DNA of 64,000 nt from Eriocheir sinensis (Eukaryota > Arthropoda > Malacostraca > Decapoda > Varunidae): NCBI RefSeq assembly GCF_024679095.1, contig NW_026111757.1, forward strand, positions 180,001 to 244,000, given 5' to 3'. This document shows positions 1 through 64,000 of the stretch, one piece after another (position 1 is the stretch's first letter; each line of letters opens with the position of its first letter). A program made the translations under genes and the position numbers. Below the pieces are notes generated by a model. That model ran no database searches. It was not told the origin of the DNA and saw only the letters and a program-made list of their open reading frames with translations.

Positions 1-180
1 CACCACCACCACCCTCACCATCACCACCACTACTACCACCACCACCAAAAACCACCATCACCATCACCACGAACACCACCACCACCACCACCATCACCAC
101 CACCACCACCACCATCACCACTATCACCACCACCACCACCACCATCACCACCACCACCACCACCATCAAAACCACCACCA
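1..180. repeat. CAC/CCA trinucleotide microsatellite
   Basis: Almost uninterrupted (CAC)n with occasional CAT, TAC and AAA interruptions, starting at the first base of the window, so the tract probably extends further left. Typical of crustacean intergenic DNA; no coding meaning is claimed. Confidence 0.97.
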
Positions 181-685
181 CAGAGTGAGGGAAAGTGGTT
201 CTAAGATGGTTGCTGCGCCAGGTAGTTGTCCTCACCCGCCGCAAACCCCACAACACGGAGCGCGCTCTAGGTATATAACCTGTGGGTAAACACACAATAC
301 ATAATATAAATAGAAGAGGAGGAAGGGTGTTGGGGGGAAGGATAGCGAGGGTACGTAACGAGGATGGAAAGTAAGAAGGATTTACAAGTCAAACAGGAAA
401 ACAACACTCAGCGCCTCACGTCACAACACAAAGCTTGTCGGGTGGTCTGAGCGGCTATCAGCTTACGCCCATACTCCGAGCTCTCCTCCCGCGGCCATTC
501 CTCGACATCAGTTGCAATATCGTTACGCCGGACTCACAACGAGCTGTCTATGAACCTCTGTTACTGGTTAATTGCCACGCCCAACAGTTTATACCGTACC
601 TTTTCAGTATTATTATGGCGCATAGAAGTCCAGAAGAACGGAATTGAAGTGAAAGAAGAGGAATTCAGATCAAACGAGTAAGAGT
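181..685. other. intergenic, no gene seen
   Basis: Mixed-composition sequence with one 70-codon open stretch on the plus strand (435-647) that has no recognisable domain and an ordinary composition for chance. I see no RNA gene, repeat or promoter here that I could defend. Confidence 0.6.
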
Positions 686-898
686 TTAGAGGCTGACACA
701 GGTTGAGAATGATAAATAAACAATATAAACATAAATAACAATAAACTCATATATAAATGTAAACTCTAGGTCACTTATGTCACTATTCCGATTCAGTGTA
801 GGAAAAGATTGTGACATCCTGTGAATGAACTTGATGATTTTTGAGAACATGACAAGAGCTGAGGAAGGAAGAGGAAGAAAGAGAGCACGTGTGATAAT

Positions 899-904
<6 letters not shown>

Positions 905-943
<39 letters not shown>

Positions 944-1036
944 ACCAGTAAGACACTTCGCTGACGCGAGCATGATCAGGAAGTAGAGCAAAGGCTTCTC
1001 TCTAATCCAGGCGGAGAGAGTCACCTCTGACCCCCC

Positions 1037-1067
<31 letters not shown>
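905..1067. repeat. (TG)n and (TC)n microsatellites
   Basis: A run of about 19 TG dinucleotides at 905-942 and a run of about 14 CT dinucleotides at 1040-1067, about 100 bp apart. Open frames crossing them on the minus strand are low-complexity artefacts. Confidence 0.95.
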
Positions 1068-1068
<1 letters not shown>

Positions 1069-1296
1069 CACCCTGCCCAGCATAGCACACAGGACGCACC
1101 GGGCCTCGGCAAGTGTATCATTATGCAGATAAACCAAACGGATGCATGTAATAGAAAGAACACAGACGGAGATTAAACAGCGGCCGAGCACCCACTGCAA
1201 GGCAGTGCCTCACTTTTTTTTTTTTTTTAAAGAAAACGTGGATGAAGACGTGGATACGGGAAACACAAGGCCAGGAGGAGCAAAGCTTAATAATAG

Positions 1297-1690
1297 GGTA
1301 GGCGATGGCCGAAGCGACAGCGTACTGGACCCACATTCGCTGCGTGATGGACGACGCGGGTTCGAATCTCACGCTACCACTCGGCTTTTTCGGTCACCGC
1401 CGAGTGGCTTAAAACTACCCACATGCTGTCCTGAAGACCACCCATCAACCCGGACTATAGAGGAAGCCGTCCAAACGAATCAAGTACGAGTTCCGGGGGT
1501 CAGCATGAGCCAACGCAAGATGGCGCCACTATAAACACTGCCTGCGCCAGAACGGCTGGGCTGACCATTAGGCCCCCCACCTGAAGAAGTCTTGGGCCGA
1601 CCATCAGGCCCCATGGGAAGATGCCTACTGGCATGGCGCAATAGGCAACAACGTAAAAAATAAATAAATAAATAAATAAATAAAAATAAC
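1297..1690 (+). mobile_element. tRNA-derived SINE
   Basis: The head has RNA polymerase III-like boxes: an A-box-like TGGCCGAAGCG near 1306 and a B box GGTTCGAATC near 1359. The body (about 1390-1650) is closely related to the minus-strand element at 10517-10875, including the shared stretch around ATGGCGCCACTATAAACAC. It ends in an (AAAT)n tail at about 1654-1690, a usual SINE 3' end. A short poly-T/poly-A tract at 1215-1230 lies just upstream. Established knowledge: tRNA-headed SINEs are common in decapod genomes. I could not define target duplications. Confidence 0.8.
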
Positions 1691-1744
1691 AATAAAATGA
1701 TAGTTATTATAGTAATGGCGTTGGGGATGTTTCATTAGGCATCA

Positions 1745-2280
1745 AAGGATTAATATGAGGCTGGCTTGATGGCAAGGGGAAGGAGGGAAGGAGAGGAGAA
1801 GAGAGGAAAAGGGGAAGGATGGAGGCGGGTGAAGGGGTGGAGGAGGGAAGGTACAGGAGAAGAATAGGAAGGAGGAAATAAGTAAAAGAAGAGTAGGTGA
1901 AAATAGGAAGAGGGGAAGGAGGAATAAAGAGAAAAGAGAGAATAGTAGAGGAGAGATAGTTATGGAGGAAGGAGAAAAGGAATTATGAAAGAAGGATAGC
2001 TGCTGAGGGACAAAGCAAGAGAGAAGAAGCTGAGGGAAGGAAAGATGAAAAGGGAAGTCCAAGAAGGAGAAAACGAGTTAAAATGCAAAGAAAAAAATTC
2101 AGAATTGTGTTTGGATATGACTGAGGCTGAAGAAGGGAAGAAGGGAGGGAAGAAGGGAGAGAGGTAATACAAATGAATGAGTAAAAGGTAGACTGGACAA
2201 AGGAGAGGAAAAATAAAAGCGAAAAGGCAAGAGCAAGAAGGAAGAAAAGAAGTTGAGTAAGAGAGGAGAGTAAAGTTTTA
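1745..2280 (+). repeat. purine-rich low-complexity tract
   Basis: About 530 bp in which the plus strand is almost all A and G (GGA, GAA and AAGA patterns) with few pyrimidines. Long open frames on the minus strand here (Phe/Ser/Leu/Pro-rich) are a by-product of the composition. Such tracts can form triplex DNA, but nothing in the sequence shows that this one does. Confidence 0.9.
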
Positions 2281-2424
2281 TTGTGATTTTTTCCAGTTAC
2301 TTGCCTGTTTCTCCTCATTTTCCTTAACTTTATTTCTGTTGATCTCATAAGTCGAGGAAACATTTGCGGCGAAAGACGATTTTTTGTGTGGACATAAGAG
2401 GAAATGAGAATTCACGAAAAGCTT

Positions 2425-5345
2425 CTACTGTTTAAGAACATAAGAACATAAGAACGCAGGAGTCTGCAAGAGGCCGGTAGGCCTGTATGAGGCAGCTCCT
2501 TTGACCCTAAGCTCCCGTGTATCTAACCCCACCCAATATCGCTGTCCATGAATTTATCTAGTCTATTTTGAATGACAATTGTATTGGCACTCACCACATG
2601 ACTGCTAAGCCTATTCCACTCATCCACCACCCTATTAGTAAACCAATTTTGCCTATGTCCCTGTTGAATCTGAATTTATCCAGTTTAAACCCGTTACTTC
2701 GTGTCCTACCCGGTTCTCTTACCAACAAAACCTTATGAATGTCTCCCTTATTAAAGCCCTTCATCCATTTATAAACCTCGATCATGTCTCCACGCACCCT
2801 TCGCCTTTCTAGAGAATGCAAGTTTAACTGTTTGAGTCTTTCCTCGTATGGCAAGTTTCTCAACCCCTGAATCATCTTAGTCATCCTCCTCTGCACCGAT
2901 TCTAACATTTTGATATCCATTCTATAGTAGGGTGACCAGAACTGAAACGCATAGTCAAGATGAGGTCTAACTAATGCTAAATATAGTTTGAGGAAGACTT
3001 GGGCTTCTGTTGCTTACGCCCTTGAAATAAATCCCAGTACCCTATTACCTCGATTTCTAGCTTGAATGCATTGTGCCCTTGGACGGAGATCAGAGTTCAC
3101 TAAGACCCCTAAATCCTCTCGCACCCAGACCTACTTATGAGAGTGTCATTTAAGCAATAGTTATGTGAGGGGTTGTTCCTACCTACACTCAGAATACTGC
3201 ACTTCCCTACATTGAACTCCATCTGCCATTTATCCGCCCAGTCATACAATCTGTTGAGTTCACCTTGGAGAATGCTAGTCCTGATCCGACTCAATTACTC
3301 TACCGATCTTGGTATCATCTGCAAATTTACTAACATCACTACTAATTCCTGTGTCTAAGTCATTGATATAAATAATAAACAAAAGTGGACCTAATACTGA
3401 ACCTTAGGGACCCCACTCGTAACACATCCCCAGTCAGATCTTTTACCATTGATTTGCACTCTTGCTTCCTATTGCTAAGCCACGCCTTGACCCAGTTCAA
3501 AACTTTACCCTCTACCCGTGAGCCTGTAATTTAAGCAACAGTCGTTGGTGAGGAACTGTGTCAAACGCTTTACTAAAATCAAGATAGATTACATCATAAT
3601 TTTCATCGCTGTCAACCGCCTCAAATACTTTATTGTAGAAGGACAAGAGATTGGTGAGGCATGACCTACCTTTTTTGAACCCATGCTGCGAGTCGTGAAT
3701 TAAGCTATGTTTCTAAATGCTCCTGAATGTTCCTGGCTATTATGGACTCCAGCATCTTCCCTATAACCGATGTTAAGCTAATTGGGCGATAGTTTGAAGC
3801 AACTGACCTGTCCCCTTTAAAAATCGGCGTCACATTAGCTACTTTCCATAGGCTCGGCACATAGTTAGTATTTACCGACATCTTAAAGATGTCGGTTAGT
3901 GGGTCACTGATTATATCACCTAGCTCCTTTAATACCCTCGAAATATCCCGTCAGACCTGGCGACTTGTTCTTCTTAAGCTTATCTATCTCATCCTGAACT
4001 ACTTGCCTGGTAATTATTATATCCCTCAATTTATCGCCATCCCCGCCCTCGTACACCTGAACTCTTCCGGTATAGTCGTTCGATCCTCCTGTGTGAATAC
4101 TGAAAGGAAGTAGTCGTTCAACAATGTGCTCATATTTTCGTAATTTTCTACTAGCTCCCTGTGTTTGATTTCAGCGGTCCAATTTTCTCCCGTGTTTTTG
4201 TTCTATACATCTGAAAGAAGCCCTTAGGATTACTTTTCGCCTCATTTGCTACTTTGATCTCATAGTTCTTTTTGCTATCCTGGTGTTTTTCTTAACTAAT
4301 CTAGATAGTTCGACGTACCGGCCCCTGAGATGTGTTTCCATTCTTGATTTTCTGATAAATTCTTCTTTAACCCAATCTCGTGTTTTAGTCCACGAGTCAT
4401 CCACTTAGGATCATTGTTTTCTTTCTAAGTGTTCGCTGTGGTATATGCTGTTCTTGCCCTCTACTATTACTCTAACTAAATTATTGTAAGACATTTCTAC
4501 CTGGTTCTCCTGACTCTCCAATCCGCAGTTCTGGCCCTCATGAACTCCCTAAATTATCCCAGTTTACCCCTTCAAGATGTCTTCGAAGCCCCTCGTAGTT
4601 TGCTCTTCTAAAATCTGGCACTAACACTGGGTTTGGATCGCGGGTTACCGCCCAGTCTAACCTAAAACGAACCGTTCTGTGATCACTATTTCCTAACTCT
4701 CCGCCCACCTCCAACTCACGTAGCAAGTTCCCATTATTGGTTAGACTAAGTCTAATATGTTATCTCCTCTGGTAGGCTCAGTAACTACCTGCTTAAGGAA
4801 ATTATCTTGTATAACTTCAAGAAAGTCCTCGGCTTCCAGGTCACCCACTAGATCTTCCCAGTCTATATTCCTATAATTAAAGTCCCCCATTACGCAGACA
4901 TTTCTACTCATACTGCCCTGCCAATCTCCTGTAGTAATATACTGTGTCCTGCCTGTTAAGGTTGGTGGCCTGTATATAACTCCTAGAGTTAGTTTTTCTT
5001 TCCCTTTGTAAACGTCCACCCAAACTGATTCTGAATCCATGTTAGTTTTGACTGAGTTGTTAACTAAACATTTAAGTGAGTCTTTAACATATAGCGCAAC
5101 TCCACCTCCCTTTCTGCCCCTTCTGTCTTTGTGAAACATCTGATAACCCGTTATTTCAAATTCTGACCTAAAATTTCTATTAGCAAAGTCTATCCATGTC
5201 TCAGTGATCGCTATTATGTCAAAATTTTCTGAACAAGCTTCACCCCTTAGTAAGTCTATCTTGTTTCTGAGGCTCCTGCTGTTAGTATAGAAGATTCTTA
5301 GCCCGTCCTCTGTTACTCCTCTAGAATTACTTCTAAGCTGCCTGG
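2425..5345 (-). mobile_element. decayed CR1-like LINE retrotransposon
   Basis: Read on the minus strand, the 5' part (about 5330-4740) encodes an apurinic-endonuclease-like domain: the TETW motif near 5200, the GGGVALYV segment, the RPP segment and the GDFN motif near 4880. After 4540 the coding is scattered among frames. Reverse transcriptase thumb-like pieces remain (WADKWQMEFNVGKC at 3294-3109), as does the characteristic C-terminal segment of decapod non-LTR elements (RRMTKMIQGLRNLPYEERL at 2920-2591). The 3' end near 2430 is an octamer repeat (GTTCTTAT on the minus strand), a usual CR1-type tail. Many frameshifts and stops make it inactive. It lies between plain host DNA and the first virus-like sequence, so it may mark or obscure that junction. 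Confidence 0.88.
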
Positions 5346-5572
5346 TTATATTATGAGCTAGATGTCCCCTCCCATTACTCCTCCCATTGCTCCCATTACT
5401 CCTCCCCCCTTCACTAGAAATTTTAGGTTACCTGACGATGTGCAATTATTGTTGTATGTTCTAAGTGTCTTGCATCATGAAATACAGACTGTACATGATG
5501 TTAGTCAAGAGCGCGGCAATCAATGTATTGATTTCATGAGAGAATTGGGTTACCGACAAAGACGTTTGCCTT

Positions 5573-6515
5573 CTATTCTATTGGAAACTTGTCTAAAAGG
5601 ACACCGATGTAAGGTCGAGTTAATCTAGCATAACGAACACTTCTTCTACTAGCGTTGTAAATGTGAATTCTGTTATCTCCCTCCGAACAACACGACCCGG
5701 CATACTCCGATCCTGGTAAGACCATCATTTCCTTATCGTTGACATTCGTTGAAAACGTACCACACATTACATAACGAGCATTAGTAAAAGTTTTTCTCTT
5801 AAAGCCTATTCGTCGAATATGTGTTTGAATCGTCGATAAGATCGCAGGTGTCAGCGTTACGGTTTCACGGGTGCGCATTTCTTTATTCATCGAGACTATG
5901 TTTTCCAATTATAAAATTTAACGATCATTTTTTTTGTTGTCGTAACCATGAGTGTAAATACTATAGTCTTTCGACAAAGAACTGTCATTATCCGTGTTTG
6001 CAAAACTCGGTCTGTCTGCGAACCCTACCTTAGTCCAAGTATTGAACCGATCATCTTTATTGACGAGAACCTGTAATATATCATTTTGGCAATCTCTGAA
6101 CAAGCTACGAGAGCACGTTATCCAGATAAAGAAAGGGTTCCCGTAAACATTCCGCCTTGACGTATGTGTTAACACATCCATATGTGAATCAATGGCTAGT
6201 TGTTTAATGCTCGACTCGGCCAACACGACAGTGATGATAAAAGCAGCCATTTCCCTGGTCTTGCCAATACCTGTTCCATCGCCAATGACAAAACCCCCTC
6301 CATAATTGTTCACTCGTATCTCTTCACGAATTCTCGAGTCATATGTTGCGTTTAACAGAGTTTCAACACTCAAAGAAGGACTCCAACAAGCATGTTTGTA
6401 GTATTGAATTAAAGCTAATCGTACGGCGTGTACTTGTACTTGGTTAATCGAAAAAGGTCGGTAAACTCTTAGGGTACAGGTTACATGCCACTTCTTGACA
6501 CAAGCGCACCGATGT
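5573..6515 (-). pseudogene. strawberry-notch-like SF2 helicase fragment
   Basis: The minus strand is open from about 6515 to 5918 with no ATG at the front. It contains a Walker-A-type loop GDGTGIGKTRE near residue 28 of the 6373-start frame, preceded by INQVQVHAV. Downstream is a PFFIWITCSRSLFRDCQNDI segment, which fits motif Ia of the SBNO (strawberry notch) superfamily-2 family. A second minus-strand piece (5908-5573) lies in another frame with stops in all frames between them, so the gene is broken. The DEAD-box-like motif II and the helicase C domain are not visible. In living members this family unwinds or remodels nucleic acid; here only the N-terminal core survives. The SBNO assignment rests on motif recognition only. 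Confidence 0.6.
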
Positions 6516-6519
6516 TAAA

Positions 6520-6977
6520 GCTTCGCTTTGATAAATTTTAAACGATGGGGTTGGAAACTTAATACAATTTGTTTCACCGTCGTCATCAAATAACTTTGAT
6601 AATAATATTTATGTCTTTGGATTCATTTCTATATTTTTCTAACTCACATGTTTTAAAATAAAAATCAGGCACTACTAAAGTTAAAGTTTATTAAATAGAG
6701 AAAAGAAAAGTTTACATGTAGACTGGAACCCTCGTTCGCCATGGTATAGATATTCAACTGCAACCAACTGCTGTCAACTGTAATTGAATAAAATGATATT
6801 AGTTATGGTCGTTGCTGGCAACCACTTCCCTTCTCCTCCTCTTGTAGTGATATGGGGGGGGTTCTTCTGGGCTCTGGACCACATCTCTACACTTCCATTT
6901 AGAGCTCGAGGAAGGAAGGAAGTGTAACCGTTCCCGAACTCTAGAAATGAATAACGAAAAATATATTACAGACGGTA
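6520..6977. other. gap between gene fragments
   Basis: AT-rich sequence (6520-6700) followed by mixed sequence. A 70-codon minus-strand frame (7011-6799) begins with ATG and has a hydrophobic stretch and a basic RRRR patch, but it overlaps the end of the neighbouring broken gene. I could not decide whether it is coding. Confidence 0.4.
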
Positions 6978-7493
6978 TTAAAAAACTATACGAGTATTTC
7001 GAAACATCCAATAAAAATATATTGGAACGAACTCTTCGTTGCTGGGTGGACGCACACCACCCATCACATGAACTCTATTGTTGAATACAGGTATGGAGTC
7101 GAACGAAGGTGCGACCTGGTACGTCGTGTGGAGGTTCTCGAGGTGCAACGCTAGCACCATACGGAACTCGGACAAAATATCATCCAACGCGATGGACATG
7201 AAACGTATACTCGATCGCAAGGCGTGAGACAGCTTCAATGCAAAATCCCAATGAACGGGTTTGTTCATCTGAATTTCGTCTATTGACTGCATTTCGAGTT
7301 TGGAGAGACTCGTGTCTGCAAACTGATCGTGTTCTAGTGTGCGTTCGAACTGTTGCAGATGTGCCTGGTAGACACTCTTGACTTACAGGCAACTTTTCTT
7401 CAAACCATCTTCAACTCCTTGTTTCAATTCATCTATCAAGGATAAGACTAATTGTTGTTCGTTCGAGAAAACTAATTGTTGTTCGTTAGACAT
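6978..7493 (-). pseudogene. virus-like gene with one internal stop
   Basis: A single minus-strand frame starts at ATG 7493 with a short duplicated motif (SNEQQLV twice). It hits TAA at 7385-7383, then runs open in the same frame for about 135 codons to 6978. The post-stop part looks like ordinary protein (for example MNKPVHWDFALKLSHALRSS). Apart from the one nonsense codon the frame is intact, which suggests recent decay or a sequencing error. I do not recognise the product. It follows the helicase fragment on the same strand. Confidence 0.55.
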
Positions 7494-7683
7494 CGTAACG
7501 GACAGGATGACACTCTGTATTTGTTTAATATAAAAAAAGGTGAAAAAATAAGGTCTTTGATATCGCGGTATAGAACATAAATCACAATTTGTGAAATTAA
7601 AAATATCAAAACGTATTCAATCTAGACACAGATAAGAAAGACTGGAGTTAAATATTTCAAATTTAGTATTAAAACAGACTGGT

Positions 7684-8550
7684 TTGATCCAATATTTCAA
7701 ATTTAGGACTGGGGTCCAATATTGTATTGTTGTTGTTGTTAGTGTTATCCTTTGTCTTTATAACAGAAAGACTGGGGTCCAATATTGTATCGTTACTAAG
7801 TATGTGCCATGTGTTACAATCCCCATGCAGCAGGGAAAGCGGGTAGCGTCCAATTCTGATTCTGGTATATCCGAAACGGACACATCGACATTAGATCTTG
7901 AGTCTTTTCTCTTTTCTTAGATGAAAATGGTAGCTTAGGATAATTCAACCTTTTGTCTATACAACAGAAAGACCGGGGTCCAATATTGTATCGTTGCTAG
8001 GTACTGTGTGCCATATAGCGTCCAATTCTGACTTTGGCTTGCACTTTGAATCTTCTTTCTCATTTAACTTTTTTTAGATGAAAATAGCTAAATTTCTTTG
8101 GTTTTGAAGTGTTTAAAAATTCTATACTTCAAAAAATGTATCAAATTCACACTGCTCAAAAAATATAGTTCAGGGTAAATAAATTATAAATATAATGTAT
8201 CTGATTCGGATGTGTAGAATCGGACGCTCAGTAAGGCAAAGACATATATTCACCTCAATGAAGTTTAGACGACATTCAGACATCAGAATTGGACGCACTA
8301 TAGTACAAAGTCACACATTCACCTCGATCGAGGTTAGATGACATTTGCACTCTTGTACTTTGTGAGTCCTGGTGAATGTTATTTAAGTTTTTGTCTTGTG
8401 AACTTACACTATCGTCTTAACTCTATTGAGGTGAATGTGTGTTTTATCTTAGGAAGCTTACAATGTATAACTCAATCAGTGTTACTCATTTCGGGTGTTT
8501 AAAACCAAAGCTAAGTCTACATTTTTATTGTTAACCTTTTTTTTTAAATG
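7684..8550. other. non-coding with short direct repeats
   Basis: Contains three copies of an ACTGGGGTCCAATATTGTA-type motif (about 7709, 7771, 7972) and a short version of the hr-like palindromic repeats (8215-8460). These use the same CACATTCACCTC / GAGGTGAATGTG halves that are expanded in arm B. No convincing gene. Confidence 0.6.
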
Positions 8551-8586
8551 TACAAAATAATGTCTTACTCTTTCAAGTGCACTTGG

Positions 8587-9165
8587 TTATACATGACTTC
8601 CATTAATAACCAAATGTAATAAGAAAGTCACCAAGTTAGATTTAACAGCAGCAAGCATAGTGTCAAGTGTGTCTGCATCCTTGCAACGAATTCCGATTTT
8701 CTGCACTGTCAATGTAGCGCTAGTTATATCAGACGTCGTCTCGTTGATTGCTTTCCGGTCAAACGACGGAATGGTTACGGTGTGTGTCGTTACTTGCTTG
8801 TGATTTGTGTGAGTCGTTTTAAATGTGGATGTCGGACCTGTGTGAAGCACGACATGATGTGCTGACAAGTGTTCAGCGTCCTTGTCCGCTGGAACCACAA
8901 AAGCCGACACGTCACTAACGTTTGAATCGTCTCTCGAGAAACCGTAACACACGTTGGTGTTACCTATGCCGAAGACAAAATTTAATTTAATCGTTGGACA
9001 ACCTTGTTTTTTCATCCTGGATAAGATTTGATTTTCAACATCACTAGCTTTTAAACTCCTAAGGATGTTGCGGTCTGATCGTTGACCGGCTTCAACCTGA
9101 GCTAAGATGGACATAACCGCTGATACTAACACAGCACCTGAATACTGATCGAAATCGTAATACAC
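8587..9165 (-). CDS. virus-like protein of unknown function (arm A copy, intact)
   Basis: An unbroken minus-strand frame of 192 codons. The first codon of the frame is GTG; the first ATG is 16 codons in, so the true start may be internal or lost. No signal peptide, membrane segment or recognised domain is visible; the middle is Thr/His-rich. The arm B copy (21807-22383) is broken by a 2-base deletion and a stop, so this is the better copy. It abuts, head to head, the gene on the plus strand beginning at 9166. Confidence 0.6.
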   Translation of the reverse strand: MYYDFDQYSGAVLVSAVMSILAQVEAGQRSDRNILRSLKASDVENQILSRMKKQGCPTIKLNFVFGIGNTNVCYGFSRDDSNVSDVSAFVVPADKDAEHLSAHHVVLHTGPTSTFKTTHTNHKQVTTHTVTIPSFDRKAINETTSDITSATLTVQKIGIRCKDADTLDTMLAAVKSNLVTFLLHLVINGSHV

Positions 9166-9655
9166 TTGAAAGCAGAATGATTACATAAATTAAAAAGCAA
9201 GCAGTCAACGCTCTTAAGAGAAGTGGAACTCTTGTGTGACAAATATGAGAAAAACCGACACTATGTGAAAACGGACAACAACGCTAGTGTTAGCGTGGAC
9301 TATAGAGAAGAGTACATATTACGCGTCAAATTGGATGTTTATTTCATACCTACTTTGGGTAAGGTGTACAAGTTCCTAGACAGTGCAGATAAATTCATCG
9401 AATACCTGACAGAGGTAAGCGTCGGATTGCGGTTGAAAGAATGCATACAGATCGTTGTTGGTGTCGAACGTGTCTGTCCTGAGCATTTCTGTTACGAGTT
9501 GCAATATGTGGGACCGATTGGATGTGGTGCTCCAAGCAGATGAGAGTGTTATTCTAGACACTAGATATCGAGAAATGTGTGTATACAACATGGTGATGTT
9601 AAAACATTGTATAGCTGTTGAGGATCAACATCTTTATGATGGATTGTGGTCTTAG
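9166..9655 (+). pseudogene. virus-like gene, decayed arm A copy
   Basis: Corresponds to the open frame at 21806-21213 in arm B. Relative to B, this copy has a stop codon five codons in (9178-9180), a 2-base deletion near 9513 after the VGP residues, and a 1-base deletion near 9652 that ends the frame early. Between the defects the reading is the same protein. Function unknown. Confidence 0.75.
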
Positions 9656-9659
9656 AAAA

Positions 9660-10330
9660 CACCTGTGATTTAGCATGTGTTGATAAGAGATACTACGTCA
9701 CCATTAGTAGTACGGTGGTGTGTGTGGTGGGTGGGTGTGGCCCTGCTAAACTGGGTCCAGATTTACCTGATATATTTGCATTTTATATACATTGTTGAAA
9801 TTATTGCGGAACTAAACCGGGTGTGTGTGGGGTGGGGTGGGTGGGTGGTCGGCGGCGGCGGCGGCTTAGTAGTAGTAGTAGGAGGCTTAAGGCGGGTGTG
9901 AGTGAGTCACCACCTAAACCACCACCACCTAACCTAACCTAAACCACCACCACCACCTAAACCACCACCTACACAGCTGTCACAACCACCCTCTCCCCAT
10001 TCTCGTGGCAAAATTAATTTCGGACTTATTACGAATCACTATATGTCATGACCCCCCTGCAGATCTGGACCCCACTTGGAAAACAAGAGGGAGGGGTGTG
10101 TGGGTGGTAGGGTGGCTCAAACTAGGAGGAGGAGGAGGAGGGAGGGAGGCAACAGATTAGCAGCTGGTGGGTGGGGTGTTGTGGACAAGTTAAAGAACTA
10201 CGATTATAATATCCGTCTGCGTTATTTTCACTTCAGTTGTCTACCATGTTAGAATTTAGAATCAACCCTTCTAGAACTTGGAAATGAAAGTATCAGACAA
10301 ATTTGTAATTCTCCTTATGTTACAATTCTT
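9660..10330. other. GT/GGT-rich spacer with a short TTAGG-type stretch
   Basis: Low-complexity GTGTGG and GGTGGT runs, a mirror ACC-rich run at 9905-9970, and two to three units of CCTAA at about 9930-9945, the arthropod telomere pentamer. The same arrangement is found in arm B near 21000-21060. No gene is apparent. Confidence 0.6.
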
Positions 10331-10333
10331 CAT

Positions 10334-10947
10334 GTGTCTACTAATAAGAAGAGGACCAGTCTTGTTGATTTCCATCAGTTTGTTAAGGTTAATTTACCTG
10401 CCTCCTTAAAATTATATTTTTCTGTCAGCACTAGAAATCATATTTTTAGTTTCATTAATAAAAGTTTTATCATTTCTTCGAATGTGTTCCATTGTGACAT
10501 ATTTCCATCCAATAGGTTTTTTTTTTTTTTTTTTACATTGCAGCCTATTGCGCCGGTAGGCTTCTTCCTGGTGGATCCTAATGGTCGGTCCAAGGCTTCT
10601 TTCCGGTAGGTCCTGATGGTCGGCCCAGCCCGTTCTGGCGCAGGCGAGTGTTTATAGTGGCGCCATCTTGCATTGGCTCATGCTGCCCTCCCAGAGCTAA
10701 TCTTTGATCCTAGAATCTAGAGTCCGAGTTGATAGGTGGTCTTCTGGACAGCATGTGGGTAGTTTTAAGCCACTCGGCGGCGGCTGAAAAATTCCAGCTT
10801 GGTGGCACCGTGCGGGGATTGAACTCGCGTCCTCCTGAACACGAGGCCGTTACTTTGACGACTCAGCCACCGCCTCCTGTGTTAGGTAAGAACGGAATAA
10901 ATGAAGTTTTATTTGGATGTAATTGTGATAACGGGATACAAGGATAA
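10334..10947 (+). pseudogene. unknown ORF interrupted by a SINE
   Basis: Open from 10334 to about 10516 (containing SLVDFHQFVKVN and SVSTRNHIFSF), then interrupted by the minus-strand SINE, and resuming at 10876-10947 in sequence that is contiguous in the two other copies. In arm B (about 20655-20390, minus) an extra A breaks the frame. In the third copy (38236-38032, minus) the frame is continuous but cut at its 5' side. I do not recognise the protein; the frame may be fortuitous, as the opposite strand is also open. Confidence 0.4.
10517..10875 (-). mobile_element. tRNA-derived SINE, minus strand
   Basis: Read in reverse complement it has a tRNA-like head with A box (TGGCTGAGTCG) and B box (GAGTTCAATCC) near 10865-10810, the same body as the SINE at 1297-1690, and an A-tail seen here as T18 at 10517-10534. 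Arm B and the third copy lack it and show the empty site, so it inserted after the segment was duplicated. Relative to the empty site about six bases are missing rather than duplicated. Confidence 0.9.
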
Positions 10948-10984
10948 TAAAAAAGGAAGGAATATTGGGTATATATACAAAACA

Positions 10985-11149
10985 TTAAATCAATGATTTT
11001 ATTATTCTATAAAATAGGGATGGGGGCTCACTTTGTACACTCTTGATGAGTTTCATCCAAGGTGGAAAGTAGTAAATGCCCATTTTATTAGGTATCTTCA
11101 TCTTAATAAATCTAAAACCTAAAAATTCGGTGGTTATATTTGTACTCAT
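10985..11149 (-). CDS. small ORF present in three duplicated copies
   Basis: 54-codon frame beginning with ATG (MSTNITTEFLGFRFIKMKIP). Arm B holds the same frame at 20162-20326 with one residue changed (N to S). The third copy (from 37830) has lost the stop and reads on. Preservation of ATG and stop in two copies is mild support for a real gene; no domain is recognised. The opposite strand is also open here. Confidence 0.35.
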   Translation of the reverse strand: MSTNITTEFLGFRFIKMKIPNKMGIYYFPPWMKLIKSVQSEPPSLFYRIIKSLI

Positions 11150-11169
11150 GTTTTCTAATAGAAAACATG

Positions 11170-11563
11170 TCCACAACAACACCAAGAACAAGTCATCTAA
11201 CAACATTCATCCATTTTTGAATTTAAAATTCGATAAATTAGAATTGTCTAAGTCAGTTCGTCGAAATATTTTTTTGAAGAATTACATTCAGGTTGTAAGA
11301 GATTTTAAATTGGGTATTCTACCTGCTGACATATCCAGAGAAATAGAAATCGTTTCTTTGAATGACTCGAATGTAGCTTGCGTCGTGACACCATTAGGTC
11401 TTCATGTCGCATTGGTGGCTAGTAAACTTATAGTTTACCCGCGTCAGTACCAATTCGAAAACGTGTTCTGTTCGGAGGGAAAACAACATAGCCTTGTTTT
11501 TAATCCTAGTACGTCCAAGTGGAGTAGCGGGTGTAGCATCAACTTTAACATCTTTAAAATCCA
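11170..11563 (+). pseudogene. 3' fragment of the gene at 62675
   Basis: 394 bp nearly identical to 63519-63912 of the long open frame at the right end of the window, in the same phase (LELSKSVRR, LGILPADISREIE, VVTPLGLHVALVASKL). The 5' part of the gene is absent: the homology begins abruptly at 11170. After 11563 the frame passes into unrelated sequence. A truncated duplicate, not an independent gene. Confidence 0.85.
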
Positions 11564-11571
11564 ACAGTCTT

Positions 11572-11993
11572 ATGGCCGAAGAAAATTTTATCGCTGAAGG
11601 ACATATACATTGTAGGAGAAGATCCGACGTTATCTTTGATCAAATATCTCTTTGAGATCAAATGGACAGGACACGGGACGGAACAACACCTTCACCTGCG
11701 GTGATTTTAAAGAGACACATGTTCTTTCTGAACGACGAGCTTTGAGTCTGGTGTTTCTCTTTGGTTTGATGATATTGTTTCTTTTGTTTTTAATAAGGCT
11801 AGATGTTGATGTCAAAGTAGATCATGTCAACAGGTACATGAAGATCGTTGAAAAAACACCTCCTGTTTATTTAAATTATGTCGTGAGTGATTTATATGGA
11901 TTCAAAGACCATCCTTTATCCTCAAAGAGAAATATTGACGAATATGTCTACTACCAACAACATCCAGGGCAACTTCTACAGGTTTTGATGTAA
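11572..11993 (+). pseudogene. virus-like single-pass membrane protein, broken
   Basis: Starts at ATG 11572 (MAEENFIAEGH), hits TGA at 11653, continues in the same frame past a second ATG (11662) to a stop near 11742. The coding then carries on in another frame with a strong hydrophobic segment (LVFLFGLMILFLLFLI, about 11747-11800) and a hydrophilic tail to 11993. One stop and one frameshift therefore break it. AATAAA follows at about 12007. An envelope or membrane role is inference from the membrane segment. Confidence 0.55.
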
Positions 11994-12089
11994 TTGGTAT
12001 TTGTCTAATAAAATCATACTATATTCTAGTGTTATTTTTATTTTCCTTACAGCTTATGTTACATTTAATGTTGAAAATATCATCATAGT

Positions 12090-13623
12090 TTAACACGGTT
12101 TCTTCGGGTTACAATTAATATTGAAAATATCATCATAGTTCAACACGGTTTCTTCGGGAACGTAGTCACCCAACATAGAGTCGTAAACAATCTTCGATGC
12201 ATTGTATACTTCAGGTTTGTAACTTTCCAAAGTTGCTGCATCCGATGTATTAAAAAACTGCACAAATTCAGATTGCATTCCAAGATAAAATTGGAGAGTT
12301 AATCTGCAAACGTTAGCCTTTACCATTGAAAATACACTAGGACAGAGCAACAACACATCGATATTCCATCCCTTCGATTTAAAAAGTTCTTATACAGAAT
12401 GTAAAACAAATACAGAGTCGAAAAGGTTGCATTCTCGTTAGTGTGGAAACTCTTATTTAAATTAAATTTGATTTGAGATAAATAATCATACATCAATATT
12501 GCATTAGTGGTAAATTTTTTTGTAGTATCCTTTCCAAAGAAGAGATCGAGTACATTGTTTGGTTCAAGCGTTTCTAGCCGATACATCGGATTAAATTTAG
12601 ATTTCATCATTTCCAATAACGAAACCACAAAAGAATGCATTACGTTATGAACCGATATCATATTTTTTTTTAAATCCAAGATACAGAGTCAATCCCATAC
12701 TTCATGAGTTTTCCCATGTCTTTCCTTCTGCTAGTGTCATCTACCAAGATTGTGAGTAACTCCACCGCTGGGTAAGAACCTAAGACACAACTGAGGTTAT
12801 TCAGGTTACCATTGTCTTCGTTTATAGACGGAGTTTTATTTAACAGCATTTTTGAAATTAAGGTTGTAGAGTATAAACTAGAGATGCGTTTATCATTTTC
12901 ACTGATTAAGTTCTCCTGAGTAAGAACATCACTTTCGTACATAAAATAATTTCCAGCTCGGTTGTATTCGATAGAAGCACCTATCACATCGACGTTGTCT
13001 GTTATCAATTTAGGGTTAGCTTTAAAACTCGGACGCAAGAATTTTATTCTATCCTCCAATGATTTGGGTTGTTCAATTTCCATTTTTTCTTCGCTGGGTT
13101 GCTCAACTTCCATTTTTTCTTCCCGTAGTTCTTCTTCGCCTCTTGTAGCGCTAGTTGATAGTGGTGGTGGTGGAGGAGGCTCCTCGTGGGGATCTTCTGG
13201 TGCACTATCTACCTCTGCATCTCCCACAATCATTGCTACCTCTGCATCTCCCACAATCATTGGTGCAGGCTCTTCTGGTGTTTGATATCCTGGTATTGTA
13301 TCTACCACAATCATTGATGTAGGATCTAATGCTGCAGGTGTAGGCTCTCCTGGTGGTGAAAGTGGTGGTGGTGGTGGTAGCGGTGATAGTGGTGGTGGCG
13401 GTGGCATTGGTTGCAAAGGTAGCGGTGGTGGTGATGGTGGCGGTGGTAGCGGTGGCATTGGTTGCAAAGGTAGCGGTGGTCTGGATGCTGGATCATTTAG
13501 GCTTTCTTCCATTTCCATTTGTATCGAATTATTTTCAACATTCGAGCTTTCTTCTATGGTGTCATTGCTAACCGGCTCATTTAAAAGGGCTTCTTCTGTG
13601 CTTTCTGTTATTGAATCGCTCAT
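12090..13623 (-). pseudogene. proline-rich, acidic virus-like protein, frameshifted
   Basis: Begins at ATG 13623 on the minus strand. Residues 45-105 are a Pro/Leu-rich block (repeated LPLQPMPP), followed by a duplicated MIVGDAEV motif, a second poly-Pro run and a duplicated EEKM(E)xEQP motif, then a globular-looking C-terminal part. The frame stops at 12670 beside a T9 run (A9 on the coding strand, 12663-12671). Protein-like sequence continues in a second frame (12679-12320) and then a third (12356-12090). Two single-base shifts would explain this. Function unknown; starts five bases from the divergent gene at 13629. Confidence 0.65.
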
Positions 13624-13628
13624 TCAGG

Positions 13629-14249
13629 ATGGAAAAGGACAACAACAACGACAGTAGCTTTAAGTCAGTTGCTTCTGCTACGTTGAAGGAATTGAATTAT
13701 TATTATAAAACTTTAAAACAATGTATATCGTCACAACCAGAAATACGAAAACATTGTTATAACAATCAGGTGAATCACAAAGGTCAGGTTCTCGGTTGTT
13801 CTCACTGTCAACAGAGTTACAATAGTCATCTGGATGATGAAGAAGATTCAGACCGCACGCAAGATATACTTACAACAGCTGCGTTCTATGGCTTGATTCT
13901 CTCTACTGGATCGCTAACCAATTCAAATTTAGTTTCTTTGTGTTCTTGGTTGCAGAAACACGATAGGAGTCTTGCGTCGTTAAATTACGACAGTTTTGTC
14001 GACGTTGTATATAGTGATTTTGATCCGCTCGAGGTGGATCTCTTGAATCAACATCAACAACAACAACCACATCAGCAGCATCAAGACAACCGCAACGACA
14101 AGAAAAAGGATGAATCCGTACTTGAGACAATTGAAGTCGGTGATGATTGCCCCTTACTCGGCGACACCTTCGTGAGAGAGAGTGTTGAACGACCAACTGT
14201 CGACTCTATACCACGCGTTAGAGTTGTACGATCAAAATCTCGACGGTGA
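13629..14249 (+). CDS. unknown virus-like protein with Cys/His and Gln/His-rich segments
   Basis: Starts with ATG at 13629, only five bases from the divergent start at 13623. About 206 residues: a Cys/His cluster near residues 45-65 (CYNNQVNHKGQVLGCSHC), an acidic DDEEDSD patch, a helical middle, a Gln/His run near 145-160, and a basic C-terminus (RVRVVRSKSRR) that could act as a nuclear signal. The cysteine spacing suggests metal binding but matches no family I can name. Its end overlaps the next gene in another frame. Confidence 0.6.
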   Translation: MEKDNNNDSSFKSVASATLKELNYYYKTLKQCISSQPEIRKHCYNNQVNHKGQVLGCSHCQQSYNSHLDDEEDSDRTQDILTTAAFYGLILSTGSLTNSNLVSLCSWLQKHDRSLASLNYDSFVDVVYSDFDPLEVDLLNQHQQQQPHQQHQDNRNDKKKDESVLETIEVGDDCPLLGDTFVRESVERPTVDSIPRVRVVRSKSRR

Positions 14250-14790
14250 GAAATATTTATCTTCAAATACAGCTTCGGATGCCAACATCATTACATGCAC
14301 TATGTTTTCAGAAACACCCATGACCAGAGACATGTTACCCGGACAGTACAACTCTAACATGTTAAAGTTAGTCGCCTCAAGCGGATCTGTTGTACCAGTG
14401 CGAGGATTACACAGTCGTCCGGTTACTTGCAGTATAACTGCGACACCAGTGTTAATCAGCAACTCTTTCTTGTTAAAGTTTTTTGTGGACAAGGCTATGT
14501 ATAATAGAATGTTAGTCTTCAATCTCGAAACTGACTTCACTACTGTTAATAACAACATCAATGTGGAAATCGGAGAACGAATGATTGCGGCTTGGATGAA
14601 AGTGTGTCACGCTCGTCACATCATGCGTCTCTATCCTGAGTTGTCCTCATCCGTGTTGATGAACGATTGTGTTAATGATTGGATTTGCGTTTCTGGTCGT
14701 AAAGATGTCACCGACCCAGAACAAATCATTACTCTTTTTCAACAGTATTTCTCAAGCATGTTAAAACTAAAAAGTGCTCAAATTAAGTGA
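14182..14790 (+). CDS. unknown virus-like protein, 5' end uncertain
   Basis: Open for 202 codons from a GTG, overlapping the previous gene by 68 bases. The first ATG is 40 codons in (TMFSETPMTRDM, about 14302), so translation probably starts there or the N-terminus was lost. Composition is that of a folded protein, with no domain recognised. It is followed eight bases downstream by the next ORF, giving a compact same-strand cluster 13629-15272. Confidence 0.55.
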   Translation: MLNDQLSTLYHALELYDQNLDGEKYLSSNTASDANIITCTMFSETPMTRDMLPGQYNSNMLKLVASSGSVVPVRGLHSRPVTCSITATPVLISNSFLLKFFVDKAMYNRMLVFNLETDFTTVNNNINVEIGERMIAAWMKVCHARHIMRLYPELSSSVLMNDCVNDWICVSGRKDVTDPEQIITLFQQYFSSMLKLKSAQIK

Positions 14791-14798
14791 GAATAGTA

Positions 14799-15272
14799 AT
14801 GTTGTTAAGTTATACGAATCAGCTAATTATTTCTTGCATGCTTACGGATCTCTTCTTGGCGTCTCGACCTAGTCCTGTTGTTGTTCAGAACGGACGACAA
14901 TCGCTACCGAGATGTTCGCCAAGGTTGGTGGATTTTCGATCTAGTCCTGTTGTTATTCAGAATCGACGACAATCGATGACGAGAAGTAACAGCTGCTCAC
15001 CATCTTCACCCAAAGTAGCGGCAAGTTCTCCTCTGGAGAGAGTCATCATATATTCGGTAGGTCAAGCCGTCTCACTTATTAATGTGTTCCTTAACATTGC
15101 ACATTTTCTTCAGAAAACGGATGTCGATAACACTTTAGATGCATTGAAGAGTGAAATTGAGAAAGTTCGTTTACCGTATTTAGACTTGGCACAAATTAGA
15201 AATATTTTAGAAAAAACTGACATGTCTGTTCTTACTAATGATCCTCACGGATTCTTGAACACTGTGACGTAG
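14799..15272 (+). CDS. unknown virus-like protein ending in a repeat
   Basis: Starts at ATG 14799 (MLLSYTNQ). Contains a duplicated PSPVVVQNGRQS / SSPVVIQNRRQS motif (residues 25-60), a Ser/Pro-rich linker and a helical C-terminal part. The frame ends with VT and TAG inside a TGACGTAG unit, the first unit of a repeat found also at 47.5 and 50.2 kb, so the true C-terminus is probably missing. The end (NDPHGFLN) resembles NPHGFID in the gene at 17911-18460, perhaps a paralogue. Confidence 0.55.
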   Translation: MLLSYTNQLIISCMLTDLFLASRPSPVVVQNGRQSLPRCSPRLVDFRSSPVVIQNRRQSMTRSNSCSPSSPKVAASSPLERVIIYSVGQAVSLINVFLNIAHFLQKTDVDNTLDALKSEIEKVRLPYLDLAQIRNILEKTDMSVLTNDPHGFLNTVT

Positions 15273-15375
15273 TCTCTAGCAAAAATAGTAGTGATGTAAC
15301 AATACTGTGACGTAGTCTAATAATAACACGAGGGTGATAATCACCTGCAAAAAACACGAGGGTGGTGTGAACAAC
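15260..15375 (+). repeat. TGACGTAG-type repeat, short copy
   Basis: About one and a half units of the family also seen at 47500-48085 (inverse) and 50165-50680 (same direction): TGTGACGTAGTCT, AACAATACTGTGACG, and ACACGAGGGTGATAATCACC. Contains CRE-like TGACGT half-sites. Confidence 0.8.
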
Positions 15376-15453
15376 GTTGAAAACTTTTTTAATCATGAAA
15401 GGAAACTAGTAAACAACAATGAAGCAGCAGCAGCAGCACCGATCGACTTCACC

Positions 15454-15986
15454 AGTAAATGACCGAAGGATCTTCCGATTTCGGATATCCTATCTTTTCT
15501 CAAAAACGATTTTGAAAATATTATGAAATGTATAAAAAGTCGTTTAATGGTAGTGGTAAGCGAAAAAGAATTTGAAATTATTGCCGATCTTTGTAAAGAA
15601 ATAATTAAAATGATGGTTGATAGTAAACACGTGGCTGTCAATCCCAAAAAAAATTTAGAGAATGTAAGCACTAAAGTTATACTCGAGAGCAATGCCACAG
15701 GGGTGTACATAGACGGGGATGGCTTGATCTCACATCTGTCCGATGTTCAAAGACCAGATCAAACCTTAAAGACATCAGACACAATTTGATAAGAAACCTA
15801 CTTAACATTATCAAAGCCTATAAAATCAACACGTATCTCACCAATAACTCACTCAAAGAAACTATGTATGAAAATATGTTCACGGCTGCTATTCCGTTCT
15901 CTTCTGTGTTCGCAAGGTTCTTGTATGACGACATCGAAGGTTATGGTGCACACCTACAAGCTGTGTTAGCAGAATTAAAACTTTGA
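15454..15986 (+). pseudogene. unknown virus-like gene with one frameshift
   Basis: Coding starts upstream of ATG 15523 (open from about 15454, ILSFLKNDFEN) and ends at 15789 in one frame. From about 15760 a second frame gives convincing protein to 15986 (NLLNIIKAYKINTYL, FLYDDIEGYGAHLQAV). A one-base change between 15745 and 15790 would explain it. AATAAA occurs six bases after the final stop. Function unknown. Confidence 0.55.
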
Positions 15987-16009
15987 TTCAATAAAATATA
16001 TATTTATAA

Positions 16010-16130
16010 CTAACATGTCTTAATAGCCAAAAAGTGGGGTCCGGTATTTTACGTCTCCGTGCAAGACAAAAGCAATGACTTATGCTTTAATTTCGCAACA
16101 TGTGGATGAGGGATACACGAACTAAACTAC
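16010..16130 (+). repeat. dispersed repeat, copy 1
   Basis: AAAAAGTGGGGTCC, ACGTCTCCGTGCAAGACA, TTTCGCAACATGTGG and ATACACGAACTAAAC recur in reverse complement at about 61080-61180. It carries the GGACCCCACTTT core found in several other non-coding places of the window. Confidence 0.75.
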
Positions 16131-17140
16131 ATGGCATGTGTAAACAAAGTGTATACACAAGTTATCGACAGAGTGGGGTCCGGATCTACATAGGGGTATA
16201 CACAAGGTATCGACAGGGTGGGGTCCGGATCTACATAGGGGTATACACAAGGTATCGACAGAGTGGGGTCCGGATCTACATAGGGGTATACACAAGCTTC
16301 TTTGACGACACTTCGCCCGAAGGCACTTCTCTGAGCGTAATCCGTTACCCCTACGCGAGGTAGATCATTGGGATGGTCAACACAACTTGATATCAAATCG
16401 TCAATAGTGATGGAATCCGAGTTGATAGACTTCATGAAGACAATGTTACATAGACGTTGGATACAATCGCTCTTATCTTCCGTCAATAATCGTTTGATGA
16501 AAGCAGCAGGTCTAGAAGCGAGGAAAGCTCTTCGACCCAACAGAAAGGAGATGAAGTGTTTTTCGATAAACTCGTTCCAATTCCTTGTATCGAAACCATT
16601 GAAATCAAATCCTTCTGTTATGGTGGACATGATGTTTTCATAAAATTCATCGTTAGTACCCAACATCCCCAGCATGTAAGCTGTGTAAGTGTAGAAAAAG
16701 GTAGTGTCTTCTTCAATATCAAAGAAACGTCCTTCACTCTCACATCTTGAGAAATAGGAATTGGATGTGGGTAATACTGCTGAAGATTTCCAAGACCGAC
16801 TGACAATGTAGAGACTCGTGATGAACGGGAGTAGTCTCTTGGCGTCGTCTCCATTCGTCCCATTGAGTGCATAAATTTCCCAATTTTCAATGCACAACCT
16901 GAACACAATACAAGACATTAACACTCTGGTAAAGTAAAAGTCTCTGTTAGTGTCTTCCAGAGACATTAGAAATGTTACCCTCTCATCAACAGTGAGATCT
17001 GCTTCATCATTCCAACGCGAAAACCTTATGTTTTCATTTTGAGTTTCTTTCAAATTGATTTTAGAAGCTGTGTCGTTACTAGAGAGGAATTCGCTACAAT
17101 TAATAAAGTTTTCGGTTGAACGCGAATCGTCGGCATTCAT
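16127..17140 (-). CDS. unknown virus-like protein with a C-terminal minisatellite
   Basis: Intact 337-codon frame from ATG 17140. Residues 1-285 look like a soluble, mainly helical protein; no membrane segment or recognised motif. The last 50 residues are three copies of a 15-residue unit (CVYPYVDPDPTLSIP), encoded by a 45-bp minisatellite at 16147-16296. That minisatellite resembles the non-coding repeat at 60720-61090, so the native C-terminus may have been replaced by repeat DNA. One of the few unbroken long genes here. Confidence 0.7.
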   Translation of the reverse strand: MNADDSRSTENFINCSEFLSSNDTASKINLKETQNENIRFSRWNDEADLTVDERVTFLMSLEDTNRDFYFTRVLMSCIVFRLCIENWEIYALNGTNGDDAKRLLPFITSLYIVSRSWKSSAVLPTSNSYFSRCESEGRFFDIEEDTTFFYTYTAYMLGMLGTNDEFYENIMSTITEGFDFNGFDTRNWNEFIEKHFISFLLGRRAFLASRPAAFIKRLLTEDKSDCIQRLCNIVFMKSINSDSITIDDLISSCVDHPNDLPRVGVTDYAQRSAFGRSVVKEACVYPYVDPDPTLSIPCVYPYVDPDPTLSIPCVYPYVDPDPTLSITCVYTLFTHAM

Positions 17141-17354
17141 GATCGTTTCGTAAGCTCACAGTAGCTCAAGTGGGGTCTAAATTTGTCAATTTTGTCTCAT
17201 AAGTAGGTCCTACACCTCACCGAACAAATTGAAAGGTTGACTGAGGGTAGAGAAAATGGGATTATAGAGTTTAGAAATAAAAAAAAGCCTTTAATATTTC
17301 ATCTACTTTATTTGAATACAGAGGTGAGTAATTCTTCAACCAGTAGAGTTTGAT

Positions 17355-17903
17355 TTATTCTTCAACCAGAAGAGATATGGGTTGAGTTAGAGACAAGACA
17401 GGTCTGTCAGGTATACCTAATAATTGTAGTTCGTCGAGATCTTCTTTACTTGCTTTATTCAATTTGTTTTTCAGAAACAACAGATAGGGAGTCACAACGT
17501 CTTCTATACTCTTCGCCAACAAAGATGGGACGGTGATTGATTGTTGTACATCTGATGCATCTCTCAAACGGTTGTAAGCGTTAGCAGCAGCGAAGTAGGC
17601 AAACTGCGTCCAGCCTGGAGTGTCTGTACACAAGCCGTGACGAAAACGTTGACATTGTTTCACCAAACCCGCGAACACCACATATTCATTGGGGGATAAC
17701 CACATATCTCTGACTCTTCTCGTCTTTGGCTCCAAGAATGACACCGGTAGAAACTTTGAATTGAAATGTTGGTCGCGTTGCTTGTTGTATAATTTCATTC
17801 GAAATGTATGACGTATGGTCAAAGCAACCAGTAGAACGATTAACATTAAAATGCTGAACACACCCAACACGTGAGACCAATTTAAATAGCGCAATTCAGT
17901 CAT
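17355..17903 (-). CDS. single-pass membrane protein, virus-like
   Basis: 182 residues from ATG 17903, intact. Residues 13-33 form one strong membrane segment (VLGVFSILMLIVLLVALTI) followed by a basic stretch (RHTFRMK). The rest is a soluble domain with two cysteines near 84 and 92. The layout, N-terminal anchor plus domain, is that of many small structural envelope proteins of nimaviruses and related viruses, but I cannot match it to one. It starts eight bases after the end of the broken gene at 17911-18460 on the same strand. Confidence 0.65.
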   Translation of the reverse strand: MTELRYLNWSHVLGVFSILMLIVLLVALTIRHTFRMKLYNKQRDQHFNSKFLPVSFLEPKTRRVRDMWLSPNEYVVFAGLVKQCQRFRHGLCTDTPGWTQFAYFAAANAYNRLRDASDVQQSITVPSLLAKSIEDVVTPYLLFLKNKLNKASKEDLDELQLLGIPDRPVLSLTQPISLLVEE

Positions 17904-17910
17904 TGTTTTG

Positions 17911-18460
17911 TTAATATGTCTCTGTTTTTAGTTTCATGTTCCATGCCTCTTCAAGATTTTTCACAGACATTATTGATTCTGAAAACACTACTTCTGAATT
18001 GTCGATTTCATGCACATGTAAATAACCTTGTTTAATGAAATTGATATTAATTTCATATTTTTTGAAGATTTTCATTGGTTTGGAATAAGTTATTATTTAA
18101 CGTGGCATGAACTTTAAAATCGTCAATGATAGGTTTGTTGTTATTGATTGGAAGAGTCATGTTTTTACGAAAATTAAGAAATGCAAGGAGATCATTGTTG
18201 TTGAGTAAATCGATGAATCCGTGAGGATTATCAGTTATTTTTAAATTCATGGCTAACGCTCTTGGCATGACGTATTCAATGATTGTGTTCGTCTCATTGT
18301 TAAATTTAGAAGAGGGTGTGGCGAGAGCAACAGCGGCGGCGGCTTTGCGTTTACGGCGAAGTGCTGCCGCTGCCGCACTCGGATCTGTTATGATAATCTC
18401 TACCCCGCCATTCAATAGAGTGTTGGGTAGAGTAACCTTCATGAGAGCGTCCATCTGCAA
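17911..18460 (-). pseudogene. unknown virus-like gene with nuclear-signal-like patch, frameshifted
   Basis: From about 18454 on the minus strand: an Ala-rich segment with a basic LRRKRK motif (possible nuclear localisation signal), then a folded-looking part with NPHGFID. The frame stops at 18053 directly at a T6 run (18058-18063). Clear protein-like reading continues in another frame to TAA at 17911 (for example GYLHVHEIDNSEVVF). One base in the homopolymer separates the two halves. The 5' end touches the repeat array at 18465. Confidence 0.6.
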
Positions 18461-18477
18461 TGTATTGTGTATCTTTA

Positions 18478-19700
18478 TCTTCTGAAGCTTCCGATTCTGA
18501 ATTTAGTTCGTACTGAATGTCGTCTAACCTTGTGTGAGTTGAATGTGTGTCTTTATTTTCCGAAGCTTACGATTCTGAATTTCGTTCGTACTGAATGTCG
18601 TCTAACCTTGTGTGAGTTGAATGTGTGTCTTTATCTTCCGAAGCTTCCAATTCTGAATTTAGTTCGTACTGAATGTCGTCTAACCTTGTGTGAGTTGAAT
18701 GTGTATATTTGTCTTCCGAAGCTTCCGATTCTGAATTTAGTTCGTACTGAATGTCGTCTACCTTTGATTGAAGTGAATGTGTGTCTTTGTCTTCCGATAC
18801 TTCCGATTCTGAATTTAGTTTTTATAGTTAAAACAAAATGCGATGCAAGTAACGTCATAATATGCACAGACACACTCACAACTGTAGAGTCAGAATTGGA
18901 CACTCCATAAGACAAGGTTACACATTCACCTCAATACAGTTTAGTTGACATTCAATGCGATTAGACATTAGTGTCTTTGTCTTCCGAAGCTTCCGATTCT
19001 GAATTTAGTTCGTACTGAATGTCGTCTAACCTTGTGTGAGTTGAATGTGTGTCTTTGTCTTCCGAAGCTTCCGATTCTGAATTTAGTTCGTACTGAATGT
19101 CGTCTAACCTTGAGTGAGGTGAATGTGTGTCTTTGTCTTCCGAAGCTTCCGATTCTGAATTTAGTTCGTACTGAATGTCGTCTAACCTTGTGTGAGTTGA
19201 ATATGTACCTTTGTCTTCCGAAGCTTCCGATTCTGAATTTAGTTCGTACTGAATGTCATCTAACCTTGTGTGAAGTGAATGTGTGTCTTTGTCTTCCGAA
19301 GCTTCCGATTCTGATTTTTAGTTCGTACTGAATGTCGTCTACCTTGTGTGAGGTGAATGTGTGTCTTTATCTTCTGAAGCTTCCGATTCTGAATTTAGTT
19401 CGTACTGAATGTCGTCTAACTTTGTGTGAGTTGAATGTGTGTCTTTGTCTTCCGAAGTTTCCGATTCTGAATTTAGTTCGTACTGAATGTCGTCTAACCT
19501 TGTGTGAGTTGAATGTGTGTCTTTGTCTTCCGAAGCCTGATTCTGAATTTAGTTCGTACTGAATATCGTCTAACCTTATGTGAGGTGAATGTGTGTCTTT
19601 GTCTTCCGAAGCTGCGATTCTGATTTTTAGTTCGTACTGAATGTCGTCTACCTTTGATTGAAGTGAATGTGTGTTTTTGTTTTCCGATACTTCCGATTCT
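18478..19700 (+). repeat. 78-bp direct repeat array (array 1)
   Basis: About 14 units of roughly 78 bp in two blocks (18480-18830, 18970-19700) around a short divergent piece. Each unit has CTTCCGAAGCTTCCGATTCT, TTTAGTTCGTACTGAATGTC and GAATGTGTGTCTTTGTC. 78 is divisible by three. On the minus strand the unit is stop-free and reads as a 26-residue acidic repeat (ELNSESEASEDKDTHS plus a variable part). Related arrays lie at 25020-26710, 44575-44745 and 59690-60720. Confidence 0.93.
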
Positions 19701-19704
19701 GAAT

Positions 19705-20141
19705 TTAGTTTTTATAGTTAAAACAAAATGCGATGCAAGTAACGTCATGGATTTTAAAGATGTTAAAGTTGATGCTACACCCGCTACTCCACTTGGACGT
19801 ACTACGATTAAAAACAAGGCTATGTTGTTTTCCCTCCGAACAGAACACGTTTTCGAATTGGTACTGACGCGGGTAAACTATAAGTTTACTAGCCATCAAT
19901 GCGACATGAAGACCTAATGGTGTCACGACGCAAGCTACATTCGAGTCATTCAAAGAAACGATTTCTATTTCTCTGGATATGTCAGCAGGTAGAATACCCA
20001 ATTTAAAATCTCTTACAACCTGAATGTAATTCTTCAAAAAATTATTTCGACGAACTGACTTAGACAATTCTAATTTATCGAATTTTAAATTCAAAAATGG
20101 ATGAATGTTGTTAGATGACTTGTTCTTGGTGTTGTTGTGGA
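19705..20141 (-). pseudogene. 3' fragment of the gene at 62675, arm B copy
   Basis: Homologous to 63519-63912 and beyond. On the minus strand it has an A5 run where the right-hand copy has A6, so the frame meets TAA at 19705, just before the acidic 78-bp repeats. The 5' part of the gene is missing; upstream, the open frame continues only as antisense of the small ORF at 20162. Confidence 0.85.
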
Positions 20142-20161
20142 CATGTTTTCTATTAGAAAAC

Positions 20162-20326
20162 ATGAGTACAAATATAACCACCGAATTTTTAGGTTTTAGA
20201 TTTATTAAGATGAAGATATCTAATAAAATGGGCATTTACTACTTTCCACCTTGGATGAAACTCATCAAGAGTGTACAAAGTGAACCCCCATCCCTATTTT
20301 ATAGAATAATAAAATCATTGATTTAA
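20162..20326 (+). CDS. small ORF, arm B copy
   Basis: Same 54-residue frame as 11149-10985, with ATG and stop preserved and one substitution (ISNKMG for IPNKMG). Too short and too little diverged to prove coding. Confidence 0.35.
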   Translation: MSTNITTEFLGFRFIKMKISNKMGIYYFPPWMKLIKSVQSEPPSLFYRIIKSLI

Positions 20327-20389
20327 TTTTTTGTATATATACCCAATATTCCTTCCTTTTTTATTATCCTTGTATCCCGTTATCACAAT

Positions 20390-20655
20390 TACATCCAAAT
20401 AAAACTTCATTTATTCCGTTCTTACCTAACACAGGAAGTACCCTATTGGATGGAAATATGTCACAATGGAACACATTCGAAGAAATGATAAAACTTTTAT
20501 TAATGAAACTAAAAATATGATTTCTAGTGCTGACAGAAAAAATATAATTTTAAGGAGGCAGGTAAATTAACCTTAACAAACTGATGTAAATCAACAAGAC
20601 TGGTCCTCTTCTTATTAGTAGACACATGAAGAATTGTAACATAAGGAGAATTACA
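20390..20655 (-). pseudogene. unknown ORF, arm B copy, frameshifted
   Basis: Counterpart of 10334-10947 without the SINE. One extra base in the A run at 20537-20542 (A6 against A5 in the third copy) shifts the frame. Shows the empty SINE site near 20435-20450. Confidence 0.5.
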
Positions 20656-20699
20656 AATTTGTCTGATACTTTAATTTCCAAGTTCTAGAAGGGTTGATT

Positions 20700-21210
20700 C
20701 TAAATTCTCACATGGTTGACAACTGAAGTGAAAATAACGCAGACGGATATTATAATCGTAGTTCTTTAACTTGTCCACAACACCCCACCCCACTGCTGCT
20801 AATCTGTAGCCTCCCTCCCTCCTCCTCCTCTTAGTTTGAGCCACCCTACCACCCACCCACCCCTCCCTCTTGTTTTTCCAAGTGGGGTCCAGATCTGCAG
20901 GGGGGTCATGACATATAGTGATTCGTAATAAGTCCGAAATTAATTTTGCCACGAGAATGGGGAGAGGGTGGTTGTGACAGCTGTGTAGGTGGTGGTTTAG
21001 GTGGTGGTGGTGGTTTAGGTTAGGTTAGGTGGTGGTGGTGGTTTAGGTGGTGACTCACTCACCACACCCGCCTTAAGCCTCCTACTACTACTACTAAGCC
21101 GCCGCCACGCCACGACCACCCACCCACACCCCACACACACCCCGGTTTAGTTCCGCAATAATTTCAACAATGTATATAAAATGCAAATATATCAGGTAAA
21201 TCTGGACCCA
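20700..21210. other. low-complexity spacer, arm B
   Basis: CCTCC- and CCACC-rich runs, GGTTTAGG / TTAGGTTAGG near 21000-21030, and the AAGTGGGGTCCAGATCTGC motif near 20880. Counterpart of 9700-10230. No gene. Confidence 0.6.
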
Positions 21211-21212
21211 GT

Positions 21213-21806
21213 TTAGCAGGGCCACACACCCACACTCACCACACACACCCACACCGTACTACTAATGGTGACGTAGTATCTCTTATCAACACATGCTAAA
21301 TCACAGGTGTTTTCTAAAGACCACAATCCATCATAAAGATGTTGATCCTCAACAGCTATACAATGTTTTAACATCACCATGTTGTATACAACCATTTCTC
21401 GATATCTAGTGTCTAGAATAACACTCTCATCTGCTTGGAGCACCACATCCAATCCCGGTCCCACATATTGCAACTCGTAACAGAAATGCTCAGGACAGAC
21501 ACGTTCGACACCAACAACGATCTGTATGCATTCTTTCAACCGCAATCCGACGCTTACCTCTGTCAGGTATTCGATGAATTTATCTGCACTGTCTAGGAAC
21601 TTGTACACCTTACCCAAAGTAGGTATGAAATAAACATCCAATTTGACGCGTAATATGTACTCTTCTCTATAGTCCACGCTAACACTAGCGTTGTTGTCCG
21701 TTTTCACATAGTGTCGGTTTTTCTCATATTTGTCACACAAGAGTTCCACTTCTCTTAAGAGCGTTGACTGCTTGCTTTTTAATTTATGTAATGATTCTGC
21801 TTTCAA
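21213..21806 (-). CDS. virus-like protein of unknown function (arm B copy, intact)
   Basis: 197-codon frame, unbroken, whereas arm A has a stop and two deletions. The frame opens at a TTG with no ATG in the first 140 codons, so the real N-terminus may be missing. The C-terminal 15 residues are encoded by GT-rich low-complexity DNA and may not be native. The body (KLDVYFIPTLGKVYKFLDSA, EHFCYELQYVGPG) looks like a folded protein. It is head to head with the gene at 21807. Confidence 0.55.
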   Translation of the reverse strand: MKAESLHKLKSKQSTLLREVELLCDKYEKNRHYVKTDNNASVSVDYREEYILRVKLDVYFIPTLGKVYKFLDSADKFIEYLTEVSVGLRLKECIQIVVGVERVCPEHFCYELQYVGPGLDVVLQADESVILDTRYREMVVYNMVMLKHCIAVEDQHLYDGLWSLENTCDLACVDKRYYVTISSTVWVCVVSVGVWPC

Positions 21807-22383
21807 GTGTATTACGATTTCGATCAGTATTCAGGTGCTGTGTTAGTATCAGCGGTTATGTCCATCTTAGCTCAGGTTGAAGCCGGTCAACGATCAGACC
21901 GCAACATCCTTAGGAGTTTAAAAGCTAGTGATGTTGAAAATCAAATCTTATCCAGGATGAAAAAACAAGGTTGTCCAACGATTAAATTAAATTTTGTCTT
22001 CGGCATAGGTAACACCAACGTGTTACGGTTTCTCGAGAGACGATTCAAACGTTAGTGACGTGTCGGCTTTTGTGGTTGCAGCGGACAAGGCCGCTGAACA
22101 TTTGTAAGCAAATAATTTCGTTCTAAAACCAGGTCCGACATCCACATTTAAAACGACTCACACAAATCACAAGCAAGTAACGACACACACCGTAACCATT
22201 CCGTCGTTTGACCGGAAAGCAATCAACGAGACGACGTCTGATATAACTAGCGCTACATTGACAGTGCAGAAAATCGGAATTCATTGCAAGGATGCAGACA
22301 CACTTGACACTATGCTTGCTGCTGTTAAATCTAACTTGGTGACTTTCTTATTACATTTGGTTATTAATGGAAGTCATGTATAA
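21807..22383 (+). pseudogene. virus-like gene, decayed arm B copy
   Basis: Same gene as 9165-8587. A 2-base deletion (GTGTTACGG here, GTGTGTTACGG in arm A) at about 22020 shifts the frame to an early stop at 22055. Near 22075-22125 a cluster of substitutions, including a stop in the original frame, is not found in arm A. The last 200 bases are again nearly identical. Confidence 0.8.
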
Positions 22384-22499
22384 CCAAGTGCACTTGAAAG
22401 AGTAAGACATTATTTTGTACATTTAAAAAAAAAGGTTAATAAAAATGTAGACTTAGCTTTGGTTTTAAACACCCGAAATGAGTAACACTGATTGAGTTA

Positions 22500-24190
22500 T
22501 ACATTGTAAGCTTCCTAAGATAAAACACACATTCACCTCAATAGAGTTAAGACGATATTGTAAGTTCACAAGACAAAAACTTAAATAACATTCACCAGGA
22601 CTCACAAAGTACAAGAGTGCAAGTGTCATCTAACCTCGATCGAGGTGAATGTGTATTAATCTTTCGAGCTTCTGATTCTGTTACCACTCCAATTAAGAAT
22701 TGGATGCATCACAACAGAAAACACACATTAGCCTTAAGGAATCGAAGTGAATGTGTGTTTTAGTCTTCCGAGCTCTGATTTTGACAATACTGTTACATAG
22801 TATGTAATAGTTGCTTAACACTCAAATTAAGAATTGGATGCATCACAACAGACAAACACACATTCACCTTAATGGAGTTTAGACGACATTCAAATGTCAT
22901 CTAACCTTAACCGAGGTGAATGTGTGTTTTAGTCTTCCAGAGCTTCCGATTCTGTTAACACTCGTATTAAGAATTGGATGCATCACAACAGACAAACACA
23001 CATTCACCTTAATGGAGTTTAGACGACATTCAAATGTCATCTAACCTTAACCGAGGTGAATGTGTGTTTTAGTCTTCCAGAGCTCCGATTCTGTTAACAC
23101 TGTATTAAGAATTGGATGCATCACAGACAAACACACATTCACCTTAATGGAGTTTAGATTCATTGAATGTCATCTCAACTCCATTGAGGTGAATGTGTGT
23201 TTTAGTCTGTAGCGTCCAATTCTAACATATCAGAATCGGACGCTGTGTGACTAACTTTGATAGATATCAGAATCGGACGCTCAGCAAGTCAAACACACAC
23301 ATTAACCTTAATGGACTTTAGATTCTCATTGAATGTCTCTCAACTCCATTGAGGTGAATGTGTGACTTTGTACTATGTAGCGTCCAATTCTAACTTTGAT
23401 AGATATCAGAATCGGACGCTCAGTAAGTCAAATACACACATTCACCTTAACAGAGTTTAGAATGTCGTCTCAACTCCATTGAGGTGAATGTGTGACTTTG
23501 TACTATGTAGCGTCCAATTCTAACTTTGATAGACATCAGAATCGGACGCTAAGTAAGTCAAACACACACATTCACCTTAACAGAGTTTAGATTCTCATTG
23601 AATGTCGTGAGGTGATGATCTCATTGAATGTCGTCTCAACTCCATTGAGGTGAATGTGTGACTTTGTACTATGTAGCGTCCAATTCTAACTTTGATAGAC
23701 ATCAGAATCGGACGCTCAGTAAGTCAAACACACACATTCACCTTAACAGAGTTTAGATTCTCATTGAATGTCGTCTTAACTCCATTGAGGTGAATGTGTG
23801 ACTTTGTACTATGTAGCGTCCAATTCTAACTTTGATAGATATCAGAATCGAACGCTCAGTAAGTCAAACACACACATTCACCTTAACAGAGTTTAGAGTC
23901 TCATTGAATGTCGTCTCAACTCCATTCAGGTGAATGTGCGACTTTGTACTATGTAGCGTCCACTTCTAACTTTAATAGACATCAGAATCGGACGCTCAAT
24001 AAGTCAAACACACACATTCACCTTAACAGAGTTTAGAGTTTCATTGAATGTCGTCTCAACTCCATTGAGGTGAATGTGTGACTTTGTACTATATTGCGTC
24101 CAATTCTGATGTCTGAATGTCGTCTAAACTTCATTGAGGTGAATATATGTCTTTGCCTTACTGAGCGTCCGATTCTACACATCCGAATCA
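22500..24190. repeat. palindromic hr-like tandem array
   Basis: About a dozen units of roughly 75 to 150 bp, each made of two inverted halves: CACACATTCACCTTAA...GTTTAGA and its mirror TC(T)AACTCCATTGAGGTGAATGTGTG. They are separated by spacers containing AGAATCGGACGCTCAGTAAG and its complement CGTCCAATTCT. Whole units can fold as imperfect hairpins of about 30 bp arms. This resembles the homologous regions (hrs) of baculoviruses and WSSV, which serve as enhancers or origins; that role is inference. Arm A has only a vestige (8215-8460). Confidence 0.85.
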
Positions 24191-24714
24191 GATACATTAT
24201 ATTTATAATTTATTAAACTGAACTATATTTTTTGAGCAGTGTGAATTTGAATTTTTTTTTTAAGTATCGAATTTTTAAACACTTCAAAACCAAAGAAATA
24301 TAACTATTTTCATTTAAGAAAAGTTAAATGAGAAAGAAGATTCAAAGTGCAAGCCAAAGTCAGAATTGGACGCTATATGGCACACAGTACCTAGCAACGA
24401 TACAATATTGGACCCCAGTCTTTCTGTTGTATAGGCAAAATGTTGAATTATCCTAAGCTACCATTTTCATCTAAGAAAAGAGAAAATACTCAAGATCCAA
24501 TGTCGATGTGTCCGTTTCAGATATACCAGAATCAGAATTGGACGCTACCCGCTTTCCCTGCTGCATGGGGATTGTGACACATGGCACATACTTAGTAACG
24601 ATACAATATTGGACCCCAGTCTTTCTGTTATAAAGACAAAAGGATAACACTAACAACAACAACAATACAATATTGGACCCCAGTCCTAAATTTGAAATAT
24701 TGGATCAAACCTGG

Positions 24715-25015
24715 AGTGTTAACAGAATCGGAAGCCCGAAGACTAAAACACACATTCACCTCGATCCATTATGGCGATTGTGTGATTTTCAGTTCTGATG
24801 CATCCACTTCTTACGGACTACGTAAGACAAGGAAATACATTCACTTTTAGTTGGAGTAGACACTGCGGTGTGACAATTATCGAAACATATTTACGAGATG
24901 AGGAAGTTAAGAAATATTCACCTAACAAATTAATTTGAGTTTTAAGCAACATACACAGACAAACTCAGAATTCTAAAGTCATAAGAAAAGTATCCACGCC
25001 GATACTGAATATCAT
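24715..25015. other. no gene seen
   Basis: Begins at the end of arm B. Contains one GAAGCCCGAAGACTAAAACAC half-unit of the hr-like family and otherwise AT-rich unique sequence. Confidence 0.55.
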
Positions 25016-25019
25016 CTAA

Positions 25020-26710
25020 CCTTATGTGACTTCCAAGCCTGATTCTTAATTTAGTTCGTATTGAATGTCGTCTAACCTTGTGTGAGGTGAATGTGTCTTT
25101 GTCTTCCGAAGCCTGATTCTGAATTTAGTTCGTACTGAATGTCGTCTAACCTTGTGTGAGGTGAATGTGTGTCTTTGTCTTCCGAAGATTCTTATTCTGA
25201 ATTTAGTTCGTACTGAATGTCGTCTAACTTTGTGTGAGGTGAATGTGTGTCTTTGTCTTCCGAAGCTTCCGATTCTGAATTTAGTTCGTACTGAATGTCG
25301 TCTAACCTTGTGTGAGGTGAATGTGTCTTTATCTTCTGAAGCTTCCGATTCTAAATTTAGTTCGTACTGAATGTCGTCTAACCTTGTGTGAGGTGAATGT
25401 GTATCTTTGTCTTCCGAAGCTTCCGATTCTGAATTTAGTTCGTACTGAATGTCGTCTAACCTTGTGTGAGGTGAATGTGTATCTTTGTCTTCCGAAGCTT
25501 CCGATTCTGAATTTAGTTCGTACTGAATGTCATCTAACCTTGTGTGAGGTGAATGTGTGTCTTTATCTTCCGAAGCTTCCGATTCTGAATTTAGTTCGTA
25601 CTGAATGTCGTCTAACCTTGTGTGAATGTCATCTAACCTTGTGTGAGGTGAATGTGTATCTTTGTCTTCCGAAGCTTCCGATTCTGAATTTAGTTCGTAC
25701 TGAATGTCATCTAACCTTGTGTGAGGTGAATGTGTTTCACTATCTTCTGAAGCTTCCGATTATGAATTTAGTTCGAACTGAATGTCGTCTAACCTTGGGT
25801 GAGGTGAATGTGTCTTTGTCTTCCAAAGCGTCCGATTCTGAATTTAGTTCGTACTGAATGTCGTCTACCTTTGATTGAAGTGAATGTGTGTCTTTGTCTT
25901 CCAAAGCGTCCGATTCTGAATTTAGTTCGTACTGAATGTCGTCTACCTTTGATTGAAGTGAATGTGTGTCTTTGTCTTCCAAAGCTTCCGATTCTGAATT
26001 TAGTTCGTACTGAATGTCGTCTAACCTTGTGTGAGGTGAATGTGTATCTTTGTCTTCCAAAGCTTCCGATTCTGAATTTAGTTTGTACTGAATGTCGTCT
26101 ACCTTTGATTGAAGTGAATGTGTGTCTTTGTCTTCCAAAGCTTCCGATTCTGAATTTAGTTCGTACTGAATGTCGTCTACCTTTGATTGAAGTGAATGTG
26201 TGTCTTTGTCTTCCAAAGCTTCCGATTCTGAATTTAGTTCGTACTGAATGTCGTCTACCTTTGATTGAAGTGAATGTGTGTCTTTGTCTTCCGAAGCTTC
26301 CGATTCTGAATTTAGTTCGTACTGAATGTCGTCTAACCTTGTGTGAGGTGAATGTGTATCTTTGACTTCTAAAGCTTCCGATTCTGAATTTAGTTCGTAC
26401 TGAATGTCGTCTACCTTTGATTGAAGTGAATGTGTGTCTTTGTCTTCCAAAGCTTCTGATTCTGAATTTAGTTCGTACTGAATGTCATCTAACCTTGTGT
26501 TAGGTGAATGTGTGTCTTTATCTTCTGAAGCTTCCGATTCTGAATTTAGTTCGTACTGAATGTCGTCTAACCTTGTGTGAGTTGAATGTGTGTCTTTATC
26601 TTCCGAAGCTTCCGATTCTGAATTTAGTTCGTACTGAATGTCGTCTAACCTTGTGTGAGTTGAATGTGTCTTTATCTTCCGAAGCTTCCAATTCTGAATT
26701 TAGTTCGAAT
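25020..26710 (+). repeat. 78-bp direct repeat array (array 2)
   Basis: About 21 units of the same family as array 1. Two subtypes alternate, CTAACCTTGTGTGAGGTGAATG and CTACCTTTGATTGAAGTGAATG. Minus-strand translation of 26450-25740 is stop-free for 236 codons and repeats DDIQYELNSESEALEDKDTH with few changes. Substitutions among units often keep the acidic residues. The right end abuts the gene at 26739. Confidence 0.93.
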
Positions 26711-26738
26711 TTGTTTAGTTCCATTTAATTATTCCCTA

Positions 26739-27308
26739 ATGGTGGTCGGACGTCTAATCGTCCTCGACCGAAATTTTCAAACCAATATGTTTATCGAAGA
26801 TGAAAAAAATGATTCAAACCGTTACCAATACAGACTCTTATCTCTGGTCAAGAAGATTGCCATTGAGAACGTCAACAACATCAACATCAACGTTTCGTCA
26901 AAAACCACCGAAGATATCGTAACGCGATCTTCTTTAGAAAATACGAAAGTAACAATGTCAGAAAAATTACGGTCGATGATTATCAGCAAAGAAGACGAAC
27001 TCAAAATTCAACAGTGGGGATTAGACACTCGCAGTTTGGTCAAAATGAGTGTGTGTGTCCGTTGCGACAAACCGTCTCACCAGGACAGGCGACCGAGCAT
27101 GCATGTTTCTCTAACGCCCTATTATTGGCGCACATTAGAGAATATCACTGATTGTGTCGATAAATTGATCACTCAAGCCTATGAATCGTACAACTTCAAC
27201 GAGACACAGTTTGAAAGGATTGCTGATAACGCTGTAAGACATATTGAATCAAAACAAATTTATATTTTATACACTATCCGAAAAATATGTTACGTGTGTG
27301 ATAAATAA
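26739..27308 (+). CDS. unknown virus-like protein with CxxC motif
   Basis: Starts at ATG 26739, just outside the repeat array, and is intact for 189 residues. The middle has CVRCDKPSHQ and the end has CYVCDK, two CxxC pairs that could bind zinc. Otherwise Asn- and Lys-rich with helical segments. No family recognised. It is on the same strand as, and about 1.2 kb upstream of, the DNA polymerase fragment. Confidence 0.6.
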   Translation: MVVGRLIVLDRNFQTNMFIEDEKNDSNRYQYRLLSLVKKIAIENVNNININVSSKTTEDIVTRSSLENTKVTMSEKLRSMIISKEDELKIQQWGLDTRSLVKMSVCVRCDKPSHQDRRPSMHVSLTPYYWRTLENITDCVDKLITQAYESYNFNETQFERIADNAVRHIESKQIYILYTIRKICYVCDK

Positions 27309-27600
27309 ATGCGGGATGACAGACAACACCTGGCATCAATAGTCAAGCATCCATCCGATGTAAGAAGGGTGGAGGCGGTCCTTCCCCGTATCATGACTGT
27401 GACGCAAGAGAGGAAGGATAAGGATGGAGGAGGGGAGGGAAGGATCGGGTGGGATGCTCCTTGCGTACAAATACAAGCCCAGCACTTGAGTGTACCAATA
27501 ATAAGAGCAGGCGGGCTTCGTTGAAGACAAAACCGTCAAATATTATTTACTATTTTAAGTAAAGTGACACGCGAAAATATTTTGTTGTTCAATAATAATA
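27309..27600. other. intergenic
   Basis: Mixed sequence between two virus-like genes; an open frame of 71 codons from an ATG at 27309 has no recognisable features and a complementary open frame on the other strand. I see nothing certain. Confidence 0.45.
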
Positions 27601-28473
27601 AGTTTTACGAATCTATTAACAAAATTGAGTCTTTTTATTCGTCCTTCAGATGTCTTGGAACGGCATCATCGCCGTCACATAGAAGAATGGAAGATATGTT
27701 TTACCAGATTGGTCAACAATGGTAATACAGAACAATTCAACAGAGCCGTTGCCAATATAAAATCAACTGCCACTACAGTTGGCATGACCATAAGAACAGA
27801 TACAGACTCTTACTTTACTTGTTTTGACAAATCAGGATTCGATTGCTTCAATCTGTTCAACAGTCATCAAGTATCTTTTGAAATTCACACCGATATTGAT
27901 CTACTTCTCTTCCTAGCTGTTTTTTTGAAACACAACTGCTTATGGGATGTGATACCCATGGGTGTGCTCAATCACGACGTGCTAGATTACGTTACTCTAT
28001 TCTTCAAGCAGGAGCAGGGCAGCAGCGAAGGAGGTTCGCGTTCATTCTATGTCTATGACACGTTTGCTGCTATCATCCCACGCTGTCGCGAACCAGTACC
28101 AACCGGCACCGCCGCCGCCGCTAGCAACGACAACAGCAGCAATATCAATAACGAAAAGAACTACACGGCCGCAAGACGTCTTCTCTCCATCAACACTCAC
28201 AATCAGCATTGCATCCATGGACAAGAGAGTCAAATAAGATTGGGTGAGAAGGAGAAATGTCTTTCATGTTTCTGTCACCTTTTCTTCATGGTTAAGTCGA
28301 GTGTTGTAATCAAACGAAGAGATGAATTGCAGTCTTACATCGAAAACTGTATGGAAAAGTACGTTGATCAGCGGTTGATTATTCACTTGGATCGTTTGTC
28401 TGACCTTCGACCTGAAGACAAATTGGGACCTGATTTTAAATTTTGGAATCTGATTTTTAAGTTGCAAACATAA
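27601..28473 (+). CDS. unknown virus-like protein, N-terminus missing
   Basis: Open from just after a stop at 27598-27600 to 28473, about 290 codons; the first ATG is some 60 codons in, so the 5' end is probably lost. Contains a disordered Ala/Asn stretch (residues about 160-180) and a CLSCFCH cysteine cluster. The stop is 14 bases from the start of the polymerase frame, in a different phase. It could be either a separate gene or sequence joined to it by a frameshift. Confidence 0.55.
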   Translation, partial: SFTNLLTKLSLFIRPSDVLERHHRRHIEEWKICFTRLVNNGNTEQFNRAVANIKSTATTVGMTIRTDTDSYFTCFDKSGFDCFNLFNSHQVSFEIHTDIDLLLFLAVFLKHNCLWDVIPMGVLNHDVLDYVTLFFKQEQGSSEGGSRSFYVYDTFAAIIPRCREPVPTGTAAAASNDNSSNINNEKNYTAARRLLSINTHNQHCIHGQESQIRLGEKEKCLSCFCHLFFMVKSSVVIKRRDELQSYIENCMEKYVDQRLIIHLDRLSDLRPEDKLGPDFKFWNLIFKLQT

Positions 28474-28486
28474 CGATTTTGGGAAG

Positions 28487-29686
28487 ATGGTGTTGATAGT
28501 GGTGCTCAACTGTTTCGTCTTCAACAACAAAGGAAGAGCAGAAGGATATTGGTTTGATGTCTTGTTCGTCGGACCTAGCTCTTGGAGATTCCAAAATGCT
28601 TCTTTTGAGGAAAAGAAGTTTAAAGACTACAACGAACTGGCATGTCTGGAAACGCTGCGACGCTTGCCGATGCCCAACGAGGAGATAGTACACCGTCTCG
28701 TCTTCGAGGCCCATTGCAGAGGAGAATCACTGACAGCTGCAGGCGAGGTGATATCAGATGTGTGTCAACTAGTTTACAAAATAAAAATGGACATTGAAAA
28801 CAGAAGATTCGAATTTGACGATAATAATGTTCTAAGAAGTTATGCAGATTTCTGTGACGAAACAATAGTTTATCTCGAGGTGACCGGTTTTCAATCCCTA
28901 CGTGCTAAAGGCTACCTGAACAGCAATCGCATATCAGCCAAGGTAATGCGAACTCTAGGGTCAAGGGAAGGAGCGCGAGTCTGGTCGGCACATTTAGACG
29001 GACAGCAAGAACCTGTGTTGATATTCGAACGATTAACAGGAGACGCATCTTTTGACGCGATGGAGAGAATGGACAGGTTACATCGCGTCTTCTACTACGA
29101 CATCGAAACTACCTCCAGTAAACTGAATGCTGATTCTTTCAATCCTATCATTACTTCGATAGGAGGAATCTCGAAAGATAGCAAGAAGATGAAGTTGGGA
29201 GCTGAAGATCAATACGAAGTCATTCAGATGACGTACTTGGACGGGTACGAATCTTACCTGGGTTATACTACCCTGTCACCTTATTCAGTCAAATACAGAA
29301 AAGAACCTCTTTCTAAATGCAATATATACAATCCCATTCTCTTTACCGTTTATGTAAATGAAAAAGTAAGATTTTATATGAAACTTAAAAAATCAGTAAC
29401 GTTCTTTTTATTCGCGTCTGGGTTATTTCGCTTCCCCGGTCAATTCAAATCGGGTTTGTGTGAGGTAATGAACAGACTGCTGACACAAGATAACACAAAG
29501 GTAGACGACGCATCCGCATCATTGGCTTGTAGCACATCCAATCCATCTGCTTCACAATGGAGATACAGACTTGCGGATTACTCGCCGTTGGACAGGATCA
29601 AACACAGCGATGGAGCAATGTCATCCACCAATTCTATAACAACTATGAACACAATCAAGTTGAACATGCAGGAGCAGTCTTGTTAA
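28487..29686 (+). pseudogene. family-B DNA polymerase, N-terminal and exonuclease part only
   Basis: Starts at ATG 28487. Residues 1-35 (KGRAEGYWFDVLFVG) look like the N-terminal domain of family-B polymerases. Residues 205-225 hold the 3'-5' exonuclease Exo I motif (FYYDIETTS, with the metal-binding Asp and Glu) followed by NPIITSIGGISK. After about 29330 the family resemblance is lost. No Exo II or Exo III, and no palm motifs (the SLYPS or DTD type) appear anywhere in the window. The frame runs into unrelated sequence and stops at 29686. In the intact enzyme this region proofreads during viral DNA replication; this copy cannot polymerise. WSSV polymerase is over 2000 residues, so most is missing. 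Confidence 0.7.
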
Positions 29687-30114
29687 CCGCGATGGTAGAA
29701 CATTACAGACGTCTGGGATCTAACCTGAGAGACGGAATGTTTATGATACTCACTCACAGTGTTAATGAGAAATGGTGGAGTCGATTGTTCGATTTCGATG
29801 ACGATGTGATTCTTGCCAAAAGTATATTGATTCAACCCGAAACGATTTCGACGATGTTTGAAGTTTGCCACACGAATAAAAAATACAAGGCGGCTTGTAT
29901 TCGACTGTTATCTTCCGTGGGATACGATATGAACTTTGTTCGACGCGAAGAAGATATAACCGTAGCAGGACTCATCGAAACCAATAGGAGTCTCCTGCGA
30001 ATAGCCAAAAGTATGAAGGATTTTATTAGCGAATATTTCATGAGAGTAGATCTATTTTGCACACCCTCTAAAATTGAGACAATAAAGGAAGGCGGACCGA
30101 GTCGTGAGCGCTGA
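29400..30114 (+). pseudogene. unknown virus-like gene fragment
   Basis: Protein-like sequence begins in the polymerase frame at about 29400-29600 (SASLACSTSNPSASQWRY) and continues in another frame from about 29595 to 30114 (MVEHYRRLGSNLRDG, LLRIAKSMKDFISEYF). This suggests a gene fused behind the truncated polymerase with one frameshift. No domain recognised. The exact start is unclear. Confidence 0.5.
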
Positions 30115-30241
30115 GACTTAGGTGTGTTAAACATAATTAGCTATTTAACAGACGTGTGATTACTTGGCAATTCTTCTGTCAAGATACAGAAGGACGGTGT
30201 AATAATTTTTCAATCTAGTTAAAAGAATAATTATAATAACG

Positions 30242-30394
30242 ATGAACGATTCGTCGATTTTGATATTGTTAATGGTCTTCGTAGCCATAAGCGTTACGTT
30301 AGTGGCTGTGTATCAGAATCGTTTGTTACATCGCGAACCCTTAATTGCAGAACAGGACGCAGACGTTAGTGAAATAGACGACGGATTGCTTTAG
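30242..30394 (+). CDS. small single-pass membrane protein (50 residues)
   Basis: ATG at 30242, TAG at 30392-30394. Residues 5-24 are a membrane segment (SILILLMVFVAISVTLVAV), followed by a short basic patch and an acidic tail (EQDADVSEIDDGLL). The clean start, stop and membrane topology make it a plausible small viral envelope protein; small anchored proteins of this kind are usual in nimaviruses and nudiviruses. Too short for similarity to be judged by eye. Confidence 0.5.
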   Translation: MNDSSILILLMVFVAISVTLVAVYQNRLLHREPLIAEQDADVSEIDDGLL

Positions 30395-30414
30395 CAGCAG
30401 CACCGCAGGCAGCG

Positions 30415-30603
30415 ATGGCTACTCTCTCTGACACCGTGAAGCAAAGAATTGAAGCCTTAGTTGACAAGAGGTTGGTTACACTTCAGAAAGAAATTCCGAA
30501 TCAACCATTGACTTTGTACTTATTATACTTATTACTCGTCACATGTATATGTCGTGAACCACGTCCACATCAATCTTCATTTCATAACGGTTCAGAGTCG
30601 TAA
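30415..30603 (+). CDS. short ORF, probably truncated
   Basis: ATG 30415, 62 codons. The first 28 residues (MATLSDTVKQRIEALVDKRL) look like the start of a helical protein; the rest is hydrophobic and then runs into a small direct repeat (ACATGTATATGTCGTGAACC at about 30541 and 30652). I infer that the native 3' part was replaced by repeat DNA. Confidence 0.35.
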   Translation: MATLSDTVKQRIEALVDKRLVTLQKEIPNQPLTLYLLYLLLVTCICREPRPHQSSFHNGSES

Positions 30604-31250
30604 TACATCAGCACGTACAAATCCGGACCCCACTCTAACTCTGACTCGTCACATGTATATGTCGTGAACCACGTCCAAATTCAGACTCCTTCTCCTCAAT
30701 AGATTCCATTTGTTGACAAAACTAACTTATCAGTCTTGATAATCAACTTCAAATATATGCAACCCATATATACCACCCACATCCAAATTCAGATCCCAGT
30801 TGAAATTTACACAATTTATTCATCTGTCATAATCCCGTCCAAATCCTGACCCAACTTTACCTACATTTGTGTTGTGTAAGTGTGTGTGTGTGCGGGTGTG
30901 TGCGGGGTGGTGTACGAGAAGAGAGGGCATGGGGGTAGGGTGTTCGGCGGCGTTCGGCGGCGAGCGGCGCGCGCCTCCTCGAAGATGATGAACAAACTGA
31001 CAGATGCCGCCTTTTGTTTACCATCCGTTTAAAAGAAGCGTGCAAGCTAATGTTTAATTTAGTAGGTTCCCAACCCGTACCAGATATTATTGTGTGTACA
31101 TGACCCAATTATAGCGTCTGTTGGTCTCTCCCAAAGTTGTGCGTGCGTGATTACAAATATTTAAGCTTACATTACATTCTCGCATATGCATTAGCAAGAG
31201 TGCATGCACTTATTGTTGATCAGTGATTGTGATTATTATTTTTCTTTTTA
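30604..31250. other. non-coding, GT- and GC-rich
   Basis: Contains the second copy of the ACATGTATATGTCG repeat, several TCCAAATTCAGA(T/C)CC motifs, a TGTGTGTGTGCGGGTG run and a GC-rich GGCGGCG patch (30950-30975). No gene is visible. Confidence 0.55.
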
Positions 31251-31267
31251 ATTTTTCAGACTTCAAA

Positions 31268-33035
31268 ATGTGTGACGCAGCGAAAATTGTTTCCAGTCTT
31301 GGAACCGCATTTGCTTCTAAAAAACCGAAGAAGAAACCTCTGCGAAACATACTCGAAAAACAACTGGAGGAATACCAGCAGCAAATCTTATTATCAAGTG
31401 CCAAAATATTTGTTTTTCAAAAACCATATGTGACAGAGCCCTGTTCAAATATCTGTTGAATGTCACACCGATTTGCAAAGAGACCACATATGCAGAGATG
31501 AAGAAATTGTTGACAAAGGCTATCCATAACAAGGCATACGCTGATACACCCAATGATCGCCTCTACTCCATGGGAGAATGCTACTACACATTGCTGAATT
31601 GCACAGACATGCGTAAGTTTTTAACATTTTTTTGTTATTGATATGATTTTTTTATTTAGCTTGTTGATTTTTTAAAGATTTTAATTTTCTTAACCATTTT
31701 TTTCATTTCAGTCGATGCAGGTTCCAAAGAAGGTCTTAAAACATCCATGAAATCAGCACTGAATATAGAATGGCAAAATGCAAGTCCGCAACTGTCAACC
31801 AAGGTGATAGTATCATGAACTTCTGTCATAATGTGAATAACTTACTTAAAAGTTTTGATTTGCAAAATTGTGATTTTCGAAATCTGATCCTGAATACGTT
31901 CATACGCGAAGATTTCATCCCAGTTCACCGGTTTAATCAGACGATTTGTGAGATGACCTTTGAAACTCTGAAGTCTATTAATATCGATTTACAATTTTGT
32001 CAACTGCACGACATCCCAGACAACGTAAAGAACAAACGCCAAATGGCAGACATCGAAAGATCGAACACCTGCAGCAAATGTCAAATGTCATTGAGTGTTA
32101 TCCGCGCCAAGGAGTGGCTGACCCGAAACATGGACGTCCCCAATCCTAAATTACGATCGCTCTTCATCCAACATGCCTTTACTGAAAATTGGAACCTAAA
32201 TCAAGAGACTATCCATGCGGCTATGCAGAAAGGAGTCAATGTTGTCATTCAAGAAGTTTTGTTCCATCATCAATTTCATGAAATACATGTCCATGATAAG
32301 CGAGTCTTCCTCCATGCTCCTGAAAAAGCCATGTCAGACAGTAAGAGGAAAAACCAACAACAACAATTATTCTCCAAAGTGTTACATGAAGCGTTGTTAC
32401 ACTCGTACAATCTGGACATGCCCGTCAATGATTCAAAACCACCCCAAAGAAAGATCGAAGTAGTGGAAATATCAATTCCAGTACAGACCACTTCTAGAAA
32501 ACGCTCCAACTTTTCGATGTAAGTAATTCGGTCATCCCTATGGTGATCACAGTACCTGCCAAAATTTGATATCTAAAGATGGAGCAACAGCCTTAGGTGA
32601 AACACTTCGCAAGCAATTCGAAGATACTCACGGATCAAACACATTCACCAAAAGGGTGACCGAAAGAGTAACACCTATCCCAACTTCACCAAAATGTATG
32701 AGAACACAGACGCCCAGTTGAACGCGCTACGGCACGCGAAAATATCCCAATATCGTTCATGGATGTCGATAACATCTACTACCCTTGCGAATCACATGTA
32801 TGGTTCCATCATGTCAGTGGATCAGCTCTTCATCAATCATCAGTTTGATAAAGATATCATTGATGTCGACTCGAAAACCATGACCGGTGGTATAATCACC
32901 AAGGCGCTGGATGACAGTGGTAAAACCCAGTCCAACCTGTTTACCAATGCTACACCTTTTGAAATGTTTGTCCTGAACACCATCATGAACAACATAATAC
33001 TAGTGGCTCCTCATGTTTACTACGCATTGCTGTGA
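31268..33035 (+). pseudogene. unknown gene with intron-like gap and several frameshifts
   Basis: ATG at 31268 (MCDAAKIVSSLG, then a basic KKPKKKPLR stretch) lies nine bases after a TTTTTCAG acceptor-like site ending at 31259. The reading shifts near 31410 and continues to 31612. There a GTAAGT donor and, at 31711, a T-rich tract plus CAG bracket a 99-base gap whose removal keeps the frame (DM then LDAGSKEG). It shifts again near 31795 into a 250-codon frame (31770-32522) with a CSKCQMSL cysteine pair, and after further shifts into 32694-33035. Introns are rare in large DNA virus genes, so it may be host-derived or a spliced viral gene. Function unknown. Confidence 0.45.
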
Positions 33036-34689
33036 AAAACAAGTGCGCTGAAGCGACTCAACCATCACATGAGGTAGTGAGTAGCAACAACAAGAAAACA
33101 TATTGGGCAAGCACGAAACAGCGTTAAAAAATCTCAACAAAGAAATCCCCCTTGCTTTCTCTTTATTACAAGAAATGACAGGATAGTTTTGGAACAACGT
33201 CTTTACGTTTCTCAACAGTCACTTCACCCACAACGATTACAAGATCAAGTTGCATCATCTCAACCAAATGATCAGAAATGTAAACCATAAACTACATCTA
33301 GACGACTTCGTTCTCATGGGTATCGACATCACCTATTTGCTCTCCCGATTCATTTACATTCACCTGTGCATCAGTAACATGGTGACATCACACCATGAAC
33401 CTGCACTTCCCTACATCTGCTACGAACAAATGTATGTGTTCGTGCGCGAAATCGGTCTCGATAGGAGTGAGTTTCTGCAAGAGTTCTTCTTGCTGAACAA
33501 GGACGATGCCGCAGAACGGTGCTTAGAATGGGGCCTCTACCGTCTCGGATTTTTGTCGCCTTCTCGTGAGCTTCCACCCATCTTTGAATTAGATGTCAAC
33601 AAACACCTCTACGGAGTCGATGCAAGCCAAATGACTATCAACAGCATTCCAAAAAACGTTGTCAAATCTGAACGCAGAAAAAAGAAGAAACCACCCGCTG
33701 ATGTTCATGATAACACTAGTGATGATAATGATGATAAAAACAAGGATGTTCCTACAGTGATTAAAGTAGTCACACGTCCCGAAAAACCCATTCTGTGTGT
33801 ACTGAATGATGATGATGATGTCTTTGATAAAGACATAGTAATCGGAACGATCGAATCCCAATCACAGCATGACAGGAGTTACAATTCTTCAGATGATGAT
33901 GATCTGCCTATCAGAAGGATTCAAGATTCAGATCTGCGTGAATTGATCAAACCCAAAATTTCATGGCGTAAATTCATAGAAAGATCCAATTCCGAAAAAC
34001 GAAGTTGCAGCGATTCTTCTTCATCAAAGAGTAAGAGGATCAAAAAAGATTTGAGTGTAAGTCGTCACCGCTCAACTCACAGAGGTTCTAGTGTTAAAAA
34101 GGAGCGGTGTGCACATCCCAGTACAGCAGTGACGACGTCCAGAGATTCTGGTGAGAAAAAGGAACGTGTGCATCCCAGTTCAGCAGCAACAGAGGCGACC
34201 ACATCCAGGGGTTCTGGTGAAAAACAGGAGCGTGTGCATCCCACTTCAGCAGCAGAGGAGGAGGCGAAGACGTCAACATTGCAAGCTGAAGCATCTACAT
34301 CCAGTACACCAACGCAGCAAGAGTCAGAATTTTTGAAAAATAAAGCCAAAGAATACGTCATGATGCGAGAAGCAATGATGGCGACGACGGTACCCTCCTC
34401 CGTTGATATGAGTGCACAGACATCTGAAATAAAAAAAACACACAAGAAAAGAATCATTAAAGAGATGATGATGATGACAACAGACCAAAAAGAAGAGTAC
34501 ATCAACACCACTAAGAAAACTCGAGAAGAGGACGATTACCTACCGGACCTCAATAAAATAATATTTAAACCAACTGAAGAAGATCACACTCGAAAATACA
34601 AGAAGAAAAAGAAAAAAGATGGAGACCGAGAAAACGGAGAGTGTGTCAAGGGAGAAAAAAAAAAGACGAAAAGAAGTAAATGGATATCA

Positions 34690-35370
34690 ACGAGAGCGAT
34701 CCCAGTCACAAGAGCGAGAGCAACGAGAGCGACCCAAGTCACAAGAGCGAGAGCAACGAGAGCGACCCAAGTCACAAGAGCGAGAGCAACGAGAGCGACC
34801 CAAGTCACAAGAGCGAGAGCAACGAGAGCGACCCAAGTCACAAGAGCGAGAGCAACGAGAGCGACCCAAGTCACAAGAGCGAGAGCAACGAGAGCGACCC
34901 AAGTCACAAGAGCAAGAGCAACGAAAGCGACCCAAGTCACAAGAGCGAGAGCAACGAAAGCGACCCAAGTCACAAGAGCGAGAGCAACGAAAGCGACCCA
35001 AGTCACAAGAGCGAGAGCAACGAAAGCGACCCAAGTCACAAGAGCGAGAGCAACGAGAGCGACCCAAGTCACAAGAGCAAGAGCAACGAGAGCGACCCAA
35101 GTCACAAGAGCGAGAGCAACGAAAGCGACCCAAGTCACAAAAGCGAGAGCAACGAGAGCGACCCAAGTCACAAGAGCAAGAGCAACGAGAGCGACCCAAG
35201 TCACAAAAGCGAGAGCAACGAAAGCGACCCAAGTCACAAGAGCAACGAGAGCGACCCAAGTCACAAGAGCGAGAGCAACGAGAGCGACCCAAGTCACAAG
35301 AGCGAGAGCAACGAGAGCGACCCAAGTCACAAAAGCGAGAGCAACGAGAGCGAAAGCAACGAGAGCGATC
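34690..35370 (+). repeat. 33-bp coding repeat open in all three frames
   Basis: About 20 units of a 33-bp sequence (core GAGCGAGAGCAACGAGAGCG followed by ACCCAAGTCACAA). No stop occurs in any plus-strand frame: the three readings are SQEREQRERPK, TRARATRATQV and NESDPSHKSES. Two of the minus-strand frames are open as well. Unit variants replace GAGAGC by AAAGC or CAAGAGC. Confidence 0.95.
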
Positions 35371-35739
35371 ATCATCGACACAAGAGCCAAAGCGAAAGAC
35401 ACAAGAGCGAGATCAAGAGCGTCAAAAGTTAGAAGAACAAGCACAACAAGAGCGTCGAAAGTTAGAGAAACAAGCACAACAAGAGAGACAAAAAAGACAA
35501 AAGCTAGAGCGACAAAAGTTAGAGGAACAAGAGCAACAAAAGTTAGAGGAACAAGCACAACAAGAGAGACAAAAGAGACAAGAGTTAGAGCGTCAAAAGT
35601 TAGAGGAACAAGCACAACAAGAGAGACAAAAGAGACAAGAGTTAGAGCGTCAAAAATTAGAGGAACAAGAGCGTCAAAAGTTAGAGGAACAAAAGCGTCA
35701 AAAGTTAGAGGAACAAGCACAACAAAAAAAAAAGTTAGA

Positions 35740-36175
35740 GGAACTAGAGCAACAAAAGAAACGAGATGAACTAGAGCAACAAAAAAAAAAGTTAGATGAA
35801 CTAGAGCAACAAAAGAAACGAGATGAACTAGAGCAACAAAAGAAACGAGATGAACTAGAGCAACAAAAGAAACGAGATGAGCTAGAGCAACAAAAGAAAC
35901 GAGATGAACTAGAGCAACAAAAGAAACGAGATAAACTAGAGCAACAAAAGAAACAAGATGAACTAGAGCAACAAAAGAAACAAGATGAACTAGAGCAACA
36001 AAAGAAACGAGATGAACTAGAGCAACAAAAGAAACGAGATGAACTAGAGCAACAAAAGAAACGAGATGACCTAGAGCAACAAAAGAAACGAGATGAACTA
36101 GAGCAACAAAAGAAACGAGATAAACTAGAGCAACAAAAGAGACGAGATGAACTAGAGCAACAAAAGAGACGAGAG
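35740..36175 (+). repeat. 27-bp coding repeat
   Basis: About 15 units of GATGAACTAGAGCAACAAAA plus GAAACGA, encoding the nine-residue coiled-coil unit DELEQQKKR with small changes (RDKLEQQ, QDELEQQ, RDDLEQQ). Confidence 0.95.
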
Positions 36176-37469
36176 CAGCAAAAGAGACAAGATGAAGAAG
36201 AACGCCAAAATGAACAACGAAAAGAGCAAGAACAAGCTGTTAAAAATCTACAGTTAATAAACAGCCAACACAATGATTTTGAAACTATTGAAACACCACC
36301 ACAACCACATTTCTTCAAAAGATCATCATTACAGCAGAATGAAATATATTCTGTTTGTTTCAACACACCGGGACCGGGTACTCCAATTGGCATCATACCC
36401 AGACAGTCATCACCCGTTTACGACGCTTACGATTGTGAATTGAACACACCTATGCCAGTCGAGAATCATACTCCAAAAACTATCTCATTCAGAAATGATG
36501 AAGTGATGGAGGAAGAAGACCAACGACTTTTCTCTCATCATTCACTCTCACCCATAGCAGCGTCTGTTGTTCCACCCTCATCGACATATAATACTAAACC
36601 TAACATCGACCCATTAGCGGCAGCGCAAGAATTAATATTCGGCTCACCGAACACAGCAGTGGCGCAAAACTTTATTGTAGATTCACCGAACACAAATGAC
36701 AACAACATCATTCACCAGCAGCCATCGCCTTCCTCTGCAGCATCCAGCAGCGGCGGCGTTGGCGGAAATTGTAGTGGTTGTAGTACGTCTCAACCCATCC
36801 AATCCGTGCAGGTTTCTCCTTACAATTCATCAGATGCCTCTTCATCATCTTACACTAGATTTAGTGGTGGTGGATCATCCCCTTCTTACACACAATTGAC
36901 CAATATGTCAAACCAGGTTTATTATATTCCATTTCAACAACAAATAGGATTTATTCATCAACAATCTGTTTCTTCTCATCCTCCTCCTCTTCAACAAAAC
37001 TCACCCCGTTCTTATTCAACTTTCAATAATACACAACAGCAGTCTCATTCCCCTTTTATTGCTATTGCTCATCAACAACAGTCCCATTCACCATTTTCTA
37101 CTACGGCTGCTCAACAACAACAATCTCATTCACCTTTCAACACTCAACAACAATCACCTTATACCCAACCATCCCCTCCTTACACACACACCCCCCCAAC
37201 CATACTGATGCAGCAGCAGAAGTCTCCTCCTACCCACAACAACATGAACATGACACACTCCCACCACTTCCCTACTGCCACCACTACTGCTGCTGCGTCA
37301 TCAACGACGTCCCCACCGGTGATGCTGATTGCTACTGAACCACCCCACCCTCATTCGCACCACCTTACCCTACTGAACCTTACATACAACAGCAGCAGCA
37401 GCAGCACAATGAGCAAGTGTCTGAGATTGATATGTTAATAAAAAAATTCTTGTAAACCCAATATCATAT

Positions 37470-37690
37470 ATTTTGCATCCATGTACATCAATAACCTATG
37501 TCTGCCAAAGACATTTCAATATGTACAAATTATCCATGTATATCAATAACCTAAGTCTGCCAAAGGCATTTCAATATGTACAAATTATAATCAAAAGGAC
37601 CTTTGTATCTATGTATATCAATAACCTAAGTCTGCCAAAGGCATTTCAATATGTACAAATTATAATCAAAAGGACCAAGTCTATTTTTGA
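37470..37690 (+). repeat. AT-rich tandem repeat
   Basis: Three partly deleted units of about 60-80 bp: ATGTATATCAATAACCTAAG, TCTGCCAAAGGCATTTCAAT and TATAATCAAAAGGACC. Immediately downstream of the giant repeat-protein gene; non-coding. Confidence 0.85.
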
Positions 37691-37804
37691 CACATATCAA
37701 AAGGTCCTTCATTTGTCTTAGGTTTAAGCAATGTACAACTATGTTATTATATAAGAGAGAGAAAGAGTGAGTTTGATGATGAGCTTCCAGTTTACCTTGC
37801 TTAG

Positions 37805-38236
37805 GTGGACATGTTTTCTGTTAGAAAACATGAGTATAAATATAACCACCGAATTTTTAGGTTTTAGATTTATTAAGATGAAGATACCTAATAAAATGGG
37901 CATTTACTACTTTCCACCTTGGATGAAACTCATCAAGAGTGTACAAAGTGAACCCCCATCCCTATTTTATAGAATAATAAAATCATTGATTGATTTTTTT
38001 GTATATATACCCAATATTCCTTCCTTTTTTATTATCCTTGTATCCCGTTATCACAATTACATCCAAATAAAACTTCATTTATTCCGTTCTTACCTAACAC
38101 AGGAAGTACCCTATTGGATGGAAATATGTCACAATGGAACACATTCGAAGAAATGATAAAACTTTTATTAATGAAACTAAAAATATGATTTCTAGTGCTG
38201 ACAGAAAAATATAATTTTAAGGAGGCAGGTAAATTA
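37805..38236 (+). repeat. third copy of part of the inverted duplication
   Basis: About 430 bp, same orientation as 20137-20569 in arm B, from GTGGACATGTTTTCT to GGAGGCAGGTAAATTA. It carries the small ORF (ATG 37830) but a four-base difference near 37990 removes its stop. The empty SINE site is present near 38100-38120. It ends abruptly at the inverted helicase segment, one or two bases before the 84-bp duplication. Confidence 0.9.
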
Positions 38237-38238
38237 CC

Positions 38239-39659
38239 AACTGAAAAACAGATCGTCCTCGAATCGATGTTCGATCCTAACACAAAATCGGCTTTCTTGA
38301 GTATGTGCATTGAAGGCACCGCTGAGACACGTGGACTCATGATGGCTGAACACATTTCGAGATTGGTGAACTACTCTTCCAATGATATCAACGAACAGAA
38401 TTTCTGGTCAATGTGTGTTAACGAGGAGGAAGAAGACAGGATTGGTCCACCACCGAAGAAGCGACAACAAGTTGACGTAGTAACGTCGGCCTTAATGGCA
38501 CCTGTGTGTTACTGTGTGGACGACGAGAACGCCGTCTCGCTGGAGATCTTCTACGCTCTTGCACTCGATCTCTCCAAAAATCTTAACAACAAAAGTAAAG
38601 TAGATAAACATGTTGCTAAAGCAGTTCAAAAATGTTACAGAGAAGTAGTTGATCAAAAAAACAGGGCTACCTAGACTTCACAGTCTGTATTTTCTGAGAT
38701 GCATGATGAACTTCATGGGTTTCATCAACAATATGTGCACTGGCGACGGAGAAATGGCTCATCACCTTGTCCAAACCATAACATCTATTGGGTTAAACAT
38801 GACTCCAAAAACTGTCGTTGTTTTAGTTGGTTTAGGAAACAACTTAAAATCATCTGTTGTCAACATCGCCAAACATACTTGGTGGGATTCCTACACCGAC
38901 ATGGGTGCAGAAGCGCTGGTTGAAAAGGATGATTGTTCTTCATCTGATGCTAAATTGGCTTATGTGGCTGGCAAGAAACAAATATTCGTCATCGAAGAGG
39001 TCGGGTATCAGGGATCGTACAATCATAACAATGCTAAAAAAACAGTCAAAGCTACAGTTGATGGTGCAGGGGTAACTGCTGATGCCAATAGGATGGTAGC
39101 CTATCGGTTGTGGTCGCGAGTGTCTCAGCGAGTAATTGGTAATAACCACGACAACACCAATCTTAATAATAACAACAATAACAACAATGATGATGATGAC
39201 GACGACGACGATGATGATGAGGAATTAACGTTACCACAACCACATCATGAGTTTCCTGATATTATAAGTGGCATGTCTCAAGTAGTCATGTGGTGGAATT
39301 TAAATTTAGGTTCCGTCATTTTTAAGATGTCTAAAGAAAAGAGTTTAAACAGTATAATCTCCATGGGAGAAATACCGTATAGTATACATTCTCCTGAACT
39401 GTTGGATACATCAAAATGGTTTCAAGACACTGATCCTTTACTTCGCAATTCAAAGATCATAGAAGATCATCTTGCAATGCAAGTAGATGAAGAGCAGTGG
39501 CCTAGTTTATCTTCATCGGAAAGAGTAGGACGTTACCTTAACATCATTCGCAAAGATACTTCAAATCAACTAAGACCTTTTGCAGACTGTGTCAAACACT
39601 TCAAGCGTTTATTAATCTTATTCGCAGCCAAAGCAACAGATGATAATGATGTACAATAA
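38239..39659 (+). pseudogene. SF3/D5-like helicase, C-terminal part in an inverted segment
   Basis: Open from 38239 to 38674 and, after one base in an A7 run (38655-38661), in another frame to 39659. The second frame has a P-loop-like VLVGLGNNLKSSVVNIAKHT with the GxGNNxKS pattern of superfamily-3 and D5 helicases, then KKQIFVIEEVG as motif B. A low-complexity Asn/Asp insert follows (39160-39220). Such proteins drive replication forks in many large DNA viruses. The N-terminal part lies at 42530-41844 on the opposite strand, and 84 bp are shared by both ends. The SF3 assignment rests on the motifs only. Confidence 0.6.
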
Positions 39660-40188
39660 TGAGGCATTGGATGTCATCACGACTTTAGTCAATGACCGAC
39701 GCAAGAATGATAGGATACACCAACGCCAATTTTCAAAAGAAGAGGTAATGAAATATTTACAACTTGATACTTTGAAATACAATCAGCTAATCAAATTGAA
39801 TTCAATTCTCAAGTTGGAGAATCGTTATTATGGTGCGTGTGGTCAAACTAAGAATGAACAAAAGGAAAAAGAAGAAGACTGCTGTTATTGTTGCGACTGC
39901 CAAAGCCACGCGACGGCGACCAAAAATTTATCATCCAGTCCAATCCAATACCCGCCACCGCCGCATTATGATGATGATGCATCCAACAGGTTCATACAAA
40001 GTCTAGTGGAAGCCCGTTACATTGATTTCCTGAATCGCCAAGCTTGTATCCCTCCGATCGCAAGAGCGGCGGCGGCGGCGTCGGCGTCAGCGTCAACATC
40101 TGGAAGCGCAAGCGTGTTCGGTGCTCACTCATACTTCCCTCACACCGAAGATGGAATCACCTGTTGGTCGTATTTAACATCGATGTAA
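39640..40188 (+). CDS. unknown virus-like protein with Cys cluster
   Basis: ATG 39640, overlapping the helicase end by 20 bases in another frame. The N-terminal 65 residues are helical and charged (FSKEEVMKYLQLDTLKYNQL), followed by an Lys/Glu run and a CCYCCDC cluster, then a Pro- and Ala/Ser-rich C-terminal part. Followed by a stop and AATAAA after about 15 bases. Intact; function unknown. Confidence 0.6.
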   Translation: MIMMYNNEALDVITTLVNDRRKNDRIHQRQFSKEEVMKYLQLDTLKYNQLIKLNSILKLENRYYGACGQTKNEQKEKEEDCCYCCDCQSHATATKNLSSSPIQYPPPPHYDDDASNRFIQSLVEARYIDFLNRQACIPPIARAAAAASASASTSGSASVFGAHSYFPHTEDGITCWSYLTSM

Positions 40189-40294
40189 TTGCCAAAAAAA
40201 AATAAATGTAGATTTCCAGAAATTGAAATACTTCCCTTTGTATTACACACGTTGTTCCGAAAGTTAGAATTGAAATCCGAAGTGGTCAGCAGTC

Positions 40295-41022
40295 ATGTCA
40301 AACCGTCAAAGAGACAAGACACAGCGATATTTGGTGCGTTGTAAGTTACAATCTATACAGTCATCACCTCTCAGACAACGCGATGCGTTACGCTAGTGAG
40401 GTTCTGGGACTGTCGGTTATATAGCATACAGTTGAATGATCTCCCTATCGAAGATAAAGATATAATGCGTCTGTTACAGACTTGGACTGTATCTTCCAAA
40501 ATTGTATATTCCACTAGACCGAACAACAACAATGAAGAAGAAGAACGTCTGGCTTCGAGAGACAGAGACACAATATGTCCTTTGGGAGTGTGGGCCTTAC
40601 GCAACGCTGTGCGTGTCCGTCCCAACGTAATGGACGATTCGTTTCTACCCTCCTTTCCAGTTCCGTTGAATCTAATATTGAAACAAGATGAGAGATATAG
40701 TAGTGATAGTTTTAAAGATTTAAAATATTACAAATCATTCAAAGATAGTTTTGTCAACACTATCGAAAAATATGCCGAAGAAATGAGCGCTGTTAAAAGT
40801 AAATTGAAAGGTTCATTGAAATCAGAACCGCTAGTAGCTTCCGATAGTCAACCCGTTTCCGTGGCCACAAAGGATATAACTGCAACCCTTGACACTGTCA
40901 ATCCACTAGGTGGTGATCCCACAGATTTAATACTTCTCAGTAAATCTTACCTAAGTGATTTAAATAAACAATCGTATACAAATTTGTCGTATTTTCAGTT
41001 GACGTCATACGACAAAATTTAA
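40295..41022 (+). pseudogene. unknown virus-like gene, one frameshift near the start
   Basis: ATG at 40295 opens a basic N-terminus that stops at 40393. From about 40350 a second frame reads as protein to 41022 (LYSIQLNDLPIEDKDIM, CPLGVWALRNAVRVRP, then Lys/Ser-rich). One base between 40350 and 40393 would join them. Not recognised. Lies between two other plus-strand genes inside the inverted segment. Confidence 0.5.
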
Positions 41023-41115
41023 AGACGTCCGTCAGTTACATCGTCTGAAACTGTGAACGGTTCATGTTAAAATCACGCGCTGAACATCTGAGAAATATAA
41101 CCAATCAAGGATTTT

Positions 41116-41691
41116 ATGAATATGAATACTGTAACTATGTTGGTACTCGCATTGCTAGTAATTGTTGTTGCGGTCATGTTGGTGTCCGGCATGGCAACGA
41201 GGCAGACATACATCAAGAAAGCACACATTGATACTTCACCCATCGGGGTTCCCGTGTCCGTCTCCTTCAATGCTAAGGCACCAGTTGTCGTCAAGGATGT
41301 ATTTGCTTCTCCATTGGGTGAAATCGCCATCCTGTCAACTGATGCTGAAGTCGAAGCTAATAAATCAGATGTTGTATTCCAATTTGTGCCTGTGACACCC
41401 GTATATGCTGACACTCTACCTCAAGAATTGTGCATGGTCAAGATTTACAACAGAACCAAACACGATCTTCACTTTTCAGGTGGATACACTGACTTGAACG
41501 TCAGCACTGTTGGAATAAATTCAGTTATATCTCCAGCCAATAGTTTGGACAATAACTCATCATTGTCTTCCACTGTCGTCGTCGCTGGAGAGTCAAAAGT
41601 AACTTACTTTGCTAGAATTAAGAACGAAACTTTGATCAGCAAACATATTATCGTAATGAACCATTTGTACGTCACTCGTCACATTCATTAA
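41116..41691 (+). CDS. VP24/VP26/VP28-like envelope protein
   Basis: 191 residues from ATG 41116, intact. Residues 6-27 are a membrane anchor (VTMLVLALLVIVVAVMLVSG). The rest looks like an all-beta domain with VVVKDVFASPLGEIAIL, CMVKIYNRTKHDLHFSGG and VTYFARIKNETL segments. WSSV major envelope and tegument proteins VP24, VP26 and VP28 have the same size (about 205 residues), the N-terminal anchor and a single beta-barrel. Which member it is closest to cannot be told by eye. In virions these proteins form the outer shell. AATAAA follows the stop at about 41704. Confidence 0.55.
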   Translation: MNMNTVTMLVLALLVIVVAVMLVSGMATRQTYIKKAHIDTSPIGVPVSVSFNAKAPVVVKDVFASPLGEIAILSTDAEVEANKSDVVFQFVPVTPVYADTLPQELCMVKIYNRTKHDLHFSGGYTDLNVSTVGINSVISPANSLDNNSSLSSTVVVAGESKVTYFARIKNETLISKHIIVMNHLYVTRHIH

Positions 41692-41843
41692 CTGTAAAAA
41701 GAAAATAAAGAAATATGGATTTAATCTTTCATCTATTTTATTGGTGTGCCTTCAGGATGAGAAAGTAAAGTAGTCACATTTTTTTTTTAAGTTATTCTTT
41801 TTTAAAATTTTATTGTCAACATACCTAATATAAATTTATCTGT

Positions 41844-42530
41844 GCGGTGCCTTCAATGCACATACTCAAGAAAGCCGATTTTGTGTTAGGATCGAACATC
41901 GATTCGAGGACGATCTGTTTTTCAGTTTGAATCTTACACCTGACATACATGTCTGATTTAAGATTGATATTTTCTACTCTGCCACCCAACAGAAAATTAC
42001 CGTCGATAAGAAAAAATCTGTTGTTATCGACGCTTATACACGATGTTTTGGAATTCACCATTTTAAAAACACTTAACAGATTATTGGAAGAACGATGGTT
42101 GTTAAGCTGCCTGTGGAAGCGTGCACTCATGAACTTGGACAGACAGGCAACGCCGGTGTTGGTACATGACAATCGTAGATGATGGGCTCGCATGAGGAAC
42201 CATTTCATAGAGACGACCGGGTTAGCCAGGTACGGCACGACATTGGAGACATTCTTGCTCTCTTTCTTTTTCGGTGAACACATGCAAGTAGGAATAAGGC
42301 GATTTCTTTTTGTCTACTTGTTGTTGTTTTTCCATCTTAGAAGCAAACACAATCGATGTCCAATCGGTCAACAGAATATTATACGGAAGATTATCTTTCA
42401 GTACATTCAAACAATACTTGAGAGTGACAAGATAAGATTGGTTTTACATTCTGTGAATTCGTCGTCATAGATAACGTAACCTCTTCCCAGACCCATGTGG
42501 TATCTCAGAGAATATTCATTGACTTTTTTC
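41844..42530 (-). pseudogene. helicase N-terminal part, separated by an inversion
   Basis: Minus-strand coding in several frames: around 42530-42440 (GLGRGYVIYDDEFTECK), 42470-42222 (LKDNLPYNILLTDWTSIVF) and 42283-41844. The last piece ends in the 84 bases (41927-41844) that are also the first 84 bases of the helicase part at 38239-38322. Beyond 41844 the frame runs into unrelated sequence. At least two small frameshifts occur. In D5-like proteins the region before the helicase holds a primase domain; whether that applies here is unclear. Confidence 0.55.
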
Positions 42531-43017
42531 GAAAAGGCGGTGGTGACGGTCCCGTCGTCGTCACCGTTCCTTCATCAGATGAGGAGGAAGAGGAGGAGGT
42601 CCGTTGCACATGTTGCATGTTCATGAGGATATGACGGGCATTGTAATTGTCGTTGACGGGAGAGTAAGCGGAGGTGAGAGTGCCGTATACGGAATGGAGA
42701 ATGGTAGTACAGTGGTTGTGATCATTGAGAGATGCTTCTCTAGCGTTCTTCATAGTGTTCTCGCTACCTTTATTGTTGGATACAACGTGAATAGAATCAC
42801 CACTAGTTTTCATGACTAAATCATTATCATATAATCTTATTGATCTTTCACAACCTTCATCGGAAACCACACTGTCGAAAACACCATACTTTAATGCATG
42901 TATCAGTTCATCATAACACGTGTTGATTGAATCCAATTCTAACACTTCTTCTCGGCCGGTATAGTCTGTGTCCACAGTCACACACCCATCATCCGTTTGG
43001 TAATCGCTGAGGTCCAT
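42505..43017 (-). CDS. unknown acidic virus-like protein
   Basis: ATG 43017, 170 residues, acidic at the N-terminus (DLSDYQTDDGCVTVDTDY), with a Ser-rich run near residue 140. The end overlaps, in a different frame, the front of the broken helicase part. The start overlaps the previous minus-strand frame by 40 bases, so it may instead be one gene with 42978-43337 joined by a frameshift. Confidence 0.5.
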   Translation of the reverse strand: MDLSDYQTDDGCVTVDTDYTGREEVLELDSINTCYDELIHALKYGVFDSVVSDEGCERSIRLYDNDLVMKTSGDSIHVVSNNKGSENTMKNAREASLNDHNHCTTILHSVYGTLTSAYSPVNDNYNARHILMNMQHVQRTSSSSSSSDEGTVTTTGPSPPPFRKKSMNIL

Positions 43018-43337
43018 GCTTTACCGGGTGTGAAGCTAAACGTTGCTCCGTTGGTGAACTTACTTGTCGTGAAAGACCCAGTCTCATCATATTCACTGGT
43101 CAGAAACTCTCGACTCAGAATTGCCATGTCGACCAGCTCAGGATTGACAACGCTCAACACGTTAAGATTTTCTAAGCCGCCGCCGCCGCCACCACCTTGT
43201 TGATGGTGGTGTTTGGCAATGTCAATATGCAGGTTCCGGAGATGAATGAGAGGTACCGTATTGCGGAGACACTCTGAAATCATTTTCTCAGAAACAAATT
43301 TAGTCTTCCGAAGCTTCAGATTCTGTTCACACTCCAA
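42978..43337 (-). CDS. unknown virus-like protein, 5' end in repeats
   Basis: The first 18 codons of the open frame are encoded by an hr-like repeat unit. The first ATG inside unique sequence is near 43283 (MISECLRNTV). Contains a Gly run (HHHQQGGGGGGG) and a segment ELVDMAILSREFLTSEYDE. The N-terminus has probably been lost at the repeat junction near 43300. Confidence 0.45.
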   Translation of the reverse strand: MECEQNLKLRKTKFVSEKMISECLRNTVPLIHLRNLHIDIAKHHHQQGGGGGGGLENLNVLSVVNPELVDMAILSREFLTSEYDETGSFTTSKFTNGATFSFTPGKAWTSAITKRMMGV

Positions 43338-43645
43338 TTAAGAATTGGAGGCATCATAACTCAAAAACACACATTCGCCTTAAGGGATCAAAGTGAATGT
43401 GTGTTTTAGTCTTCCGAAGCTTCAGATTCTGTTCACACTCCAATTAAGAATTGGATGCATCATAACTCAAAAACACACATTCGCCTTAAGGGATCGAAGT
43501 GAATGTGTGTTTTAGTCTTCCGGAGCTTCAGATTCTGTTAACACTTCAATTAAGAATTGGATGCATCATAACTGAAAAACACACATTCGCCTTAAGGGAT
43601 CGAAGTGAATGTGTGTTTTAGTCTTCAGGCTTCTTCCGATTCTTT
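43290..43645. repeat. hr-like palindromic repeats
   Basis: Three units of about 120 bp: TCTTCCGAAGCTTCAGATTC, CTCCAATTAAGAATTGGATG, then the inverted pair CACACATTCGCC / GTGAATGTGTG. Each unit contains two dyads: AATTAAGAATT and the ACACATTC / GAATGTGT arms. Confidence 0.9.
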
Positions 43646-43939
43646 TAAAACTCAAATTTGAAGATTTGATTTGACAAATTTAATACACCCATGGGAAGCC
43701 GAACGCAGAAGAGACAATAAGAAAAGTCAAAGACACATTCATCTCGATTAGTTTATTCTCAGTTACGTTATTACATCTGGATCTGTATCAAATTATCATC
43801 AACTACATCAACTACAAAGTCATTATATAGTTTGTATTATGTAACAGTGTAATGTAGTCTAACCTTGATTGAGTTGCATGTATGTCTTTGTCTTGCGAAG
43901 CTTCCGATTCTGAAATCAGTTATCGTCAAATATCTCGAG

Positions 43940-44570
43940 GTCTCCGTCCGATTCTGATCTAGCGAAGTTTGCTACCGCATTTCGCTACTTGTCAATTCAC
44001 CGTTGCCAGCAACGAGTAAAGTCAGCCGAGACCCTGTGAGCCACTGCAGCTCGCTAGCAGCTCACCCCCCACCGTGTTGAACCCCACCGCCCAACACCCG
44101 AGCCGAGAAACTCTCGGCTAACTGGCCGGGAGTGACCCGATGAGGTGTTCCCCCCCCTAAAATGTCCACTTACGGCTCAAACCGGGCGACCGGACCGCCC
44201 GATTCTGCACCTGTTAGGGATGAAATGCGTGACGCGAGCGCGCCGATATCGTGAGTTACCACTGAAAGTCAGAATGCGACGCTTCCTCCGCCCGATTTGG
44301 AGCGTAGGGATAACTGAACTATTTTAACGGATGGGTTTCGGTCACGACGGTCGACGATTTGGACCATTCGGGAGGCAGAATCGGTCGCGCTCGTCACCCT
44401 ATATGTTCACAGGTGTGCTCAAGGCACTTCGCTACACGCTAGATGCGCTACTAAGGTGACTTAGGACCGTCACTGGTAACGCTGGGGAGGTCGTCGTCAA
44501 AAAACCCGCATAGCCCTTACACCCCCGCTTACCCTCCAACCCCCGCATCTCTTAATTTTAAGAATCGGGC
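43940..44570. other. GC-rich unique insert of unknown origin
   Basis: About 600 bp with clearly higher GC than its surroundings. Contains a perfect short hairpin (AGCCGAGA, loop AAC, TCTCGGCT near 44101-44120). Open frames are short. No rRNA, tRNA or protein similarity is recognised. Confidence 0.5.
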
Positions 44571-44574
44571 ATTT

Positions 44575-44745
44575 TCAAACACATGTTCACCTCACACAAG
44601 GTTAGACGACATTCAGTACGAACTAGATTCAGAATCGAAAGCTTCGGAAGACAAAGACACACATTCACCTCACACAAGGTTAGACGACATTCAGTACGAA
44701 CTAGATTCAGAATCGGAAGCTTCGGAAGACAAAGACACACATTCA
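44575..44745 (-). repeat. 78-bp repeats, two units
   Basis: Two units of the array 1/2 family in reverse orientation (AGAATCGGAAGCTTCGGAAG, ACAAAGACACACATTCACC). They abut the C-terminal acidic tail of the gene at 44743-45474. Confidence 0.92.
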
Positions 44746-45474
44746 CCTATTAGCATCATCATCGTCGTCATTCTCCTCCTCCTCCTCCTCCTCTTCGGAA
44801 GTTGAAGAGTCATCATGCCGGCGTCGCCGCCGCTGGTGTTCTTCGTCTCCGAATCCTCCTACCTATTTTTTCTTGGTGTAATTCCACCATCGATTTTTTA
44901 ACGAGTCAGCTGCCTGCGGGGGCAGATTAGCCACCCCACCAGTGGGAGAGAGACAATGCATCATGAAGTAATAAGCGCTCTGGAACATACCCGTTGTGAA
45001 AAACGACATTTTTTCAAGTGATAAAATAGAATGGAGATAGCGAGTCAACATTAGCAGGTTGTCGTGACTTATTGGTAACTTAGAGACATCAACGGAATTG
45101 GGAAGATAGACGATATCATCTGCTTGTTCGTCTCGGATGGGCATGTTCATCGTTTTGTGCTCAACGATAGATTTTAAAGCTTTGATTAATTCTCGACGCT
45201 GAGATTCAATGGTTTGATTTTTGTTATGTCCTTCTCCTTTCTTATTGCTCTTCTTCTCAAAGGCTATGGCATTTTCAAGGATGTTAATATTGACGTCTAT
45301 GAGTAAGTTTCGAATACTAGGTAATCGACCATCACCTCTGTACTTGTCGTGGACGAACCGCATCACTCTACTCAACACGTGAATGGCATCGGCACTGGTG
45401 TATTTCCCTCCGCCTCTATTGTCCAACAAGTCTAAGATTCTCGGACAGAAAAGAGTGGTGATGTGTTCCTTCAA
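44743..45474 (-). pseudogene. virus-like protein with internal amber stop before an NLS-like tail
   Basis: Open on the minus strand from about 45474 (no ATG until residue 38; the 5' end runs into the repeat array at 45480) to TAG at 44865-44863. In the same frame after the TAG a further 39 codons follow: GGFGDEEHQRRRRRRHDD, then a Glu/Asp run, ending at TGA 44745-44743. The basic-acidic tail looks genuine, so the TAG is probably a nonsense mutation. Function unknown. Confidence 0.55.
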
Positions 45475-45479
45475 CTGAT

Positions 45480-46560
45480 CTAACTCATGGAGGTAACACC
45501 CCTGTGATTGATAGGAGAGACAACACCAATTCGCGCGTTATTTGTTTAACACCCCTGTAATTTAGCATGTGTAGATAAGAGGGAGGAGACGTCACCAATT
45601 CGCGCGTTACTTCCTGTGTGTCTTTAACACCTATAACACCCTTGTAATTTAGCATGTGTCAATAAGAGGGAGAAGAAGGAGACTACGTCACCAATTCGCG
45701 CGTTACTTCCTGTGTGTCTTTAACACCCCTGTAATTTAGCATGTGTCAATAAGAGGGAGGAGAAGGAGACTACGTCACCAATTCGCGCGTTGTTTCCTGT
45801 ATGTCTTTACCACCCTTGTGATTTAGCATGTGTTAATAAGAGATACTGATTGATAGGAGGAGACTAACGTCACCAATTCGCATTGTGATTTAGCATGTGT
45901 TAATAAGAGATACTGATTGATAGGAGGAGACTAACGTCACCAATTCGCGCGTTGCTTCCTGTATATCTTTACCACCCACAAATTCGCGTGTTGCTTCCTG
46001 TGTCTTTAACACCCTTGTAATTTAGCATGTCTCAATAAGAGGGAGGAGAAGGAGACTACGTCACCAATTCGCGCGTTACTTCCTGTGTGTCTTTAACACC
46101 CCTGTTATTTATCATGTGTCAATAAGAGGTGGGAGGAGTCTACGTCACCACGTCGCGCGTTGCTTATTGTGTGTCTTTAAAAATCGCGCGTTGCTTCCTC
46201 ACCAATTCGCGTGTTACTTCCTGTGTGTCTTTAACACCCCTGTAATTTAGCATGTGTCAATAAGAGGGAGGAGAAGGAGACTACGTCACCAATTCGCGCG
46301 TTGTTTCCTGTGTGTCTTTACCACCCTTGTGATTTAGCATGTTTTAATAAAAGGAGAGAAGAAGACTACGTCACCAATTCGCGCGTTGGTGCGTTGCTTC
46401 CTGTTACCACCCTTGTAATTTAGCACGTGTCAATAAGAGGGAGGAGAAGGAGACTACGTCACCAATTCGCGCGTTACTTCCTGTGTGTCTTTAACACCCC
46501 TGTAATTTAGCATGTGTCAATAAGAGGGAGAAGAAGGAGACTCGTCACCAATTCGCGCAA
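45480..46560 (+). repeat. 88-bp direct repeat array
   Basis: About 11 units of 80-90 bp: AACACCCCTGTAATTTAGCA, TGTGTCAATAAGAGGGAGGA, GACTACGTCACCAATTCGCG, CGTTACTTCCTGTGTGTC. Each unit carries one TACGTCAC site (CRE-like, reverse orientation) and an AATTCGCGCG stretch. No coding potential. Confidence 0.93.
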
Positions 46561-46689
46561 CGTCAGTGAAGAGAGATGGACGGCACAAGCGAGTAGAATT
46601 GGTGCCCGTTAAGACTGAAAATATACATTCACATCATGAAAACAAACACTACATTCACACTAAGCAATTTTTTTCTCTTATAGTTGAGA

Positions 46690-47500
46690 ATGTACGAGAG
46701 CGGGACGCTGAATGCTGGGTTCAGAGCGGAAGGGTGAATGTGTGTTTTAGACTCGCCACTAGCCCGATTATGAGGCGAGCGGGACGCTGAATGCTGGGTT
46801 GAGAGCGGAAGGGTGAATGTGTGTTTTAGACTCGCCAGTAGCCCGATTCTGAGGCGAGCGGGACGCTGAATACTGTGTTCAGATAGGAAGGGTGAATGTG
46901 TTTTTTAGTCTCTCCACTAGCCTTATTCTTAGGCGAGCGGGACGCTGAATGCTGGGTTGAGAGCGGAAGGGTGAATGTGTGTTTTAGACTCGCCAGTAGC
47001 CCGATTCTGAGGCGAGCGGGACGCTGAATACTGGGTTGAGAGTGGAAGGGTGAATGTGTGTTTTAGACTCGCCAGTAGCCCGATTCTGAGGCGAGCGGGA
47101 CGCTGAATGCTGAGTTAAGAGCGGAATGGAGAATGTGTGTTTTAGACTCGCCAGTAGCCCGATTCTGAGGCGAGCGGGACGCTGAATGCTCAGTTAAGAG
47201 CGGAAGGGTGAATGTGTTTTAGACTCTCCAGTAGCCCGATTCTGAGGCGAGCGGGACGCTGAATGCTGGGTTGAGAGCGGAAGGGTGAATGTGTGTTTTA
47301 GACTCGCCAGTAGCCCGATTCTGAGGCGAGCGGGACGCTGAATGCTGGGTTGAGAGCGGAAGGGTGAATGTGTGTTTTAGACTCTCCAGTAGCCCGATTC
47401 TGAGGCGAGCGGGACGCTGAATGCTGGGTTGAGAGCGAAAGAGTGAATGTGTGTTTTAGACTGGCCAGTAGCCCGATTCTGAGGCGAGCGGGACGCTCGC
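46690..47500 (+). repeat. 78-bp GC-richer direct repeat array
   Basis: About ten units of GAGGCGAGCGGGACGCTGAA, GCTGGGTTGAGAGCGGAAGG, GTGAATGTGTGTTTTAGACT and CGCCAGTAGCCCGATTCT. It keeps the GTGAATGTGTGTTTTAG core of the hr-like family and the GGGACGCT...CCCGATTCT ends, so it is a diverged branch of the same repeat superfamily. Confidence 0.93.
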
Positions 47501-48085
47501 CTCAATATTGTGACTACGTCACAATATTGTTACGTCACTACTATATGTGTAATTAACACCCTCGTGTTTTTGCAGGTGATTATCACCCTCGTGTTATTAT
47601 TAGACTACGTCACAGTGTTATTATGTCACTACTATATGTGCAATTAACACCTTCGTGTTTTTTGCAGGTGATTATCACCCTCGTGTTATTTCTAGACTAT
47701 GTCACAGTATTGTTACATCACTACTATTTTTGCAGATAATTTAAAGACTACGTCACAGTATACCTCATTACTATATGTGCAATTAACACCCTCGTCATCT
47801 TGCAGGTGATTATCACCCTCATGATATTACTAGACTACGTCACAGTATTGTTACATCACTACTATTTTTGCAGATAATTTAGAGACTACGTCACAATATT
47901 GTTACGTCACTATTATATGTGCAATTAACACCCTCGTGATTTTGCAGGTGATTATCACCCTCATGATATTACTAGACTACGTCACAGTATTGTTACATCA
48001 CTACTATTTTTGCAGAATCTAGAGACTACGTCACAATATTGTTACGTCACTATTATATGTGCAATTAACACCCTCGTGATTTTGC
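47500..48085 (-). repeat. TGACGTAG-type repeat array, left of gene block
   Basis: About six partial units of a 90-bp repeat (ACTACGTCACAGTATTGTTA, ATTAACACCCTCGTG, GCAGGTGATTATCACCCTCG) in the opposite orientation to 50165-50680. GGTGATTATCACC is a perfect 13-base palindrome in each unit. CRE-like TGACGTA sites occur about twice per unit. Confidence 0.9.
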
Positions 48086-48285
48086 GGAAGAACAATGTAT
48101 TTACAATCAGCAGCAGCAACGTCAAAAACAAGCACAGGCAAGTCGTCAGTATCCTCATTATGACGCTTGGTATTCGCCTTCTTATTACCAGGAACTGCAA
48201 CCAATTTGCGGGTGATGAGGACACTCGTCTTAACACGCCATAGCTGATTTTCAGTCGTCTCCTCTTCAACGAAGGAACAAGCTCA

Positions 48286-48636
48286 TTACCGATTGGAATC
48301 GACCTCCTCCTTCACTGGAACCGACTCCTCCTCTGGAACTGGAACCGACTCCTCCTCTGGAACTGGAACCATCTCCTCCTCTGGAACTGGAACCGACTCC
48401 TCCTCTGGAACATCCTCCTCCTCCTCCTCCTCTTCACCAGGTGCGTAGACTGGAATGTCCACCTCATTATCCTCCTCCTCCTCCTCCTCCTCCTCGTTGT
48501 TGTTGTCGTCTTCTTCGTCATCCTGTTCCTCCTCTTCCTCTTCGTTATCGTCATCCTCTTCCTCTTCGTTATCGTCCTCGTCGTCGTCATCGTCATCCTC
48601 CTCCTCCTCCTCCTCGTTGACTACGTCATCGGTCAT
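48286..48636 (-). CDS. extremely acidic repeat protein
   Basis: ATG 48636, 116 residues; the first 70 are almost only Glu, Asp and Asn, followed by repeated VPVPEEE(S/M) units. The ATG overlaps the stop of the preceding minus-strand gene by four bases (ATGA), which supports coding or a frameshift continuation of that gene. Could mimic DNA as acidic viral proteins do; that is speculation. Confidence 0.5.
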   Translation of the reverse strand: MTDDVVNEEEEEEDDDDDDEDDNEEEEDDDNEEEEEEQDDEEDDNNNEEEEEEEEDNEVDIPVYAPGEEEEEEEDVPEEESVPVPEEEMVPVPEEESVPVPEEESVPVKEEVDSNR

Positions 48637-48998
48637 TCAACCGGACTGTACAAGGGGTACCCATCCTCATCGACATTTTCACTGATAACGACTGGATCAT
48701 ACCTGTTATCGATGAACTTGAAGACACAAGGTGAAACCTCTTCTTTGAATGCAGCTGCTTTGTTATTGATGACGTGTGAATCCATGATGTTCATGTCATC
48801 GTCCAACAGAGCGAATTCCCTGATGACGAAGGGATGGTGTTGTCTGAAGATCAATGTGGTCCTGCCATGTTGCAATTCGCGGTGGGTGAAGGGCTTTGAG
48901 CACACCACACAATCATACTTGTGATAGTAGCACATGAGATTACGTGCCATAGTGTAAGCCCACAAACACAGTAAGTCAGACGTGCACATTGGAATCAT
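48633..48998 (-). CDS. unknown virus-like protein with CxxC...H motif
   Basis: Probable ATG at 48998-48996 (the frame is open to 49013). About 121 residues with CYYHKYDCVVCSKPFTH, a possible zinc-binding site, and FALLDDDMNIMDSHV. Its start codon lies in the CATG shared with the divergent gene at 48997. Followed on the same strand by the acidic ORF. Confidence 0.55.
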   Translation of the reverse strand: MIPMCTSDLLCLWAYTMARNLMCYYHKYDCVVCSKPFTHRELQHGRTTLIFRQHHPFVIREFALLDDDMNIMDSHVINNKAAAFKEEVSPCVFKFIDNRYDPVVISENVDEDGYPLYSPVE

Positions 48999-49604
48999 GA
49001 ACGAGTTAAACAAAGACTCATACGATAAAAGACATCTTTACATAGCGTCCAAACTTTTAGCGATTAAAGAAATGAACCAAAAGAGTGTTCATTCGATCAC
49101 ATACGATTATTTACTGGCCGCGAATGGAATCAAGTCCCATTTGCACGTAGCGGCGAATGTATTGTGCAAATTCCTTAAAAACGATTCCATTGAAATCTTT
49201 TTAAACTCGAGTCTCATGCAACGCGGGTTATTCGTGTCGTTCGTGTTGAACAACATTCTCTTTAGATGTATCTCGAAAGACAACAAGATTTCATCTTTAA
49301 GTGAAACAGATAAAAAAATTTTTTTAACCTGATCGACTTCTGTGTTGAAATTAAAAAGGCTTTCAATCTAATGGGGTACAACAAGGCTAAACGACTATAC
49401 GGAACTGAGAAACCTGATGAATTGAGTCAACAGGCGGACTGGGCCATCGCACAAACTGTCATCGGTGCTTACAAACAATTGAGGACCGCCTCTCTTGAAA
49501 ATAAATACTATTTCAAAACAGCATCGTATCCAAAAACGAAGCCAAATTTAAACGAGATTATCAACGGGGTTAGTGTCATGTACAAGTCTTTCAAAAATAC
49601 ATAG
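48997..49604 (+). pseudogene. unknown virus-like gene, frameshift in A7T7
   Basis: ATG 48997 (MNELNKDSYDKRHLYIASKL). The frame ends at 49332 just after an A7T7 run (49312-49325). Good protein reading continues in another frame to 49604 (for example LYGTEKPDELSQQADWAIAQ). One base in the run explains it. Mainly helical, no motif recognised. Confidence 0.6.
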
Positions 49605-49627
49605 TGTGAGAAAGCTGACTCTTAAAT

Positions 49628-50179
49628 TTGTCAGACGATAAGATAAGAGCGTACGTCTTGAAAGAAGTAATGAGTCACGACAAATTGAAGCGTGTCAATG
49701 GTGACACTAGCACTGCCTTGCGGTTCGCAGGTTTAGTTATCGCTTACAAGAAGTTCCTTTGGGATGTGAAGCGACCATCGCAGCATTCTTCCCCACCACC
49801 ATTACCTACCGAAAGAGAGTGTTTGATTTTAACGGACACGATCATGCGCTCCTCGTCGTCATTGGCTAACGATCCAAGTAAACCCTTTGTTGATTTTATA
49901 GCCGGTAAAAACAATAACAGTGAATACAACGACAAAACCAACAACGATATACTGACTAGTATTCTTAGAGGTGTTAAGTCAATTCACGTATTCGTTCGCA
50001 ACTTTATCGTCAATGCCGTTCAGAGCATACTGGATATATTTCTCTCGCTTCTGGGTGTCTCCTCGGACGATTACTCTCGTAACATACCTGTGGTATTAGG
50101 TGTCGATATTTTACTGCATAAATCTTTGGCTATGTTTGTTAAACAAATCAAATCGTTGAGTGGATTTGACGTAGTCTAA
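49628..50179 (+). CDS. unknown virus-like protein ending in a repeat
   Basis: 183 codons, open from a TTG; the first ATG is 14 codons in (MSHDKLKRVNGDT). Contains a hydrophobic stretch IVNAVQSILDIFLSLLGVSS that may be a buried or membrane helix. The frame ends GFDVV then TAA, where GACGTAGTCTAA already belongs to the repeat array, so the C-terminus is probably not native. Confidence 0.5.
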   Translation: MSDDKIRAYVLKEVMSHDKLKRVNGDTSTALRFAGLVIAYKKFLWDVKRPSQHSSPPPLPTERECLILTDTIMRSSSSLANDPSKPFVDFIAGKNNNSEYNDKTNNDILTSILRGVKSIHVFVRNFIVNAVQSILDIFLSLLGVSSDDYSRNIPVVLGVDILLHKSLAMFVKQIKSLSGFDVV

Positions 50180-50680
50180 CAATAACACGAGGGTGATAAT
50201 CACCTGTAAAAAAACACGAGGGTGATAATTGCACATGTAGTAGTGACGTAACAATACTGTGACGTAGTCTAGCAATAACACGAGGGTGATAATCACCTGT
50301 AACAATACTGTGACGTAGTCACGAGGGTGATAATCACCTGCAAAAATAGTAGTGACGTAATAATACTGTGACGTAGTCTAACAATAACACGAGGGTGATA
50401 ATCACCTGTAAAACACGAGGGTGATAATTGCACATGTAGTAGTGACGTAACAATAATGTGACGTAGTCTATAACAATAACGAGGGTGATAATCACCTGCA
50501 AAATAGTAGTGACGTAACAATACTGTGACGTAGTCACAAGGGTGATAATCACCTGCAAAACACGAGGGTATAAATTGCACTAACAATCAATACTGTGACG
50601 TATTCTCTAACACGAGGGTGATAATCGCACATGTAGTGACGTAAGCAATACCTCCTATCGATACATACTGTGACGTAGTC
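50165..50680 (+). repeat. TGACGTAG-type repeat array, right of gene block
   Basis: About six partial units of GTGACGTAGTCTAACAATAA, CACGAGGGTGATAATCACCT and TGCACATGTAGTAGTGACGTA. Inverse orientation to 47500-48085, so the two arrays form an inverted repeat around the gene block 48.1-50.2 kb. Confidence 0.9.
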
Positions 50681-51060
50681 GTAGTTTGGCATATCACGCA
50701 CTTGTTAATGACGTAAGCGTGGTTATCCAATTTTGGCATGTAATAAAGGTATGCCAAATCAAGCTAAATTTGGACATTGTTGGATTCGGCACGATTGATT
50801 GAGATGACGTAAATCGTAAGGAGTGTTATGCTCATGCTAAAAATGGCAGGAAGCATTGCGTGATTTTTAGTCTTGTTGTTATTTTTCCGATCAATTGATA
50901 ATAAGGGATGGTTGTTAACACATGCCAAATTTGGGTATTGTTGTTGACAAGGTTAATAATGACACCAATGACGTAAGCAATAGCGCTGACTGCACATAAC
51001 ACTTACCTCGAAGTCCGCATGACCTTTGGTGACGTAAGCTGCCAGGGGCGTTGACCACAC
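50680..51060. other. non-coding with scattered GTGACGTAA sites
   Basis: Unique AT-rich sequence with several TGACGTAA motifs (50694 onward) and two GGCAT(G)TAA / TGCCAAAT elements. No open frame of note. Confidence 0.55.
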
Positions 51061-51147
51061 TTACTTACAAGTCCGCATGACCTTTGGTGACGTAAGCTGC
51101 CAGGGGCGTTGACCACACTTGAAGTCCGCATGACCTTTGGTGTTCAT
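51010..51147 (+). repeat. 53-bp triplicate at a gene end
   Basis: Three partial copies of AAGTCCGCATGACCTTTGGT followed by GACGTAAGCTGCCAGGGGCG. The third copy is the coding end of the minus-strand gene (51061-51501), so that gene's end was duplicated in tandem. Confidence 0.9.
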
Positions 51148-51502
51148 CAAAGGAAACTTACTGGCGTCTGAATGGACGTCAATGAAACAAACATGTTTAG
51201 CACCAGGCGAGCAGAGGTCGTATTCACTTTGATTCAATCTGTCTATCAGGAACGACATTGACTCTAAAGTATTATCGTTAACATTTCTGTCAAACAACAA
51301 TCTCGAATCAATTTGGAAGTTAATAAAGAAATTCAGACTAGCATAAATTTCTTTAGCTGTGTCGGTGATATCTGATTCTCCTGAAAGCATCATGTCGACG
51401 AGTCTGTTACGAATGACAACTTTACAATGCCACGCGAATGCTTTGTGTAAGTATGTACTGTAACATGGTATAGCACCTAAAAGGGTAGAGAGTTGTTCCA
51501 TC
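51061..51502 (-). pseudogene. virus-like gene, 3' half, cut off by a retrotransposon
   Basis: Minus-strand frame of 146 codons. The apparent start (ATG 51501-51499) is not a true start: it lies in the 5-base target duplication of the BEL element and matches the codon at 57408-57406 in the other half, in phase. The reading (HKAFAWHCKVVIRNRLVDMM, RLLFDRN) looks like a soluble protein. The end runs into the 51-kb triplicate, so the native C-terminus is uncertain. No family recognised. Confidence 0.75.
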
Positions 51503-52551
51503 TGTCAAAAATTTATTTGACAGGGAATAATAAAAAATAAAACTACAAAAAAAATGGGAGTAATTATAAGAAAAATGCTACTCCTACTTAGAGGAGAGGA
51601 CTAGATTGCACAGCTAACAGCAACAACAAAAATGCTACTCCTACTTACGAGGAGAGGACTAGATTACACAAGTAACAAATACAAAATAAGTTAACCAGCA
51701 AACTAACTTAAATAAAACGATGCTTCAAAGAGCTGCTTCGAATAGCGCTTCAGAGTGCGAGGGAAGGCAGCGAGAGAGGAAGCGAGCCTGTCAGAGGCAG
51801 CAGCTTATAGCTATTGAAAGAAGACGGGTCGGCGCTGGTTGTGATCCACCGTCGGGCTCGATATTTACTTAGACACGGCAAGCAGTCGACGCCCTGATTT
51901 CTACTACTACTACTGCCGGGATACAATACTGCTCCCGCATCACCAGCCTTACCAGATACGGCGAGCAGACACGACGCCCGGGACTACTATACTGCTACTA
52001 CAACTAGGTTCGTCGATCAACAATACTGCTGCCTGTCATTAACACCCTGATGGTTACAGCTAAGTACCTTTCTAGCATTAATCCTAATTTGGCCAAATAG
52101 GTGAGGTGTTAGGAGGGGAAAGAAATACGCACGACTCACGAGAATCGGAGACGTTGCGTATGGAATACTGTACGTACGTGGGGTGAGTCATAACGTCCAC
52201 GCGACAGAAGGGCAGTAAAGTGTTCGGCACCACGAATAAGCGGTGTCGTTACGGAGCATGAAAACAACAAACCTCAGGTAAATTATATCAATAGTTCAGA
52301 ATCACCTGAGGTTGTCATGCTAAAATAAATTAACTTTCACAACAATTCACTAAATCATTACGTTTCGCCCTTTTCAGTGGTTTGTTTAGGGTACGAGGAC
52401 AACATTCAAATAACTGGAATCCATCTCCCTTTTATGTGAGTAGAAACCTGAACACCTTTTTATAAACCCAGCATTTAACTGTGAGCCACACCTACGAAGG
52501 TGAGGGGATTTCAGAGGGTTTACCCCAATAAGTGGCTATATATTTTCCACA
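51503..52551 (+). repeat. 5' LTR
   Basis: 1049 bp, TG...CA ends. Differs from the 3' LTR by a few substitutions and small indels (for example around 52160-52185 and 52105-52115), which suggests a fairly recent insertion. Contains a tandem pair of ATGCTACTCCTACTTA motifs at about 51574 and 51631. Confidence 0.95.
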
Positions 52552-52562
52552 GTTAAAATTAA

Positions 52563-52580
52563 TGGTCCTTCGAACCGGAT
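52563..52580 (+). promoter_or_regulatory. primer-binding site
   Basis: Reverse complement ends in CCA and contains the T-arm core GGTTCGA, as a tRNA 3' end does. The position, 11 bases after the LTR, is usual. The tRNA identity cannot be set by eye. Confidence 0.85.
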
Positions 52581-52600
52581 TTCCAGTTGTTTGAATTGTA

Positions 52601-53140
52601 ATGAGTTACAGGGTTGTTATTGGAGGTCATTCGCAGGTTCCTAACTTTATACCAGCCCTTCAAGATACAGAAATTGGAATCTGTAAAGTAAATGGCGGAA
52701 AACTTAAAGATTTTTGGGAGCATTCACGATTCCATGTAATGCGGGAAGATGAACACGACTTAGCCATTCTGTTCTTGGGCGGCAATGACGTTTATGATGG
52801 CTGCAGTCCTCGGGAACTAATTAATGAGATACTTCGAATCACTGACCACCTTCAACAACTTAATAAACGAGTGGCTGTCACATTACTGGAGCCTCGACAT
52901 TACAGTAATTGTAATAGATTTGGAGTTAGTCCTACAACTTATAATAAGGTTTCAAAGGCAATTAATAAAGGTTTGTGGAAAAGTTTAAAGAACAAGAACA
53001 TTCGAACCATCAACTTGGGAGCGAAACCCTTTGCAACAGGACACACAGCTGATGGTGTGCACTTTGAGCCACTAACAAAATTCTACATTGCTTCAAAATT
53101 CAGGAACTGTGTTGAGCACCACCTTAATAAAGCAACTTAG
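52601..53140 (+). CDS. SGNH-hydrolase-like ORF of the retrotransposon
   Basis: 179 residues from ATG 52601, intact. Has the SGNH signature blocks: GGHSQ near residue 8 (block I, nucleophile Ser), LFLGGNDVYDG near residue 66 (block III, GxND) and DGVHFEP near residue 157 (block V, DxxH). Such esterase-like domains are known in ORF1 of some CR1-type LINEs; one upstream of gag in a BEL element is less usual. Enzyme activity is inferred from the motifs. Confidence 0.75.
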   Translation: MSYRVVIGGHSQVPNFIPALQDTEIGICKVNGGKLKDFWEHSRFHVMREDEHDLAILFLGGNDVYDGCSPRELINEILRITDHLQQLNKRVAVTLLEPRHYSNCNRFGVSPTTYNKVSKAINKGLWKSLKNKNIRTINLGAKPFATGHTADGVHFEPLTKFYIASKFRNCVEHHLNKAT

Positions 53141-53160
53141 ATTTAATATAACAACAATGA

Positions 53161-56100
53161 CTGACTTCTATCGAACAGTGTAAAAGATCCTTGCAAGCCT
53201 TTAAAGGCCACATAACAAGAGCCATCAACAACTGCAATTCGATTATCTCAAGTGAAACTATAGATATAGATAAATTGGAAACATCAATTTCTTTCCTCGA
53301 GAGAAAGTGGCCTGGGTATGAAGAAGCTTACATGAGTTTAGAAGCAACAATGATAGCTTCTGATGTGGGATCTGACACGAGTTCGGAGCAAGAAGAATAC
53401 TATACAGTTTGGGAGAACTATCAAGACAATTTGGCGAAATTTAAATCTCGCTTACGAAACCTTGGTGAGAACCCAAAGAATGAAGCTCCCAGAGTAGGCA
53501 CTATGGCAATACCAAAGCTGCCCATAATTAAATTGCCAACGTTTTCAGGCGACTACACTGAATATGAATCCTTTTTTGATCAGTTTCAGGCCCAAATCGG
53601 GAAACGAAGTGACTTAGAGCCAGTAACCAAATTACAGTATTTAAAGTCTCAATTAAAAGGCAGTGCACTAGACTTAATTAAGAATATTCCATCTCTTGAT
53701 GTTAACTACCAGCACGCTGTTGATGCTTTAAAGGAAGTTTATGGAGATGGGGAAAGGATTAAAAGAGGCATCTTGAGTAAAATTCTAGATCTTGCATCTC
53801 CTACTAACAGCAGGAATGATCTTGAGTCCTTTAGAATATCTTTAATAAACTTAACAAGGGCACTGAAAGACAAAACAGACTACTCGGACTGCGAGTGGAT
53901 AATAGCCTTCATGTTCCAACGTAAGCTTCCTAAAGCAGCTATTCATCAACTCTACCTAAAATATGGTAAGAACTATTTTTCTATAGAGGAGATGACAGAT
54001 GGCCTAAAGCATCTAGTATCTCACATGGACATAGAAGATGGACAGGTGAGCAAGAAGTCAAAGGATAATAATACTTCAACGAATGAGAAACAAAATGCAA
54101 AAATTGATATTGGAACGTATTCCTATCACAAAGGAACTGATCAAGCTAAACCTAAATCAAAGGTAAACCTTCAGAACAAAGGAAAATGTGTATGTCTGTA
54201 CTGCAGCGGTCGACACTATACAAGTGAATGTGAAAATTATGCTACAGTGGCAACGAGACAATCTCGCTTGATGGAATTAAACCGATGCAGTAGATGTGTT
54301 AGTACACAACACAATGCAGACAATTGCAATATGGTGTTACTAGACTGCAAAAGATGTCATAAAGGTAAACATCATACCGCACTGTGTGTTTCCAAGGTTA
54401 AAGGCAGGAGTAGTAGTGTTCAAGAAGAACGTCCTCAAACCACACAGCAAGCTGTCATGTCAGTTAAAGGCAAAGTGAAGTCTAGATCAACAGCACTTCC
54501 CACAGCAACCATAGAAGTTCGCAATGAACATAGCAAACAAAAACTATATACCAGAGCGTTCTTTGACCAAGGATCTCAGTGCACTTTTATCAAAGAAGAC
54601 TTGGTTAAGAAGCTACAGTTGAAGATAAGTGGGAAAGTTAGACTGGCTATGTCTGGGTTTTTACATTCAAAGGATTATGAAGAGTATAACTTGGTACGCC
54701 CGGTTGTTCGTCTTGATAACAGGCTTAAAAGAATAACTGCCGTAGTAGTTGAGCGGCTCCCAGAAAAAAATCAGTGTGCCAGGACTAACCAGAGTTACAA
54801 AGATGTTGAAGGAGGCTGGGCTTGATCTTGCGGACAAACATTTGACTAGTGATGTAATAGATGGAATAGAACTTGTCATAGGTGGAGACTTCTACGGAGA
54901 ATTTATCACAGGTCTCGCAACTTACTCTCAAACTCGACTGAGTGGAAGCCCTGGAGGGTATTTAATATATGGACAGATTCCTAATAACGAAACAATCTTC
55001 AGAAAATTCACAGAATGCACTGGTGGCCAGATTGTGTATCCAACCAGATCCTACGGAGATCAAACAGCTGATGGAAGAAACTGAGGTGGAAATCCATAAA
55101 CTGTGGGATTTAGACACCATAGGAATTGATACCCAGAAACCTCCACCAGATGACTGTTTGGCATACCAAGATTATCTAGATTCTGTACAGTTCAAAGGAA
55201 ATAAGTACTTCGTCAGGCTGCCATGGAAATTGAATTGCCCTAAACTTCCCAGCAATTTTTCTATGGCGTTAGGACAGCTGAAGAGTTTAGCAAATACCCT
55301 GGCGGCACGAAATGAAGTTGAAGTTTATCATGATCTGATTCAGACTCAATTAGAGAATGATTTCATTGAGATAGTTCCAGCAGCATCTCCGACAGATCAG
55401 TGCCACTATCTCCCTCATCACGGGATTAAGAAAGATAGTGCTACAACTCCCTTGCGTATTGTATTCAACTGCAGTGCCAAGAGGAGCGGCCAACCGTCTC
55501 TAAACGACTGCCTATTGAAAGGACCCTCCTTAACTGAAAAACTAGGCGACGTATTGCTAAGATTCAGAACTAACAAGTACGCATTCAGTGCAGATATAAG
55601 TAAAGCCTTTCTGAGAGTAGGATTACAAGAGTGTGATAGAGATTTCACAAGATTTCTGTGGTATGAAAATCCGCAGAATCTTAGTTTTCCTCCAGTTACA
55701 TATCGGTTCAAGTCGGTGTTATTTGGAGCAACCTGTAGTCCATTCCTCTTGCAAGCTACCATAGATTACCATCTAAGGAACTCTGACAATATTTACAAAA
55801 CTCTAATAAGCCAGAACCTCTACGTGGACAACTTTCAAGGGACAGTTGATTGCCAACAACGACTATTTGATGTTTACGAAAATGCAAACATGGAATTAGC
55901 CAGGGCTAATCTTCCCCTGAGGGTGTGGGTCTCTAATAATGCGGCCCTTAATAGTAGAATTGCGGAGGATTTTGAAGATTATACAGTTCCATCTTCTGCT
56001 AGCGTATTGGGTCTATACTGGGATGTTCAGAATGACGAGCTAAGTATCAAACCACCTGCTTTTGTGGACCACAGTTCCCTTAGCAAGAGGAAATTATTGT

Positions 56101-56261
56101 CTCTGATATCTTCAGTATCTGACCCGCTTGGGTTACTAGCACCAATTCCCATCAGGGGAAAATTACTAGTAAAAGAAGCCTGGCAAATGAAGCGTGGTTG
56201 GGACGAGCCTTTGCCTCCCTCCTTTACAGAGGAATGGCTGAAATTAAAAGTGATTTCTTGA
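53161..56261 (+). pseudogene. gag-pol of BEL/Pao element, frameshifted
   Basis: Gag-like region from about 53161 (ATG 53157 is in another frame) with the DUF1759-type core (YESFFDQFQAQIGKRSDL, LKGSALDLIKNI) and two Cys/His knuckles (54190-54400). A DUF1758/aspartic protease-like part follows (FFDQGSQCTFIKEDLV, the DxGS type). The frame shifts at about 54800 and again near 55020, then runs to 56261 with reverse transcriptase motifs (DISKAFLRVGL, FGATCSPFLLQAT, LYVDNFQG). The catalytic motif is YVDN rather than YVDD, a variant I believe occurs in BEL elements. No RNase H or integrase before the 3' LTR. Confidence 0.9.
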
Positions 56262-56355
56262 AAGCAGACACCTCAGTAGTGAGAATGGATTATTGTAAAT
56301 ATTGTAAAATTACTGTACATGACAATGGGTTAAAGTATTTCCTTCGCGGGGAGGA

Positions 56356-57404
56356 TGTCAAAAAAAATTTTGACAGGGAATAATAAAAAATAAAACTACA
56401 AAAAAAATGGGAGTAATTATAAGAAAAATGCTACTCCTACTTAGAGGAGAGGACTAGATTGCACAGCTAACAGCAACAACAAAAATGCTACTCCTACTTA
56501 CGAGGAGAGGACTAGATTACACAAGTAACAAATACAAAATAAGTTAACCAGCAAACTAACTTAAATAAAACGATGCTTCAAAGAGCTGCTTCGAATAGCG
56601 CTTCAGAGTGCGAGGAAGGCAGCGAGAGAGGAAGCGAGCCTGTCAGAGGCAGCAGCTTATAGCTATTGAAAGAAGACGGGTCGGCGCTGGTTGTGATCCA
56701 CCGTCGGGCTCGATATTTACTTAGACACGGCAAGCAGTCGACGCCCTGGATTTCTACTACTTACTGCCGGGATACGTCAAACTACAATACTGCTCCCGCA
56801 TCACCAGCCTTACCAGATACGGCGAGCAGACACGACGCCCGGACTACTATACTACTAACAACTAGGATTCGTCGATCAACAATACTGCTGCCTGTCATTA
56901 ACACCCTGATGGTTACAGCTAAGTACCTTTCTAGCATTAATCCTAATTTGGCCAAATAGGTGAGGTGTTAGGGAAAGAAATACGCACGACTCACGAGAAT
57001 CGGAGACGTTGCGTATGAAGCAGTACTGTACGTGTGGTGCGTCATAACGTCCACGCGACAGAAGGGCAGTAAAGTGTTCGGCACCACGAATAAGCGGTGT
57101 CGTTACGGAGCATGAAAACAACAAACCTCAGGTAAATTATATCAATAGTTCAGAATCACCTGAGGTTGTCATGCTAAAATAAATTAACTTTCACAACAAT
57201 TCACTAAATCATTACGTTTCGCCCTTTTCAGTGGTTTGTTTAGGGTACGAGGACAACATTCAAATAACTGGAATCCATCTCCCTTTATGTGAGTAGAAAC
57301 CTGAACACCTTTTTATAAACCCAGCATTTAACTGTGAGCCACACCTACGAAGGTGAGGGGATTTCAGAGGGTTTACCCCAATAAGTGGCTATATATTTTC
57401 CACA
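56356..57404 (+). repeat. 3' LTR
   Basis: 1049 bp copy of 51503-52551. Preceded by the purine tract at 56348-56355 and followed by the CCATC target duplication. Confidence 0.95.
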
Positions 57405-58011
57405 CCATCACCATGATATCGCATAGATGTTGACGCGACAAACATTCTTCGAGTTTGCGACGCGTGTTAAGAACATCGCGCATACGCTGATCGATATCTA
57501 CTACACCACCATCATCATCTTCTGCAACAACGTACAACCGATCGCTCTGTCGTGTCAACAGTTTTGCCACAGATTATTGAATGGTTCCGTTTTCCGAAAT
57601 CGTCACTTCTACAGGTGGGGTTAGAATCAGGGTGTTGAGCGTGTCCGTTATGTTGATTCTCTTTCAAGTAACTTAACAGTTTGATGAGAGAAGCCAATCT
57701 TACGTGCTTGTGCTTGAATCTGTCAACATTGAGAGTAACACAGCGTAATATGTTGACAATTCATCCATAGCTTGTTCAGAATATGCAGTTCTAGGTTCAT
57801 TAACAAGACTAGGAGGTACGACCGTAGCCGTAGTATTTGTGTTAGTTGCAACATTTTCTTCGTCTAATTTTCTCTTCTTAGACTGCACCGCCGTCAGACA
57901 ATCAGTCGTTGATTTGGCTTTCATCGTCTTGTGATCGGATATAGCTATTACATTACCAATGTTATTTCTGATAAAAGATTTCATGGAGTGAATCAAGGAA
58001 AAGTTATCCAA
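57405..58011 (-). pseudogene. virus-like gene, 5' half, cut off by a retrotransposon
   Basis: Minus-strand coding: first frame from about 58011 (first ATG near 57984, MKSFIRNNIGNVIAIS, with an SKKRKLDEE basic patch) to 57700. It then continues in other frames (57697-57620, HNGHAQHPDSNP) and from 57570 to the retrotransposon (LEECLSRQHLCDIMV). A TAA in frame just before 57570 and at least one frameshift show decay besides the insertion. Its 3' half is at 51502-51061. Its 5' end is within 50 bases of the p53-like exons on the other strand. Confidence 0.65.
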
Positions 58012-58059
58012 GGATTTCCTGTAACTTTGAGTACATTTGTATTTGTGTTAGTGTTACAG

Positions 58060-58515
58060 ATGGTACAGTACTGGGACGCGACGTGTTTCACTTGCGGATT
58101 TGTGCTTGTCCGACACGAGATTTAAAGACAGACGAACAAGCTAACTCTAAGAAGAGAAGATTAAAACGCAAAAGATATTCAACTGAGACTCAGGTAAATG
58201 TCCAGACTAGATAAATGTTATATTTTATTGAGATGAAACATTATTATTATTATACGAATCTTCAAATTTCTTTCTTGTATTTTCAGATCGCAAAATACCA
58301 AAACGAGTTGACCCAGAGCCTCATGTGTCCAACTTAAATGAAGTTTACAACATTAAGGTAAAGATTTAAAAAAAAAATAAGTAGGAGTGGAGATAAGCTT
58401 CTATACGAGTTGCATTTACATTTTATCTAATCATAATCTCCCATTCTAGGTAGTTGGACGTCAGTTGTACTTGTTCATGATGAAGATCATGAGTTTTACT
58501 CCAGCACCCACCTGA
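58060..58515 (+). pseudogene. p53: p53-family gene, last DNA-binding exon and tetramerisation exons
   Basis: Block 1 (58060-58193), after a T-rich tract and TTACAG, reads DGTVLGRDVFHLRICACPTR then DLKTDEQANSKKRR. That is the end of the p53 DNA-binding domain (LGR..F..RICACP.RD), keeping the Arg and two Cys of the RxCxCP motif, followed by a basic nuclear-signal-like stretch. A GTAAAT...TTTCAG gap leads to block 2 (58287-58357, NLNEVYNIK). A GTAAAG...TTCTAG gap leads to block 3 (58450-58515, VVGRQLYLFMMKIMSF, stop). Blocks 2 and 3 resemble the tetramerisation domain, split where, as I recall, vertebrate p53 also has an intron. The phase between blocks 1 and 2 does not match, so the copy is decayed or a splice site is misplaced. 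Confidence 0.65.
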
Positions 58516-58959
58516 ACATTCCTGACGCTCCATGTCAACAAAACGAAAACACGATGGTACACCAAGAGCAGGATGTGCTCATGAGAAACATGTATTCTAA
58601 TAATCTGAAGAAGCTCAAAGAAAAGCTGAAGAACTTGAGAGAAGAAAGCAAACAGGGGAGTGAGCAGAAAAGCATCGAAATTATAGAAATAGAAAGCCCA
58701 GAAAACTCAGAAAAAGAAAAACAGGGAAGCCCAGAAAATACAGAAAAAGGAAACACTAAAAAAAAGAAAACAATCCTATAGAAGAACCACTAAACCTAAT
58801 CAAAGACAACAACCCTATAGAAGAGCCACTAAACCTAATCAAAGATAACAAACCTGTATCATTACGTACGGTGAAAAGAAACAAACCATATCGTCACATT
58901 CCATTTGTACATGTCACAAGGGAACCTCGAGAACCTCTTGTTACTCTCAAGAAATTCTG
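58450..58959 (+). pseudogene. charged coiled-coil reading frame downstream of the p53-like exons
   Basis: In another frame of block 3, coding-like sequence runs from about 58452 (VVLVHDEDHEFYSSTHLNIP) through a Lys/Glu coiled coil (MYSNNLKKLKEKLKNLREES) to 58781. There an A8 run (58758-58765) precedes a further frame ending at 58959 with a duplicated (N)NPIEEPLNLIKDN motif and PLVTLKKF. It could be the C-terminal part of the same host gene by alternative splicing, or a second gene. Not recognised. Confidence 0.4.
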
Positions 58960-59685
58960 AGTTAAGTAACACATGTATGTAAATAGGGTTTAGCTAAAGT
59001 AGGGTCCAATATTTTAAATATATTTTTCGAAACGTTTTTAAAGTGTTATTATATAAATGTGTTTGAACAAAGTTAAACGGAAAAGAAACTTGCACATAGT
59101 TTGTGCAAGAAACTGGGGTAAGGATATGCAAAGAGTTTGTCACAGGCAGGATCTACACACAGTTTAACCGGAGAAGAAACTGGGGTCAGGATTTGCACAG
59201 AGTTTGTCAGGTGGGTTCAAGATTTGCACAGTTTAACTAGTCCCTGTTAAATTTGTTTCATAACACACATGTATATAATTATGGTATTTTTATTTAATAA
59301 AAAAGTATACTGTTCTGCATCTCAATCCTTCTTCAACTATATCTAGACAATACTGACAGCAAGGAATAATGGTGACTTAAGATCTTCATCAAAGTTTGTA
59401 GAGATCTTCATCAAAGTTTGTAGAAATAAGTCAGTATCGTGCACAGAAACACATTCGAGTATAGACGACATTTACGCTATCACGTTCTTAACCTTCTAAG
59501 AAGGCTCCGGGTGAATATGTGTTTTAGTCTTGAAGCGACATTCAGATCAATTGTAAATTATGCATTACATGTAGCGTGTCCACACTGAGATCTTTCAAAT
59601 CAACTGCAAGAACTAAAAGTTAATTCGAACTACAACTACAAGTCACGGACACACTTTGACATTTAATTTACTTAATTGGAGTGTT
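58960..59685. other. non-coding with short imperfect repeats
   Basis: Two to three copies of GAAACTGGGGT(A/C)AGGAT(A/T)TGCA and GCACAGAGTTTGTCA at 59108-59235; a tandem GATCTTCATCAAAGTTTGTAG pair at 59380-59420; one diverged hr-like half near 59500. No gene. Confidence 0.6.
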
Positions 59686-59689
59686 AACG

Positions 59690-60720
59690 AATCGGAAGCT
59701 TCGAAAGAAAAAGACACACATTCACCTCACTTAAGGTTGGACAACATTCAGTACGAACTAAATTCAGAATTGGAAGCTTCGCAAGACAAAGACACACATT
59801 CACCTCAATCAAGGTTAGACCACATTTAGTAAGAATTAAATTCAGAATCGGAAGCATCGGAAGATAAAAACACACATTCACCTCACACGAGTTAGATTAC
59901 ATTTAGTACGAACTAAATTCGGAATTGGAAGCTTCGCAAGACAAATACACATATTCACCTCAATCAAGGTTAGACCACATTTAGTACGAACTAAATTCAG
60001 AATCGGAAGCATCGGAAGAGAAAAACACACATTCACCTCATTCAAGGTTAGACAACATCCAGTACGAACTAAATTCAGAATTGGAAGCTTCGCAAGACAA
60101 AGACACACATTCACCTCATACAAGGTTAGACGACATTCAGTACGAACTAGATTCAGAATCGGAAGCTTCAGAAGACAAAGACACGCATTCACCTCACACA
60201 AGGTTAGACGACATTCAGTACGAACTTTAAAGTCAGAATTGTAAGTCAGTGTGTTACTGGTTTGCATACCTCATGTGTACATCTCTCTATGTAGATCCTA
60301 ACTCCACTCTGTGGTTAACATAATACTTCAAGACATAGACACATATTCACCTCAATCAAGGTTAGACGACATTTAGTACGAACTGAATTCAGAATCGTGA
60401 CATTTTCAGAATCGAAAGCATCGGAAGATAAAAACACACATTCACCTCACACAAGGTTAGACTACATTCAGTATCACCTCACATAAGGTTAGACGACGAC
60501 ATTCAGTACGAACTAAATTCAGAATCGGAGGCATCGGAATACAAAAACACACATTCACCTCACACATTCAGAATTGGAAGCCTCTCAAAACAAATACACA
60601 CATTCACCTCACACAAGGTTAGACGACATTCAGTACGAACTAGATTTAGAATTGAAGCTTCATAAAACAAATACACACATTCACCTCACACAAGGTTAAA
60701 CAAAATCGGAAGTTCCGGAA
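59690..60720 (-). repeat. 78-bp repeat array, inverse orientation (array 3)
   Basis: About 11 diverged units of AATTCAGAATCGGAAGC, TTCGCAAGACAAAGACAC, ACATTCACCTCA and AAGGTTAGACGACATTCAGT, opposite in direction to arrays 1 and 2 and more degenerate, with partial deletions near 60250-60350 and 60500. Confidence 0.9.
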
Positions 60721-61090
60721 GATTAGGACACACATTCAATTCGATCGAGGTAAGATGATATTGGCACTCTTGTATACACCCCCATGTAAATCCGAACCCA
60801 ACTCTGTTTAGTTCGTGTATCCATTCAATTCGATCGAGGTAAGATGATATTGGCAGTACACCCCATGTAAATCCGGACCCGACTCGGTTTAGATCGTGTA
60901 TCCACACATTCAATTCGATCGAGCTAAGATGATATTGGCACTCTTGTGTACACCCCCATGTAAATCCGGACCCGACTCTGTTTAGATCGTGTATCCACAC
61001 ACATTCAATTCGATCGAGGTAAGATAATATTGGCACTCTTGTGTACACCCCCATGTAAATCCGGACCCGGTTCTGTTTAGTTCGTGTATC
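60720..61090 (-). repeat. tandem repeat with GGACCCGACTC core
   Basis: Four units of about 90 bp: CACATTCAATTCGATCGAGG, AAGATGATATTGGCACTCTT, GTACACCCCCATGTAAATCC, GGACCCGACTCTGTTTAG. The latter half resembles the coding minisatellite at 16147-16296 in reverse complement. Confidence 0.9.
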
Positions 61091-61200
61091 CCTCACCCAC
61101 ATGTTGCGAAATTTATGCACAAGTCAGTGAAGATGTCTTGCACGGAGACGTAAAATAATGGACCCCACTTTTTGACAATAAGATATTTATAAAATGTACA
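61080..61200 (-). repeat. dispersed repeat, copy 2
   Basis: Reverse complement of 16010-16130 (GTTTAGTTCGTGTATCCCTC, CACATGTTGCGAAAT, TGTCTTGCACGGAGACGT, GGACCCCACTTTTT). In both places it lies next to the GGACCC-type tandem repeat, so the two form one composite unit. Confidence 0.8.
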
Positions 61201-61259
61201 TGTAAATATAAATGAATGTTGTTTAAACTTTATTGAGGTGTTTTTCTCTTGTGATGCAA

Positions 61260-61745
61260 TTATACTATGTAACAGTATTGTTAAAATCTGAAGCTCCGGA
61301 AGACTAAAACACATATTCACCTCGGTTAAGGTTAGACGACATTTGAATGTCATCTAAACTCCATTAAGGTGAATGTGTGTTTTTCCCTTGAAATGCATCC
61401 AATTCTTAATTTGAGTGTTAACAGAATCGGAAGCTCCGGAAGACTAAAACACACATTCACTTCGGATAAAACACACATTCACCTCGGTTAAGGTTAGACT
61501 AGATTAGAATGTATAATAAAATCCATTAAGGTTAATCTGTGTTTTGTCTTGAGATGCATCCAATTCTTAATATGAATTTTTCACCTGGTGACATGTTGAT
61601 TTATCCACTTAAATTAATTATCACCAAAAAATTTATGGAAGTAAGAAACGAACAGAATCGGAAGCTCCGGAAGACTAAAACACACATTCACCTCGGTTAA
61701 GGTTAGATGACATTTGAATGTCGTCTAAACTCTATTAAGGTTGAG
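61260..61745. repeat. hr-like palindromic repeats, degenerate
   Basis: Three to four diverged units with AATCGGAAGCTCCGGAAGAC, CACACATTCACCTCGGTTAA and the mirror CTAAACTCCATTAAGGTGAA, as at 22650-23200. Confidence 0.85.
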
Positions 61746-62055
61746 CATTGCATGTGTTTAATTTTTGCTCTTTATCTTGTAATATATTCTTTAAATAACT
61801 TTGTTCATTTCTTAAACTTTGGATTATTTTGTCCTTTTCTTCAATCTTTAATTTTTCTTTTTTGATTATTTCATCATATTCTGATATTTGTTTCTCATGT
61901 TCTGATATTTTTTTCTCATATTCTGATATTATTTTCTCATATTCTGTTGTGTTGAAATTCAAATCCAATACAGACATTTTACTAGTTTCTTTAAGTGGCT
62001 CTAATTGACTATGTATTTCATCTCTTTCCATTTTGATTTTTTCTTGCTTACTCAT
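61735..62055 (-). CDS. small coiled-coil protein
   Basis: ATG 62055, 106 residues, intact. Residues 1-25 are charged; 38-100 form a long coiled coil with four near repeats of ISEYEKKISEHEKQ. Ends where hr-like repeats begin, so the last ten residues may not be native. Function unknown. Confidence 0.5.
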   Translation of the reverse strand: MSKQEKIKMERDEIHSQLEPLKETSKMSVLDLNFNTTEYEKIISEYEKKISEHEKQISEYDEIIKKEKLKIEEKDKIIQSLRNEQSYLKNILQDKEQKLNTCNAQP

Positions 62056-62169
62056 ACAAATTCGAAAAGATTATTTTTCTTTTGCAAGTATTTCCTTAAT
62101 ATTTTTAAGAGCAGATTGCAATTCTTTTTCATTTTGGTTTTGATTCAGAAGAACGTGGACGCTTGTCTG

Positions 62170-62541
62170 ATGCGTATACCCGAAACGTTAGATTCTTTCA
62201 ATCCTTTGTTTCTTGACGATGAAGTTTGGTTAATTGAATGTCAAACGACAAACTGCAAGTGTCACACGTTAAAGGAGATGAACTTAACTTCTCAGTCACC
62301 CACTGAACTTATCGTTTTATTTTTAATGTGTATGAATCACCGTCGATTTTTGAAAAACGGTCTGTATCGTCGTCAGGTGAACCCAGTGCGCTCGGATGTG
62401 ATCCGCTTTCCGTTGAAAGACGTCCTAGGCAGGTTCAAGGAATCTGAATTACAGTTAGAGGATCGCGATATGATCATCATGATATACTGCTTTCTCTTTT
62501 CTCAAGATACACTAACAGGTCTGCCGATCCGATTAATTTGA
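62170..62541 (+). CDS. unknown virus-like protein, 5' end uncertain
   Basis: ATG 62170 (MRIPETLDSFNPLFLDDEVW); the frame is open further upstream into T-rich sequence that is probably not native. 123 residues with CQTTNCKCH, a possible metal site, and RFPLKDVLGRFKESEL. Intact to the stop. Same strand as, and 130 bases before, the long frame at 62675. Confidence 0.5.
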   Translation: MRIPETLDSFNPLFLDDEVWLIECQTTNCKCHTLKEMNLTSQSPTELIVLFLMCMNHRRFLKNGLYRRQVNPVRSDVIRFPLKDVLGRFKESELQLEDRDMIIMIYCFLFSQDTLTGLPIRLI

Positions 62542-62674
62542 TAATCTACGTGCTTATCATTCGTTTTCTTTACAAGTCGGCCGAGTTAATGTTCTATCCG
62601 TTTGAAAACGCTGCTTCACAATCCGATGAGGGTGCATTCTCAGCATATGTGACGGGTTACCTCCCGTGGTCATA

Positions 62675-64000
62675 ATGTCCGCGCCCTTCACGACCGAGTG
62701 TGCCTTCAGAGCTTGGAGAGTCGAACAGAACGATGGTAACAACAGCAGTATCATACCCATCCTATCCTTGATTGATCATACGTACTTCAAAAATTATTCT
62801 TGGCAATCTTTAAACGAGATGGAAGCTAGATTGAAATCAAAATTGAACCTGCTTTCCAGTGGAAGTAGATTGTGTAACAAAGGAGGCAAAGGTGGAGGAG
62901 TAGGGTTGAGTAATTTGAGGTCAGTACGTAACCACGAGAAATATATACCATATGGCGGTGTACAGATGGACGGTTCAAGAGTGGAGAGATGTCCGACCAA
63001 ACGAATTGTAACGCGCATGGGTAACATGAAAGTACCGTGCAACGCTTTTGAAATTCTCTCCGAATTTCCTAAACTCGAAATACTGGGACCGAATGGGATT
63101 GGTAGTCAATCGCTGTTGAACGAAGCAACTTTTGGACAAGGAATTAATAGAGTTGACAATGGTAGGTTCTTGGGTTACGTGACATGCTACATTGACAAAA
63201 TGGTTAACATCTATCCTCCTGCCACCTTGCAGAACGAATTTGATTTGATTGTTAAGATCGTCGAGAGGTTTCTTTTTGAAGCTAATCATAAAGTGTTAGC
63301 GAGAGATATGGTTACACAAGTAGGACAAAATTACATCAACGGTTTGATTTCACAGCATCTCGATTTAGAAACGAGAAAATTTGGTGGGATGGTGTTAAAA
63401 CCTGCTGTGCCCATTCTCACAGGATCTTCTGATGAAACTTCAACAGCAGCAGCAACATCATTAGATAATTTGGATACCGTCTCTGACCTTCCGTTACGAG
63501 TAACGGCGGTGGCGTCTTTCCACAACAACACCAAGAACAAGTCATCTAACAACATTCATCCATTTATGAATTTAAAATTCGATAAATTAGAATTGTCTAA
63601 GTCAGTTCGTCGAAATAATTTTTTGAAGAATTACATTCAGGTTGTAAGAGATTTTAAATTGGGTATTCTACCTGCTGACATATCCAGAGAAATAGAAATC
63701 GTTTCTTTGAATGACTCGAATGTAGCTTGCGTCGTGACACCATTAGGTCTTCATGTCGCATTGGTGGCTAGTAAACTTATAGTTTACCCGCGTCAGTACC
63801 AATTCGAAAACGTGTTCTGTTCGGAGGGAAAACAACATAGCCTTGTTTTTAATCCTAGTACGTCCAAGTGGAGTAGCGGGTGTAGCATCAACTTTAACAT
63901 CTTTAAAATCCATGACGTTACTTGCATCGCATTTTGTTTTAACTATAAAAAACTAAATTCAGAATCGGAAGTATCGGAAAACAAAAACACACATTCACTT
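62675..64000 (+). CDS. long virus-like protein, runs off the window, least truncated of three copies
   Basis: From ATG 62675 (MSAPFTTECAFRAWRV) the frame is open for 442 codons to the last base. It has a Gly-rich stretch near residue 85, a soluble central part, and from residue 282 the segment duplicated at 11170-11563 and 19748-20141. At 63948-63953 an A6 run lets the frame pass into the acidic 78-bp repeats (LNSESEVSENKNTHS), where the arm B copy has A5 and a stop. The repeats may therefore be a real C-terminal domain. I do not recognise the protein; it lacks membrane segments. Confidence 0.7.
   Translation, partial: MSAPFTTECAFRAWRVEQNDGNNSSIIPILSLIDHTYFKNYSWQSLNEMEARLKSKLNLLSSGSRLCNKGGKGGGVGLSNLRSVRNHEKYIPYGGVQMDGSRVERCPTKRIVTRMGNMKVPCNAFEILSEFPKLEILGPNGIGSQSLLNEATFGQGINRVDNGRFLGYVTCYIDKMVNIYPPATLQNEFDLIVKIVERFLFEANHKVLARDMVTQVGQNYINGLISQHLDLETRKFGGMVLKPAVPILTGSSDETSTAAATSLDNLDTVSDLPLRVTAVASFHNNTKNKSSNNIHPFMNLKFDKLELSKSVRRNNFLKNYIQVVRDFKLGILPADISREIEIVSLNDSNVACVVTPLGLHVALVASKLIVYPRQYQFENVFCSEGKQHSLVFNPSTSKWSSGCSINFNIFKIHDVTCIAFCFNYKKLNSESEVSENKNTHSL

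Follow-up and report, generated by a model that had tools for sequence, protein, structure and literature searches.

Endogenous nimaviruses of decapods are large, multicopy elements (22 to 477 copies in a haploid genome, according to PMC10871703) that carry captured host genes, some of which retain introns. The captured genes described include those for BIR proteins, innexin and HSP70 and, in Nimav-1_LVa, those for CHH, a Bax inhibitor and semaphorin (PMC10871703, PMC7016691). A second point of comparison is the p53 of shrimp, for which silencing of the full-length form led to higher virus load and mortality, while silencing of a truncated isoform (LvDeltaNp53) had the opposite effect; the truncated isoform works against full-length p53, to the benefit of WSSV, and a dominant-negative action was suggested by the authors (PMC5374463). 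The DNA analysed here is a stretch of 64,000 nt from the Chinese mitten crab, Eriocheir sinensis (contig C1531, positions 180001-244000, of a 1.77-Gb assembly in 2158 contigs), hereafter the window. It holds a piece of a p53 gene, with two introns, inside an element that is repeated in the crab genome. In size, copy number and possession of an intron-bearing host gene this element resembles the endogenous nimaviruses (PMC10871703, PMC7016691). It differs from them in that p53 goes unmentioned in the main text of the nimavirus papers searched, and in that no nimaviral core gene could be recognised within the window.

An earlier note, made from the sequence of the window alone, had read three p53-like blocks with splice-like borders at 58012..58515; the decapod source that it assumed is correct. 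Pfam and PDB searches, and a comparison with the crab's own p53 gene, confirmed the blocks, while their limits needed correction at both ends: position 58012 lies in intron-like sequence preceding a splice acceptor, the first exon starts at 58060, and the p53-derived part extends beyond 58515. Exon borders (A, 58060-58193; B, 58287-58357; C, from 58450) were set from the sequence together with the host gene. The piece is organised as follows:

58060..58193, plus strand: exon A, the end of the p53 DNA-binding domain and a linker; two bases and then 44 codons, with an AG acceptor before it and a GT donor at its end
58194..58286, plus strand: intron 1 (GT-AG), at a position identical to that in host p53; dinucleotides intact in 19/19 copies
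58287..58357, plus strand: exon B, encoding a linker and the first tetramerisation strand; the window copy is out of frame here, and host exon B finds its best match here
58358..58449, plus strand: intron 2 (GT-AG); host p53 has an intron at the same point of its tetramerisation region; dinucleotides intact in 19/19 copies
58450..58778, plus strand: exon C, tetramerisation helix and a lysine/glutamate-rich tail; early frame break in the window copy, with a stop after 21 residues
58760..58957, plus strand: open frame with an end like the host p53 C-terminus (58892-58927 against the host C-terminal peptide)

Exon A alone matched the Pfam P53 model with an E value of 2.1e-7; the absence of p53-family similarity, which the earlier note had named as fatal to its reading, is therefore not the case. 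A PDB search with the joined exons gave p53 chains (E 2.6e-6 for the best), and exon A was 63% identical to host p53 over 41 amino acid positions and 76.7% identical over 116 nucleotide columns (E 3e-19). A p53 DNA-binding domain as such is not present, the piece covering positions 166-192 of the 193 in the model, and an upstream exon was not found in the window. The claim of the earlier note that upstream p53 exons are missing thus held: when the window was searched by tblastn with human p53 and part of p63, the next-best matches had E values of 3.6 and 7.5. No N-terminal transactivation region was detected in the window with this human p53 query, the region being poorly conserved. Exon A is not preceded by a start codon in its frame.

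Taken alone, the tetramerisation part is weakly identified. In Pfam it found none of the tetramer families (E ≤ 10), and the same stretch in the letters of P0002 (LOC126994685, a database protein of E. sinensis) found symplekin only in the PDB, at E 1.2. When this P0002 stretch was aligned with the human p63 and p73 tetramerisation domains, it scored above all 2017 window segments, with 6 and 0 of 5000 shuffles reaching the score; against the human p53 domain, the score was reached by 61 of the 2017 window segments and by 111 of the 5000 shuffles. The identity of the tetramerisation part is secured by homology to the crab's own p53. Positions 58437-58512 correspond to 6169-6245 of the host locus (L009), with 79% nucleotide identity (E 9e-13), and peptides of exon B, exon C and the C-terminus of the host gene each found their best match at their own place in the window, in collinear order (single E values of 0.007-0.01; 8e-4 for B and C together). 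For the C-terminus, the best match in the window was 58892-58927 (67% over 12 residues, E 0.007). The nucleotide homology to the host exon and the collinearity of the host peptides show a tetramerisation domain to be present in the piece. P0002 matched exon B, exon C and the tail, with 99% identity over 58491-58778. Two structure predictions had mean pLDDT values of 38.6 and 61.7, too poor for use.

The host p53 gene, whose presence elsewhere in the assembly the earlier note had left to be checked, was found on contig C52 (L009). It matched the DNA-binding-domain model from 26 to 192 in three exon pieces, and it has the tetramerisation exons and the C-terminus. The piece in the window is of host origin and shares with this gene the order of the exons, the places of both introns, the tetramerisation exon and the C-terminus; it differs in lacking the upstream exons, in its shorter introns, and in being ∼77-79% identical in the matching exons. 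Its introns showed no match to those of the host. Other p53-family matches in the assembly were two divergent paralogues, each with its own exon A (L010 on C28 and L011 on C8), and a match over model positions 31-185 with two TGA codons inside (L012 on C59).

A search of the assembly with the Pfam P53 model gave at least 58 matches, these and the following counts being lower bounds. Sorted by the range of the model matched, at least six were of host type (three on C52, the others on C28, C8 and C59), at least 34 were of the window type (window included), and at least 18 were of a second type, which belongs to a second repeated element. Eighteen of the at least 33 other window-type copies were checked: nine with long flanks, eight short stretches, and L008. 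The segment corresponding to window positions 57975-58975 was present in all 18, at 97.9-99.7% identity, and 57405-59680 was contiguous in the eight long-flank copies examined (96.9-98.5%). The junction at 57982-58059 had no segregating site among nine copies. This shared junction, with the same neighbour in copy after copy, indicates that the p53 piece is a standing part of a repeated element, rather than host flank or an assembly join.

Most copies have kept usable frames. Counting the window copy, exon A was open in 19 of 19, exon B in frame in 16 and exon C open over at least 100 amino acids in 17, with all three exons usable in 15; the GT-AG dinucleotides of both introns were intact throughout. 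The window copy itself is frame-broken in exons B and C. Mean pairwise substitution divergence was 0.39% (18 copies). Among nine copies, exon A showed no substitutions, and π was 0.0054 for exon B, 0.0046 for exon C with its tail, 0.0047 for the neighbouring virus-like gene, 0.0024 for each intron and 0.0097 for the stretch to the right; indels per kb numbered 5.4 in exon C against 1.4 in the virus-like gene. Selection is not evident among these copies, the exons being not clearly more conserved than their surroundings. Between the host gene and the captured piece, dS was 0.44 and dN 0.18 for exon A (26 codons), and dS 0.77 and dN 0.27 for exon C (22 codons), values that come from few codons and in which constraint on the host gene is mixed in. 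Since dS is large and exceeds dN, while the copies lie only 0.39% apart, the capture long predates the amplification that gave today's copies, and the frame outlasted the capture.

Some copies had features of their own. In L026, exon A has an in-frame deletion of 15 bases (117 instead of 132 bases). On six contigs (C1384, C1531, C1771, C1783, C1992 and C71) the p53 piece occurs at least twice, with copies in some cases 58-133 kb apart, as if elements lay close together or the piece were carried more than once per element. The copy at C1992:75743 carries the residue that distinguishes P0002. The RefSeq model LOC126994685 starts near 81.87 kb of C1992, ∼6 kb from the p53 exons, and its first exon is joined by splicing directly to exon B, so that exon A is left out. 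Neither that first exon (C1992, ∼81.76-81.87 kb; L039) nor the DNA in which it lies found a match in the window. A protein search for relatives gave P0002 alone, and one with a lengthened query (6 candidates) gave nothing.

The p53 piece lies within a varied neighbourhood, the main features of which are:

51064..51502, minus strand: open frame across the retroelement from 57405, which it joins directly in copies that lack the retroelement
51503..57404, plus strand: BEL/Pao LTR retrotransposon, with LTRs at 51503-52551 and 56356-57404 and a target duplication (CCATC) at 51498-51502 and 57405-57409
57405..57984, minus strand: 5′ part of a divergent virus-like gene, frame-broken, with a start codon at 57984; its first open piece has no Pfam match
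59689..60245, no strand assigned: array of 78-bp tandem repeats to the right of the p53 piece
62630..64000, plus strand: long open frame of the element, on its right side, for which no homologue was found

The first ATG of the virus-like gene (57984) lies 75 bases from exon A, on the opposite strand, and the frame at 51064..51502 probably continues this gene. The two parts are split by the BEL/Pao insertion, recognised from its LTR pair, a Pao peptidase (Peptidase_A17, E 1.7e-12), DUF1759 (E 2e-21), a reverse transcriptase (RVT_1, E 2.5e-5, below its cut-off), the 5-bp target duplication and the presence of empty sites. Of nine other copies with the left flank, six showed an empty site with the 5-bp target and one (L025) carried the insertion; in the remaining two (L014 and L024) it was absent and a different arrangement, common to both, lay left of ∼51455. 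The insertion does not explain why p53 exons are missing, for they are likewise absent from copies that never show it. The two LTRs differ by 14 substitutions over 1037 aligned bases (1.35%), more than the π of the element copies (0-0.97%, depending on the region), although the insertion is present in just one of the nine other copies; gene conversion among copies might explain this excess.

Arrays related to the 78-bp repeat also lie to the left of the p53 piece (18466-19710, 25041-26707 and 44579-44748). Positions 63519-63912, in the right-hand open frame, are repeated at 11170-11563 with 99.5% identity. The element contains a large inverted duplication (7681-11563 and 19748-24711, 96-99%), and short dispersed copies of the end of this duplication occur at 37805-38104 and 63519-63912 (98-99.5%). 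The left end of the window resembles host DNA, with an endonuclease domain of reverse-transcriptase type encoded at 4744-5427 on the minus strand and a stretch, 2435-2715, that is also found next to a copy of the second element (96.5%). Two guesses at gene identity, an ORF at 41107-41688 as a virion envelope protein and an ORF at 38649-39656 as a helicase, found no support in searches and were dropped.

Eight of the at least 18 loci of the second element were read (L015-L020, L027 and L028, on C1998, C2094, C660, C1, C40, C1828, C1350 and C295), and they have kilobases in common with one another at about 95-99.5%. Their p53 piece is only 168-171 bp long, comprising exon A and ∼38 bp of host intron. 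The second element is a different one, which two short matches make appear related to the first: a short ORF in DNA adjacent to L030 is similar to window 12605-12729 (E 2.5e-8; 74% over 27 columns, with a further matching stretch), and 115 bp of L027 match the window at 77%. Given this relatedness, and the presence of the same exon in both, the p53 exons might all descend from one old capture, with that of the second element either renewed from the host or slow to evolve. This we consider rather unlikely: in the second element, exon A and the adjoining intron match the host at 90.6-93.6% identity, and the eight loci read show no further p53 exon, while exon A of the first element stands at 76.7% and its introns are unlike those of the host. 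The much greater closeness to the host of the exon in the second element favours a separate capture, which was probably also the later of the two.

The origin of the piece can be set out with more assurance. The earlier note had offered two readings, in one of which viral DNA had become joined to the 3′ half of a host p53-family gene, and in the other a p53 piece was carried along with the viral block; the second stood and the first fell, the piece having the same neighbour in 18 of 18 other copies and the host gene lying elsewhere. That the viral block inserted into host p53 and broke it, or that the junction is an assembly error, would fit the presence of 3′ exons only and of a virus-like gene abutting them. 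An assembly error near 58012-58060, which the earlier note had named as a way in which its reading might fail, does not account for a junction found unchanged in every copy checked (invariant at 57982-58059 in nine). The copies in the genome contradict both of these explanations, to which we attach hardly any probability. The preferred account is that a large virus-like DNA element would have acquired the 3′ half of the host p53 gene in the form of genomic DNA (the final exon of the DNA-binding domain, the exons for tetramerisation and the C-terminus, two introns included), and that this piece, 75 bases from one of the element's own genes, would then have been carried into at least 34 copies. 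Capture and amplification of the p53 piece are highly probable, and the account as a whole, leaving aside any antagonism of p53, is likely to be correct.

There is a good likelihood that the element is a virus. It might otherwise be another kind of giant mobile element or a repeated host segment, an unlikely alternative that draws on the searches: the 37 ORFs of the window matched no viral family in Pfam, the one ORF taken to a protein search (62675-64000) found no homologue, and five window queries plus P0002 found no relative among viral contigs. Against it, the ORFs are many and lie on both strands, which fits endogenous nimaviruses, as do the tandem arrays, the copy number in the tens and the captured host gene with its introns (PMC10871703), and one ORF of the window has an AAA_34 helicase-type domain. 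A number of at least 34 copies fits these viruses too, and is consistent with them rather than diagnostic. Nimaviral core genes were not recognised in the window by Pfam, protein or viral-contig searches, which concerned very divergent sequences and were run without reference nimaviral proteins as queries. Nimaviridae are characterised by particular sites of insertion, namely the telomere repeat, 28S rDNA or AT repeats, and by defined ends. On the whole, the inferred virus is probably a relative of the nimaviruses. Captured host genes are known in these, p53 going unmentioned in the main text of the papers searched for it.

If transcribed, the captured exons would give a p53 without a DNA-binding domain, which could assemble with host p53 and weaken it. 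Tetramers of host p53 should be weakened by a product that is able to assemble but not to bind DNA. A role as p53 antagonist is a tentative proposal, more doubtful than not. Standing against it are the want of an in-frame start before exon A, the skipping of exon A in the database model, exons not clearly more conserved than their surroundings, and a tetramerisation domain that went unrecognised alone. About as likely is that the piece is an inert passenger, captured by chance, copied along with the element, and open mainly because its copies are young. This explanation, to which we give somewhat less than an even chance, agrees with a mean difference of 0.39% between copies, with four of 19 copies already frame-broken, with exons not clearly more constrained than what surrounds them and with the missing start codon. 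It agrees less well with the large divergence from the host (dS 0.44-0.77), in spite of which most copies read through three exons and all intron borders are kept; a long past without constraint should have broken the frame before the copies spread, which counts against a passenger.

The closest parallel to the antagonist proposal is LvDeltaNp53, like the crab piece a p53 shortened at its 5′ end that keeps the oligomerisation domain, and proposed to act as a dominant negative on full-length p53; it differs in being a host splice form with a DNA-binding domain, nearly all of which the crab piece lacks (PMC5374463). As full-length p53 restrains WSSV in shrimp and the truncated isoform favours it (PMC5374463), a virus-borne p53 stripped of its DNA-binding domain yields a prediction that is specific and testable. 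No report of virus-borne p53 was found in the titles and abstracts of the papers listed. DNA viruses attack p53 with unrelated proteins, and are not known to carry a piece of p53 itself. A lineage of large crustacean DNA viruses may have made a p53 antagonist out of host p53's tetramerisation half, with a related virus taking the same exon again in a repeated, arms-race capture, although this extended version is improbable. The piece shows gene capture at the DNA level with introns retained, apparently twice from the same host exon, and, if the antagonist proposal is true, the element might interfere with p53, a key defence factor.
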